64,000 nt of DNA from Pegea sp. RAD2-039 (Eukaryota > Chordata > Thaliacea > Salpida > Salpidae). Positions 1 to 64,000 of this stretch are shown one piece after another. Below the pieces are notes generated by a model. It did no database searches. It saw only the letters and a program-made list of their open reading frames with translations, and was not told where the DNA came from. A program made the position numbers and the translations under genes. Position 1 is the first letter of the stretch, and the number at the start of each line of letters is the position of its first letter. The stretch covers positions 1 through 64,000 of the forward strand of contig JAQGEQ010000245.1 of NCBI GenBank assembly GCA_034620365.1, read 5' to 3'.

Positions 1-1
1 C

Positions 2-823
2 ATCAAGCTATTATCTGGTTCTCACTCAAAACTCCAAACTGCACTTAATATTGTAGAAAACTGGTCTGCGAATTGGCAACTTAAAATCCAGCCAACAAAG
101 TCTGAAGTTATAACATTCTCCCGTAAGCCAGCTGCCAACTTCAGCAACCAATACTACATCAATGGATCTATTCTTGAACGAGTATCCTCAGTCATAGACC
201 TCGGCATTACTCTGACATCTGACTTCAAATGGCACAGTTATGTTTCCAGAATCTTTGGAAAATCTATCAGGCTTGTCCACCTCATCATAAAGACTTTTAA
301 TTCTAAAAATCCATGGTTTTACGTGAACCTTTTCAAACTGTACATACGCCCTATTCTTGAATACAATGTCAGTGCATGGATGCCATATCAAGTTGGTGAT
401 ATCAGAAAAATCGAATCTGTTCAGGCAAAATTTACGAGATTGGTTTGCAGGAAACTTAATATCAAATACGAGAGTTATAAGCATCGTCTCAGCTTCTTCA
501 ATCTAGATACTTTGGAAATCCGAAGAATTAAATACGACCTTATTCTGATTTTTAAAATTATTCACAACCTAATTGATCTTCAGTTTGATGACTTTTTCTC
601 CATTAGTCCCTCCCTCAAGTTATATCAACTTAGAAGACATAAATTACATCTTAATAAGCCCACTCCACCAGCTACGTTAACCAGATTAAGTTTTTTCTCA
701 TACCGCACAATCAGTACATGGAACAATCTGCCATCAGAGATTGTCATGTCAAAATCACTTATGCTGTTCAAGAAAAAGCTGAATTGTTATAACATCGCCA
801 ACATTGCCATTTCTAAACTGTGA
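2..823 (+). CDS. Reverse transcriptase C-terminal part of a LINE ORF2 (partial)
   Basis: The frame is open from base 2 to a TGA at 821-823, 273 codons, and continues off the left edge. The protein resembles the region after the catalytic FADD box of LINE reverse transcriptases. The segment WSANWQLKIQPTKSEVI near residues 21-37 matches the typical 'W...N.LKLNP.KTE.I.F' motif. A later stretch with RPILEYNVSAWMP (near residue 115), followed by a DIRKIESVQAKFTR block, is the conserved 'R..LEY.S.VW.P....I..IE.VQ..FT' signature. The C-terminal tail contains TISTWNNLPSEIV, also usual for CR1/Jockey-like elements. The protein would copy element RNA at the target site. The catalytic residues lie upstream and cannot be checked here. 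A GTG or TTG is not needed as a start because the gene is truncated by the window edge. Confidence 0.88.
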   Translation: MKLLSGSHSKLQTALNIVENWSANWQLKIQPTKSEVITFSRKPAANFSNQYYINGSILERVSSVIDLGITLTSDFKWHSYVSRIFGKSIRLVHLIIKTFNSKNPWFYVNLFKLYIRPILEYNVSAWMPYQVGDIRKIESVQAKFTRLVCRKLNIKYESYKHRLSFFNLDTLEIRRIKYDLILIFKIIHNLIDLQFDDFFSISPSLKLYQLRRHKLHLNKPTPPATLTRLSFFSYRTISTWNNLPSEIVMSKSLMLFKKKLNCYNIANIAISKL

Positions 824-930
824 ATTTTTCTATTTTACAATACTATGATTCTGTGCAATTCTTCATTGTCATATACTTTTTCGTTTACACGTCAAATAGA
901 TCTAATTTGTGAGAATGTGTGTTAGCGAGA

Positions 931-949
931 GGTGCTCTCTTTAGGCACC
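931..949 (+). other. LINE 3'-terminal stem-loop
   Basis: GGTGC (931-935) pairs with GCACC (945-949) around a 9-nt loop, just before the AATAAATA tail. A closely related hairpin sits at the end of the SINE at 57040-57062. This is the kind of 3' structure LINE reverse transcriptases recognise. Confidence 0.6.
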
Positions 950-985
950 CTCCTTCACATTTATTGTAATAAATAAATAAATATT

Positions 986-2150
986 AATTATGAGAATTAT
1001 TTGAAAATTCAAAATCTAAAACGTATTAAGTAAAAAATCTAAAATTAATTTTGAATTGTTTTCAAAGGAAAGCTTGTATCACAGCTTAAAATAAAAAGAA
1101 AACTTATAAATGAAAAATAAAATTCTGAATTGATTGTCGTCAGGACAAACTCTATATCAATAAAAGTTGTTAAAATGAAGATGTATTATTGAAATTTGTA
1201 TCTTGACAATGATCTTCTTTAATAAACATTTTGAAATCGACAAGTTGTCGGTGATGTATTTTTAAATTTGAAGTTTTGGAGTTAAATCATTCCTGCTATC
1301 TTAATAGCTTTGCATTTCTTACAATTTAATTATCAACAATATTTTTTACAAGAAGTATAATTATATTTTCTAATAATGAAAGAAGTTTTTGCAGAATCCA
1401 TTCAAAAAGTAATTTTTCATCAAAATCTTAGAAAAGATCTTCAAAATAAATTTAATATACATTAAGCAGTTTCCATTAAAAAAAAACAATATTATTTATA
1501 CCTAGCTTTACAGATAAAAATTAATGATCATTTTTCTGGTGAATAATACTTTTTTCAATAATTTTGTTTCAATGCAGAATTACTTATTTGAAATTTTGAG
1601 GACGACTTTGTTGTTTGATAATAATCTAAAACTTTTTTACTAGATGGTAAGTTTTAGACTTACGATTTCTAGAAATATTTTTATTTTAAGATTAAAATGA
1701 AACATTTTATGGAAAAGAATTTAAATATTTATGAATATTTAAAAAGATTGTTTTGTAAGTTCAAAGTCACCCAGCAGAATTTCTATTCTAACAGATGTAA
1801 ATACACTTCAATTAAAATATTTTAAAAGATAAAAATAAAACAATTTATAAAAGAAACTAAAGAAACATTTTGATGGTGATTGAAAAGTAAATAGTAAAAT
1901 TGAAAAATAGAACAAAAAGTTATTTTTAAATCTTCAAAAATATTACATAAAGATTAGCTAAGGTATTTTTGAACAAAAAGTACTTTTATTTTTTTTGAAA
2001 CTTTAAAAGTAAAATGCAAAAAGTAGCAGTAATTAAAAAATAAATCAATTTGAAGTTTAATTATTAAAGGAACTTTCTTTTTTTATGATTTCTTAAAAAC
2101 AAAATAGTTTTTAAATAATCTCTTCTAAAACAGATTTAATATTTTCCACA
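986..2150. other. AT-rich non-coding spacer
   Basis: I see no supportable gene. It holds one diverged copy of the box-plus-hairpin part of the dispersed module: CAGGACAAACTC near 1139-1151 and an ATCGAC-N5-GTCGGT hairpin at 1236-1252. The rest is low-complexity A/T sequence. Confidence 0.6.
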
Positions 2151-2152
2151 AG

Positions 2153-2241
2153 ATCTCAAAGCGACGTGGAACACGATCTTTGGCAAAGATGAATAAGCCG
2201 GAAGTTGATGAGTTCAAAATAACCTCTAACGTCGATCGAAG
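2153..2241 (+). pseudogene. Exon-like coding island, acidic/basic protein fragment
   Basis: The 89 bases are clearly richer in GC and codon-like compared with the flanks. They are bounded by a pyrimidine-rich acceptor (TTTAATATTTTCCACAAG ending at 2152) and a good donor (GTGACATC from 2242). One phase is open throughout and reads ISKRRGTRSLAKMNKPEVDE, then FKITSNVDR. A second copy at 61607-61687 has the same boundaries but an 8-base deletion. The shared CGAAG/GTGAYGTCATC boundary also occurs at the end of the island at 50314-50684. I do not recognise the protein. It may be an exon of an undetected gene or a captured gene fragment. Confidence 0.35.
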
Positions 2242-3289
2242 GTGACATCATCAGCATGTGACGTCATCAGTGATTGATTTGTTTGGTTTTTATTTTGAGA
2301 GAAGATGAGCATCAAATGCAGATATTGGTAACATCTTGATCTTAATGCTGATGATTTTGATGATGAGTCCTTATAAATTTATCGATTAAAAAAATACAAT
2401 TATTCCTTAAAACCAAAATTATTTTTTTAACAATCACTTAGAAAACAGATTTAATAGTATTCAATTAGATATATAACTCAAAAAAAGTTCTTAAATTACT
2501 TTTTCTCCTTTTTTGTTTAGTTTTATTTCAACATAAGTAGAATAATTTTATCTGCTAATAAAAAGTATTTATTAAAAATAAAAATATTAATTTTTATTCT
2601 AAAATTTTCTTAAAAGCAAATTTTATTGAAAACTGAGATATATCCAAAACTAGAAATTTGAATGTGAAATATTTTGAAGTAAATTTATTTTGGGAAAACT
2701 ATTAAAGGAGAAAAACAAAACATGAAAAAAGTTTAGATAATTTTCCAAAATACTCTTTGGTTTTATGAAATTTTAATAATTATATAATTTTCAGTTTAGG
2801 TTTGCTAATAAAAGCTACTGTTTTTATTTCTTAATATTTTTATTTATTTTGTTTATTTCTATTTTTTCATAATATTATCATTCTTGAAAACCATTGAAAA
2901 AGATTTTTTCTAAAACAAAATTACTGATATTTAATTTGAATAAAAATAAAATAGTAAATAATAATGTTTGCTAAAAATATTTAAAAATTTGAAACAGAAA
3001 ATTATTTTATCTTTAATTGATTGTTTCTATTATTATTTTTTTTAAACTTCAAAATCTTAAGGTTTATAAGATATATAATTTTGAAATCCTTGCATTGCTT
3101 CAGTCTATGTTTTTGTAAGTGACATTTGATAACTTGAATTTTAAGGCTTACTTTCAAACTTTGTTGAAATTATGAATAATAACATTTAAATTGAAAACAG
3201 AACAATTCTAATTAGTAACTTTTCGTATCAACAAAAAAATACAATTTTAAAAACAAATTATTTATTTAACTTTGAATTTACAAGTAAGA
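2242..3289. other. AT-rich spacer with a short D-rich frame
   Basis: Directly after the exon-like island lie two TGACRTCATCA motifs (2243-2270). An acidic 13-codon frame follows at about 2334-2375 (LDLNADDFDDESL). From 2380 the sequence is plain A/T-rich. The part from about 3060 belongs to a repeat found again in reverse at 42880-43040. Confidence 0.35.
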
Positions 3290-3870
3290 CTTTCTTCCTC
3301 TTATCTGTCAGGCAAGTAATTTTATTCAATAACTTTGTCCTTACAAAACATTCTAACACTTTTTTCAATAACCCTTGTATTGAAATCTGTAAATAAAAAC
3401 TAATGGACGGTTACAAAAATCTGACTCAACTTAGCGACTATGAATTTCCAAAGCATAAATTTAAAAGAATATCCTGAAAAAACATCAACCAAAAATAGAA
3501 AAATTTCAAATAAGTTAAATAAAATTATCAAAAGCAATTAATTTTCATTTTTATTGTCAACATATAAAACTATTCTTATGATTCTAAATAATTTAAATTT
3601 TTTAAATGACTAATAATTTTCAAAAATAATTTTTTCCGGACAAATACTAGATGAAACAACGTTTTTATAATGAAAAACATTTTTAGTTTTCATTGAAGAA
3701 AATGTTTTAGATGATAATTTTTGATATCGACTACTCGTCGATAGATTATTCTGAAAATAAATTCTAACAAAATTAAGTTTACTTTCCAAGTTAAATCTGT
3801 TGTGATGTTTCTATTAATAGAATTACATGGCGTGAATATCATTTTGACATCAAATATTTGTTAATTTAGT
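3290..3870 (+). repeat. Dispersed palindromic module, copy 1
   Basis: It carries the TCTTATCTGTCAGGCAAGTA box, then CCGGACAAATACTAGATG near 3638, then the hairpin ATCGAC-TACTC-GTCGAT at 3726-3742 and the downstream tail. Its closest relative is the reverse-oriented copy at 42215-42790. Confidence 0.7.
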
Positions 3871-4479
3871 ATTCGCTTTATTTATTTTTCTATAATAAAC
3901 TGCTGTTTAAGCTTTCGTTTTGCTATGTTTTACGTAAAATATTTTGGAGAAGTATATAGTTTTTTATATCTTTGTTAACTTTTTCTAATTATCCTTTTTA
4001 ACCTTTTCATTTAATCTCTAGTTAACGATATTTAAAGTCAACGGTTTTATTAGAATCACCTAGCTATTGAAGACTAGAAGCTTTTTCTTGGAATTTAGTT
4101 CTGATATAAATATCTTTCATGAACTTTGTTACAACTCTTTGCAAGTATTTCCCACTTTTTATGAATTATTTGTTGTATTTTCTTAATTCTTAAGCATTGG
4201 TGGTTTGCTTCTTGGCATAAACTTTAATTAATAAAATTGTCATAAAAAGAACAATTTCTATTTATATTTGTTCACCTCTTTTGACAGAAGCATTTGAGCA
4301 TTTTACAACGCCGAAGGTAATTGTAATAAATTTGTTGAAATTATAGTGATCATGAAAATTTCAGAGCCATTGATTGATCTCAACATGAAATTTCGAGTTA
4401 TTTATTTGTAACAACTGTTTAGTATATTAAACTTTAAATTGAAACTTTTTAGAAATTTAATTCCATTTTACTATTGATT

Positions 4480-4770
4480 TTTCAGTCACAAGATGTCGCT
4501 ATAATAGCTTTATGTTTATTTTTTTAAACTTACAAACGTTGTATCCTCCTATCTGTGAGAGAAATAGTGTTACTCAGTGACTTTGAGCTTACAACACATT
4601 GTTTATTAATATTCATACAAGGTTTGTTCATAACTATACAATTAGCTTTATATAAAAAGTATCAGTAATAGTCTTAGTTTTTAAAAACCTTTAAACAGTT
4701 TAAAACTAAAATGTTATATGCACTAACAATAAGGAGATAGTTTCTCTATAAAATTGATAAGAAGATTAGG
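4480..4770 (+). repeat. Dispersed module, copy 2 (5' half only)
   Basis: It has CAGTCACAAGATGTCGCT at 4483-4500, the CTATCTGTGAGAGAAATAG palindrome-like box near 4550 and the ATATAAAAAGTAT tail. It is cut off by the coding-like island that starts near 4785, so the box and hairpin are missing. Confidence 0.65.
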
Positions 4771-5095
4771 GAATGACTCTTTCAACACTGTGACGTCATC
4801 ACCTTCGATGTTGTAGTCCTCTGTTTCATGCTTTGATCACGATTTTCATTTGTTGATCTTTTTAATGATCATGCTCTTTTTTGATCCTTAGAATATCGGT
4901 TTCATCTATTTCGAAGTCATCGCTTGCTATTGATATTTAAAAAGTTAGTGGACCAGTCCCCCAACCATGAGCGAGTACCGCAGAACGTTGACGAGTCATG
5001 TGGCGAGTCAAAGGTGCCAGCTTCTGAATCAATGCGTCTGTTTAAGTTGGAATCGCCGTCGCTTTTACTGATGTGTAGAATTGCGATTTCTTGTC
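4760..5095 (-). pseudogene. Coding-like island, acidic protein fragment (left copy)
   Basis: On the minus strand a frame runs from about 5095 and reads HISKSDGDSNLNRRIDSEAG, then TFDSPHDSSTFCGTRSWLGD, then ends in SKR and a stop. The sequence then continues in the next frame (SDDFEIDETDILRIKKEHDH), which meets an extra TAA here, and later in the third frame (HETEDYNIEGDDVTVLKESF). The first ~88 bases as written on the plus strand (from about 4955) are identical to the copy at 50314-50684. Frame changes are shared with that copy, so they predate the duplication or mark small introns. The product is not recognised; it is rich in Asp, Ser and Glu. Confidence 0.4.
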
Positions 5096-5789
5096 AATAA
5101 GATTCGTCGATGTAAACTAAAAGATTTTCAATTATCAAAACTAATTTCGAATTTATATTCAGAAAACATCTAAAAGAAAATTTTTGCTTAAGATTTAGAA
5201 TAAAAAGAAGCAGCATGAGCTATTTATTGATTTCAACATAAAGTTTCAATTTATTTACAACATTTGTTTTACTGTTTTATTTTTATAAAGCCTTGGTTGC
5301 TTTGTTTTATGATTTTCACTTTGAATTTTAATAACTGCTTCTGTTTTAATATTTTAATTTTCAGATATTAATATTCAGATTTAACAACAAATTCAGATAA
5401 ATGTTCAGTTTAAACATAAAATTTTTATGTTTTGTAAATATTCAATAAAAACTGCGATTTGCAGTTTCAAAAGATTTCAATGCATTTCTATCTGTTAAAG
5501 AATATTTATGAAAAACGGGAATATCGTTTATTTTGCGTTAAATAAAAATGAAATATTTATTAGTCTTTAAAACTGATTTTAATATACTGTTATTACAATC
5601 TTTAATTAAGTAAAAAAAACATTACTAAAATTATACAAAACAAGTTTAAACAAATTCTACTTTGTCAATTCATTAAGATTCTGAGTAAACCTGACTTAAA
5701 CAAATTATTTGCGATTTGCCTCACTTTTATTAAATTTTATTACATTAAACTTTAAATTGAAACTATTGAAAAACTTTATTGCATTTTAC

Positions 5790-6400
5790 TATTTAGTTTT
5801 CAGTCACAAGATGTCACTATCATAGTTTTGTGTTTATATTTTGTGAACTTATAAACGTTGTATCCTCCTATTTGTCAGACAAATAGTGTTGCTCAGTGAC
5901 TTTAAGCTTACAAAACATTCTTTATTTATATTCATACAAGGTTTATTCATACTCATACAATTAGCTTTATATAAAAAGTATTTCTAATAGGTTTAGTTTT
6001 GTAAAATCATTAAACAGTTTAAAACTAAAATGTATTATGTACTAAGAAGAATAAAATACTTTCCATATAAGGTTGATAGTATACAAAATTAAAATCGTCG
6101 AACAGTTTTAAATAAATTAAACTTTTTATGAAAATAAAAATTTAGAAACCTAATATTTCTCCTGACAAATACTGGATGAAAAGCTGTCATTATATCGAGA
6201 ATAGCTTCCTAACTTTCAATCCAAGATATGAACCAGATTTCTATTTTTTAAATCGACTATGTGTCGATAAATTAATCCGATAATTGTATCTAAGAATTAT
6301 CTGCAAACTTTGAATTTTAAAACTGCTTTAAATGTTTCATTAATAATATTACTTGACTTGATTTTCAATTTTCATTTGACTTTTAATTATAAAATCTTTG
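5790..6400 (+). repeat. Dispersed palindromic module, copy 3 (full order)
   Basis: This is one of the clearest copies. CAGTCACAAGATGTCACT is at 5801-5818, the perfect 9-bp-arm palindrome CTATTTGTCAGACAAATAG at 5868-5886, CTCCTGACAAATACTGGATG near 6160, and the hairpin ATCGAC-TATGT-GTCGAT at 6252-6267 region. Confidence 0.75.
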
Positions 6401-6449
6401 TTCGCATTATGCTATTGTGTGTCAGTGAAACATAAAAAATCTTTTATTT

Positions 6450-6620
6450 GCTACTTTTTCCAGTCACAAAATGTCTCTGTTTCATTTGTATGTTTGATTT
6501 TTATGATTTGTAGAATTTATGTTTTGTGCTAAGATCTGTTAGATACGTACTTTTTCTTTCTGACCTTGAGCTTACAATAAACACTTTTGAAATGATTATA
6601 ACTATCAACGAGTAAAGTCA
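6450..6620 (+). repeat. Dispersed module, copy 4 (5' half)
   Basis: CAGTCACAAAATGTCTCTG starts at about 6463 and a diverged GATCTGTTAGATACGTA box follows near 6533. The spacing from copy 3 is about 660 bp and to copy 5 about 720 bp, so copies 3 to 5 form a degenerate tandem array. Confidence 0.55.
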
Positions 6621-6924
6621 TAGAATTTTTTTCTTCATAAAAATATCTAAAATTAGTTTTAGTTATAAGAAACTAAACTCTCGTAGTTTAAAAGAAATTT
6701 AGTTTATAAGGAAAACATTTCTTGTTTTAATTTTTTGTTTTCTTCTTAACTTAAGTTTTTGTGAGAAAATATTAAACTTTACTTTATATAATATATTGAT
6801 CTAAAATATTAATATAAAAACTTGATCTACAGAAAAGGGCTTTACCTAATAATAAAATTGTTGGTTTAACTAAAAGCGTTATTTTATAAAATTAGAAAAA
6901 ACTGTTTTAGGTTTTCATTTTTTA

Positions 6925-7000
6925 GTCGACGAATTTGACGCTAGACGTCGCTGCCGATAAATAATTTTAAAAACCTTCTATTGCTTTAGGCTATGTTTCT
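6925..7000 (+). repeat. GACGCTAGACGTCGCT repeat
   Basis: TTGACGCTAGACGTCGCTG is followed by GATAAATAATTTT and the 'GGCTATGTTTTTG' block. The same string occurs near 40650 (+) and in reverse near 43040, 47600, 54500 and, slightly changed, 60690. It shares AGAYGTCGCT with the first motif of the dispersed module. Confidence 0.6.
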
Positions 7001-7179
7001 GCAATTTTTTTCCAACTCATTAAATTTAGTAAATTCAGAAAGAAAGTATTACGACAAGATCTGTATAGATGACAAAATTTAAGTATAATTTTCAGTTACG
7101 GCAACTTTCATTAAACTTGATTTTATAATTATTTAATCTAACAACGTTGATTTTGATCAGAATTTATAAAGTCTTATTT

Positions 7180-7660
7180 TTGGTCTAAGATGGTTAGCAA
7201 AGTTGGCAAAATTAATGGAGAATTTTATTTAGATCTGTTAGATGAATAGTCTAGCCCAAATACGTTGAACTTACAAAACATTATTTTTTGTATTTATATA
7301 AGTTATATTCAACTTCATAAAACAAGCTTCATATAAAAAGTACTTTAAATAGATTTAGTTTTTAAGAATTACTTGAAAAATTAAAACTAAAAAGTATTTT
7401 GCAGCTACAGGTAAGATATAATCTTCTATAAGACTGATGTCAAAGAAATAAATATTGTCTAACAGTTTTTAATAAATGAAACGTTTGGAAAAAAATATAA
7501 GATAGAAAATAACTTTTCTCCTGACAAATACTAGATCAAAATAAAATGATAAAAAAGAGAAATAATTTTCCAATTGGTCACTACTTTCTTCTGTTAGTGA
7601 ACCTCCGCAATAACATTTGTTAATTTTGAAATCGGCATGTGTCGATTAATTTTATCAAAA
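7180..7660 (+). repeat. Dispersed module, copy 5
   Basis: Diverged: GATCTGTTAGATGAATAGT near 7225, CTCCTGACAAATACTAGATC near 7518 and ATCGGC-ATGT-GTCGAT at 7632-7647. It ends just before the first gene-bearing duplication block. Confidence 0.6.
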
Positions 7661-7728
7661 AATTGACATTCTGCAAATATATTATTTTCAACTCTTGTTA
7701 CTAATACTAACATATGAACATATATTGA

Positions 7729-7992
7729 TCAGCACAACGTATTTAATAGATGAAATGTATCATATTTTCTTGTTCTAAACGGTGGTTTCTTTTCTGAAAT
7801 AAAATGAAGAGAAGAAAAACTACTTTCAAAATAAGAGAAAAACTTTAACAGCTTTTTATTTTGCATTTCACTTTGTGTTGCTCGATTAGTTTCTTTTGTC
7901 TCACTTTCTCTAACTTTTTTTTTAATATCATCACTCATAGCACATCCTATATCACCGTTTTCGGCCGAGCTATTACAATGAAATTTTACCAT
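7729..7992 (-). CDS. Small hypothetical protein, 87 aa
   Basis: The frame has a true ATG at 7992-7990 and ends with TAA. The product is hydrophilic in the first two thirds (SDDIKKKVRESETKETNRA near residues 20-38) and aromatic-rich after that; I see no known domain. It lies 2.3 kb downstream of the zinc-finger pseudogene of copy A on the same strand. In copy C (27655-27920) the same sequence has lost one base in a poly-A run (codons KKK) and lacks the start, so the frame is not maintained there. It may be an exon, a decayed gene or a chance frame. Confidence 0.25.
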   Translation of the reverse strand: MVKFHCNSSAENGDIGCAMSDDIKKKVRESETKETNRATQSEMQNKKLLKFFSYFESSFSSLHFISEKKPPFRTRKYDTFHLLNTLC

Positions 7993-9040
7993 TTGTAATT
8001 TTTTAATAAAGGTATTATTTCAATAAGTTGTTTTATAAAAGTTTTGTTATTTCTAATCTTCTATAAACTGTTTGTAAAAAATAAATTAATGTTTATTTTG
8101 TATTAAATTAAAAGCTATTTTTTAAAAACGAATAGAAGCTAGATTCAATGAGTTGTTTTTACAATACTTCACTACATTTTGATTAAAATTATTCAGAATT
8201 GAAAAATATGTTCACAGCAACTTTTGATGTTAACTTTTGAAAATTATAATCTAAAAAGTAATAACCATCGAAATGCAAAAAAAATATTTAAAATTTGTTG
8301 TCAAAGTAAAACTTTTTCTAACAGTTCTAAGTAAACCAACCTTATAAAGGAGAATGTAATTGATAAAATTGACTTTTGTTTTGACAATTATTAGATCGAA
8401 AGAGATGATAGTAAAAGAAATATTATGAAACATTAGACGTATTACTTCTTCAAAACGGAGAAGATTTTGAAATAAGCAATTTGTAGATATATATTGATTA
8501 ACCATCTTGAAAATTTAACTTTAGTAATTTTTTTATTAATGCCATTGAAGAAATTATCATTTTATTTTGTTAGTTTGTAATAATGGTTATAAGTGATAAT
8601 TTTATTTGAATTATCTTGTTTTCTATTGTCCATTCTTTGTTATTTAAACTTTTTTTCTTTCAGATATTTTTTGAAACCAAAAAATAATAATCATTTAATA
8701 ATGACTTCAACGAAACATGAAAACTAAGTGACGTATAAAGCAAGAACAAAATGTGAAGAAAATAAAGCAAAAATGTTTTAATAGTGGCAATAAGGATGCT
8801 GATCATAAAAGATACCATACAGCTAAGTAATAGCGAATCAAGCTTGTTATTTTAAAGTTAAAATTTTTGATTAAAATGAAAAAAAAATATTTTTGTTAGA
8901 TATTGAAAATCATCTGCTATAAACGAATCAACAATTGTATTCAAATTAAAACATAATTTTAATCAGAATTGATTATCATCAACAGGAACAACTGAAGTGA
9001 AAAGTTTTTATATTTTATAGTAATTTTTTCAACAAAATAT
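7993..9040. other. Copy-A-specific 1.06-kb segment
   Basis: This is absent from copy C, where the flanks join at about 27915. It contains pieces of the repeat landscape: GACAATTATTAGATCG near 8381 resembles the module box, and 8530-8650 matches the arms at 59330-59420 and 62390-62500. A strong acceptor-like TTTTTTTCTTTCAG ends at 8664. Short frames ending in SGNKDADHKRYHTAK follow at about 8783-8830. Confidence 0.4.
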
Positions 9041-10314
9041 GAAAAAATGTTGAAATTTTTTAGGAAAAAATATTATTTGAATATAAAAGTTAATCTACCT
9101 TTTTCTGTAACCATCATATATATCTTTTATCCAACCTAACTTGGTATACTATAATGATCTTTTAATTTTAGGTATTATAACAGTAAAAGTTAATTCAAGC
9201 AAAATACAGCTGTTATCAAAACTTCTTTAGAATATTTTATACATTTAAACCTAGTTTACAGTAAGAGAATCTATGAGTAAATCGGTTTATTATATTTATA
9301 CTAAACTATAGATTTTAATAGAATATTTGTTTATACTTTAATCGAAAACTTTATTAAAATACATGAAGTAAACTAACCAGCAGTTGGAAATTAACTTCAT
9401 AGAAATGAACTTTTTTGATTCCGAGTGATCTTAATTTGAAACACAAACTTTAACTACTTATTGTAATAAAAAATAACTTTACGCTTGTGCTAAAAGTTGA
9501 TGAGTTTAGAAATAATGAATAAATTTAACTGAGATATGAAAAACAAAACAAAAAAGAATTTATCATTATGAAATAATATTATAAAAACCAAAATTATTTT
9601 TAAAATAATGATATTTTTCTAAATAAGTTGATCTACAAAATATTATTCCAATACTAACTTTTCAGTATCTTGTTGCAAAAATTATATTTTTAGGAGGTTT
9701 ATGAAGAATTCTTTAAATCATTTTTAGTTACAACTGAAATAATAGAAATATTGTCTAACACCAAGTGGTGTCATTTGTAAAGACATTTGAATTTCATTAA
9801 ATTTTCATCTTTTCTTTTAAACGTTTTTAAAGCACTTTTTTTGGAAAAACTATTTTGAAATTACTTTGTCGTGCTGGTGGATAAATATTTGATGAGTTAA
9901 AAAAAAGATTTCTAAATTGTAGTTTCAAACTGTTATTGATAAGGCTGTAGGAGTTCCTATTTGTAGATATTCTACCATGCATCTAAAATATTCTTAATCA
10001 CCAAACTGGAAAGTTGAAACTCATTCTAACATTTTAACATTTTGATTATTCTAATCAGCTAATTTTCTTCAGTTTTTATATTTTTTAGTTCATAAATTTA
10101 CAAATATTAATTTCTTTTTTCGATTTGTATACTTTGTAAAAATCTTTTTTTACTTAGCTGAATTTACATTTGAAGTTGGTATGAATCTCTGAATGTTTTC
10201 AAGTTTAAAATTGCTTTAAAAAAGTTTGATGAAGAAATTTACCTGAAATAATTGTACCATGAAACTAATATTCAATAATATAATAAAATAATATAATACC
10301 GAAAATCAGTTGTT

Positions 10315-10852
<538 letters not shown>

Positions 10853-13800
10853 CAAATTTAGTTTCAATCTACTTAGGTACATATAAACTTCACTTAAAAA
10901 GGTGATAAACAAATAAAGTATTTTTTAAAAAGCAAACAGTTTCTAATATTAATATATATTGGCTAAATATATGATTTTAATTTAATGAAAAAAAAATTAG
11001 GTTTTTTTACAAATATAGTTTCTTAAAACTCTTTTAACAAAAATGATAATATTAGAAAATTAAAAAAAAAATATTTTGTTTCTTTGTTCAAATCCTGCAA
11101 AATACATTCAATAAAAAGAAAAAAATTTACTGAAACTTCTTCAAGAACTTTCTACCAAACAACATTTCACAAAAAGTGTTTAACATTAACTTTTATTTCT
11201 AAAGTTTTCTGTTAAACGTTTTTCGAAATTAATCACTTGAACTGCTGACCTTTCTGTCCTTCCTTTAAGTTCTTTGCCTTTATATATTACAATTCGAGCA
11301 TGATGACTTATTTTTTTTAGATTCGTAAATAAATACCAAAAAAATACAATTTTTAAATTACTAAACAATGTTCTTAAACAAGTTGATCAAAATTTAGCAA
11401 CAAGCGCTTTCTTGAACAAAAAAAATTATGTTTTAATAATACAATACCAGAAAATTATTTTCTGAGCTAAGAACGTTGTTTTCTATTTAAAATTGATTCT
11501 TTTAAGAAAAGTTTTTTAAAACAAAAACTTTGAAAAATAATAGATATTTTTCTGTCTATTTAATTGTAGAAACCAACTTAGTCAACTATATTTTCCAAAA
11601 AAAACATTTATTCTTATAATACTGATTGCAAAATTACGCAAATAGCTCTATAGATCAAATATTATTAAAGAAAAATTAAGAAAATAGAAAGTTTGCGAAA
11701 TCATAAGCAAATCTTGGTTATTATTTTATAGTTCAATATCAATAGGGAAAATGAATAAAATATCGCAATTATATTTTTCTTGCTAAAGAAATTATTCAAT
11801 CACTTTCATACACTTCAGATACTTCATTCATATTTATTCGACAGAAATTGTATAGCAGTTAGTGATTCTAAAGTTTTGAACTTTTACACTTTTCACATCC
11901 ATTACTAACTGATCAAAATTGATTAACAGCTAAAATTTCTGAAAATAGGTTTTTTTTTTTAAGTTTAATGTTTAAAATTTACTCAAAACTATTTTTCAAT
12001 TAATTTTATTACACTATTTGTTAATATTTATTTATCAAATTTAATGAAATTACAAAATTAATGAAATAAATCAGATCTGATAAATTATATTAAGAAAAAA
12101 AATGATGATTTTATTATTTGAAGGAAGTAAAAGTTCTTGCAAAAATTAAGTAAATTATTTTGTTGCAAGGAATATTAAAAAATATATTTTGATAACCAGG
12201 TTTAGTAAATTTAAGTTGCACGTGTTAACTGTCATGTTGAGCGAAATCTTAATTTTTGTGGTAATTGATTAAGTTGTTAATCTCTTTATTTTTAAAATTC
12301 CAGTTGTTGTTAACATGAATATTGAAAACACGGCCTTAGTCTTCTGAGTAAAAATATTTCTAAATTAAAATATCAATACCAAGTTCGAAACTAAGACCAA
12401 GTGTTTTAATAATGCATATTTTCATAATGAATATATTTAAGTGTTAAATATACTTTAATATTCATCTTGACAAGATTGGGACTCTATAATCACACTTATG
12501 ACGGATTTAATTGAAGTTCTTTTAATGATGCAACATTATTCTTTTTATTAATTATATCAAGTTAACTATATTAACAAATAATTGAAATATCAAATTAAAG
12601 TGAAATATTAGCTACATATGTAATATATCAATTATTGAAAAAAAAATTTACAATTCACAATTCAAATGGATTGAATTTCTCCACTTTTGTTTATAAGTTT
12701 GGTAACTAATAAAAAAAATTTATTAAAAAATTGTAACAACTAGAAAAATGTTATTTTAAAAATTAATTTGGCCGTTTTAACTGTTTCTGCTATGTGGCGC
12801 TAATTGCCTTTTTATTGAGTCAATAACTAGGATTATTTTTTTAGTTGGTAGATTAATATGATCAAACTGGTTGTTAATATAAATGTTGACTAATAAAGCA
12901 ACTTGGCACCGGTTTAATCATGTTTAATCATAACATTACTAAACCTCTGTTATTGAATAAAATAACATTTTAAGATATAATTTGTAGATACCAAATTTTT
13001 GAAACTTTATTAAAAATAGTAGCCCATGATACTTAATTATCTGACACCAATTTACAAACTAATTCAATACTTCATTATCCTTAAAAATACAAATTAACAA
13101 AATATTCATTGTAAATTGGTCTACAAGCTCATGTATATGAAGATAGAACAATAAACTAAGTTTAGAATTTGACAAACAGATCCTATGTAACACAGGTTTT
13201 GTTTGTTAATCAAATAATTTTGCTTAATTTTACTGTTTGTTGTTATCTTATCAGCAGCTTTCACTTATTTTGTATTATTAGTGAAGTTTTCATTAAACGA
13301 ATAAACTTTTGTATCTAAGGTGTTTAATAATTGCTCAACTGTTATAAATATTGAGGAAGTAAGTAAAAGTTTACTACAAAAAGCTTTAAAAGATTTACTA
13401 CTTTAATGTAAATGGAGAAAAATGTTATTTAAAACAAAGTTTAAAAAAAGTAATTTTTGAAATGTATTCTTAAATTAAAAATACACTTTTTAGTCAACAT
13501 ATCATTTAGAAAAAACTGAAAAATCATTGTAGAAACCGATAACAGGAAATAATTTTAATAAATCCATCAATTTTTACAACTTTTTATAGTTTATTTTTAC
13601 TGTACATGAAACTAATCAACTGTTTTACATAAAAGTAGTATAAAACATTGGAGATATTTACAAACACTTTTATGTTGGAATTTACAGTTGGATCTTGTTT
13701 TTTTCTAATTTCTGTTAGCAACTGTTTTTTCTCATGTCTTGCATATTTTTTCAATAATTTGTGGTAAACTGAAAAATAATAATGTAATATCTTTAGGTAT

Positions 13801-14156
13801 TATTTTAAAACAAAGCTTTGTAATTACTTTGCAAGCTCTAATAAATAAATACCTTTTAGCAATAATTTTAAAATATTTTCAAGTGTTTGTAAAAGTTTTA
13901 ATTTGTTATTTACTATTCTTTATTTACATATCAACAACGTTGTTGTCTTTTTTTTTCGTTACTGTAAGTTTTAAGTCTATGAAGTAATGAAAGAAAAGTG
14001 CAAAGATATATGTTGAAAAGTTCTCATCTTCGCTATTATTTAAGATCTAACTAATTTGAATTATTCATGCTTTTATGTAAGGCTAAGCAAATTAGTATAA
14101 GATATTATCTTTATATACTTCTGCATATGTTAAAGATGTACAAATCATTTTTACAG
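10853..14156. other. Spacer between divergent zinc-finger and long-ORF copies (A)
   Basis: This 3.3-kb A/T-rich spacer is closely matched by 16568-19859 in copy B. It would hold the promoters of both divergent genes and probably a 5' untranslated exon and intron of the long gene. It also holds the short conserved frame at 11186-11365. Copy C lacks about 1.2 kb of it. Confidence 0.6.
11186..11365 (-). CDS. Short frame conserved in copies A and B
   Basis: A 60-codon minus-strand frame without ATG ends in TAA at 11186-11188. Copy B has the same frame at 16876-17055. The last ~40 codons are similar in both (pattern HHAR..IYKGKE.KG.TERSA.QV.NFEK.LT.NFRNK). A pair of compensating small indels upstream keeps the frame between copies. 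No start codon is visible, so if real it would be an exon or a remnant. Copy C has lost the region. The function is unknown, and conservation may only reflect recent duplication. Confidence 0.25.
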   Translation of the reverse strand, partial: FSNLKIVFFWYLFTNLKKISHHARIVIYKGKELKGRTERSAVQVINFEKRLTENFRNKS

Positions 14157-14173
14157 ACTGAAAATCCATAATA
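14157..14173 (+). promoter_or_regulatory. Probable 5' UTR after a splice acceptor (copy A)
   Basis: CAAATCATTTTTACAG ending at 14156 is a good 3' splice site just upstream of the ATG. It is conserved in copies B (19859) and C (31797). This suggests the long gene has a spliced non-coding first exon. Confidence 0.5.
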
Positions 14174-16480
14174 ATGTCTAGTTTAAAAGCTGATAAGTTT
14201 TCTGAGTTTGTGAAACATTACAAGATAAAAGAAAACAAGTTCTACATTTTGCAAGGTAGAATGTTTCAATTTATTTTTACAAATGAAGTTTTCAAAAATA
14301 ATTTAGAACTTCAACATAAATACAATCGTGATAATTTTGATACCAATAAACTTGATTGCATGTCTCATCTTTTTCTGAGAAACAAAATTCCTTTACCTGG
14401 ATGCGTTTATTGGATATCTCAGGATGATAATTTTGTTAGGGTATATAAGCTACAAGATTTTGATGTTAGTAATTTTTCATATGAAATGGTTTTAGTAAAA
14501 CTTTTTTTTTTTTTTGGAGTGGGATATTGTTTAAAGAAAATTAAATCAGTGGAAGAATATTTTGTTGGTTTAGAACTTTTGAAACATTGTTTGATAATTG
14601 CTGAAGGTTTGGAATCATCTAACATTTTGCAGAACTTTAAGACAATTGCTTTTTCATGTTTCTTGTCACAAATTCTAAACGTGTTTACAACAACTTCAAA
14701 AACAAACTGTAAACAAACTAATAAGCGATTTGTTGAGTTGATAAAATACTTTTCTTTCTCTTCATCCCCGACAAATACGTCACATTCTCAATCTGGGTTA
14801 AATAAATTGCAAACATATCTGTCATTTTTAAATAGGTATGCTCACAAAACTATCTGTTTCCATCAGTGCCAACTTTGTTACTCTTCAGCTTATGAAAAAA
14901 CAGCAATATTTATTAGAGAACTTGTAATGTATTGTGACTTGCTTTTATTTGTCCATTTATCAAATGCAAATCAAATATATGTTTTTAGACAAACTTTTTG
15001 CTCAAAAGAGATTCGCAAATTATGCAAAACTGAGTTTACCAAGCATGTAATTGAGACTGAGAAATCATTGATTACTACGCTTTCGTCAGCTTTAGTTTGT
15101 TTTGATTGGTTAATACAGTTAGTTTGTTCTTACAAATTTGTAGGCTTTAAATCTAATGAATTGAAGTAGATTGCAAACGGTTTATATGTAAACAGAAGTA
15201 TCTATAAGAGCTTACACTTCAGTCATTATGATTACAAACTGGGAGAAAGTCTTAAAGGAAAACAAAAACAAGTTTTTCTTACCAATGAACGTTTAATTTC
15301 TCTTATAAATAACATTTTCCTTTTTTCAGTATTAAACTCAACGATTTTAAAATGCTTGAGAGATCAAAACACATACCGGCCTATTTCTATATGTCTGAGG
15401 ATTATATTGTTGTTAGTTACTTTAGCTTTTGCTCTAAAGAAACAACTGAATATTTGCTTAGTAAGATTGCTGAATAATAATGCTAGCAAAAAGTCGCAAG
15501 ATTGCTTTTTAAATAGAAAACATACAAAGGAGTACTCAAGTGGGAAGGAATATCAACTTTTAGATAAAATGTTTTATAAAATTCTTGATAAAACAAAGAA
15601 ATATGACAACTTGTTTGTAAAAGACGTGATGCTTACAACGTTTTTTGATTGTTTATTGTATCAATTGCTATTATCACCATCTAAAATTACACTAGAGTTT
15701 TTTGCTTTTGCAGAATTTCCGTTTGAATACACAAATTTCCAAATTGAAAAACCAGAATCATCACAAAACTATTTAGACTTTTTTTTATACTTTGATAAAG
15801 AAAAACATCGTGTAATTGGTCTTATCAGCTCTATCTTACAGGATGATTTCTTAAGATTGCCTGTAGATTTTATTACTACAGAATCAAAAAAGATAAATGA
15901 TTTGAAAAAGGATATAATCCTGAAATTTCACCAGCATTCACGAATTCAGAAGGAAGAAGTTGAGCCAATTTTTAAATCAATATTTTTACTAAAACGAAAA
16001 GTTTGGTTGTTTACTTTGCTAGTTCCTAAGTTTATCGATTATACAAAAGAACCTAAAAGAGCTGTTATACTAATGCAAGAATTTTTTCTTACCGGAAAAA
16101 ATTTCCCTTATTGTATTGGATGGAATAAATTAAGTATGATAAATTTTGAAGGACGGCTGATAATGATAAGAAGTTTGATGAGAAACATTTCAAATTCTGC
16201 TGACTTAATAATACACATTTTACAAAGTTTTTTCTTTTTTTTGAAGAGTTTGCCTACCTTGTTGGATGATAGAATTACTCCATCTAATGAAGAATGTTTT
16301 TTTAAACTAATAACCTGCATTCAAGTAACTGTTGCAAAAGTATGCAGAAATTTTAATCAGAGCTATGCTCTCAATTTACAGACCAATTTGTTGAATGAAT
16401 ACTTAATAATCTTAGAAAATATCTCTAAAATAAATAGAAAAAAAATTACCTTTAAAAATATTTTAAGTAAACTCTTTTAA
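14174..16480 (+). pseudogene. Long unknown gene, copy A (nonsense codon and lost C-terminus)
   Basis: This is the paralogue of the open genes at 19877 and 31815. The frame is the same from the ATG to the end except for one TAG at 15167-15169, codon 332, where the others have AAG (Lys). There is no frameshift: codons 333 to the end remain open. The last ~11 codons are missing because the copy A/B junction falls at about 16476, so the frame ends in SKLF and a TAA. The N-terminal third is close to copy B. Residues ~320-410 and ~615-695 are closer to copy C, so this copy is a mosaic. Either it is a very young pseudogene or it makes a 331-residue N-terminal protein. The family is unknown. Confidence 0.8.
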
Positions 16481-16486
16481 GTAATG

Positions 16487-16567
16487 TTTCTTTTTTGATG
16501 GTTCTTTGTTGATGTTACTTTCGGTTGATAACAACTTTCGCTTCCGATAAATTTGTTTATTGTCCAT
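16487..16567 (-). pseudogene. C2H2 zinc-finger gene, 5' fragment (copy B)
   Basis: Only the first ~27 codons are present, starting at the ATG at 16567 ([20 protein letters not shown] and a few more). The fragment lacks the TGA of copy A. It runs into the 3' end of the long ORF of copy A at the duplication junction. No finger remains, so this is a remnant. Confidence 0.8.
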
Positions 16568-19500
16568 CAAATTTAGTTTTAATCTAATTAGATACATGCA
16601 TACAAATAAAGTATTTTTTAAAAAGCAAACAGTTTCTAATATTAATATATATTGGCTAAATATATGATTTTAATTTAATGAAAAAAAAATTAGGTTTTTT
16701 TAAAAATATAGTTTCTTAAAAGTCTTTTAACAAAATTAATAATATTGGAAAATTAAAAAAAAATATATTCTGTTTCTTTGTTCAAATCCTGCAAAATACA
16801 TTCAATAAAAAAAAAATTACTGAAGCTTCTTCAAGAACTTTCTACCAAATAACATTTCACAAAAAGTGTTTAACATTAACCTTTATTTCTAAAGTTTTTT
16901 GTTAAACATTTTTCGAAATTATTCACTTGAGCTGCTGACCTTTCTGTCCATCCTTTAATTTCTTTGCCTTTATATATTATATTTCGAGCATGATGATTTA
17001 TTTTTTTTTTGATTCGTAAATAAAAACTGAAAAATACAATTTTTAAATTACTAAACAATGTTCTTAAACAAGTTGATCAAAATTTAGCAACTAACGTTTT
17101 CTTGAATAAAAAAAAGTTATGTTTTAATAATACAATACCAACAAATTATTTTCTGGGCTAAAAACGTTGTTTTCTATTTAAAATTGATTATTTTAAAAAA
17201 AGTTTTTTAAAACCGAAACTTTGAAATGATTTTAGATATTTTTTGGTGGATTTAATTGTAGAAACCAAATTAGTCAACTATATTTTCCGAAAAAAAACAT
17301 CTATTCTTTTAATACTGATTGCAAAAGTACGCAAATAGCTCTATAAAACAAATATTATTAAAGAAAAATTAAGAAAATAGAAAGTTTGCGAAATCATAAG
17401 CAAATCTTGGTTATTATTTTATAGTTGAATAACACTGGAGAAAATGAATAAAATATCAGAATTATATTTTTCTTGCTACAGAGATTATTCAATCACTTTC
17501 ATGCACTTCAGATACTTCATTCATATTTTTACGACAGAAATTGTAAAGCAATTAGTAATTTTAAAGTTTTGAACTTTTGAACTTTTACACTTTTCACATC
17601 CATTACTAACTGATCAAAATTGATTAACAACTAAAATTACTGAAAAACATTTTTTTTTAAGTTTAATGTTTATAATTTACTCAAAACTATCTTTCAAGTC
17701 ATTTTATTACAATATTTGTGAATTTTTGATAAATTTATCAAATTTAAAGAAATTACGAAATTTATGAAATAAATCAGTTCTGATAAATTATATTAAGCAA
17801 AAAAATTTGATCATTTTATTATATGAAGGAAGTAAAAGTTTTTGCAAAATTAAGTAAATTATTTTGTTGCAAAGAATATTAAAAAATATATTTTATTAAC
17901 CAGGCTCAGTAAATTTAAGTTGCACGTGTTAAGTGTCATGTTGAGCGAAATCTTAATTTTTGTGGCAATTGGTTTAGTTGTTAATGTCTTTATTTATAAA
18001 ATTCCAGTTGTTGTTAACATGAATATTGAAAACAAAGCCTTAGTCTTCTGAGTAAAAATATTTTTAAATTAAAATACCAATACTAAGTTCAAGACTAAGA
18101 CCAAGTGTTTCAATAATGCATATTTTCATAATGAATATATTTAAGTGTTAAATATGCTTTAATATTCATCTTGATAAGATTGGGACCCTATAATTACACT
18201 TATGACGGATTTAATTGAAGTACTTTTAATGATGTAACATTATTCTTCTTATTAATTATATCAAGTTAACTATATTAATAAATATTTGAAATGTCATATT
18301 CAAGTGAAATATTAGCAAATATGTAATATATCTATTATTGAAAAAAAAATTTACATTTCACAATTCAAATGGATTAAATTTCTCCACTTTTGTGTAGAAG
18401 TTTGGTAACTAATAAAAAAAAAATTTATTAAAAAATTGTAACAACTAGAAAAATGTTATTTGAAAAATTAATTTGGCCGTTTTAACTGTTTCTGCTATGT
18501 GGCGCTAATTGGCATTTTATTGAGTCAATAACTAGGATTATCTTTTTAGTTGGTAGATTAATATGATCAAACTGGTTGTTAATATAAATATTGACTAATA
18601 AAGCAACTGGCACCAGTTAAATCATGTTTAATCATAACATTACTAAACCTCTGTTATTGAATAAAATAACATTTTAAGATATAATTTGTAGATACCAAAT
18701 TTTTGAAACTTTATTAAAAATAGTAGCCCATGATACTTAATTATCTGACACCAATTTACAAACTAATTCAATACTTCATTATCCTTAAAAAATACAAATT
18801 AACAAAATATTCATTGTAAATTGGTCTACAAGCTCATGTATATGAAGATAGAACAATAGAATAAGTTTAGAATTTGACAATTAAATCCTATGTAACACAG
18901 GTTTTGTTTGTTAATCAAATAATTTTGCTGAATTCTACCGTTAGTTTTTATCTTATTAGCAACTTCCACTTATTTTGTATTATTAGTGAAGTTTTCATTA
19001 AACGAATAAACTTTTGTATCTAAGGTGTTTAATAATTGCTCAACTGTTATAAAAATTAAAGAAGTAAGTAAAAGTTTACTACAAAAAGCTTTAAAAGATT
19101 TACTACTTTAATGTAAATGGAGAAAAATGTTATTTAAAACAAAGTTTAAAAAAAGTAATTTTTGAAATGTATTCTTAAATTTAAAATACACTTTTAAGTC
19201 AACATATCATTTAGAAAAAACTGAAAAATCATTGTAGAAACCGAAAACAAGGAATAATTTTAATAAATCCATCAATTTTTACAACCTTTGATAGTTTATT
19301 TTTACTGTACATGAAACTAATCAACTGTTTTACATAAAAGTAGTATCAAATTTTGGAGATATTTACAAAAACTTTTATGTTGGATTTTACAGTTGGATAT
19401 TCTTTTTTCATAATTTCTATTTAGCAACTGTTTTTTCTTATGTCTTGCATATTTTTCAATAATTTGTGTTAAACTAAAAAACAATATTGTAATATCTTTA

Positions 19501-19859
19501 GGTATTATTTTAAAACTAAGCTTTGTAATTACTTTGCAAGCTCTAATAAATAAATACCTTTTAGCAATAATTTAAAAATATTTTCAAGTGTTTGTAAAAG
19601 TTTTAATTTTTTATTTACTATTCTTTATTTACATATCAACAACGTTGTTGTCTTTTTTTTGTTACTGTAAATTTTAAGTCTATGAAGTAATAAAAGAGAA
19701 GTGCAAAGATATATGTTGAGAAGTTCTCATCTTCGCTATCATTTAAGATCTAACTAATTTGAATTATTCATGCTTTTATGTAAGGCTAAGCAAATTAGTA
19801 TAAGATATTATCTTAATATACTTCTGCATAAGTTAAAGATGTACAAATCATTTTTACAG
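16568..19859. other. Spacer upstream of the intact long ORF (B)
   Basis: Matches 10853-14156 in copy A with scattered substitutions and many single-base indels. That indel pattern contrasts with the following ORF, which differs from copy C by only one in-frame indel. No separate gene is supported apart from the short frame at 16876-17055. Confidence 0.6.
16876..17055 (-). CDS. Short frame conserved in copies A and B (copy B)
   Basis: Counterpart of 11186-11365, 59 codons and a stop. It differs at about a quarter of positions but keeps HHAR, YKGKE, TERSA and the NFEK/NFRNK pattern. No ATG is present. It may be an exon of the minus-strand transcription unit upstream of the zinc-finger start, or chance. 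Confidence 0.22.
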   Translation of the reverse strand, partial: FSNLKIVFFSFYLRIKKKINHHARNIIYKGKEIKGWTERSAAQVNNFEKCLTKNFRNKG

Positions 19860-19876
19860 ACTGATAATCCATAATA
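19860..19876 (+). promoter_or_regulatory. Probable 5' UTR after splice acceptor (copy B)
   Basis: TTTTTACAG ends at 19859, 17 bases before the ATG. The acceptor and the ACTGATAATCCATAA leader are nearly identical in all three copies. Confidence 0.5.
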
Positions 19877-22216
19877 ATGTCTAGTTTAAAAGCTGACAAG
19901 TTTTCTGAGTTTGTAAAACAGTACAAGATAAAAGAAAACAAGTTCTACATTTTGCAAGGTAGAATGTTTCAATTTATTTTTACAAATGAAGTTTTCAAAA
20001 ATAATTTAGAACTTCAACATAAATACAATCGTGATAATTTTGATACCAATAAACTTGATTGCATGTCTCATCTTTTTCTGAGAAACAAAATTGCTTTACC
20101 TGGATGCGTTTATTGGATATCTCAAGATGATAATTTTGTTAAGGTATATAAGCTACAAGATTTTGATGTTAGTAATTTTTCATATGAAATGGTTTTAGTA
20201 AAACTTTTTTTTTACTTTGGAGTGGGATATTCTGTAAAGAAAAATAAATCAGTGAAAGAACATTTTGTTGGTTTAGAACTTTTGAAACATTGTTTGATAA
20301 TTGCTGAAGGTTTGGAATCATCTAACATTTTGCAGAACTTTAAGACAATTGCTTTTTCATGTTTCTTGTCACAAATTCTAAACGTGTTTATAACAACTTC
20401 AAAAACAAACTGTAAACAAACTAATAAGCGATTTGTTGAGTTGATAAAATACTTTTCTTTCTCTTCATCCCCGACAAATACGTCACATACTCAATCTGGG
20501 TTAAATAAATTGCAAACATATCTGTCATTTTTAGATGGGTATGCTCACAAAACTATCTGTTTTCATCAGTGCCAAATTTGTTACTCTTCAGCTGATGAGA
20601 AAACAGCAACATTTATTAGAGAGCTTGTAATGTATTGTGACTTGCTTTTATTTGTCCATTTATCAAATGCAAATCAAATATATGTTCTTAGACAAACTTT
20701 TTGCTCAAAAGAGATTCACAAATTATGTAAATCTGAGTTTACCAAGCATGTAATTGAGACTGAGAAATCATTGATTACTACGCTTTCGTCAGCTTTAGTT
20801 TGTTTTGATTGGTTAATACAGTTGGTTTGTTCCTACAAATTAATTCCAGGCTTTAAATCTAATGAATTGAAGAAGATTGCAAACGGTTTATATGTAAACA
20901 AAACTATCTATAAGAGCTTACACTTCAGTCATTATGAGTTCAAACTGGGAGAAAGTCTTGAAGAAAAAGAAAAACAAGTTTATCTTAGCAATGAATTTAT
21001 AATTTCTCTTACGAGTGATGTTTTTTTGTTTTCAGTATTAAACTCAACGATTTTAAAATGCTTTAGAGATCAAAACATATACCGGTCTATTTCTAAAAGT
21101 CTGAGGATTATATTGTTGTTAGTTACTCTAGCCTTTGCTCTAAAGAAACAACTGAATATTTGTTTAGTAAAATTGTTGAATAATAATGCTAGCAAAAAGT
21201 CGCAAGATTGCTTTTTAAATAGAAAACATACAAAGGAGTACTCAAGTGGTGAAAAATGTCAACTTTTAGATAAAATGTTTTATACAATTATTGATAAAAC
21301 AAAGAAATATGACAACTTGTTTGTAAAAGACGTGATGCTTAAAACGTTTTTTGATTGTTTATTGCATCAATTGCTTTTATCACCATCTAAAAATACACTA
21401 GAGTTATTTGCTTTTGCAGAATTTCCGTTTGAATACAGAAATTTCCAAATTGAAAAACCAGAATCATCACAAAACTATTTAGACTTTATTTTATACTTTG
21501 ATAAAGAAAAACATCGTGTAATTGGTCTTATCAGTTCTATCTTACAGGATGATTTCTTAAGATTGCCTGTAGATTTTATTACTACAGAATCAAAAAAGAT
21601 AAATGATTTGAAAAAGGATATAATCCTGAAATTTCACCAGCATTCACGAATTCAGAAGGAAGAAGTTGAGCCAATTTTTAAATCAATATTTTTACTAAAA
21701 CGAAAAGTTTGGTTGTTTACTTTGCTAGCTCCTAAGTTTATCGATTATACAAAAGAACATAAGAGAGCTGTAATACAAAAGTTAAAATTTCTTCTTACCG
21801 GAACGTGTTTCCATTATTATATTGGATGGAATAATTTAAGTATGATAAATTTTGAAGGATGGCTGATAATGATAAGAAGTTTGATGATAAATAATTCAAA
21901 TTCTGCTAAATTAATAGTAGAAATATTACAAAACTTCTTCATTTTTTTGAAGATTTTGCCTACCTTGTTGGATGATAGAATTACTCCATCTAATGAGGAA
22001 TGTTTTTTTAAACTAATAACTTGCATTCAAGTAACTGTTGCAAAAGTATGCAGAAATTTTAATCAAAGCTATGCTCTCAATTTGAAGACCAATTTGTTGA
22101 ATGAATACTTATCAATCTTAGAAAATATCTCTAAAATAAATAGAAAAAAAATTACCTTTAAAAATATTTTAAGTAAACTCAACGAACTACCTACAATGCC
22201 ATTTTTATTTGTCTAA
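19877..22216 (+). CDS. Unknown single-exon protein, 779 aa (copy B, intact)
   Basis: I do not recognise this family. The frame is open for 779 codons in a region of over 70% A+T, which is very unlikely by chance. The ATG is the first in frame after the conserved splice acceptor and is shared by all three copies. The product looks mostly helical and is rich in Leu, Phe, Lys and Ser. There is no signal peptide. One hydrophobic stretch (residues ~409-421, RIILLLVTLAFAL) could be a membrane or buried helix. A CxxC lies at residues 232-235 (HQCQICYS). Compared with copy C it has one extra residue (KLIPGFKS against KFVGFKS) and two clusters of differences, at ~322-410 and ~627-695. The zinc-finger partner of this copy is only a fragment. 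A polyadenylation-type AATAAA lies at 22431-22436. Confidence 0.85.
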   Translation: MSSLKADKFSEFVKQYKIKENKFYILQGRMFQFIFTNEVFKNNLELQHKYNRDNFDTNKLDCMSHLFLRNKIALPGCVYWISQDDNFVKVYKLQDFDVSNFSYEMVLVKLFFYFGVGYSVKKNKSVKEHFVGLELLKHCLIIAEGLESSNILQNFKTIAFSCFLSQILNVFITTSKTNCKQTNKRFVELIKYFSFSSSPTNTSHTQSGLNKLQTYLSFLDGYAHKTICFHQCQICYSSADEKTATFIRELVMYCDLLLFVHLSNANQIYVLRQTFCSKEIHKLCKSEFTKHVIETEKSLITTLSSALVCFDWLIQLVCSYKLIPGFKSNELKKIANGLYVNKTIYKSLHFSHYEFKLGESLEEKEKQVYLSNEFIISLTSDVFLFSVLNSTILKCFRDQNIYRSISKSLRIILLLVTLAFALKKQLNICLVKLLNNNASKKSQDCFLNRKHTKEYSSGEKCQLLDKMFYTIIDKTKKYDNLFVKDVMLKTFFDCLLHQLLLSPSKNTLELFAFAEFPFEYRNFQIEKPESSQNYLDFILYFDKEKHRVIGLISSILQDDFLRLPVDFITTESKKINDLKKDIILKFHQHSRIQKEEVEPIFKSIFLLKRKVWLFTLLAPKFIDYTKEHKRAVIQKLKFLLTGTCFHYYIGWNNLSMINFEGWLIMIRSLMINNSNSAKLIVEILQNFFIFLKILPTLLDDRITPSNEECFFKLITCIQVTVAKVCRNFNQSYALNLKTNLLNEYLSILENISKINRKKITFKNILSKLNELPTMPFLFV

Positions 22217-23758
22217 AATTGATTTGTGTCTCTTTTAATGTTTATCAAAAGTAAAATTTGTTGTCTGTTTTTTATAAAGTGTTTTAGTAGTATATGCTTA
22301 TAGCGTAACATAAGTATAACATGTATGAATGTCATACTTCTTTTCCAACGTTTGTTTGTTTTGTGTTTCAGTTTTAGTTTTCTCTAAGTGACCCTCCATT
22401 TGCCACTTAATATAACAAAATGTACTGAAAAATAAAAGAAAATAATATTGCTTACTTTAAGTAGTTATAAAACTTTGTTGAAATTATCAGGTAAAAGGTT
22501 AAAATTATGTTTTAATGAAAATCAAAACGATAATAGAAATGTGTTGAGTACAACATTTTAAAATCAATGTATAAATGTTTGGAACATTATAGAGGCATAG
22601 TTAAAATATAAACCATCAATGAAAATAAGATAACATATAGTAAAAGAAAACATAGTAAAAGTTAAATGATGTTTTTATTCATCGTCAGTTACTTAACAAT
22701 TCCAGAGGTCGTCATAATAGTCTTAGGATTATTTTAAATAATAATTAACTAAATAAATAAATAAAATTTCTAATAGTAAATGTTTAGAATGACGATGACA
22801 GCAGTTAGTTTGGAGATATTAAATATATTGATAGCTGATTGGGTATTGAGGAATCAATTAAGAATTTATAATTCTATTTGTAAGTTTTTTCCGAAAATGT
22901 GATTTTTAATTTTTAAGTCTTTTGAATAAGTATAAAATAAATCAACCAGTAGCTGGTATGCTTGTGAAATGTTTGATCCGAAAATAAAAAAATAATAAGA
23001 ACAAACTTTTGATCGGAAATGATATAAAAACGAATAAGCTACATATAATGCTAGAATGAGAATTGTTCAATAGAATTTCGAAGAAAAAACATAATTGCAA
23101 ATCTGTATAGAAGAACTAAGTGAGTGTTTATGCTTTCAAATGACAAATCTTCAACATCTAAATTTTTATGTAATTTGTAAAAAAATCTCATATTTATTAA
23201 AATAGAACTTTTTCTAGATTTGTTTTTTAAAATAATTATTTCAACTTTGAATTTAGAGTTTTCATCAAAATTTTGACTTTTTTGTTACAGAGTTATTCAT
23301 AACAATGGTTGATTTTCATTCATTATTGCTGTTTTAAAATTAATTGAAGTCATTCCTAATATTAAGTTAGAGAATACAAGTTTTGTCCTCCTGTGCTAAG
23401 TCCAATTTTGCGTTTACCGTTAGACTTGACAATTTATCTTTAATTATATAACTTTTAAAAGTATATGACTTTCAACGTAAGTATTTTAAACAAGTAAGCT
23501 TTGTTTGAATTACTAAGACTTTAATTCTTTTTAATGAATTAATTTTTAATTAGTTAGGTTAATAATTAAGTAAAAATGTTGGTTAAAAAATGTTAGTAGA
23601 AAACTTTAAATTTGATATTACATCCATCTTAAACAATTTCATCTTAATATTTGTGGAAGTACATGATTTTAGTTTGTTTTTCTTCGTTAAGCAAATGAAT
23701 ATTGTTTTATTTAAAATTAGGCTTATTAACAACCAATATCAAAACAAAAAAAACTTAA
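22217..23758. other. 3' flank of long ORF, copy B
   Basis: A/T-rich sequence matched closely by 34152-35693. It holds AATAAA at 22431, a good acceptor-like TTTGTGTTTCAG ending at 22371, and the GTCGTCATAATAGTCTTAGG block at 22709. I see no gene. A 61-codon frame at 23590 is shared with copy C but its composition looks non-coding. Confidence 0.5.
22431..22436 (+). terminator. Candidate poly(A) signal of copy B long gene
   Basis: AATAAA in the context ACTGAAAAATAAAAG, about 215 bases after the stop codon. It is conserved at 34366-34371 in copy C. Confidence 0.45.
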
Positions 23759-23869
23759 AGTACCAAAGAAGATAATGGTGAAAAAATTATAAATTTTATT
23801 ATCGATGAAAAAAGTCATTTTGAATTCTCAAACCTTTTAGAGAATGATATTATTGAAAAGTTGAGATAA
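23759..23869 (+). pseudogene. Short coding-like remnant
   Basis: A 36-codon frame between two stops reads STKEDNGEKIINFIIDEKSH, then FEFSNLLENDIIEKLR. Its composition is protein-like, unlike its surroundings. In copy C (from about 35696) the same frame acquires a stop after EKSHF. Together with the frame at 23958 it looks like the remains of a gene that lay downstream of the long ORF. I do not recognise it. Confidence 0.3.
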
Positions 23870-23957
23870 GGAGTTCTTCAATCAGGAAAACTATAAAAAA
23901 TGAATAAATAGCTACAAATATCAATATTGTTTCTTATGATCTAGTAAAAGAACATAA

Positions 23958-24113
23958 CTATTATTTTGTATTTTGGAACCAAGTGAATATTTAGAGTTTC
24001 AAATGACAAGCTTTTTTAAATCAGATTTAAATCATTTAAAGAAATCTGAAAACAGCCAACCAGTAGATGATGCAATTAAGAAAGATTTTTTTAAATTGAA
24101 ATTTCAAACCTAA
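23958..24113 (+). pseudogene. Coding-like remnant, 51 codons (copy B)
   Basis: The open frame includes LEPSEYLEFQMTSFFKSDLN followed by HLKKSENSQPVDDAIKKDFF and ends at TAA 24111-24113. An internal ATG at 24003 could start a 36-residue peptide. Copy C keeps the frame (35894-36058) even though a poly-T run has gained three bases there, an in-frame change. The substitutions between copies mostly change the residue. It may be a terminal exon. No family recognised. Confidence 0.35.
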
Positions 24114-24521
24114 TTTTGAAACAAGTTAAGTCTTTACAAGCAAACAAGTTTTCTTGTAGTTGTTTTAGTATTCTGTACGTCACTATAATGTTCAAACCTT
24201 AAATTTCATTGAAATTGTTTTTCAAGAGCTACTTAATCTCAAATTGATTTAGTATCTGTTTTAATTCAATTAAAGTTATTTCGTTTTTATTTTATATTTA
24301 ATGAATTTTCAGATAACAATTGTATTTTACATACAAAACTCAACATAGCTAATAAAAAAATATTGATAAATAAACTAATAAACTTTGTTTAGACAACCAT
24401 TCAGAAGTAAATACAAAAATATTGCATGATAAGCTCAAGCTTTTTTGATATCAACAGATTGGAGTAGAATATATGAATGAATTGTAAGAAAACCAATAAA
24501 ACAATCATTGAAAAAGTCATA

Positions 24522-24590
24522 TTGTAACCAGGATTCGAACGTAGGTTAGCATGATCACAACACCATGTAACTGTCATTAAATGATTACAA
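24522..24590 (-). pseudogene. tRNA-His(GTG)-like sequence
   Basis: Read on the minus strand, a 7-bp acceptor stem forms (TTGTAAT with GTTACAA, one G-U). The anticodon loop is TTGTGAT with anticodon GTG. The B-box region ACGTTCGAATCCTGG matches tRNA-His T-arms. Anticodon and T stems have mismatches, so it is probably a degraded gene or a tRNA-derived relic. It lies 6 bases downstream of the initiator-Met-like sequence on the same strand. Confidence 0.45.
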
Positions 24591-24596
24591 TGTACA

Positions 24597-24668
24597 TAGC
24601 ATACTATGGTTTCGATCCATCGACTTCTGGGTTATGAGCCCAGCACGCTTCTGCTGCGCCACTCTGCT
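24597..24668 (-). tRNA. Initiator tRNA-Met(CAT)-like gene, copy B, probably decayed
   Basis: 72 bases match eukaryotic initiator tRNA-Met. The 5' end is AGCAGAGTGGCGCAGCAGAA, the anticodon arm CTGGG-CTCATAA-CCCAG is perfect, and the T loop is the initiator-type ATCGAAA. The discriminator base is A. The 3' acceptor strand has changed (GTATGCT instead of CTCTGCT), giving two acceptor mismatches plus one in the T stem. Both internal promoter boxes are preserved. Probably a pseudogene, or a gene under relaxed selection. Confidence 0.6.
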
Positions 24669-24845
24669 GAAAGCAAAATTTATACTAGCTGATTATAAAA
24701 CTAGAACTATTTATAAAACTACTTTACTTAAAATTATGTGGCTTCGGAACGAGAAACTTGAGTCGGCGACAAAATCAACAGTCACATTTTCGGCGTCAAT
24801 TTAATTATTGTTTTGGGGTTTTTTGAAAACTATTTCAGTTCATTG

Positions 24846-25094
24846 TTATGTAACTTTATAATTCTTACTATGCCAATAAACTATATTTATCAATATTAGA
24901 GTTATCAATGAAATTATTTTGAAGTTATTATGATTAACTATGATGAAATTTATCACTGCTTTAATATTTTCAAAAATAATGACTTCATCACAATATTTAA
25001 GAGGAGTTTTCATGGCCTCGATACAAATGACGTCACTCAAGCCTTTTATTACAGTTGTTATTATTAAAAATGTTATTAAGTATAATATCCTCAT
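24846..25094 (-). CDS. Possible small secreted or membrane protein, 82 aa
   Basis: From an ATG at 25094 the frame begins MRILYLITFLIITTVIKG, a hydrophobic N-terminus like a signal peptide. A segment with two cysteines and acidic residues (SDVICIEAMKTPLKYCDEV) follows, then a second hydrophobic stretch near the end. I see no homologous copy elsewhere in the window. A/T-rich DNA easily yields hydrophobic frames, so this is weak. Confidence 0.2.
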   Translation of the reverse strand: MRILYLITFLIITTVIKGLSDVICIEAMKTPLKYCDEVIIFENIKAVINFIIVNHNNFKIISLITLILINIVYWHSKNYKVT

Positions 25095-25454
25095 TAGTTT
25101 TTGTCTTCTAATAGAATGATGATGATAGACTAATCTGATAAATAGCATTATCAATAATAGCAAATATCAGATAAGCATAGGTTGTTTCAACTTTATCACG
25201 AACATTTTATACTAGAAACCCCTTTTCAAGTACGTGCATAAAAATTCATCGGTAGAATTTTAAAATAAGGAATGAAAATTAGGATCATACCAATTCTTTC
25301 ATCTTTTAAAACAATTTCTACTTTGTCAATTAATTAATAGTCAGGCTAAAGTTGACATCAACCAATTACTTGCAGTTTGACCCAATTTTAATACAATTTC
25401 TTTTATTAAACTTTAAATTAAAAATTTTGTAAAATATAATTGCATTTTTCTATC

Positions 25455-26150
25455 TAGTTTTTCAGTCAAAAGATGTCGCTAGAGCTGTTTGATTCTCATT
25501 TTTGATAAAATTATAAAAGTTGTATTCTTAGATCTGTTAGACAAATAGTGTTATTCAATGACTTTGACCTTACAAAACATTCTATTACTTTTTTCAATAA
25601 CACTTGTATTGAGATTTGTAATTAAAAATTTATAGTCGGTTACAAAAAATTGACTCAACTTAGTGATTTCAAACTTACAAATCATACCTTAAAAAATATC
25701 GAAAAATAGTTTTAATGAAAATTAGAAAAATCTCAAATAAGTTAATCAAAATTAGCAACAACAATTTGTTTTTATCTTTTTTTTCGACACACAAAATTTT
25801 TCTTCTTATTATAAATAGTTCAAATTTATGAAATGAATAATAATTTTCGAAAAATATATTTTTCTCCGGACAAATACTAGATGAAGGAACGTTTTTATAA
25901 TGAAAAATATTCCTTAATTTCAGAAACCATAAAAATTTGTTGTAAATTTTTGACATCGACTATATGTCGATAGATAAATCCAAAATTAAGAATTAATTCG
26001 AACAAACTTTCAAATTTAAAACTGCTTGAATGTTTTGATCAAAAAATTAGATTTCGTGAATTATAATTTGTCATCAAAGATTTGTCGATCTTATAGTTTT
26101 TGAATTTTAAAGAAATTGTTATTTGTCATTGTATTCAACAGGATGGTGAT
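25455..26150 (+). repeat. Dispersed palindromic module, copy 6 (full length)
   Basis: AGTCAAAAGATGTCGCTAG is near 25466, ATCTGTTAGACAAATAGTG near 25532, CTCCGGACAAATACTAGATG near 25864, and the hairpin ATCGAC-TATAT-GTCGAT at 25955-25971. It ends with a tail running to CAACAGGATGGTGATTT near 26137. About 690 bp from first to last motif. Confidence 0.75.
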
Positions 26151-26439
26151 TTGAATTAATAAAAGTTACAAGAATTACTACCTAAAAATATTTGTTCTAT
26201 TTGTTTTTTAGAGAAGATCAATAGAATTAGTGGGTAGTCAAAAAGTCAATAAACAAATGAACTGTAAGTAGTGAGTTTAATAAAACTTTATTTCTAGTTT
26301 ATATTACTTTTTCTATTTTTATATCATTTCAAATTATCCAGCAATTCATGAAAAATGAAATTGAAAATATTTGGTAAAATCTGACAAACTCAATTGAATT
26401 TTAAGCATAATTTTGAAATTTGAATTTAGTTAAAACTTA

Positions 26440-26680
26440 TTTCATTAATCAATAACACTTCAATTTAGAGTGACGTAATCGAACAACCACAATTTTTTCA
26501 TAATTCAAAAACTATAATATTGACAAATATTTGATGTCAAATTGATCATCACGTCAATTAATTATTTCAATTGAAACATTCAAATAGTTATAGTTTTTAA
26601 GTTTGCTGATTTTGTTAGTTGTATTTGTCGGATTATTCTATCGACAAATGGTCGATTTTAAAAATTAAGTCTCTTTTAAA
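26440..26680 (-). repeat. Inverted partial module next to copy 6
   Basis: The tail and the hairpin (TATCGACAAATGGTCGAT near 26638) occur here in reverse, so 25950-26110 and 26500-26660 face each other with a 0.4-kb loop. Confidence 0.6.
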
Positions 26681-27277
26681 TTCTTTCATAATAAAGATTA
26701 TTTTTTTTATGTGACTTTCAATGTTAAATAGGTTCATAAGTAATTTTTAGTTATCTTTGACAAGTCGTTGATTGATGCTTATTTTAAGTAATTCTTCGAT
26801 CCTGTAATTTAACTCACTAATATTTTTAAATTCTTTTTTTAAATTGCAAGATAGTTTGAATGGATTTAAAAATATATACAAATAAATCTATAATTCAAGC
26901 ATATAATTCAACATTTATTTTCTGGTGCTAATTCCTTTATTAAAATGTAATATCATTTCTAATTAATGTTTAGTGTGTTCTAAGCTGACAAACCTTTGGT
27001 TATGCTAGCTAAGAAAACTTTCTAATAGTAAAACTAATATAAACTTTTAATTCACTAACTTCATAGTAAATAAAGTATTATATCATTAGAAGCTGTTTTT
27101 TCAGGAGAAAAAATTACTTGAAATATTACCAAACTAGTAAAGTATCAATTTATGCCTTTGGTATGCATTTGGAAAAGGTTTGCTAATTCATAATCTGCTT
27201 TTTTTGTATTTAAATTTAGGTAGATTATTGAATAAAATCGTTCAAAAACTTTTCACAAAATCCAAACTGTAGATGAC

Positions 27278-27448
27278 ATGCCTGAGAAAGTTGAATCTCA
27301 ATGTACAGCTTCGAAACTCTTTAAAAAGAACTCTACGGTGACACTTGTTCAAGAATTGAATAAATTTTTTTTTGATGATCAACATTTGTTAAACAAAGTT
27401 TTATTAAAAGTCATAACTATATCGAATAGTCAAATTATTGAAAATTAA
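27278..27448 (+). CDS. Coding-like island, 56 aa, unknown
   Basis: The frame is open from a TAA at 27233 and contains an ATG at 27278. The product starts MPEKVESQCTASKLFKKNST, continues VTLVQELNKFFFDDQHLLNK, and ends at TAA 27446-27448. Codon composition is distinctly protein-like compared with the flanks. AAACTGTAG ending at 27272 could be a splice acceptor. It lies 0.2 kb before copy C of the gene cassette and has no paralogue before copy A. Family unknown; could be a terminal exon. Confidence 0.35.
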   Translation: MPEKVESQCTASKLFKKNSTVTLVQELNKFFFDDQHLLNKVLLKVITISNSQIIEN

Positions 27449-27654
27449 TTATTAATATTTTGTGGTAAAAATGTTTAAACTGATAAGCGTTTTGTGAAAG
27501 TTGAAATGAATATCTTTCTGTCTGCTTGTAAGAATTAACATTTTTTAAAAACATTTTGTTAAAAAATTCGGAATAAGATTAAAAAACTAACTTACTACAT
27601 GGTTTAAAAGAAAACCGAAATTATTCAAGTGAAAATTTAATACTAACATATGAA

Positions 27655-27920
27655 GATATATTAATTAGCACAACGTATTTAATAGATGAAATATATCATA
27701 CTTTCTTGTTCTAAACGGTGGTTTCTTTTCTGAAATAAAATGAAGAGAAGAAAAACTACTTTCAAAAAAAGAGAAAAACTTTAACAGCTTTTTATTTTGC
27801 ATTTCACTTTGTGTTGCTCGATTAGTTTCTTTCGTCTCATTTTCTTTTACTTTTTTTTAATATCATCACTTATAGCACATCCTATATCACCGTTTTCGGC
27901 CGAACTTTTACAATGAAAAT
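27655..27920 (-). pseudogene. Frameshifted counterpart of the 87-aa small ORF
   Basis: Same sequence as 7729-7992 with few substitutions, but one base is missing in the poly-A run of the KKK codons and the ATG region is gone. A continuous frame is lost. Confidence 0.45.
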
Positions 27921-29180
27921 GTTGAAATTTATAAGGAAAAAATATTATTTGAATATAAAAGTTATTTTACCTTTTTCTGTAACCATCCTATTTATCCTTT
28001 ATCCAACCTAACTTGATAGACTACAATGTTTTTTTCTTAATTTAGATATTATAACAGTAAAAATTAATTCAAGCAAAATACAGCTGTTATCAAAACTTCT
28101 TTAGAATAATTTATATATTTAAACCTAATTTACAGTAAGAGAATTTAAGAGTAAATCGGTTTATTATATTTATACTAAGCTATAGATTTTAATAAAATAT
28201 TTGTTTATGCTTTAATCGAAAACTTTATTTAAAAACATGAAGTAAACTAACTAGCAGTTGGAAATTAACTTCATGGAAATTAATTATTTTGATTCTGAGT
28301 GATCTTAATTTTAAACACAAACTTTAACTACTTATTGTAATAAAAAAAAACTTTACGCTTGTGCTAAAAGTTGATGAGTTTAGAAATAATGAATAAATTT
28401 AACTGAGATATGAAAAAAAAAAGAATTTATCATTGTAAAATTATATTATAAAAATCAAAACTTTTTTTAAAATAATGATATTTTTCCAAATAAGTTGACC
28501 TACAAAATATTATTCCATTATCAACTTTTCAGTATCTAGTTGCTAAAATTATATTATTTGGAGGTTTTTGATGAATTATTTAAATAATTTTTAGTTACAA
28601 CTGCAAATAATAGAAATATTGTCTAACACCAAGTGGTGTCATTTGTAAAGACATTTCAATTTCTTTAAATTTTCATCTTTTCTTTTAAACGTTTTTAAAG
28701 TACTTTTTTTGAAAGCACTATTTTGAAATTACTTTGTCGTGCTGGTGGATAAATATTTGATGAGTTAAAAAAAAGATTATTAAATTGTATTTTTAAATTG
28801 TTATTAATAAAGCTGTAGGAATTCCTATTTGTAGATATTCTACTATGCATCTAAAATATTCTGAATCACCAAACTGGAAAGTTGAAACTCATTCTAACAT
28901 TTTAACATTTTCATTATTTTAATCAGCTAATTTTCTACAGTTTTTATATGTTTTAGTTCATAGATTTACAAATATTAATTTCTTTTTTCGATTTGTAAAC
29001 TTTGTAAAAATCTTTTTTTACTTAGCTGAATCAACATTAGGTTGTTATGAATCTCTGAATGTTTTCAAGTTTAAAATTGCTTTAATAAATTTTGATGCAG
29101 AAATTTACCTGAAATAATTGTACCATGAAACTAATATTCCATAATATAATAAAATAATAAAATACCGAAAATCAGTTGTT

Positions 29181-29816
29181 TTATTTACAGTATGGTTTAA
29201 AAAAATTATTTTGTTTCTGATTATTATGAGCCCTTTGATGGTACGAAAGACTTGCTTTATGACGAAATTGTTTTCCACAAGCAAGACATTCATATGGTTT
29301 CTCGCCAGTATGAGTTCTTTCATGTTTTATAAGACTTGATTTTATAGCAAACTTTCTTTCACAAACAACACATTCATAAGGTTTCTCACCAGTATGTGTT
29401 CTTTCATGTTTTTTAAGACTTGATTTTATAGCAAACTTTCTTCCACAAACAACACATTCATATGGTTTCTCACCAGTATGAGTTCTTTCATAATTGACAA
29501 GTTGAGATTTGAAATTAAATTGTCTACAACAAATCAAACATTCATATTTTTTTTTGCAATTTGAAACTTTTTTAAGCAAACATTTTTTTTCTTCAATTAC
29601 TACTTCTGCTGATTTATTACTTTTGGATGACGAATTACTCTTCTTTGTTATATTTTCTCTTTCATTGTTACAAGTAATTTCATCAACGATAATTTCGTTC
29701 CAACCATCCAATGCATTAAATAATTTATATGAATGTTTCTTTTTTGATGTTACATTGTCGATGTTACTTTCAGTTGAAAACAACTTTCGCTTCCGATAAA
29801 TTTTTTTGTTGTCCAT
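29181..29816 (-). CDS. C2H2 zinc-finger protein, 211 aa (copy C, intact)
   Basis: A probable sequence-specific DNA-binding protein acting in the nucleus. The start is the ATG at 29816 (MDNKKIYRKRKLF), with a basic N-terminus. A Ser/Lys-rich linker (KKSNSSSKSNKSA, residues 58-70) precedes four fingers at residues 91-113, 119-141, 147-169 and 175-197, joined by TGEKPYE linkers. Finger 1 has Tyr in place of its first zinc-binding His (VNYERTH), whereas copy A keeps VNHERTH, so finger 1 may not fold. Fingers 2 and 3 have identical helix contact positions (Ile, Ser, Ser, Lys), pointing to a recent internal finger duplication. Finger 4 has His, Ala, Ser, Tyr. The gene is head-to-head with the long ORF, 2.0 kb between starts, which suggests a shared regulatory region. 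Confidence 0.85.
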   Translation of the reverse strand: MDNKKIYRKRKLFSTESNIDNVTSKKKHSYKLFNALDGWNEIIVDEITCNNERENITKKSNSSSKSNKSAEVVIEEKKCLLKKVSNCKKKYECLICCRQFNFKSQLVNYERTHTGEKPYECVVCGRKFAIKSSLKKHERTHTGEKPYECVVCERKFAIKSSLIKHERTHTGEKPYECLACGKQFRHKASLSYHQRAHNNQKQNNFFKPYCK

Positions 29817-31797
29817 CAAACTTTACAAAATACAAAATTTATGAAATAATTCAGTTCTGATAATTTTTATTAAGCAAAAAAAAGTTTATCATTTTATGAT
29901 ATGAAGGAAGTAAAAGTTTTTTCAAAATTTAAGCAAATTATTTTGTTGCCAAGAATATTAAAAAATATATTTGAATAACCTGGTTAAGTAAATTCAACTA
30001 TCCTTATACTAGCATACGTTGAGTGTCAATGTTTCAATTTTGTAATTGTTGTTTGGTAGGACATTTCTATTTTACAGTTTAATTAACAATTAATTTAGGT
30101 TTTCTTTCTGTTTTTGCTGACTAGCTCTATAATTGTTTGAAATAAGCTATTTTTAAAAAGTTTAAAACTGAATTCATTTAAAACACATTTCATTAATTAC
30201 AAATGTTAAGTTAGTTTTTGCTATTACAAACAAATGAAGATTTCAAAGAGCTTACAAAAACAAAATTAAATTCTTAAATGAAATTTGATTAGTTACAAAA
30301 AGTTTTAAGACAACTTATAGTTATTATATTTTAATTCCTGATAAAAATAAGTTTAATCGAGCAAAATCGTAATTTTTGTGGTAATTGAATAAGTTGTTAA
30401 TGTCTTTATTTTTAAAATTCCAGTTGATATTAACATGAATATTGAAAACAAAGCCTTAGTCTTCTGAGTAAAAATAGTTTTAAATTAAAATACCAATACT
30501 AAGTTCAAGACTAAGACCAATTTTTTCAATAATGCATGTTTTCATTAATTAAGATATAATTTGTAGATACCAAATTTCTAAAACTTTATTAAAATAGTAG
30601 CCAAAGATATATACTTTTTTATAATTTAATTATTAAAAAATTTGTTATTTTTATCTGACACCAATTTACATAAATAATTCAATACTTCATTATCCTTAAC
30701 AAATACAAATCAACAAATTATTCATTGTTATTTAATCTACAAGCTCATGTATATGAAAAAAGAACAATAAAATAAGTTTAGATTTTAACAAACAAATCCT
30801 GTTTGACACAGATTTTGTTTTTTAATAAAATAATTTTGCTGAATTTTAGTGTTTGTTTTTATCTTATCAGCAGCTTTCTCTTATTTTGGGCTAATATTAA
30901 AGTTTTTATTAAATAAATAAACTTTTGTATCTAATGTGTTTATTAATTGCTCAACTGCTATAAAAATTGAAGAAATAAGTAAAAGTTCACTACGAAAAAG
31001 CTTTAAATATATACTACTTTAATGTAAATAGAGAAAAATGTTATTTTAAAACCCAGTTTAGAAACAGTAAGTTTTAAAATGTATTCTTAAATTAAAAATA
31101 CACTTTTGAGTCAACATATCATTTAGAAAAAACTGAAAAATCATTGTAGAAGCCGATAACAAGGAATAATTTTAATAAATCTATCAATTTTTACAACCTT
31201 TGATAGTTTATTTTTACTGTACATGAAACTAATCAACTTTTTTATATAAAAGTACTATAAAAATTTGGAGATATTTATAAACACTTTTATGTTGGATTTT
31301 ACAGTAGGATTTTATTTTTTTTTGTAGTTTCTATTTAGCAACTGTTTGTTCTCATATTTTGTATATTTTTTCTACAATTTGTGGTAAACTAAAAAACAAT
31401 ATTATAATAAGTTTACATATTAGTTTAAAACTAAACTTTGAAAATTTTTTACAAGTTTTTATAAATAAATACCTTTTAGCAATAACTTAAAATTATTTTC
31501 AAGTGTTTGTAGAAGTTTTAATGTTTTATTTACTATTATTTATTTACATATCAACAACGTTGTTGTCCTTTATGTTGTTATTGTTAATTTTAAGTCTATG
31601 AAGTAATAAAAGAGAAGTGCATAGATGTATTTTGAAAAGTTCTCCCATTATCTATTATTTAAGATTTAACTAATTTGAATTATTCGTGCTTTGGGTAAAG
31701 CTAAACAAATCAGTATAAGATACTGATTTTTATATTTTCCTTATAGTTTCTTTATATACTTCTGCACATGTTAAAGATGTACAAATCATTTTTACAG
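29817..31797. other. Divergent intergenic region of copy C
   Basis: About 2 kb between the zinc-finger start and the long ORF leader. From 30370 on it matches copies A and B. 29870-30360 is largely unlike them. It probably contains both promoters; no core promoter can be identified with confidence. Confidence 0.5.
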
Positions 31798-31814
31798 ACT
31801 GATAATCCATAAAA
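31798..31814 (+). promoter_or_regulatory. Probable 5' UTR after splice acceptor (copy C)
   Basis: TTTTTACAG ends at 31797, 17 bases before the ATG, as in the other two copies. Confidence 0.5.
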
Positions 31815-34151
31815 ATGTCTAGTTTAAAAGCTGATAAGTTTTTCGAGTTTGTAAAACAGTACAAGATAAAAGAAAACAAGTTCTACATTTTGCAAGGTAG
31901 AATGTTTCAATTTATTTTTACAAATGAAGTTTTCAAAAATAATTTAGAACTTCAACATAAATACAATCGTGATAATTTTGATACCGATAAACTTGATTGC
32001 ATGTCTCATCTTTTTCTGAGAAACAAAATTGCTTTACCTGGATGCGTTTATTGGATATCTCAAGATGATAATTTTGCTAAGGTATATAAGTTACAAGATT
32101 TTGATGTTAGTAATTTTTCATATGAAATGGTTTTAGTAAAACTTTTTTTTTACTTTGGAGTGGGATATTCTTTAAAGAAAAATAAATCAGTGGAAGAACA
32201 TTTTGTTGGTTTAGAACTTTTGAAACATTGTTTGATAGTTGCTGAAGGTTTGGAATCATCTAACATTTTGCAGAGCTTTAAGACAATTGCTTTTTCATGT
32301 TTCTTGTCGCAAATTCTAAACGTGTTTATAACAACTTCAAAAACAAACTTTAAACAAACTAATAAGAGATTTGCTGAGTTGATAAAATACTTTTCTTTCT
32401 CTTCATCCCCGACAAATACGTCACACTCTCAATATGGGTTAAATGAATTGCAAACATATCTGTCATTTTTAGATGGGTATGCTCACAAAACTATCTGTTT
32501 TCATGAGTGCCAAATTTGTTACTCTTCAGCTTATGAGAAAGCAGTAACATTTATTAGAGAGATTGTAATGTATTGTGACTTGCTTTTATTTGTCCAATTA
32601 TCAAAAGCAAATCAAATATATGTTCTTAGACAAACTTTTTGCTCAAAAGAGATTCACAAATTATGTAAAACTGAGTTTACCAAGCATGTAATTGAGACTG
32701 AGAAATCTTTGATTACTACGCTTTCGTCAGCTTTAGTTTGTTTTGATTGGTTAATACAGTTAGTTTGTTCTTACAAATTTGTAGGCTTTAAATCTAATGA
32801 ATTGAAGAAGATTGCAAATGGTTTATACGTAAACAGAAGTATCTATAAGAGCTTACACTTCAGTCATTATGCTTACAAACTGGGAGAAAGTCTTGAAGGA
32901 AAACAAAAACAAGTTTTTCTTAGCAATGAACGTTTAATTTCTCTTACAAATAACATTTTCCTTTTTTCAGTATTAAACTCAACGATTTTAAAATGCTTGA
33001 GAGATAAAAACACATACCGGCCTATTTCTATATGTCTGAGGATTATATTGTTGTTAGTTACTTTAGCTTTTGCTCTAAAGAAACAACTGAATATTTGTTT
33101 AGTAAAATTGCAGATAAATAATGCTAGGAAAAAGTCGCAAGATTGCTTTTCAAATAGAAAACATACAAAGGAGTACTCAAGTGGTGAAGAATATCAACTT
33201 TTAGGTAAAATGTTTTATATAATTCTTGATAAAACAAAGAAATATGACAACTTGTTTGTAAAAGACGTGATGCTTAAAACGTTTTTTGATTGTTTATTGC
33301 ATCAATTGCTTTTATCACCATCTAAAAATACACTAGAGTTTTTTGCTTTTGTAGAATTTCCGTTTGAATACACAAATTTTCAAATTGAAAAGCCAGAATC
33401 ATCACAAAACTATTTAGACTTTTTTTTATACTTTGATAAAGAAAAACATCGTGTAATTGGTCTTATAAGTGCTATCTTACAGGATGATTTCTTAAGATTG
33501 CCTTTAGATTTTATTACTACAGAATCAAAAAAGATAAATGATTTGAAAAAGGATATAACACTGAAATTTCAACAGCAATCAAGCAATCATAAAGATGAGA
33601 TTAAATCAATTTTTGATTCAATATTTTTACTAAAACGAAAAGTTTGGCTGTTTACTTTGCTAGTTCCTAAGTTTATCGATTATACAAAAGAACCTGAAAG
33701 AGCTGTTATACTAATGCAAGAATTTTTTCTTACTGGAACAAATTTCCATTATTGTATTGGATGGAATAATTTAAGTATAATAAATTTTGAAGGATGGCTG
33801 ACAATGATAAGAAGTTTGATGAGAAACATTTCTAATTCTGCTGACTTAATAGTAAAAATTTTACAAACTTTCTTCTTTTTTTTAAAGAGTTTGCCTAGCT
33901 TGTTGGATGATAGAAATACTCCATCTAATGAAAAATGTTTTTTTAAATTAATTACCTGCATTCAAGTAACTGTTGCAAAAGTATGCAGAAATTTTAATGA
34001 AAGCTGTTTTCTCAATTTGAAGACCAATTTGTTTAATGAATACTTATCAATCTTAGGAAATATCTCTAAAATAAATAGAAACAAAATTACCTTTAAAAAT
34101 ATTTTAAGTAAACTCCACGATCTACCTACAACGCCATTTTTATTTTTCTAA
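31815..34151 (+). CDS. Unknown single-exon protein, 778 aa (copy C, intact)
   Basis: Paralogue of the protein at 19877. It has the same start and an almost identical C-terminus (LSKLHDLPTTPFLFF). The family is not recognised and there is no clear signal peptide. It has the same single hydrophobic stretch near residue 410 and a CxxC at ~232-235 (HECQICYS). Only one in-frame 3-base indel separates it from copy B over 2.3 kb. In the first ~250 codons I count about 18 amino-acid-changing differences against about 5 silent ones. A C-specific cluster lies at ~583-604 (LKFQQQSSNHKDEIKSIFDS). Its partner zinc-finger gene upstream is intact, making this the only copy with both genes open. AATAAA at 34366 may be the poly(A) signal. 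Confidence 0.85.
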   Translation: MSSLKADKFFEFVKQYKIKENKFYILQGRMFQFIFTNEVFKNNLELQHKYNRDNFDTDKLDCMSHLFLRNKIALPGCVYWISQDDNFAKVYKLQDFDVSNFSYEMVLVKLFFYFGVGYSLKKNKSVEEHFVGLELLKHCLIVAEGLESSNILQSFKTIAFSCFLSQILNVFITTSKTNFKQTNKRFAELIKYFSFSSSPTNTSHSQYGLNELQTYLSFLDGYAHKTICFHECQICYSSAYEKAVTFIREIVMYCDLLLFVQLSKANQIYVLRQTFCSKEIHKLCKTEFTKHVIETEKSLITTLSSALVCFDWLIQLVCSYKFVGFKSNELKKIANGLYVNRSIYKSLHFSHYAYKLGESLEGKQKQVFLSNERLISLTNNIFLFSVLNSTILKCLRDKNTYRPISICLRIILLLVTLAFALKKQLNICLVKLQINNARKKSQDCFSNRKHTKEYSSGEEYQLLGKMFYIILDKTKKYDNLFVKDVMLKTFFDCLLHQLLLSPSKNTLEFFAFVEFPFEYTNFQIEKPESSQNYLDFFLYFDKEKHRVIGLISAILQDDFLRLPLDFITTESKKINDLKKDITLKFQQQSSNHKDEIKSIFDSIFLLKRKVWLFTLLVPKFIDYTKEPERAVILMQEFFLTGTNFHYCIGWNNLSIINFEGWLTMIRSLMRNISNSADLIVKILQTFFFFLKSLPSLLDDRNTPSNEKCFFKLITCIQVTVAKVCRNFNESCFLNLKTNLFNEYLSILGNISKINRNKITFKNILSKLHDLPTTPFLFF

Positions 34152-35893
34152 AATTAATCTGTGTCTCTTTTAATGTTTATCATTATAAAACTTTATTTCC
34201 TACTTTTTGTAAAGTGTTTTATTAGTATATGCTTATAGCGTAACATAAGTATAACATGTATGAATGTAATACTTCTTTTCCAACGTTTGATTGATTTGTG
34301 TTTCAGTTTTAGTTTTCTGTAAGTGACCTGCCATTTGCCACATAATAAAACAAAATGTACTGAAAAATAAAAGAAAATAATATTGCTTACTTTAAGTAGT
34401 TATAAAACTTTGTTGAAATGATCAGGTAAAAGGTTAAAATTATGTTTTAATGAAAATCAAAACGATAATAGAAACGTGTTGAGTAGAACATTTTAAAATC
34501 AATGTATAAATGTCTGGAACATTATAGAGGCATAGTTAAATTATAAACCATCAATGAAAATAAGATAATATATAGTAAAAGAAAACATAGTAAAAGTTAA
34601 ATGATGTTTTTATTCATCGTCAGTTACTTAACATTTCCAGTGGTCGTCATAATAGTCTTAGGATTGTTTTAAATAAAAATTAACTAAATAAATAAATAAA
34701 ATTTCTAATAGTAAATGTTTAGAATGACGATGACAGCTGTTAGTTTGGAGATATTAGATATATTAATAGCTGATTGCGTATTTAGAAATCAATTAAGAAT
34801 TTATAATTCTATTTGTAAGTTTTTCCGAAAAATATGATTTTTAATTTTTAAGTCTTGTGAATAAGTATAAAATAAATCAACCAGTAGCTGGTGTGCTTGT
34901 GAAATGTTTGATCTGAAAATAAAAAAATAATAAGAACAAACTTTTGATCGGAAATGATATAAAAAAGAATAAGCTAGACATAATGCTAGAATGAGAATTG
35001 TTCAATAGAATTTCGAAGAAAAAACATAATTGCAAATCTGTATAGAAGAACTAAGTGAGTGTTTATGCTTTCAAATGACAAATCTTCAACATCTAAATTT
35101 TATGTAATTTATAAACAATCTCATATTTATTAAAATAGAACTTTTTCTAGATTTGTTTTGTAAAATAACTATTTCAACTTTGAATTTAGAGTTTTCATCA
35201 AAATTTTGGCTTTTTTGTTACAGAGCTATTAATAATAATGGTTGATTTTCATTCATTATTGTTGTTGTTTTAAAATTACTGGAAGTCATTCCTAATATTA
35301 AGTTAAAGAATACAAGTTTTGTCTTCCTGTGCTATATCCAACTTTGTGTTTACCGTTAGACTTGTCAATTTATCTTTAATTATATAACTTTTAAAAGTAT
35401 AAAACTTTCAACGTAAGTACTTTAAACAAGTAAGCTTTGTTTGAATTACTAAGACTTTAATTCTTTTTAATGAATTAATTTTTAATTAATTAGGTTAATA
35501 AGTAACTAAAAATGTTAGTTAAAAAATGTTAGTAGAAAACTTTAAATTTGATATTACATCCATCTTAAACAATTTCATTTTAATTTTTGTGGAAGTACAT
35601 GATTTTAGTTTGTTTTTCTTCGTTAATCAAATGAATATTGTTTTATTTAAAATTAGGTTTATTAACTACCAATTTCAAAACACAAAACGCTTAAAGTACC
35701 AAAGAAGATAATGGTGAAAAAATTATAAATTTTATTATCGATGAAAAAAGTCATTTTTAATTCTCAAACCTTTTAGTAGAATGATGTTATTGTAAAGTTG
35801 ATATAAGGAATTCTTCAATCAGGAAAACTAAAAAAATGAATAAATAGCTACAAATATGAATATAGTTTCTTATGATCTAGTAAAAGCACATAA
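34152..35893. other. 3' flank of long ORF, copy C
   Basis: Collinear with 22217-23957. It contains AATAAA at 34366-34371 and the degraded counterpart of the STKEDNG frame at about 35696-35760, where a stop follows EKSHF. No other gene seen. Confidence 0.5.
34366..34371 (+). terminator. Candidate poly(A) signal of copy C long gene
   Basis: AATAAA in the context ACTGAAAAATAAAAG, the same position and context as in copy B. Confidence 0.45.
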
Positions 35894-36058
35894 CTATTAT
35901 TTTGTATTTTGGAACCAAGTGAATGTTTAGGGTTTCAAATGACAAGCTTTTATAAATCAGATTTAAATCATTTAAAGAAATTTGAAATCAGCCAACCAGT
36001 AGATGATGCAATTAAGAAAGATTTTTTTTTTAAATTGAACTTTCAAACCTATTTTTAG
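35894..36058 (+). pseudogene. Coding-like remnant, 54 codons (copy C)
   Basis: Counterpart of 23958-24113. It reads LEPSECLGFQMTSFYKSDLN, then HLKKFEISQPVDDAIKKDFF, and ends at TAG 36056-36058. A poly-T run is three bases longer than in B, so the frame survives. Unknown family; possibly an exon. Confidence 0.35.
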
Positions 36059-36584
36059 AACAAGTAACGTGCTTACAAGCAAACAAGTTTTTTTGTAGTT
36101 TTTTTAGTATTCTGTACGTCACAATAATGTTCAAACCTTAAATTTCATAGACTTTGTTTTTCAAGAGCTACTTAATCTCAAGTTGATTGATTATCTGTTT
36201 TAATTCAATTAAAGTTATTTAGTTTTTATTTTATATTTAATGAATTTTCAGATAGCAATTGTATTTTACATAGAAAACTCAACATAGCTAATAAAAAAAT
36301 ATTGATAAATAAATTAATAAACTTTGATTTAAATTTGAATCAATTAAAATAGAAATAAGTAAAGATAATTTATAACAGTTGCTTAAATCACTAATCACTT
36401 TTTTGTAAGTTTTTGTATTCATTTATTTTAAAACTGAAATTTATTTTATGCTTAGACAACCATTCAGAAGTAAATACAAAAATATTGTAAGATAAGCTCA
36501 AACTTTTTGGATATAAACAGATTGGAGTAGAGTATATGATTGAATTGTAAGAAAACGAATAAATCAAACATTAAAAATATAATG

Positions 36585-36653
36585 ATGTAGCCAGGATTCT
36601 AATCTAATCCGCTATGATAATAACACTAGGTCAATGTCATTAAATGATTACAG
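36585..36653 (-). pseudogene. Degraded tRNA-His-like sequence (copy C)
   Basis: Same length and position as 24522-24590, but the T-arm motif is broken (ATTAGAATCC in place of GTTCGAATCC) and the anticodon loop is altered. A relic. Confidence 0.4.
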
Positions 36654-36659
36654 TGCATA

Positions 36660-36731
36660 GAGCAGTGGATGGTTTCGATCCATCGACTTCTAGGTTATGA
36701 GCCCAGCACGCTTCCGCTGCGCCACTCTGCT
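36660..36731 (-). tRNA. Initiator tRNA-Met(CAT)-like gene, copy C
   Basis: 72 bases. The 5' half (AGCAGAGTGGCGCAGCGGAA) agrees with the eukaryotic initiator tRNA-Met as I know it. The T stem GATGG/CCATC is fully paired around ATCGAAA. The acceptor has one mismatch (CACTGCT against AGCAGAG). The anticodon stem has one G-U (CTGGG/CCTAG). The discriminator would be C rather than A. It is better preserved than the copy at 24597, but whether it is functional is uncertain. Confidence 0.6.
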
Positions 36732-36839
36732 GAAAGCAAAACAAATATTAGCTGATTATAAAGCTAAAAATTCCTAAAACAATTAACTAAAATTTTGTGG
36801 CTACGGAACTAGAAACTTGATTCAGCGACAATTTTAAGA

Positions 36840-39300
36840 CTTACTTTTAAACTTTATGGAAATTAAGAATAACTAAGTTTAAATTGAAAACAAAACTATT
36901 TTAACAAGTAGCGTTTCATATCATAGAAGACAAAAGTTAAAAATTTTTTTTTTTTCATTTTTAGAATTAAATAAATTGAAACTTTTTAACATAACTTTTT
37001 ATGTAAAAAAATCTATCAAAGTATTTACTATTCAACTTTAGCAGATGTTGCTGATTAAAAGTGTTATTTATTTTCATTGTATTCAAATGAATCTATAAAA
37101 ACTAAGCTTTTTACTTTTGTACCGACAAACATGTTAATATAGAAATAAATCACCTTTTTACTTAAAAAATAAATCTAAAACTGAAATTTCAAAATTCCTT
37201 ATTCTAACTTTTTTTACTTAAGCAAATTACAATAAATCTGAAACTAAAATATATAAAAAATTTATGATAAATTGAATTGAATAATAAGAACTTTCATTTA
37301 CTTTTGCGATATAGTTTTGGCTAAAAATCAAATTAAAATCAAAAACATAATTCATAGTTGTCCTGAGTTTTCAATTCAATAAATAAAATATTAACTAATT
37401 TAACGGAAAAAGATAAAATACACAAAGTAATTAATCCCTTATAACGTTTATAACTTCTATGGTAATTAATTTATATAAAAAAAACTACTGTTAATGATTA
37501 AGCAATTTCAATAGAATTTTTGATAGTATTGAGTACTTATTTCTAAGCCATTACTGGTAGTTATTTAACTAATTAAATAAAAAAAGCTCCAAAAACTAAA
37601 TGTTTGAAGCTAACAATTACATTTTAATTATCATGCTTTCTTAAGTTGGACTTGAAATGGTTGAAATCTATCTTAATAAAAAAAGCCTTTTTTCATGAAT
37701 GATCTTGTAAACATTAATTCTAATATCTTAACTAAAGCTGCTAATAGTATGTTTTTAATGCTGACTTAGATAGCTTACGTATAGTTATTATTTTACATAT
37801 CATTAAGTAAAATGTAGAATTTTGACTCATAAAGTAACAATTTAACAATGTATTTCAAGAAAAAAGGGAAAATAATCTTGTAAGATCTATATGTAGATCT
37901 ATATTTAGCTGCAGTTTGTTGAGATTTTTTTTATTGTCCATAAAATAATTTAAAAAAACATGAAAACCTTTTTTAGAATCAACAATAACTGTTCTATAAT
38001 ATAATCAATATTTGAGTCAACGAGATAATTTTTTATTTTATATACACTTTTACAAGATCTTTTTTGTAAGCTGTAATTTTGAGAAAATTAAAACTTGAGA
38101 TTAAACTTTTTTATAATTTAAAATAAACTCTTATTAAAAATTTAAAAAGAATTTCTATCAAACACTTAGAAAAAAATTAATTAAAAATTCTTACGGTCAT
38201 ATTTACAGAAAACATAATTTTATATTTATAGTAAAAAGAAATCTTTTGAAACTGATTTTAGAAAAATTGATTAATAGCAAATAAAAAAAACATAATTTAT
38301 ATTTTTTTAATAGAATACATGTTTTTGTTGTTTAAAATAGATCAAACTTATATGGAAAATTGATCTTTGGAAAGTCAGGTTTGTCCGGACAAATTCTAGA
38401 CCGAAAGAAATTAATAAATCTAAGAATAAATTAAAGAAACTTTAGCAGTTTTTCTTGCGATTGCATTCAGTTTTTTTGAAGTCGACAACCGTGTCGATGT
38501 CCTTAAAACAAGATAGTTGAAGTTGGTTAGTAACCTTGTCTCTGAAAACTTCATGAAATTCAGAATAGTTTTATAACTGCTAAAAACATGTTCGTTTGTC
38601 GATAGGATATTTTAGGATTTTTTAATAAGTTCAAACATCATTGCAACAACCAATGAAAACTTGAATAAGAAGAATGTTTCTTAATATTATAAATAAAAGG
38701 AATTAAACAAGTTGAAAAGCTATTTCTGGTAACTTTTATATAAGGCTAAACTCGCAAGACCATAAACTTAATAATGGTTTAGAAGTAATTGTCTAAAATA
38801 TAATTATTTTGTTTAATTATTTACTTTGGCTGAAAAATAAACAAAACATATTTGTGGATATTATAAAAATATCTTAAACTAAGTATCATAGTAATATTTT
38901 TGTTAATGACATCAGTCAAAACTATAAATGTTAAGTTGATATTTTGAAGCTGTAAGCTATATAATGAGTGAAATTAAAAACTTTTTTAGGGTTAAACTTT
39001 CTGATAATCAACATATAACCGATGTCAAAATAAAGTTGTTATAAATATGTGCTTTGGTTTTAAGAATTTTTCTTTGTTCTAAATTGAACCCAAAACTGTA
39101 AGTCTTGTAATGGCTAATTTATAAGGTTGGTTTTTTCTACGTTGGCCTGGATAAGAAAATTGTATTTCTTACGTCTTTTTAAAATGTGATAATCACAATT
39201 AAATTATAAACAGAATTTTGAAATTCAAATTTAGGTGAAATTTATTTCATCACTCAACAACACTCCATTTCATAATGACGTAATCGAACAGGTTGACGTT
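36840..39300 (+). repeat. Left arm of a 2.4-kb inverted duplication
   Basis: Matches 52000-54440 in reverse. Landmarks are AACAAGTAGCGTTTC near 36912 (54340), GCTCCAAAAACTAAATG near 37587 (53650), the palindromic box at 38386 (52880), the GTTGGTTAGTAACCTTGTCT block near 38524 (52725) and the TTCATCACTCAACAAC block near 39262 (52010). Confidence 0.75.
38385..38510 (+). repeat. Dispersed module, copy 7 (box and hairpin)
   Basis: TTTGTCCGGACAAATTCTAG near 38381 contains the 14-base palindrome TTTGTCCGGACAAA. The hairpin GTCGAC-AACCGT-GTCGAT is at 38481-38498. Confidence 0.7.
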
Positions 39301-39474
39301 GATAAAAATACCATAACTTCTTACTGTTATTGTTAGATGACATGCACAGCAAGAAGGTTGAAGCAGAAATGACGAACAATTTCTAAGAAAATAAATTTTT
39401 GTGTTGTCAATTTAAGCAAAAAGATCTAACTGCAACTTTTTCATTTCTAAAATTTTACAATCGAAAATTTTTGT

Positions 39475-39990
39475 AAACTTTTGATAAAAACAAATGTAGG
39501 ATTATAAACAAAAGATTTCATTTTACTGAAATTATCAATTATTTGAATGATTATTGTCAGATATATTTTAAAAATTGGTTTTAAATTTTTTTAATAACCT
39601 TTCATATGCATAACTCATATCATACTATCGTTCTCAATTTTAAATTATTTTCGTCTTTAGAATTTATCACAAAGAAACAAAATTATAGTTTTAAAAAAAA
39701 AGAAGAATTTTCTAAACCTTACTAACCAGTTGTAAAAATTCAAAAATTGTTTCTTTGTTTTTTTGATATTGTAGCATAAATACAAATTTAAAGCTAAATA
39801 ATTTGAGTATTGATAGCTAAAGAAATTCAATTGTTTAAAAATTCAATTTTGAAACTAAATTATTTATTTAAATAAAAATTCAGTTCAAACAGTTTTCCAC
39901 TGAATCCACTCTCATATCACAGCAGAATGTTTTTCCTTTTTTTTGTGATAATTAAGATAACTATAAATTCGTGGTATTCGAAAACATTGA
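39475..39990 (+). repeat. Direct repeat with 63490-64000
   Basis: The two 0.5-kb stretches are nearly identical, from ACTTTTGATAAAAACAAATG to the GTTTTCCACTGAA and TTTTTCCTTTTTTTTGTGAT region. The second copy runs off the window edge, so the true length is unknown. A weaker third copy lies at 57560-57680. Confidence 0.7.
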
Positions 39991-41520
39991 TTGTTTACTT
40001 TTAAACCTAAATAAATTAAAGAAAATAATATAGTTTATAGTGCTTCATAAATTATATCAAACTTAAGAAAAAGTAATTGTTTTGCGTAAGTAACCATTTT
40101 TTTAAATAAAATTATAAAATACTAATCAAACTTGGTTGATTTTTGTATTTATAGTTGAACAAGTTAACGGTAGATGTCGCTAGATGTCATTGATGATAAA
40201 TGATAAGTATGATTGTAATACTTTTATTAACGACATCAGTCAAAAATCCAATCGTTAAGATGATCTTTTGTTGCTGCAAGCTATATAGTGACTGAATTCA
40301 AGACGTTTTTTGAGTTAAAGTTTCTCATATTCAACATATAGCCGATGTCAAAATAAGTTTGTTATATAATTTATGTTTTTATGTTGCACATACTGTTACC
40401 CGAATGACAATATATATTTTTATTATTTTACTGTCATAAAAAATAACAATATAGAATTATCTTCTCTAACACATTCATTATTTATTTTCTAATTTAAGTA
40501 GTTTTAAGAAAATATTAATTTTTACTTTATAATGTATATTAAATTTAAGCAAAATTGTTTGTTTTGTGTAAGTAATATTGCTTTTTATTCAATATCATAA
40601 AAACAAACTAATGTTTAATGAGTTTTTGATTTTTATAGTCAAAAAAGTTGACGCTAGACGTCGCTGATGATAAATTATTTTGAAACCTTTGTATTGCTTC
40701 AGGCTATGTTTTTGTAAGTGATATTTGATAACTTGAATTTTAAGGCTTACTTTTAAATTTTGTGAAAATTATGAATATTTAGGTTTATATTGAAAACAAA
40801 ACTATCTTAACAAGTAGATTTTCGTTTAAAAAAATGAAAATTTTGAAAGCAAATTATTTTTGTTTATTTTTATATTTAAAGAAAATTAAAAATTGTTAAT
40901 ATGCTTACTTGTGTAATACAGAAATTATCAAACTAATTACTATTTTATCTTGCCAGATGCTGCTGATTGAAAACATTTTTTATCTTCATTTTATTCGATT
41001 TATTATTTCAAAAATTTTAAGCTTCCTATTTTTTTACTAGAAAACATGTTAATATGTAAACAAATAATCGTTTTACTTAAACAAACATATTTAAATTTGA
41101 AACTGAAATATATCAAAACTCTTTATTCTAACTTAGCTACCATCAGCAATTAGGCAAATTTCAATAAAAACTTTGTTAGTAGCGAGTATCTACTTTTAAT
41201 ACACCACTGGTACGAATTTAACTAATTAATTGAGTTGGATTTACTATTTCACTGTTTTTTTGTAAAGCATTTTTGTTGCTTTGTTTTGTGATTTTTACAA
41301 TGAAGCTTATAAACTGCTTATCTTCTAAGATTTTATTTTAAAGTATAGTTATTATTTTAGATATTAATAATTGTATTTTGGAATTTTGAATAAAAGAGTT
41401 TGAGCTTAGCTATGTATGCCTAGTTAAAAAAAATATAAATGCAATTTGTAGTTGCAAAAGATTTTTATTTCTTTATTATTATAGAAACAATGCATTGTTA
41501 TCTTCTTAGTAACATTCAGA
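39991..41520. other. AT-rich repeat spacer
   Basis: No gene seen. It contains two copies of the DNA around 'GATGTCGCTAGATGTC' (40176) and TTGACGCTAGACGTCGCTG (40648), and a copy of the SINE empty-site sequence near 40280. Confidence 0.5.
40640..40830 (+). repeat. GACGCTAGACGTCGCT repeat, full block
   Basis: The motif is followed by 'TATTGCTTCAGGCTATGTTT', 'GATAACTTGAATTTTAAG' and 'CAAGTAGATTTTCG' blocks. Reverse copies of the same 0.2-kb block lie at 42870-43070, 47500-47620, 54330-54520 and 60520-60715. Confidence 0.65.
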
Positions 41521-41529
41521 AAAACTCAT

Positions 41530-41800
41530 GTTCTCCTGACAAATACTAGATGAGAAGATTTTTTATATAAAGAAATAATCTTTAATCTTTAGCGTGAAAT
41601 GAAACAAATAAACATAATTTTTGATATCGACCGTTTGTCGATAGAATAATTCGAGAATACAACTAACAAGTAACAAGCAAACTTTCAAATTAAAAATTGC
41701 TTGATTATTTCGTTTGGTAAGAATACTTGAGGAAATTTTCAATTTAACTCCAAATATTTGTGAATATTAAAGTTTTTGTAATTTGTAATTTTTATTGATT
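41530..41800 (+). repeat. Dispersed module, copy 8
   Basis: CTCCTGACAAATACTAGATG is near 41533 and the hairpin ATCGAC-CGTTT-GTCGAT at 41626-41642. The usual tail follows. Confidence 0.7.
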
Positions 41801-42214
41801 TGATTAACAAAAACTAATGATGATTACTTCTTAAAAACATTTTATTTATTTTTATTTGAGAATATCGCAAACATTTCTAATTGTTCCAGTAAATCTATGA
41901 TGGAATTTAGTGGGTAGCAAAAAAGCCAATAAAAAGTTTTAGTAAAAACTAGCAATATTGATTTATAAAATTAATATTTTTAAAATTTTAAACTTAAAAT
42001 TATTTTTTTCACTCTTTCATATTAAATAGCGATTTAAAAAAAAAATTATGTACTTGCGTGAAACATTTTACACATTATGATTTTTCAAATTTAATCATAA
42101 TTCTTAAGTGAAAAAAGTGATTTATTTAAATATTAACATGGTTGTCAGTATATAAAGATAAAGCTTAAAAAAAATAAATAATTAAATAAAATAATAGATG
42201 TAATGAAAAAACAA

Positions 42215-42790
42215 AATTGACAAATATTTGATGTCTAAATGATATTCACGCTATGTAATTCTGTTAATTGAAACATCCCAGCAGATTTAACTTTGAAAGT
42301 AAACTTAATTTTGTTAGTTTTTATTTTCGGATTAATCTATCGACGAGTAGTCGATAACAAAAATTTACTCTGTTCACAGTGTATTATAATGATAACGAAA
42401 AATGTTTTTCATTATAACAACATTGTTTCATCCAGTATTTGTCCGGAGAAAAATTATTTTTGAAAAATATTAGTCAATTAAAAAATTTAAATTATTTAGA
42501 ATCATAAGAATAGTTTTATATATTGACAATAAAAACAAATTGCTTTTGCGAATTTTATTTAACTTATTAGGGATTTTTCTAATAAGGGTCGTTATTTTTT
42601 CAGGATATTTTTTAAATTTTATGCTTTGGAAATTCATAGTCGCTAAGTTGAGTCAAATTTTTGTAACCGTCAATTAGTTTTTATTTACAGATTTCAGCAC
42701 AAGAGTTATTGAAAAAGGTGTTTAAATGTTTTGTAAGGTCAATTCATTGAAAATAATTATTTGTCTGACAGATAAGAGGAAGAAAGTATG
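42215..42790 (-). repeat. Dispersed module, copy 9
   Basis: Reverse-oriented: hairpin at about 42337-42354 (ATCGAC-GAGTA-GTCGAT), TTTGTCCGGAG box near 42440 and the CTGACAGATAAGAGG box near 42765. Reverse partner of 3290-3870. Confidence 0.7.
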
Positions 42791-43594
42791 TTAAAACGTT
42801 TAAATTTACTTTTAACTTCAATGATAAATAAATAATTTACTTTTAAAATTTTAGTTTTTTATTGATACGAAAAGTTACTGGTTAAAATTGTTCTGTTTTC
42901 AATTTAAACTTAATTATTCATAATTTCAACAAAGTTTGATAGTAAGTCTTAAAATTCAATTTATCAAATATCACTTACAAAAACATAGCCTAAAGCAATA
43001 CAAGGATTTCAAAATTATTTATCTTCAGCGACGTCTAGCGTCAACTTTTCTACTATAGAAACATAAAACTCAAAAATCATTAATAAGATTGTTATAAAAA
43101 CATTTTTACTTACCAAAACAACCAATTTTGCTTTAATTTATTATATTTTATGTGGTTCTCAATAATCTTATTTTAATTAGTTCTAATTACACAAGATGTA
43201 TAAGTTATTATTTTAACTCTTTTTAACTTCAACTGATTAGCTGAAGATTTCACATTAATTTTTAAAATTAAAATATTTTGATAATTTAATTAATTTTAAA
43301 CATAAGTAAAAACGTCAAAAGTTTTTGAAGAAAAAGCTGAATGTATGATTCCATAAATATTTAGTGATATCAAAATAATTTGCTAATTAACAAAACTATA
43401 ATATTTCATAATAAAACTCTATAAAAATTCAAAGCAGGTAAGACCTTAAGATAAAAATATTCAGTTATTTACGCTATATTTTACGGATATAATCTATTTG
43501 ATCATTAATTAAAGTTGTTTACAAGTTAAACAATCTTTTTTATTTTAGAAATAGTTAAAAACAACAAATATTTTTATTTCCTTTTTACTATGGG

Positions 43595-43760
43595 CGAATC
43601 GTAATATTTCAATATTTTGTTAAATTTCAAACTTGTGATTGACTTTTAATGTCGAATGAAACTTTATAGAAATGCCATTATGAAAGCTATTCATTTACAT
43701 TTCTCGAATGTTTTCAGCATTTTTAAGTTCACTTTTTATTTCTAATCTGATAGAGGTTAC
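43595..43760 (+). repeat. Direct repeat with 54968-55125
   Basis: The shared blocks are AATCGTAATATTTCAATAT, TGATTGACTTTTAATGTCGA and TTTTCAGCATTTTTA. In this copy an exon-like island follows at 43775; the other copy lacks it. Confidence 0.65.
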
Positions 43761-43774
43761 TTAACAAAAATTAG

Positions 43775-43838
43775 TTTATGATGTTGACGTAATTACTGAA
43801 GAACAATTTGATGATGCTTGTTTTGATGAAAGAATGTG
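43775..43838 (+). pseudogene. Exon-like acidic coding island
   Basis: Bounded by an AG (AAAATTAG ending 43774) and a GT (GTTAATAATG from 43839). The open phase reads YDVDVITEEQFDDACFDERM, then W. It is strongly acidic, unlike the A/T-rich flanks, and absent from the paralogous sequence at 55125. Could be an exon of the same acidic family as 50314-50684 or a captured fragment. Confidence 0.3.
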
Positions 43839-44127
43839 GTTAATAATGAAAATAATTTTGCCACTAAACGTGAATATATATCTTTAGTATCAATAGTAAT
43901 TTGGTTGAGTTATCATCTGTTGTCTTAGAGAAGAATTGTTTAAACTATTTAAATAATTATTATTAAATTTTAAAAATAATGAATCAGTTATGTAAGAATG
44001 TTAAACAAATATAAAAAAGTACATTACAAACTTGAAAAAGGTTTTATTTTCAATCTTGCCTTGTTTACAATAGCTGAGATTTGTTTCAACAAATATCTTC
44101 TGCAAATAAAAAGCACTAATTTCCATT

Positions 44128-44292
44128 ATGGGGTTGTTTGAGATTATTTTGTGTTTAGTAAATTCCAGCAAGGTCAAAGTCATATCAACTAACTCGTTGC
44201 ACATGACTGCGCCCGACTTACGTGATATAAGAAAGTTAACTAAACGGGAAATCCCCTCTTCAATAGAGATAGTAATTTTTTCTTATTTGTAA
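44128..44292 (+). CDS. Coding-like frame, 54 aa, unknown
   Basis: From the ATG at 44128 the frame reads MGLFEIILCLVNSSKVKVIS, then TNSLHMTAPDLRDIRKLTKR and EIPSSIEIVIFSYL, ending at TAA 44290-44292. The local GC content is raised. It lies just upstream of a LINE 3' tail, so it may have been carried by that element (5' or 3' transduction) or be part of a diverged element. It does not resemble the LINE protein at 2-823. Function unknown. Confidence 0.3.
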   Translation: MGLFEIILCLVNSSKVKVISTNSLHMTAPDLRDIRKLTKREIPSSIEIVIFSYL

Positions 44293-44319
44293 ATTCATAC
44301 TGTTATATGCTTGGAGGAC

Positions 44320-44460
44320 TACTGAAATGCTAGTGTTACATCTTGTGCTTTCTGTATTGTTGACTAAATAAATGTTATTTGTGAGAATTTGTTACAAGAG
44401 GTGCTCTCTTCAGGCAGCCTTCTTCGGATTTATTTTTATGAATATATGAAATGACAAAAT
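44320..44460 (+). mobile_element. 5'-truncated LINE 3' tail
   Basis: GTGAGAATTTGTTACAAGAG, then GTGCTCTCTTCAGGCAGCC, matches the end of the LINE at 905-960. The upstream ~60 bp (GTGTTACATCTTGTGC...) resembles the copy at 45600 and not the left-edge LINE, so at least two subfamilies are present. Confidence 0.6.
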
Positions 44461-44569
44461 ATACATTAAAATCAAAATAATGATCAGAATAATTTGAAAT
44501 CAAATTCTTTCTAAATATTAAATATAAATAATATAAATAAATAATATAAATTAAATAATATAAATCTCA

Positions 44570-45240
44570 AATAAGTTAATTAAAATTAGCAAAAGCAATT
44601 TATTTTTATCTTTTTTGTGAACACACAAAATTTTCTTCTCATTATAAATAATTTAAATTTATGAAATGAATAATAATTTTCGAAAAATATGTTTTTATCT
44701 GGAAAAATACTAGATGAAAAAAATATTTATTTTATAATGAACAATATTCCTTAGTTTCAGAAATCATGTAAAGTTGTAATAAATTTTTGACATCGACTAT
44801 ATGTCGATAGATAAATCTAAATTTAAGAATTAATTCGAACAAACTTTCACATTTAAAACTGCTTCAATGTTTTGATCAGAAAATTAGATTTCGTGAATTA
44901 TAATTTGTCATCAAAGATTTGTCGATCTTATAGTTTTTGAATTTTAAAGAAATTATTATTTGTCATTGTAATAAACAGGATAGTGATTTGAATTAATAAA
45001 AGTTACAAGAATAACTACCTGAAAATATTTTTCAATTTGTTTTTTAGAGAAGATCAATAAAATTAGTGGGTAGTAAAAAAGTCAATAAACAAAGTAACTG
45101 TAAGTAGTGAGTTTAATAAAACTTTATTTTTAGTTTATATTACTTTTTCCATTTTTATATCATTTCAAATTACCCAGCAATTCATGAAAAATGAATTTGA
45201 AAATATTTGTTAAAATCTGACAAACTCAATAGAATTATAA
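44570..45240 (+). repeat. Direct duplicate of 25720-26400, with module copy 10
   Basis: About 0.67 kb, over 90% alike by eye. It includes the box near 44698 (diverged: CTGGAAAAATACTAGATG), the hairpin ATCGAC-TATAT-GTCGAT near 44790 and the AACAGGATAGTGATTTG tail. The first two module motifs are missing. Confidence 0.75.
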
Positions 45241-45600
45241 GCATATTTTAATATGTGACGATTTAGAAAAAATAAATAAGATAGAGATTCTAAAGTAAAA
45301 GTACAAAATTATTTACAAGCAATTTGAAAGTCTCTGTACAATATAATAGTGCAAACTTACATAGAATGTTAATAATACAAAAAATAACTCTTTGAACTTA
45401 ATCATCTAAACCAGGAAAAATTATCATTAATTGATAAACTATCATTTTAAAAGTAAAGTTTGTTTATTTATTACAGTAATGAAAAATTATGATTTAATTA
45501 AAGTCAGAGATTATAATTTTTTTTATGATTTTCACTGAAGTTGTTAGAAAAAGGGGTTTTGAAATCTAAAGGTGAAGCAAATCCTTAAACTTTCTTAGGC
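45241..45600. other. AT-rich spacer
   Basis: No gene or recognisable repeat seen. Confidence 0.4.
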
Positions 45601-45735
45601 GTGTTTTAAAAGCCATGTGTTACATATTATTCTTTCTATATTTTTAAATAAATAGGCTTTTTTTGTGGGAATATGTTTTAGCAAGAGGTACTCTCTTCAG
45701 GCACCACCCTTTGCATTTATTGTATAATCAAATAA
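45600..45735 (+). mobile_element. 5'-truncated LINE 3' tail
   Basis: TTTTAGCAAGAGGTACTCTC, then TTCAGGCACCACCC, then a CATTTATTGTATAATCAAAT tail. It shares the upstream GTGTTACATATTATTCTTTC-type block with 44335. Confidence 0.55.
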
Positions 45736-46079
45736 TCTCATAAAAAAAATCTTTACAAATATATTTGTATATATGATATGATGATTATTGTTCAGAAGGC
45801 TATTTAAAATGTTCTACAAAAGCTGAATGATTATTATTTATTTATTTTTAATTATTTTTAATATTAAAGTTGTTAGTTATTGGTAAGACTACTCATGCAG
45901 CAGTGTAAAATTTATTAATGATTTTTGTAGCATGCGACGTTTCTATTAAAACATTTTATAAATACAATGACTTCGTAATGGAATGAATCACGAAAGTTAT
46001 TCAGTATTTTGTTACCGACTGAACTCATTGATTTTCTCAAAAAAATATTAAAAGAAAAATTATCATATGTTTTTGTAAA

Positions 46080-46730
46080 TCAAATCACTATCCTGTTGAC
46101 TATAAATTTCAAACACTTGAATTTTGACAAATATTTGAAGTCAAACCGATGAAGACTCCAATTAATATTATAAAATGAAACAATCAATCAGTTTTAAATT
46201 TAAAAGTTTGCTGTTATCTATTAGTTGTACTTGTTAGATTATTCTATCGATAAATGGTCGATATCAAAAATTAGGCTTATGTAAGTTAAAATCTACTTAC
46301 TTACAACTAAAGGAACATTTCTTGATATAAAAAATCTTCACATCTAGTATTTGTCAGGAAAAAGTGAATTTTCGAAAATTTTTCTTTCACTTTAAAAGTT
46401 TGATTTATTTAAAACTTTGATACAAATTTTATTTTTATTACCCTCAGCCTTAAAGTGAAGGCATTTCCTTCTTCTAAGTGCATAATACATTTTAGTTTTA
46501 ATCTGTTTTATGATTTTTTAAAACTAAAACTATTAGAAATTCTTTTTATATAAAGCTAATTGTATAAGTATGAATAAACCTTGTATGAATATTGATATAC
46601 AATGTTTTGTAAGCTCAAAGTCTCTGAACAACACTATTTGTCTGACAGATAGGAGCTTACAATGTTTTGAGTTTCTAAAAAATAAATCTAAAACGTATCT
46701 AGTGTCATCTTGTGACTGAAAAATAAATAA
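46080..46730 (-). repeat. Dispersed palindromic module, copy 11 (full length)
   Basis: Reverse-oriented with all motifs in order: AAATCACTATCCTGTTGA near 46083, hairpin near 46245, CATCTAGTATTTGTCAGG near 46333, CTATTTGTCTGACAGATAGG near 46636 and CATCTTGTGACTG near 46705. About 650 bp. Confidence 0.75.
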
Positions 46731-46799
46731 AAAAAATTAATTTAATTTAAAAAAAAGCTTCAAATTAAAGTTTAACGTACCTAACAGTTGTTGCAAATA

Positions 46800-47250
46800 A
46801 ATTTCTTGAAACTTTATGCTAAAGTCAATGAATAGCTATGAATTCTCATGATCACTTTAATCTCAAGAAAGTTTTATAATGACTTTCGGCGTTGAAAAAT
46901 GCTGAAAAGTTTCTTTTACAAGAGGTGAACAATTATAAACAGAAATTGTTCTTCTTGTAAAAATTTCATTTATCAAAGTTTATGCCAAGAAGCAAACCGC
47001 CAATGCTTAAGAATTAAAGAAAATACAAGAAATATTACATAAAAGTGGGAAAGATTTGCAAAGAGTTGTAACAAAGTTTATGAAAGATAATTATATCAGA
47101 ACTAAATTCCAAGAAAATCTTCTAGTCTTCAATAGCTTGGTGATTCCAATAATACAGTTGACCTTAAATATTGTTAACCAGAGATTAAATGAAAAGGTTA
47201 ATTAGAAAAAGTTAACAAAGAGATAAAAAACTATCTACTACTGCAAAATA
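46800..47250 (-). repeat. Partial duplicate of the 3970-4400 and 51000-51400 region
   Basis: Includes GACTTTCGGCGTTG near 46880, GTTTATGCCAAGAAGCAAAC near 46977 and the CTTCAATAGCTTGGTGATTC block near 47128. It is a third copy of the outer part of the large inverted duplication. Confidence 0.7.
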
Positions 47251-48599
47251 TCTTACGTGCAACGAAGCAAAACAAAGGCTTAAACAGCAGTTAAATATAG
47301 ATCTTTACAAGATTATTTTCAAGTTTTATTTGAGATACATTGTTAAACTGAAACTCTTTTAGTCAAAATTCCAATATACAATTAACAACATTTGAATTAA
47401 AACCATACCTTTAATGATCTAGACTAGTATTGAAATTATACTTTTATCAGCTTTTGTTCTGATATTAGTATAATGTTTACAAATTTCAACAAACTTTAAA
47501 ATTAAGCCATGAAATTCAAGTTATTAAGTATCACTTACGAAAACATAGCCTGAAGCAATGCCAGGATTTCAAAATTATTTATCTTCAGCGACGTCTAGCG
47601 TTAACTTGTTCAACTATAGAAACATAAAACTCATAAATCTTTGATTAGCTTTTTATGATTTTTTATATAAACAATTTTTCTTAAAATTAATAAATTTTAT
47701 GAAGGAAAAATTGGTATATTCTTAAAGCTACTTTAAAAAAAAGTAAAAATAAATTTTATTGAAAATACTAATTTATTGTTATGTTTTTATTTATAGTAAA
47801 ATAAAATAAAAATTGTTGTCCAGCCAGAGTAACAATGAGTGGAAAACTGTTTAAACTGGTCTTTTTTTAAATAATAAATTTAGTTTCGAATTTGTTTTTG
47901 AATTGAGTTTTTGTAAATTTTATATATCTTTAAAAGTTTGACTTTTTAAAAACTGTCCGAAGCATTTTATTTCTTTTACTATCAACCTTATATCGAAAGT
48001 ATTTTCAGATGAAAAAAAACTTTAAATTGACAACAAAAATTATTATATGAATTATTTTTAGAAAAGATTAATAAAAAACATTTAAAATCAACCTTTAAAA
48101 TATATCTGATAATAAATATCAAATTAATCGAAAACTTTACAATTTCGAAGGATTTTTAATTTCTTTTACTATCAATCTTACAGAGAAAGTATTTCCTTCT
48201 TCTTAGTAGATAATAAATTCTAGTTTTAAACTGTTTAATGATTTTTCAAAACTATAACTATTATAAAAACTTTTTATATAAAGTTAATTGTATGAGTACA
48301 TGAGGTTAGGGTTACAACTAAAAATTGTATTTTTAATTGTTTTTGTTTTATTAAAGATAAAAATCTTATATATACATTTAATATTTTTGTAACTTTGTTG
48401 TAAATTTGATAATAAAAATTTCAATATCTTAAAAGCGAAGAAGTTATTAAAATTCATAGTGTAAATCATTAAACAAAGCAAAAAATGCTTTACAAAAAGA
48501 AAGCTAAAAAAAACAACTTTGAAATTTTATTCAATAATGCATTTACTCAGATTTTACTAATATTTTTGTAAATGAGGTTTTTAACTAATTCCATCTAAT
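47251..48599. other. AT-rich repeat spacer
   Basis: Contains a reverse GACGCTAGACGTCGCT-type block at 47500-47640 and an AACAATGAGTGGAAAACTG block near 47831, shared with 51920, 54766 and, in reverse, 39890 and 63910. The stretch 47995-48140 is repeated directly at 54845-54980. No gene supported. Confidence 0.55.
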
Positions 48600-49010
48600 T
48601 TGATTTTTGTCCATCGACAAGCTGTCGATTTCAAATTCTTTGAAATGAATTAATGGATGAAAAATTAATTTCCTATTAATAATTGTTTAGATTTATTAAT
48701 TTCTTTTAATCTAGTAATTGTCTGGACAAAACTCACTTTTCAAAATACAATTTTCTTTATAAACTTAATTTATTTTAAACAACGAGAGTTTAGTCTCTTA
48801 TAATTTTAGATATTTTTCATGTAGAAAAAATTCAATCACTTTACTCGTTGATTGTTCTAAACATTTAAAAAGTGTTTATTGTACGCTTAAGTTCTAAAAG
48901 AAAAAGTACGTCTCTAACAGATCTTAAAACAAAACATTGATTCCATAAAATAGAAAAATCAAACTAAAAAACGAAACAAAGAGATCTTGTGACTGAAAAA
49001 AAGCAGTAAA
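48600..49010 (-). repeat. Dispersed module, copy 12
   Basis: Hairpin ATCGAC-AAGCT-GTCGAT near 48613, GTCTGGACAAAACTC box near 48730, diverged second motif near 48910 and GATCTTGTGACTG near 48983. Confidence 0.65.
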
Positions 49011-49184
49011 AAAAAGGTTTTTTTGTTTCATTGACATACAATAGCATACTTGGAACAAAGATTTTATGATGAAAAAATCAAATAAAAATTGACAATCAAG
49101 TCAAGTAATATTATCAATGAAATATTCAAAGCAGTTTTAAAATTGATAGTTAGCAGCTATTTTGTAGATACAATTATCGGATTA

Positions 49185-49620
49185 ATTTATAAAAACATAG
49201 TCGATTTAAAAAAAAAGAGATCTGGTTCATATCGTGGATTGAAAGTTAGGAAATTATTCTTGATATGATAATAGCTTTTCATCCAATATTTGTCAAAAAA
49301 AATATTAGGTTTCTAAATTTCTATTTTCTTAAAAAGTATAATTAATTTAAAACTGTTCGAAGTTTTTAATTTTGTATCCTATCAACCTTATAGAGAAAGT
49401 ATTTCCTTCTTCTTAGTACATAATACATTTTAGTTTAAACTGTTTAATTATTTCTTAAAACTAAGATTATTACAAATACTACTTATATAAAGCTAATTGT
49501 AAGAGTATGAATAAACCTTGTATGAATATGTTTGACAGTTAGGAGGTTAAAACTTTTATTAATTTATAAAGTATAAACATAAAACTATTATAGTGACATC
49601 TTGTGACTGAAAACTAAATA
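49185..49620 (-). repeat. Dispersed module, copy 13
   Basis: The hairpin has lost its left half (only TAGTCGAT near 49197). The CATCCAATATTTGTCAAAAA box is near 49274, the third motif near 49530 is partly deleted, and ACATCTTGTGACTG is at about 49594. Confidence 0.6.
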
Positions 49621-50313
49621 GTAAAATATAAATAAATTTTACAAAAGCTTGAATTTAAAGTTTAATTTACTAAACTTTAATAAAAGTGAGACAAATCGCA
49701 AATAATTTGTTTAAGTCAGGTTTACTCAGAATCTTAATGAACTGACAAGGTAAAATTTATTTGAATTTCTTTTATGTATAATTTTAGTAATGTTTTTTTT
49801 ACTTAATTAAATATTATAAAAACAATTGATTAAAATTAGTTTTTAAGACTAATGAAGATTTCGTTTATATTAAACGCAAAATAAACGTTATTCCCGTTTT
49901 CCATAAATATTCTTTAACAGATAGAAACGCATTGAAATCTTTTGAAACTGCAAATTGCAATTTTTATTGATTATTTACAAAACATTTTATGTATAAACTG
50001 AACATTTATCTGAATTTGTTGTAAAATATGAATATTAATATCTTAAAATTAAAATATTAAAACAGAAGAAGTTATTAAAATTCACAGTGAAAATCATAAA
50101 GCAAAGCAACCAAAGCTTTATAAAAATGAAACCTGTAAAGCAAATGTTGTAAATAAATTGAAACTTTATGTTGAAATCAATAAATAGCTCATGCTGCTTC
50201 TTTTTATTCTAAATCTTAAGCAGAAATTTTCTTTTAGATATTTTCTGAAAACAAATTCGAAATTAGTTTTAGGAGTTAAAAATCTTTTAGTTTACATCAA
50301 CGAATCTTATTGA

Positions 50314-50684
50314 CAAGAAAGCGCAATTCTACACATCTGTAAAAGCGACAGCGATTCCAACTTAAACGGACACATTGATTCAGAAGCTGGCACCTTTGAC
50401 TCGCCACATGACTCGTCAACGTTCTGCGGTACTCGCTCATGGTTGGGGGACTGGTCCACTAACTTTTTAAATATCAATAGCAAGCGATGACTTCGAAATC
50501 GATGAAACCGATATTCTAAGGATCAAAAAAGAGCATGATCATGAAAAAGATCAACGAATGAAAATCGTGATCAAAGCATGCAACAGAGGACTACAACATC
50601 GAAGGTGATGACGTCACAGTAATGAGAGAGTCATTCCCTGATCTTCTTATCAATTTTATAGAGAAACTATTTCCTTATTGTTAG
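50314..50684 (+). pseudogene. Coding-like island, acidic protein fragment (right copy)
   Basis: Three overlapping frames in succession look coding. Frame 1 (50314-50490) reads ICKSDSDSNLNGHIDSEAG, then TFDSPHDSSTFCGTRSWLGD, then WSTNFLNINSKR and a stop. Frame 2 (50471-50608) reads SDDFEIDETDILRIKKEHDH, then EKDQRMKIVIKACNRGLQHR. Frame 3 (50571-50684) reads HATEDYNIEGDDVTVMRESF, then PDLLINFIEKLFPYC. The left copy at 4760-5095 shares the frame switches but has an extra stop in frame 2. CTAACTTTTTAAATATCAATAG at 50458-50480 resembles a branch site and acceptor, and CGAAG/GTGATG at 50604 a donor. Either these are exons or a decayed gene. Acidic, Ser/Asp-rich, family unknown. Confidence 0.4.
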
Positions 50685-50905
50685 TGCATATAACATTTTA
50701 CTTTTAAACTGTTTAAAGGTTTTTAAAAACTAAGACTATTACAGATACTATTTATATAAAGTTAATTATATGAGTATGAATAAACCTTGTATGAATATTA
50801 ATAAACAATGTTTGGTAAGCTCAAAGTCACAGATTTATATCAAATATAAACATAAAACTATTATAGCGACATCTTGTGACTGAAAAATCAATAGTAAAAT
50901 GGAAT
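50685..50905 (-). repeat. Dispersed module, copy 14 (5' half, reverse)
   Basis: Tail block near 50700-50790 and GCGACATCTTGTGACTG at about 50866-50882. Box and hairpin are missing, as in the matching copy 2 at 4480, because the coding-like island sits there. Confidence 0.6.
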
Positions 50906-51999
50906 TAAATTTCTAAAAAGTTTCAATTTAAAGCTTAATGTACTAAACAGTTGTTACAAATAAATAACTTGAAACTTTTTGTTGAAATCAATGAATAGCT
51001 CTGAAATTTCATGATCACTTTAATTTCAACAAATTTATTATTATGACTTTCGGCGTTGTAAAATGCTCATAGGCTTCTGTCGAAAGAGGTAAACAAACAT
51101 AAACAGAAGTTATTCTTTTTATGACAATTTTATTAATCAAAGTTTATGCCAAGAAGCAAACCACCAATGTTTAAAAATTACAAAATTACAAAAAATATTA
51201 CATAAAAGTGGGAAAGAGTTGCAAAGAGTTGTAACAAAGTTCATGAAAGATATTTACATCAGAAATAAATTACAAGAAAAATCTTCTAGTCTTCAATAGC
51301 TTGGTGATTCCAAAAATACCGTTTACCTTAAATATCGTTAACTAGAGATTGATTGAAAAGGTTTAAAAGGATAAATACATAAAAGTTGTCAATGAAATAA
51401 AAAAAAACTATATACTTACATAAAACATTTTGCGTAAAATGAAGTTTGAACTTAATTTATATTTCTTAAGTGAAAAACGTTATTTATTTAACTATTACTA
51501 TGGTAGCCAGTAGAAAAAGAGATTAAAATTTCCGAATTATATTCGATTACAATGAAAATAAAAATGTTTTTAATCAGCAGCATCTGCTAAAGTTGAATAG
51601 TAGGTAGTTTGATAGTGTACACAATAATGTATGTTAAAATGTTTTACTTTATTTTAAATTGCAAAAAAAAAATAATTTGTTTTAAAAATATAATTTTTGT
51701 TCAAAACAAACGGTTTTACTTAATAAAATAGTTTAGTTTGCAGTTAAAATTTAATTATTAAAAATTACAACAAAGTATAAAAGGAAGTCCTAAAATTCAA
51801 CATTCTTAAAGCTACTTAAAAAAAAAGTAAACAATAAATGTTATCGAAAATATGAATTTATGGTTTTGTTTTTATTGACAGTAAAAAAAATGCAAAATGT
51901 TGTCAAGCGATTGTTGTTAACAATGAGTGGTAAACTGTTTAAACTAATTTTTAATAATAAGTTTAGTTTCGCATTTGTTGATGAGGAAATGGAGTGAAA

Positions 52000-54440
52000 T
52001 GGAGAGTTGCTGAGTGATGAAATAAATTTCACCTAAATTTGAATTTCAAAATTCTGTTTATAATTCAATTGTCATTATCACATGTTAAAAAGACGTACGA
52101 GATACAATATTCTTATCCAGGCCAACGTAGAAAAAAACAACCTTATAAATTAGCCTTTTTGAAACTCACAGTTTTGGGTTCAATAAAGAACAAAGTAAAG
52201 TTCTTAAAACAAAAGCACATATTTCTAACAACTTTATTTTGACATCGGCTATATATTGATTATCAGAACGTTTAATCCAAAACAAGTTTTTAATTCAATC
52301 ATTATATAGCTTGCAGATTTGAAATGTCATTTTAACGTTTAGATTTTTGACGAATATCATTAACAAAAAAATTACAATGATACTTAGCTTAAAATATCTT
52401 TATTATATTCACACATATTATTTTGTTTATTTTTCAGCCAAAGTAAATAATTAAACAAAATAATTATATTTTAGACACTTACTTCTAAACCATTATTAAT
52501 TTTATGATCTTGCAAATTTAGCTAAAAATAAAAGTTACCAGAAAGAGCTGCTCAACTTGTTTAATTCCTTTTATTTATAATATTAAGAAACATTCTTCCT
52601 ATTCAAGTTTTCACTGTTTGTTGAAATATTGTTTGAACTTATTAAAAAATCCTAAACTATCCTATCGACAGAAGTACATGTTTTTAGCGGTTATACAACT
52701 ATTCTGAATTTCATGAAGTTTTCAGAGACAAGGTTACTAACCAATTTCAACTAATTTATTTTAAGTACATCGACACGTTTGTCGATTTCAAAAATTAAAA
52801 TCTCTAGAGCGACTGTAGAAATATTCCTAAAGTTTCTTTACTTTTATTCTTAGATTTATTAATTTCTTTCGATCTAGTATTTGTCCAGACAAAACTGACT
52901 TTCCAAAATACAATTTTCCGTATAAGTTTGATCTATTTCAAACAACAAAAACATAGTTTCTTTAAAAAAAAATGTAAATTATGTTTTTACAACTTGCTAT
53001 TAATCAATTTTTCTAAAATCAGTTTCAAAAGGTTTCTTTTTACTATAAATATAAAATTATGTTTTGTGTAAATATGACCGTAATAATTTTTAATTAATTT
53101 TTTTCTAAGTGTTTGATAGAAATTCTTGTTAGATTTCTAATAAGAGTTTAGTTTAAATGATAAAAAATTTTAAACTCAAGTTTTAATGTTCTCAAAATTA
53201 CAGTTTACAAAAAAGATCTTGTAATAGTGAATATAAAATAAACAATCATCTTTTTGGCTTAAATATAGATTATATTATAGAACAGTCATTGTTGAGTCAA
53301 AAACAAGTTTTCATGTTTTTCAAATTATTTTATGTACAATAAAAAAAAGCTCTACAAACTGCAGCTAAATATAGATCTACATTTGGATCTTACAAGATTA
53401 TTTTCCCTTTTTTCTTGAGATACATTGTTAAACTGTTGCTCTATGAGTCAAAATTCTTCAATGTAATTAATGATATGTAAAATAATAACTTTTCGTTTAA
53501 ACTATCTGAGTCAGTATTAGAATTAGTGTTTACAAGATCATTCATAAAAAATGCTTTGCTTACTAAGATAGAATTCAACCATTTCAAGTCCAACTTAAGA
53601 AAGCATGATAATTAAAATGTAGTTCTTAGCTTCAAACATTTAGTTTTTTGGAGCTTTTTTTATTTAATTAGTTAAATAACTACCAGTAATGGCTTAAAAA
53701 TAAGTACTCAATACTATCAAAAATTTTATTGAAATTGCTTAATTACTAACAGTAATTTTATTTATATATATTAATTACCATAAATGTTATAAACGTTATA
53801 AAGCATTAATCAATTTGTGTATTCAATCTTTTTCTGTTAAATTAAGTTAATATTTTATTTATTGAATTAATAACTCAGGACAACTTTGAATTCTGCTTTT
53901 GTTTTTAATTTGATTTGTAGCCAAACTATATCGCAAAAGTAATAAAAGTTCTTATTAAATACTTTTATAACAATTCATGTTATCATAAAATTTTTTTATA
54001 TACTTTAGTTTCAGATTTATTGAAATTTGTTTAAGTAAAAATAGTTAGAATAAGAAATTTTGAAGTTTCAGTTTTAGAATTATAGTTTAAGTAAAAAAGG
54101 TGATTTATTTATATATTAACATGTTTGTCGGTACAAAAGTAGAAAGCTTATTTTTTTGAAATATATTTGATTACAATGAAATTTAAAAGCACTTGTAATC
54201 AGCAACATCTGCTAAAGCTGTATAGTAGAAAGTTTGATACTTTTTTATTACATAAAAATATTTGTTTGAAAGTTTCAATTTAATTAATTTTAAAAATGAA
54301 AAATATAATTTTTGTTATTAATTTTCATTTTGTTTGACACGAAAAGCTACTTGTTAAGATAGTTTTGTCTTGATATAAACATAATTTTTCGTAATTTCCG
54401 CAAAGTTTGAAAGTAAGTCTTAGAATTCAAGTTATCAAAT
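52000..54440 (-). repeat. Right arm of the 2.4-kb inverted duplication
   Basis: Reverse complement of 36840-39300, including module copy 15 (hairpin ATCGAC-ACGTTT-GTCGAT near 52770; TTTGTCCAGACAAA near 52880). Confidence 0.75.
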
Positions 54441-55460
54441 GTCACTTACAAAAACATAGCCTGAAGCAATGCAAGGATTTCAAAATTATTTATCTTCAGC
54501 GACGTCTAGCGTCGACTTTTTCTACTATAAAAACGTAAAATTGAAAAATCTTTAATTAGTTTTGTTGATTTGTATAAAAACATTTTTATTTACACGAAAC
54601 AATCAATTTTGCTTAAGTTTTATAAATTTTATGAAGTAGAATTCAATATTTTCTTAAAACTACTTAATTTAGAAAATAAACAATGAATATTAGTGAAAAG
54701 ATGAGTTGAAAGTTATATTTTTAAAACATTAAAATTAAATTAAATTTGTTGTCAAGCGAGAATAACAATGAGTGGAAAACTGTTTAAATTGATTTTTTAC
54801 TTAAATAAATATTTTACTTTACAATTTTGTTTTGTTCTTATAAAATCAGATGAAAAAAACTTTAAATTGACATAAATAATTATTATATGAATTATTTTTA
54901 GAAAAGATTAATAGAAAATCTTTAAAATCAACCTTTAAAATATATCTGATAATAAATATCAAATTAATCGAAAATCGCAAATCGTAATATTTCAATATCT
55001 GTTAAATTTCAAACCTGTGATTGACTTTTAATGTCGAATGGAACTTTATACAGATGCTTCGTGAAAGTCGTTTATTTAGATTTTTTGAATATTTTCAGCA
55101 TTTTTACATTCACTTTTTATTTCAAATTTAATAGAAAATATTTTTCCATTAAACGTGAATTTGTATGTTTAGTATCAAAAGTACTTTGGTAACACAAATT
55201 ATAAGCATATATAAAATATGTTTTATTATAATTTTCTATTTGTTTATTATTAATCTTCCTATGTCAAGTTTAAAGTTTACCAAAAAACTTTTTAATAAAT
55301 ATATGATTATATTTGGTCTAAACAGTTATGGAAATCACTTAAGGCTTGTTTCATATTTATGAAATACTTATTCATAAAATATATTTTAGAATTTAATTTA
55401 AAAAAAAAAATGGTTTTAATGTAAATATTTGTATGTTTAATGATCATAGTTTTTATATTT
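54441..55460. other. AT-rich repeat spacer
   Basis: Reverse GACGCTAGACGTCGCT-type block near 54500, AACAATGAGTGGAAAACTG near 54766, direct duplicates of 47995-48140 and 43595-43760. A 65-codon frame at 55165 is not supported. Confidence 0.5.
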
Positions 55461-55465
55461 TATAT

Positions 55466-55684
55466 AAACATCAATGACTTTATCGACATCAATGACTTTA
55501 TCGACTTTAATGACCCTATTAACATTAATGACTTCATAGACATTTGACTTCACCAGCATCAATGACGTCATCAACATCAACCATGCATCAACATCAATGA
55601 CGCCAGCAACATCAATAACTCCATCAACATCAATGAAGTCATCAATTTCAATTACGTCCTCGACATCAACGACTTAGTCAATAA
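55466..55684. repeat. 18-bp minisatellite, codes for acidic repeats
   Basis: About twelve degenerate units of the type CATCAATGACKTCATCRA, 18 bases each, with one or two shortened units. Because the period is divisible by three, the minus strand gives an open frame of VIDVDD-like hexapeptides over much of it (for example DVEDVIEIDDFIDVDGVIDV). The plus strand gives INDFID. The unit contains TGACGTCA-like cores. It could be a decayed repeat-rich protein region or a non-coding minisatellite. Confidence 0.65.
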
Positions 55685-56285
55685 TTGCTGATCAAATAAT
55701 CACTTATAATTTTTACAACGACAAATAATAATTTGTTCAAAGTTTCAAAACTAAAAGATCATAGAATTAACAATTTTAAATTTCACCTCTGTATGTAATA
55801 GAGATTAATTTTAGAAATAATCAAGAGGATGCAATTGTAATAAAGTTTAAAAATAAAACAATTTTAAAGACATTCTAGTGTTTCAACTTTAAGTAAAAAG
55901 AACCATAAGAACAATTTTCTTTCAAGAAAAATAATTTTTTAGAAATCTTCTAGATTTTGAAGTTTAAAAAAACGAATAATAATAAAAATCTATTTAAGAT
56001 AAAAGTAATTTTCTGGTTCAAATTTAAAATAGTTTTAGCAAACATTATTATTTACTATTTTATTTTCATGCAAATTAAGTATCAATATTGTTGTTTTACA
56101 AAAATTCTTTATAAATGTTAAATATACTATTATATGTCAGTGAAATATATAAAAACCTTTTATTCATTACTTTTTGAAACTGATTTTAGAGAAATTAAGA
56201 ATTACCAAATAGTAAAAAGATAAATAACATTTATTTAGAATACAAAACATGTTTTCGTTGTCCCAAAAAAAAAACAAGCTTATAC
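55685..56285. other. AT-rich spacer
   Basis: 55770-55860 (ACCTCTGTATGTAATAGAGA block) is found in reverse at 61775-61860. No gene seen. Confidence 0.5.
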
Positions 56286-56289
56286 AGAA

Positions 56290-57480
56290 AATTGAATTTT
56301 GAAAAGTCAGTTTTGTCCGGACAAATACTAGATTGAACTAAATTAATATATATATAAAGAAATATCAATTAACAACTTTTTGGTCTTGTCACAAGTCCAA
56401 AATCACATATTTGAAATCGACAAACGTGTCGATGTCCTTAAAACAAATTAGTTGTAATTGGTTAGTAACCTTGTCTCTGAAAACTTCATGAAATTCAGAA
56501 TAGTTGTATAACCGCTGAAAACATGTATTTTGTCGATAGGATAGCTTAGGATTTTTTAATAAGTTCAAACAATATTTCAACAAACAATGAAAACTTTGAA
56601 TAAGAAGAATGTTGTTAATATTATAGATAAAAGGAATTAAACAATTTGAATAGCTAGTTTTTGTAACTTTTATTTATTGGTAATTTTGTTAGTCAATAAA
56701 TTTAAAAGTATTTTAGAAAGTGTTCAAAATATAATTATTGTATTTAGTTAGTTACTTTGGGTGAAAATTGAAAAATATTATTTTTGGATATTATAAAATA
56801 TCTTAAACTAAGTATCATCATAATATTTTTGTTAATGACATTTGCCAAAGATCTAAACGTTAAGATGATATTTTAAAACTGCAAGCTATATCATGAGTTA
56901 ATTAGAAACTTGTCCTGCTTAGTGGCGAAGCGGTTACTACACCTACCTTATAGTTAGGAAGTACCGGGTTCGACCCCAGGTGGAGACATATAAAACTCCT
57001 GAGAAAAACCATAAAAAACTCGTGAGAATGTGTGTTAGAGAGATGTGCTCTCTTTAGGCACCCTCCTTCGCATTTATATAAATAAATAAATAAATAAATA
57101 AATAAAGTTAAACTTTCTGATAATCAACATATAGCAAATTTCAAAATAAACTTTTTATACAAATTGTGTTTTGCTTTTTATATTTTTACTTTGTTTTGTT
57201 TTTTAACCCAAAACTGTGAGTCTAAGAAAAGTTAATATATAAGATTGATTGTTTTTAACTTGGCCTTGATAAGAAACTTGTATCACTTGCGTCATTTTAA
57301 AATCTGATAATCTCAATTGAATTATAAGCATAATTTTGAAAGCTGAACTTAGCTAAAGACTATTTCATTACTCAACAACGCCTTAATTTATAGTGACGTA
57401 ATCGAACAAGTTGATTTTGATCAAAAATTAAAAGGTTTTACTGTTATTGTTAGATGACTAACACAGTAAGGAAATTAAAA
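56290..57480 (+). repeat. Direct duplicate of 38385-39400, split by a SINE
   Basis: Starts with TTTGTCCGGACAAATACTAG and the hairpin ATCGAC-AAACGT-GTCGAT near 56418. It continues through the TTGGTTAGTAACCTTGTCT block to the ATAGTGACGTAATCGAAC block near 57391. The SINE at 56913 interrupts it. Confidence 0.75.
56913..57106 (+). mobile_element. tRNA-derived SINE sharing its tail with the LINE
   Basis: About 194 bp. The head has a clear pol III A box (TGGCGAAGCGG, 56923-56933) and B box (GGTTCGACCCC, about 56968-56978), with a tRNA-like anticodon arm between. A short unrelated body follows. Then GTGAGAATGTGTGTTAGAGA and the CTCTCTTTAGGCACCCTCCT block match the 3' end of the LINE at 1-985, ending in an (AATA)n tail. 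The paralogous site at 38960-38990 lacks the element, giving the empty site. Non-coding; it would be copied by LINE enzymes. Confidence 0.9.
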
Positions 57481-58384
57481 CTAAAATTGTTTTTTGTGTT
57501 ACTAATATAAGCAAAAACATCAGACTACAACTTTCTTGTTCTTAATTCTTTAATCTTAAATTGTTTTTTTAAATTTGATGTAACAAATTGTAGGATTTTA
57601 AACAAAATATTTCATTTTGCTGAAGTTATCAATTATTTGGATATTTATTATCAGGTATATTTTGAAGGTTTATTTTATATGTTTTCTATTGATATGAAGT
57701 ATTCTAAAATTAAACTTCAAACTATGTGAAACTAAAAAAAATACTTGTAATTTGTTTTAATTTTTATTGAATTTAGAACAATTAAGAAAATGGTTTTGTT
57801 TTAATATTTAATTTATAATCACATTATTTCTCTACTATAAATTCATTTGTAATTTATTTATTAATTTTCATTAAATGTTGCGTCTTAGTGTCGGTTATCA
57901 AATTTTAACTTAAATCAGTGACTTCGAATTTCCAAAATATGTTTTTAAAAATGTTCAAAAATAACAACTGCTTCTCTTTTAAGATTTTAATTTTCAGATA
58001 TTAATATTCAAATTTTACAACAAATTGAGTAAAATATTCAGTTTAAATATATAATGTAAAAATTTTGTAAAAAGTTAATAAAACATGCGATTTGCAATTC
58101 TACAAGATTACTTTTTTCTAATTATTATAGAAACAATGCGTTTTTATCTTTGTAAGAATATTTAAGAAAATGGGATTAACGTTTATTTTGAGTTAAATAA
58201 AAACGAAATCTTCATTAGTCTTAAAACCTAATTTTAATCAACTGTTCTTATAATATTTTATTAAGTAAAAAAAAACATTACCAAAATTATACAAAGAAAT
58301 TCAAACAAATTCTACTTTGTCAATTCATTAAGATTCAGTGTAAACCTGACTTAAACAAAATATTTGCGATTTGTCTCACTTTTA
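57110..58384. other. AT-rich repeat spacer
   Basis: Continuation of the 39000-39420 relatives, a diverged copy of 39475-39620 (57560-57680), and a relative of 5390-5700 and 49700-50060 at 57990-58380. No gene supported. Confidence 0.5.
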
Positions 58385-59740
58385 TTAAAATTTAGTAAAT
58401 TAAACATTTACAACATTTTGTAAAATTTAATTGCATTTTACTATTTATTTTTCAGTCACAAGATGTCACTTTAATAGTTGTATGTATATATTTTATAATT
58501 TTATAAACTTTGTTTCCTCTTATCTGTTAGACATATAGTGTTGTTTGGTGACTTTGAGCTTCGAAAACATTCTTTATTTATATTCATACAAGGTTTATTC
58601 ATACTCATACAATTAACTTTATATAAGTAGTATTTGTAATAGTCTTAGTTTTAAGAAATTATTAGACAGTATGAACTAAAGTGTATTATGTACTTTGAAG
58701 TAGGAAATAGTTTCTCCATAAGCTTGATAACAAATTAAAAAAGAATTTGTATCACAGTTTTAAATAACTCAAACTTTTAAAGATAAATGAAATTTAACAA
58801 ATTCACTTTCTCCTGGCTAATACTTAATGAAAAGATATTTTTTTCACGAAATGCTCCTTAACCTGTAGATATAAATATAAAACTTCAATATAATATTTGA
58901 AATCGACCATTTGTCGATAAAATAATCTGATAAGTACAACTAACAAATAGCAGCAAACTATTAAATTTAAAACTGCTAGAGTGTTTTATACAATAATATT
59001 AATTAGGGTGATTATTAATTTGGCATCAAATGTTTGTCGTTAATATAGTTTTTGAATTTAAAAATTTTTTTTGTTTGTCCTTGTATTCAATAGGATAGTG
59101 ATTTTATTTACAAAAAATTACGATGATTACTAGCTAAACAATTTTCTTTAAAGAATATCAATTAATTTATTGGGTAGCAAAATAATTAAGAACAAATTTA
59201 CTATAAACTAGCGAAAGTAAGTTAACATTATTGTCGGTGATGTAATTAGAAAGTATTAATTTGGTTATCGTAGTTAACCAGTATAAAATCAAACTTTCTC
59301 CTATTTTTAATTAGTGCCATTAAAAAAAGTTTAATTTTAATTTGTTATTCTTATCATTAGTTTGTAGTAATAATTTTATTTGAATTGAGTTATTTGCTTA
59401 TTTCCATTCTTTGTTATTTCAACTTCTTTCAATGAAATAAATCAAAAATACTTTATATTAGAAAATTTACACAACAAACGAAGAAGAAATAATCTTGACA
59501 AAATTATTGCAAATTTTAACTGTAAATCAAAAAATATTGTAAAGTGAAATTTACGTTTGTAAAGCAAAATAAAAGGCTTTTTTGTTGTAATATTACTGTT
59601 TTTTAACTGAAAAATAATAATTTGAGTTGCTTCATTTGCTAATGTGAAATTTTGTGAAACGCAAAAATACGTCGGATGAAAATTTATAAGGTTCAAATAG
59701 AAAGTTGAAGACAGTTTCAATCAAATCATAACAAGTAGTA
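58385..59740 (+). repeat. Left arm of a 1.35-kb inverted repeat, with module copy 17
   Basis: Faces 62090-63480 across a 2.3-kb loop. It contains the complete module: CAGTCACAAGATGTCACT near 58454, CTTATCTGTTAGACATATAG near 58518, CTCCTGGCTAATACTTAATG near 58810, hairpin ATCGAC-CATTT-GTCGAT near 58903 and the AATAGGATAGTGATTT tail near 59089. Confidence 0.75.
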
Positions 59741-60149
59741 TATCGACGCTAAACTTAAGAATAAACTTAAGAAAATTCATTACATTCTTCAAACAATGTT
59801 AAACTCTAAAAAGTTATTTAATACAAACTATAAAATCAATAATTGCAACAATTTAATACAAAATAAAAACATTAAGAAATTTATGAAATTTTTCTCGAAA
59901 CATAATTATTCAAATATTTTGGAACTGAAAAATGTTCAATATTAGAATAAACTCAGTTATTTTCGAACTTCCAAAACATATTTTGAAAAATATCCAGTAA
60001 AAGTCTCGGCATAAATTAGAAAAATCTCAAATAATCTAATCAAAATTAGCAAATGCAATTTGTTTTTAGTTTTTTTGTCAACTCACAAATTTATTCTTAT
60101 GATTATGAAGAAGCAAACTTACGAAATGAGGAAAAATTATATTAGAAAA

Positions 60150-60300
60150 ATAACTTTTCTCCGGACAAACACTAGATATAAAGTAGTTTTTATTATGAAT
60201 AATATTCCTCAGTACACAAGTTTATATTAAAAAAAATTATAATATTTTTGATATCGACCATTTGTCGATAGAATTATCCGAATAAATCTTAACTTAAACT
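60150..60300 (+). repeat. Dispersed module, copy 18 (box and hairpin)
   Basis: CTCCGGACAAACACTAGATA near 60160 and hairpin ATCGAC-CATTT-GTCGAT near 60254. Confidence 0.65.
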
Positions 60301-60499
60301 TCGAACTTGAAAAACACATTTCTACAATTATTCAGAAATAGTTTCGATCAAAATAAGAAAAATCTCGAATAAGGTAATTAAATTTACTGAAAACATTCCT
60401 TATTTCGTTTAATTGTTGTATTTTAGGGTCGTTTACAAAATTTTAACTTAAATTAGTGATTTGAAACTTCCAAAACTCGTTTTTAAAAGTGTGAAAACA

Positions 60500-60730
60500 T
60501 TATAAAAATGTTAATTTTGTTTGATACGAAAAGCTACTTGCTAAGATAGTATTGTTTTCAATTTAAGCATAATTATCATAATTTCATCAAAGTTTAAAAG
60601 TATTTCTTAAAATTCAAGTTATCAAATATCACTAACAAAAACATAGCCTAAAGCAATGCAAGGTGTTCAAAATTATCTATCTTCAGCGACTTCTAGCGTC
60701 AACTTTTTCTACTATAGAAACATAAAACTG
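60500..60730 (-). repeat. Reverse GACGCTAGACGTCGCT-type block
   Basis: CAGCGACTTCTAGCGTCAAC near 60683, preceded by the 'ACATAGCCTAAAGCAATGCA' block. Closest to 42870-43070. Confidence 0.6.
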
Positions 60731-61606
60731 AAAAATCTTTAATTAAATTTTTATTATTTTTATCAAAACATTTTTACTTACACAAAACAATCAATCTTGC
60801 TTAAGTTGTATGAAGTAAACCTTAGTATTTTCTAAAAACAACTTAGGTTAAAAAGTAAACTATAAATGTTATCCAAAAGACGAATTTATTGCTATTTTAA
60901 TCATTACAGTAAAAGAAAAGTTATATAACCAGAAAGAAAAAATTTCATATGATTTGTTTCTTTAATCAGTATAAGTCAAGATTTAAAGTTTGAAATTTTT
61001 CTACAAAAGCTTCAACTTATTCGCAATTTTGTTGTGAAAAATTTCTACATTAAAAGCATTTTTATCGTTTTTATTAAATATAGTGAGTCTAAATGTTTAA
61101 TATGTTCTTAAGTGATTTATATATAGTAAGTTCAGTACTACTTTTTTTGTAAAGCGTTTACCCACCTGGTATTTTTTCTAATAGTTTACATAATAAAATG
61201 CAGAAGAGTAGTGGTGAGACTCAGTTATCTTTGACAAGTAGTCGATTGATATTAAGTTTTAGTGATTCTTCGATCTTGCAATTTATTTAACTAATAATTT
61301 TTAATTCATTTTTCATGAATTGCAGGATAGTTTGAATGGATATAAAAATATCAAAAAGTAATTTTAAAATAGAAAAAATAGTTGTAGTTAGTAATTCTCG
61401 TAAAGTTTATTAATTCAAATCACTATCCTGTTGATTACAATGACAAATAACAATTTCTTCAAAATTTTGAAAACCGACAACATTTGATGTCAAATTGAAA
61501 TTACACACCATGTAATTTTAGTAATTGAAACAATCAAGCCGTTTTAACTTAACATTGTTATTCATTTTTTAATAATCTCTTCAAAAACAGATTTAATATC
61601 CACAAG

Positions 61607-61687
61607 ATCTCACTACGAACGATCTTTGACAAAGATAAATAAGCCAGAAGTTGATGAGATCAAAATAACTTCTGGTGTCGATCGAAG
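61607..61687 (+). pseudogene. Exon-like island, second copy, 8-base deletion
   Basis: Same flanks as 2153-2241 (acceptor ATATCCACAAG, donor GTGACGTC). After the deletion the frame reads SLTKINKPEVDEIKITSGVD. The part after the deletion is conserved at the protein level, with conservative changes. Confidence 0.35.
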
Positions 61688-62089
61688 GTGACGTCATCAG
61701 CATGTGGAGATATCAGTGGTTGATTTGTTTAGTTTTTATTTTGAAAGAAGAGTTTTTGAAAAAAGAAGATGAGCACCAAATTTTTAAACTTCATTACAAT
61801 TGCATCCTCTTAAATATTTCTAAAATTAATCTCTATTACATACAGAGGTGAAACTTAAAATTGTTAATTCTGTTATTTTAATAAAAGTTTGATTTACTAG
61901 TTTTGATGTGATTACAGTTTTAGATAGTTCAAAAACTTCTTGGCTTTAGTAGTTTTTAAGCCAAATGTTTTATTTTCATTTTTTATTTTGTTTATCAAAT
62001 AAAACTTTATTTCAGACTGAAAAAGTTCCGGTTCACTGATTTTGCTTTTCAGACTTGCTTTTATTTTGAGTATAGCGTCTATATACTAC

Positions 62090-63480
62090 TTGTTATGATT
62101 TGAATCAAACTGTTTTCAACTTTCTATTTGAAATTTATAAATTTTTTTCCAACTTATTTTTCATTTCACAAAATTTCACATTAGTAAATGAAGCAACTCA
62201 AATTATTACCTTTTAGTTGAAAACAGTAATTTAACAAAATACAAAGCTTTTAATTTGTTTTACAATCGTAAATTTCAAGATAGAGCACTTTTAAATTTAC
62301 AGTTTAAGTTTGCAATAAATTTGTTAAGATTATTTCTTCTTCGTTTGTTGTGTAAATTTTTCTAATATAAATTATTTTTGAATTATTTCATTGAAAGAAG
62401 TTAAAATAACAAAGAATGAAAATAACCAAATAACTCTATTCAAATAAAATTATTACTACTAACAAATGATAAGAATAACAAATTAAAATGATACCTTCTT
62501 TAATGGCACTAATCAAAAATAGGAGAAAGTTAGATTTTAAACTGGTTAATTACTATAACCAAATTACAACTTTCTAATTACATCACCGACAAGTTATCTG
62601 TACAATTGTTATTGTAAAGTAGAAGAAAAAAGTTTTAATTTACTATCGTTGGTTTATAGTAGCTTTAATTTTTAATCATATTACTACCAAATAAATTAAC
62701 TGCTATTACTAATAAACATTCATTTAGCTATTAACCATCGAACGTTTTTGTAAATCAAATCACTATCCCATTGAATACAACAATAAACCATAATTTCTTC
62801 AAGATTTAAAAACTATAATATCGACAAATATTTGATGCCAAATTAAAATTCATGCCAATTAATATTATTAAACGAAATAATCAAGCAGTTTTTAATTTAA
62901 AAGTTTGCTGTTACTTGTTAGTTCTATCTTTCGAATTATTCTATCGACAAATGGTCGATATTAAAATTTAATTACATCATTATAAATGATAAAAACCATA
63001 ATGTAAGTCAACGAACATTTCATTATATAAAAAATCTTCTCATCTAGTATTTGTCAGGAAAAATTGATTTTGTAAAATTTTTAGCTAACTTTGAAAGTTT
63101 GATTTATGTAAAACTGTGAGACGATTTTTATTTTTTTTTGCTATCAATCTTATAGAAAAATATTTCCTACTCTTAGTGATAAAATATTTTAGTTTTAAAC
63201 TGTTTATTGATTTTTTAAAACTAAGACTTTTACAAATACTACTGATATAAAGCTAATTGTATGAGTATGAATAAACCTTGTATGAATATTAATAAAAAAT
63301 GTTTTGTAAGCTCAAAGTCACTGAGTAACACTATTTCTCTGACAGATAGGAGGATACAACGTTTTTAAGTTTAAAAAATTAAACATAAAACTGTTATAGT
63401 GACATCTTGTGACCGAAAAATAAATACTAAAATGCAATTAAATCTTACAAAAGTTTCAGTTTAAAGTTGAATTTACTAAA
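62090..63480 (-). repeat. Right arm of the 1.35-kb inverted repeat, with module copy 19
   Basis: Reverse complement of 58385-59740. Hairpin TATCGACAAATGGTCGATA near 62942, CATCTAGTATTTGTCAGG near 63039, CTATTTCTCTGACAGATAGG near 63330 and GACATCTTGTGACCG near 63402. Confidence 0.75.
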
Positions 63481-63489
63481 CTAAATATT

Positions 63490-64000
63490 TTGTGAACTTT
63501 TGATAAAAACAAATGTGGGATTATAAACAAAAGATTTCATTTTACTAAACTAATCAATTATTTGGATGATTGTTGTCAGATATATTTTAAAAATTGGTTT
63601 TAAATTTTTTTTAATAACCTTTTTTATAAATAACCCATATCATACTATCGTTCTCAATTTAAATTATTTTTGTCTTTAGAATTTATTACAAAGAAACAAA
63701 ATTATAGTTAAAAAAAAGAAGAAGAATTTTTTAAACCTTACTAACCAGCTGTAAAAATTCAAACATTTTTTCTTTGTTTTTTTGATATTGTATCATAAAT
63801 ACAAATTTAAAACTAAATAATTTGAGTATTTATAGCTAAAGAAGTTCAATTGTTTGAAATTATAATTTTGAAACTAAAATATTTTTTTAAATAAAAAATC
63901 ATTTCAAACAGTTTTCCACTGAAGCCACTCTCATATGACACAGAATGTTTTTCCTTTTTTTGTGATAATTAAAAACTATAAATTCGTGATTTTCGAAAAC
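63490..64000 (+). repeat. Direct repeat with 39475-39990, runs off the window
   Basis: Near-identical 0.5 kb continuing past the right edge. No coding potential seen. Confidence 0.7.

Follow-up and report, generated by a model that had tools for sequence, protein, structure and literature searches.

Two long open reading frames in an AT-rich stretch of DNA have kept the same frame, although most of the codons in which they differ encode different residues, which raises the question whether selection acts at this locus on the frame, on the residues, on both or on neither. A sequence-only reading had described them as members of a gene family whose protein "changes freely" while its frame is kept, under relaxed or diversifying selection. 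We take the window, i.e., the whole stretch of 64,000 nucleotides that was analysed, to be animal nuclear DNA, judging from its gene families (C2H2 zinc finger, reverse transcriptase); its mean GC content of 24% and a tRNA-Met gene also underlie this assignment. A C2H2 zinc-finger gene and a non-LTR-like reverse transcriptase mark an animal genome, and a prokaryotic origin of the window was ruled out by their presence. A non-standard genetic code was ruled out as well, since both intact copies of the gene are open under the standard code. The reverse transcriptase remnant, presumably of the non-LTR type, matches Pfam RVT_1 at E 0.0022 with 18.2 bits, where the curated cut-off is 29.6.

Three gene copies in duplicated units

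The features on which the analysis rests are the following (identities from self-alignment of the window).

2-823, plus strand: terminal part of a reverse transcriptase ORF (Pfam RVT_1), open to the window start
10471-10851, minus strand: disrupted zinc-finger copy of unit A, open part 126 codons
10778-16474, plus strand: duplicated segment, unit A, 93.5% identity to 16494-22180
14174-16480, plus strand: copy A of the orphan gene, disrupted, with one in-frame TAG and the 3' end cut
16475-16493, no strand assigned: A/B tandem junction, where the cut 3' end of copy A meets zinc-finger-ORF-like 5' sequence
16494-24390, plus strand: duplicated segment, unit B, of which 18674-24390 aligns with 30549-36329 at 91.8%
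19851-19876, plus strand: leader of copy B, with an acceptor-like TTTTTACAG at 19851-19859 and then 17 bases to the ATG
19877-22216, plus strand: copy B, intact single-frame CDS of 779 codons
22431-22436, plus strand: AATAAA, 214 bases past the stop of copy B
24597-24668, minus strand: weaker tRNA copy of unit B, 36.2 bits, no ARAGORN call
27916-36831, plus strand: duplicated segment, unit C, carrying the tRNA-Met and the orphan gene as well as the intact zinc-finger ORF
29181-29819, minus strand: C2H2 zinc-finger ORF of 212 aa with TGEKPY linkers, in unit C
31815-34151, plus strand: copy C, intact single-frame CDS of 778 codons
36660-36731, minus strand: tRNA-Met (CAT) of unit C, 49.4 bits

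The full openness reported for the copies at 19877 and 31815 holds, with exactly the codon numbers given for them, and their proteins are 87% identical. Copy A begins at 14174, outside the span of 19877-34151 to which the sequence-only reading referred. It carries a TAG at 15167-15169 (codon 332) and no frameshifts, and the final 11 codons of copy B have no counterpart in it, the match ending at the A/B duplication junction. The acceptor-like TTTTTACAG precedes the ATG in all three copies. The 17 bases that follow it in copy B contain an in-frame TGA and TAA and are identical in copy C, while copy A retains the TGA; these stops make the ATG the likely start codon and imply a CDS contained entirely in a single exon. 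Any exon upstream of TTTTTACAG would, from the sequence, be non-coding or a trans-spliced leader. In copy C an AATAAA likewise lies 214 bases past the stop, in addition to others. The codon composition of the orphan gene is that of usual genes in that G is more frequent at position 1 (0.19) than at position 2 (0.10-0.11).

The segmental duplications that hold the copies are each ~6-9 kb long. Further alignments extend them: 24386-24772 aligns with 36449-36831 at 84%, 9044-10597 with 27916-29463 at 91%, and 16483-16574 matches 29732-29823, the 5' part of the zinc-finger ORF, at 90%. From these self-alignments the ancestral unit probably carried the zinc finger (minus), the orphan gene (plus) and the tRNA (minus). 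The A/B duplication event cut off the 3' end of copy A and fused the remainder to zinc-finger-like sequence. Only unit C retains an intact zinc-finger gene; in unit A the gene is disrupted, and unit B has no more of it than the 5' fragment at 16483-16574. It has thus been lost in two of the three units, and the adjacent orphan gene is open in two of the three.

Elsewhere the window holds dense, mutually similar direct and inverted repeats (at 3068-6715, 36830-43150, 46159-54834 and 56172-63482; ~67-91% identity), which probably represent a small number of decayed element families, present in several copies. The stop-masked frames that were scanned, which take in parts of these repeats, were those of 36830-46831 (plus, three frames), 22217-31806 (plus, three frames), 2-6723 (minus, three frames) and 824-2000 (plus, one frame); in none of them did a Pfam family reach E <= 0.01.

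Selection on the reading frame

Copies B and C differ at 147 of 2337 aligned coding bases and by a single indel of 3 bases, in frame, at 20841. Their flanks carry nine indels in 1201 bases upstream (six of them single-base) and six in 2171 bases downstream (four single-base), i.e., 15 in 3372 bases, from which 10.4 would be expected in the coding part. The other two pairs behave in the same manner, with one coding indel (3 bases) in 2301 bases against 21 in 3359 flanking bases for A-B, and none in 2301 against nine in 1201 for A-C. The deficit is significant in each comparison, whether evaluated by Poisson (P 0.0004 for B-C, 9e-6 for A-B, 3e-8 for A-C) or by a conditional binomial test (0.003, 0.0002 and 7e-5), although the three pairs share sequences and these P values are therefore not independent. 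The contrast between one in-frame 3-base indel and many single-base indels in the flanks, on which the sequence-only reading was built, is hence real and beyond chance.

Nonsense changes tell the same story. None occurs between B and C, where 11.4 would be expected (P 1e-5), and one each occurs in A-B (9.3 expected) and A-C (9.7 expected). When 147 substitutions were placed neutrally on copy C, none of 2000 runs ended without a stop, the mean being 9.9. Since gene conversion could mimic frame retention in stretches of low divergence, the last third of the B-C alignment was tested alone. Its divergence of 8-12% (in 300-base windows) is close to the 11.5% of the upstream flank, and it still contains no indel where 6.25 are expected (P 0.002; conditional binomial 0.009) and no stop where 5.7 are expected (P 0.003). 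Gene conversion is, therefore, not the sole cause of the frame signal. The reading frame is clearly under selection in the intact copies, which makes a protein product likely, as had been argued before from frame retention.

Residue change and probable gene conversion

Over the whole gene the silent and replacement codon differences are 27:77 for A-B, 30:81 for A-C and 32:98 for B-C. For the first ~250 codons of B and C about 18 replacement and about 5 silent differences had been counted by eye, and our recount of the first 250 gave 17 and 5. A neutral substitution spectrum was derived from alignments of flanking sequence, four in number, with 568 differences over 8240 columns. It is not purely non-coding, as one of the four (9044-10597 against 27916-29463) takes in a stretch of the zinc-finger ORF. 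This spectrum predicts 3.0-3.4 replacement changes per silent change in the orphan gene. The ratio of 17:5 is near this neutral expectation (~3.3:1) and thus gives no sign of diversification; omega for this part is 0.81 by maximum likelihood (ML) and 0.85 when calibrated on the flanks, neither different from 1, with only 22 changed codons.

For the whole gene the ML omega (GY94, F3x4) lies below 1 in all three pairs, at 0.632 (A-B), 0.563 (A-C) and 0.602 (B-C), with likelihood-ratio P values of 0.044, 0.008 and 0.015. Calibration on the flanks yields 0.74, 0.69 and 0.75 (P 0.13, 0.06 and 0.12), no single pair being significant, and a pooled value of ~0.73 (P 0.053, from half the summed pairwise counts). 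Relative to the flank average, the rate of replacement changes in the three pairs is 0.72-0.88 and that of silent changes 0.96-1.16. In the neutral simulation with 147 substitutions, however, the replacement:silent ratio was as low as that observed, or lower, in 23% of the 2000 runs, so that amino-acid constraint is not firmly shown. The constraint on residues, if present, is weak, amounting to weak purifying selection at most. With whole-gene omega below 1, free change of the protein finds no support, and of the two regimes that had been proposed for it relaxed selection stands, in the form of weak purifying selection, whereas diversifying selection is not supported. Nor does the window hold what had been named as the mark of young pseudogenes, dN/dS near 1 with many disrupted paralogues, one of its three copies being disrupted.

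The distribution of the differences along the gene is uneven. Upstream, the pattern predicted by the order of the duplications, with A and B alike and C different, is seen at 112 of 161 variable sites. In the CDS it is seen at only 73 of 193 variable sites, while the other two pairings account for 67 and 49 and all three copies differ at 4. The site patterns in the CDS fall into 92 runs, against 125.4 (SD 6.4) in 5000 permutations, none of which was as low, and dS between B and C increases along the gene, being 0.037 for the first third and 0.165 for the last. The simplest account of this mosaic of shared sites is gene conversion or unequal exchange, the alternative being a patchy mutation rate. 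The protein differences between the copies are densest at residues 351-400 and 551-700. Codon changes unique to one copy (replacement:silent) number 27:12 in A, 43:12 in B and 44:18 in C; copy A is thus no more replacement-rich than B and C, which suggests that it began to decay recently or that conversion hides the decay. Most of the "free protein change" is an artefact of raw replacement counts, the AT-rich code and silent divergence lowered by conversion.

Affinity of the protein and weighing of the explanations

The earlier statement that no domain can be recognised in the protein was borne out by searches of Pfam, NCBIfam, PHROGs and PDB sequences, which name no family. Pfam gave only sub-threshold matches (E 9.3 for copy B, 1.6 for the 3' part of copy A) and PHROGs none. 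The one NCBIfam match, to the PylS C-terminal model, concerned copy B (E 0.001; 18.5 bits, the cut-off being 178) but not copy C, and was dismissed as chance. A PDB sequence search returned no rows for the single protein and three weak rows for a two-row profile (E 0.47-0.74), all three of one mitoribosomal protein. Pattern-seeded scans produced 28 and 432 stretches in GTDB contigs and 8 and 81 in IMG/VR, none confirmed as relatives, and tblastn against plasmids and phages found no relative either. A literature search turned up no paper evidently on this gene family; it also gave nothing relevant on TRANK1, which we considered a conceivable relative of the helical tail.

The full-length structure model is helix-rich, with a mean pLDDT of 32.8 and a pTM of 0.22, too poor for a fold search. 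The fold search that had been suggested for this protein was run on a model of the C-terminal part of copy C (residues 570-778; mean pLDDT 58.7, pTM 0.57), which shows eight helices and matched no family: none of 235 Foldseek matches in the PDB reached E <= 0.001 (the best, at E 0.25, being a Drechmeria virulence factor), and none of 269 did so in BFVD (best E 0.34). The first 11 VIA rows were designed helical proteins. The C-terminal alpha-solenoid of the FANCI/FANCD2 complex proteins may resemble the C-terminal model, at 9-10% identity, with a Foldseek E of 2.7 for 8a9k_A. However, unrelated rows lie within 1 Z of it (eIF3a PCI domain 9.0, Paip1 8.6), designed helical repeats rank higher, and its Z is under the ~13 required for helical repeats; no Pfam family of FANCI/FANCD2 type was found at E <= 10, in a search whose filters drop most matches above ~0.1. 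The protein is predicted, with low confidence, to be mostly helical. No hydrophobic 19-residue window above 1.6 begins before residue 299.

Taken together, we consider it about two-thirds probable that this is a fast-evolving, probably lineage-restricted one-exon animal gene of ~780 codons in a young tandem segmental cluster with zinc-finger and tRNA-Met genes, in which the frame of copies B and C is selected and copy A is a pseudogene. The restriction to a lineage is probable in the light of collections of prokaryote, virus, phage and plasmid sequences and of family libraries, not of animal genomes. The principal competitor, which we regard as unlikely, holds that all copies arose recently by duplication from a working gene or a retrocopy, are now neutral and as yet undecayed, and are kept open by conversion from a functional donor. 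It would explain why the replacement:silent ratios are near neutral, why copy A is already broken, why the sites form a conversion-like mosaic and why the CDS lies in one exon, but it fits poorly with B-C flanks that have ~10 times more indels per base than the coding part, with no stops where 11.4 are expected, with a frame signal that persists in the diverged last third and with an ML omega below 1 in every pair. That diversifying selection drives residue change, e.g., in an immune or self/non-self protein, seems the most improbable of the explanations. A protein divergence of 13% between B and C and the dense clusters of differences noted above might suggest it, and immune families often form clusters in which gene conversion occurs. 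For the whole gene and for each of its thirds it was nevertheless rejected, as all three pairs and all nine thirds of these pairs, the scale at which it was tested, have an ML omega below 1 (0.50-0.81 for the thirds). The high protein divergence of the last B-C third accompanies a high dS, and within B-C it is in this most diverged third that ML omega is lowest (0.52), the opposite of a diversifying hot spot. The protein also has no recognised domain and lacks a hydrophobic N-terminal stretch of the kind sought above.

It is only slightly less improbable that the ORF is part of a mobile element, or of one derived from a virus, that was copied with its surroundings. The window is repeat-rich with a reverse-transcriptase remnant, no host family was recognised, and the longest inverted pair listed (40 nt, 73% complementary; 25 of the 38 pairs of the first region are listed) joins 16460-16499, over the A/B junction, to 24695-24734, near the end of unit B. 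This pair is, however, weak and AT-rich, probably due to chance, and it has no counterpart among the 10 pairs listed for unit C. Moreover, a zinc-finger gene and a tRNA were copied along with the ORF in these units, which are arranged as a local series, and no relative was found in viral contigs, phages or plasmids, nor a BFVD fold match at E <= 0.001 for the C-terminal part. We give little more credence to a hitherto undescribed family of animal proteins whose fold is new and all-helical, and in which frame and length are selected while the sequence is nearly free, e.g., a scaffold or entropic protein for which helicity and charge count more than residue identity and whose variants are shuffled by conversion.

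Under the preferred reading of a fast-evolving, tandemly duplicated animal gene, copies B and C would be transcribed, as the acceptor-like site before the start and the AATAAA after the stop suggest, and would yield a basic, mostly alpha-helical protein of ~91.5 kDa, perhaps an alpha-solenoid scaffold that binds other macromolecules. Duplication would have relaxed the constraint on the copies, conversion may have kept them alike, and copy A would be a recent pseudogene. This pattern is better matched by young tandem duplicates of the ordinary kind than by a novel regime of selection.

Comparable cases may exist in Hydra, whose genomes have a GC content of 24.7-25.4% and for which Table 3 of the published analysis presents expanded, uncharacterised orthogroups, i.e., taxonomically restricted, duplicated animal genes (PMC7642931). 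Like the genes of the present window (24% GC), these are uncharacterised duplicated proteins in an AT-rich animal genome. The likeness is one of description, however, no orthogroup of that source having been matched to the orphan gene by sequence.

The locus provides a clean, small example of how selection on the frame can be separated from selection on residues in AT-rich DNA, where raw replacement counts mislead when neutral change already gives more than three replacements per silent change, and where gene conversion locally lowers silent divergence. If the orphan protein is lineage-restricted, it would add an uncharacterised helical family; otherwise the locus would represent ordinary evolution of tandem duplicates.
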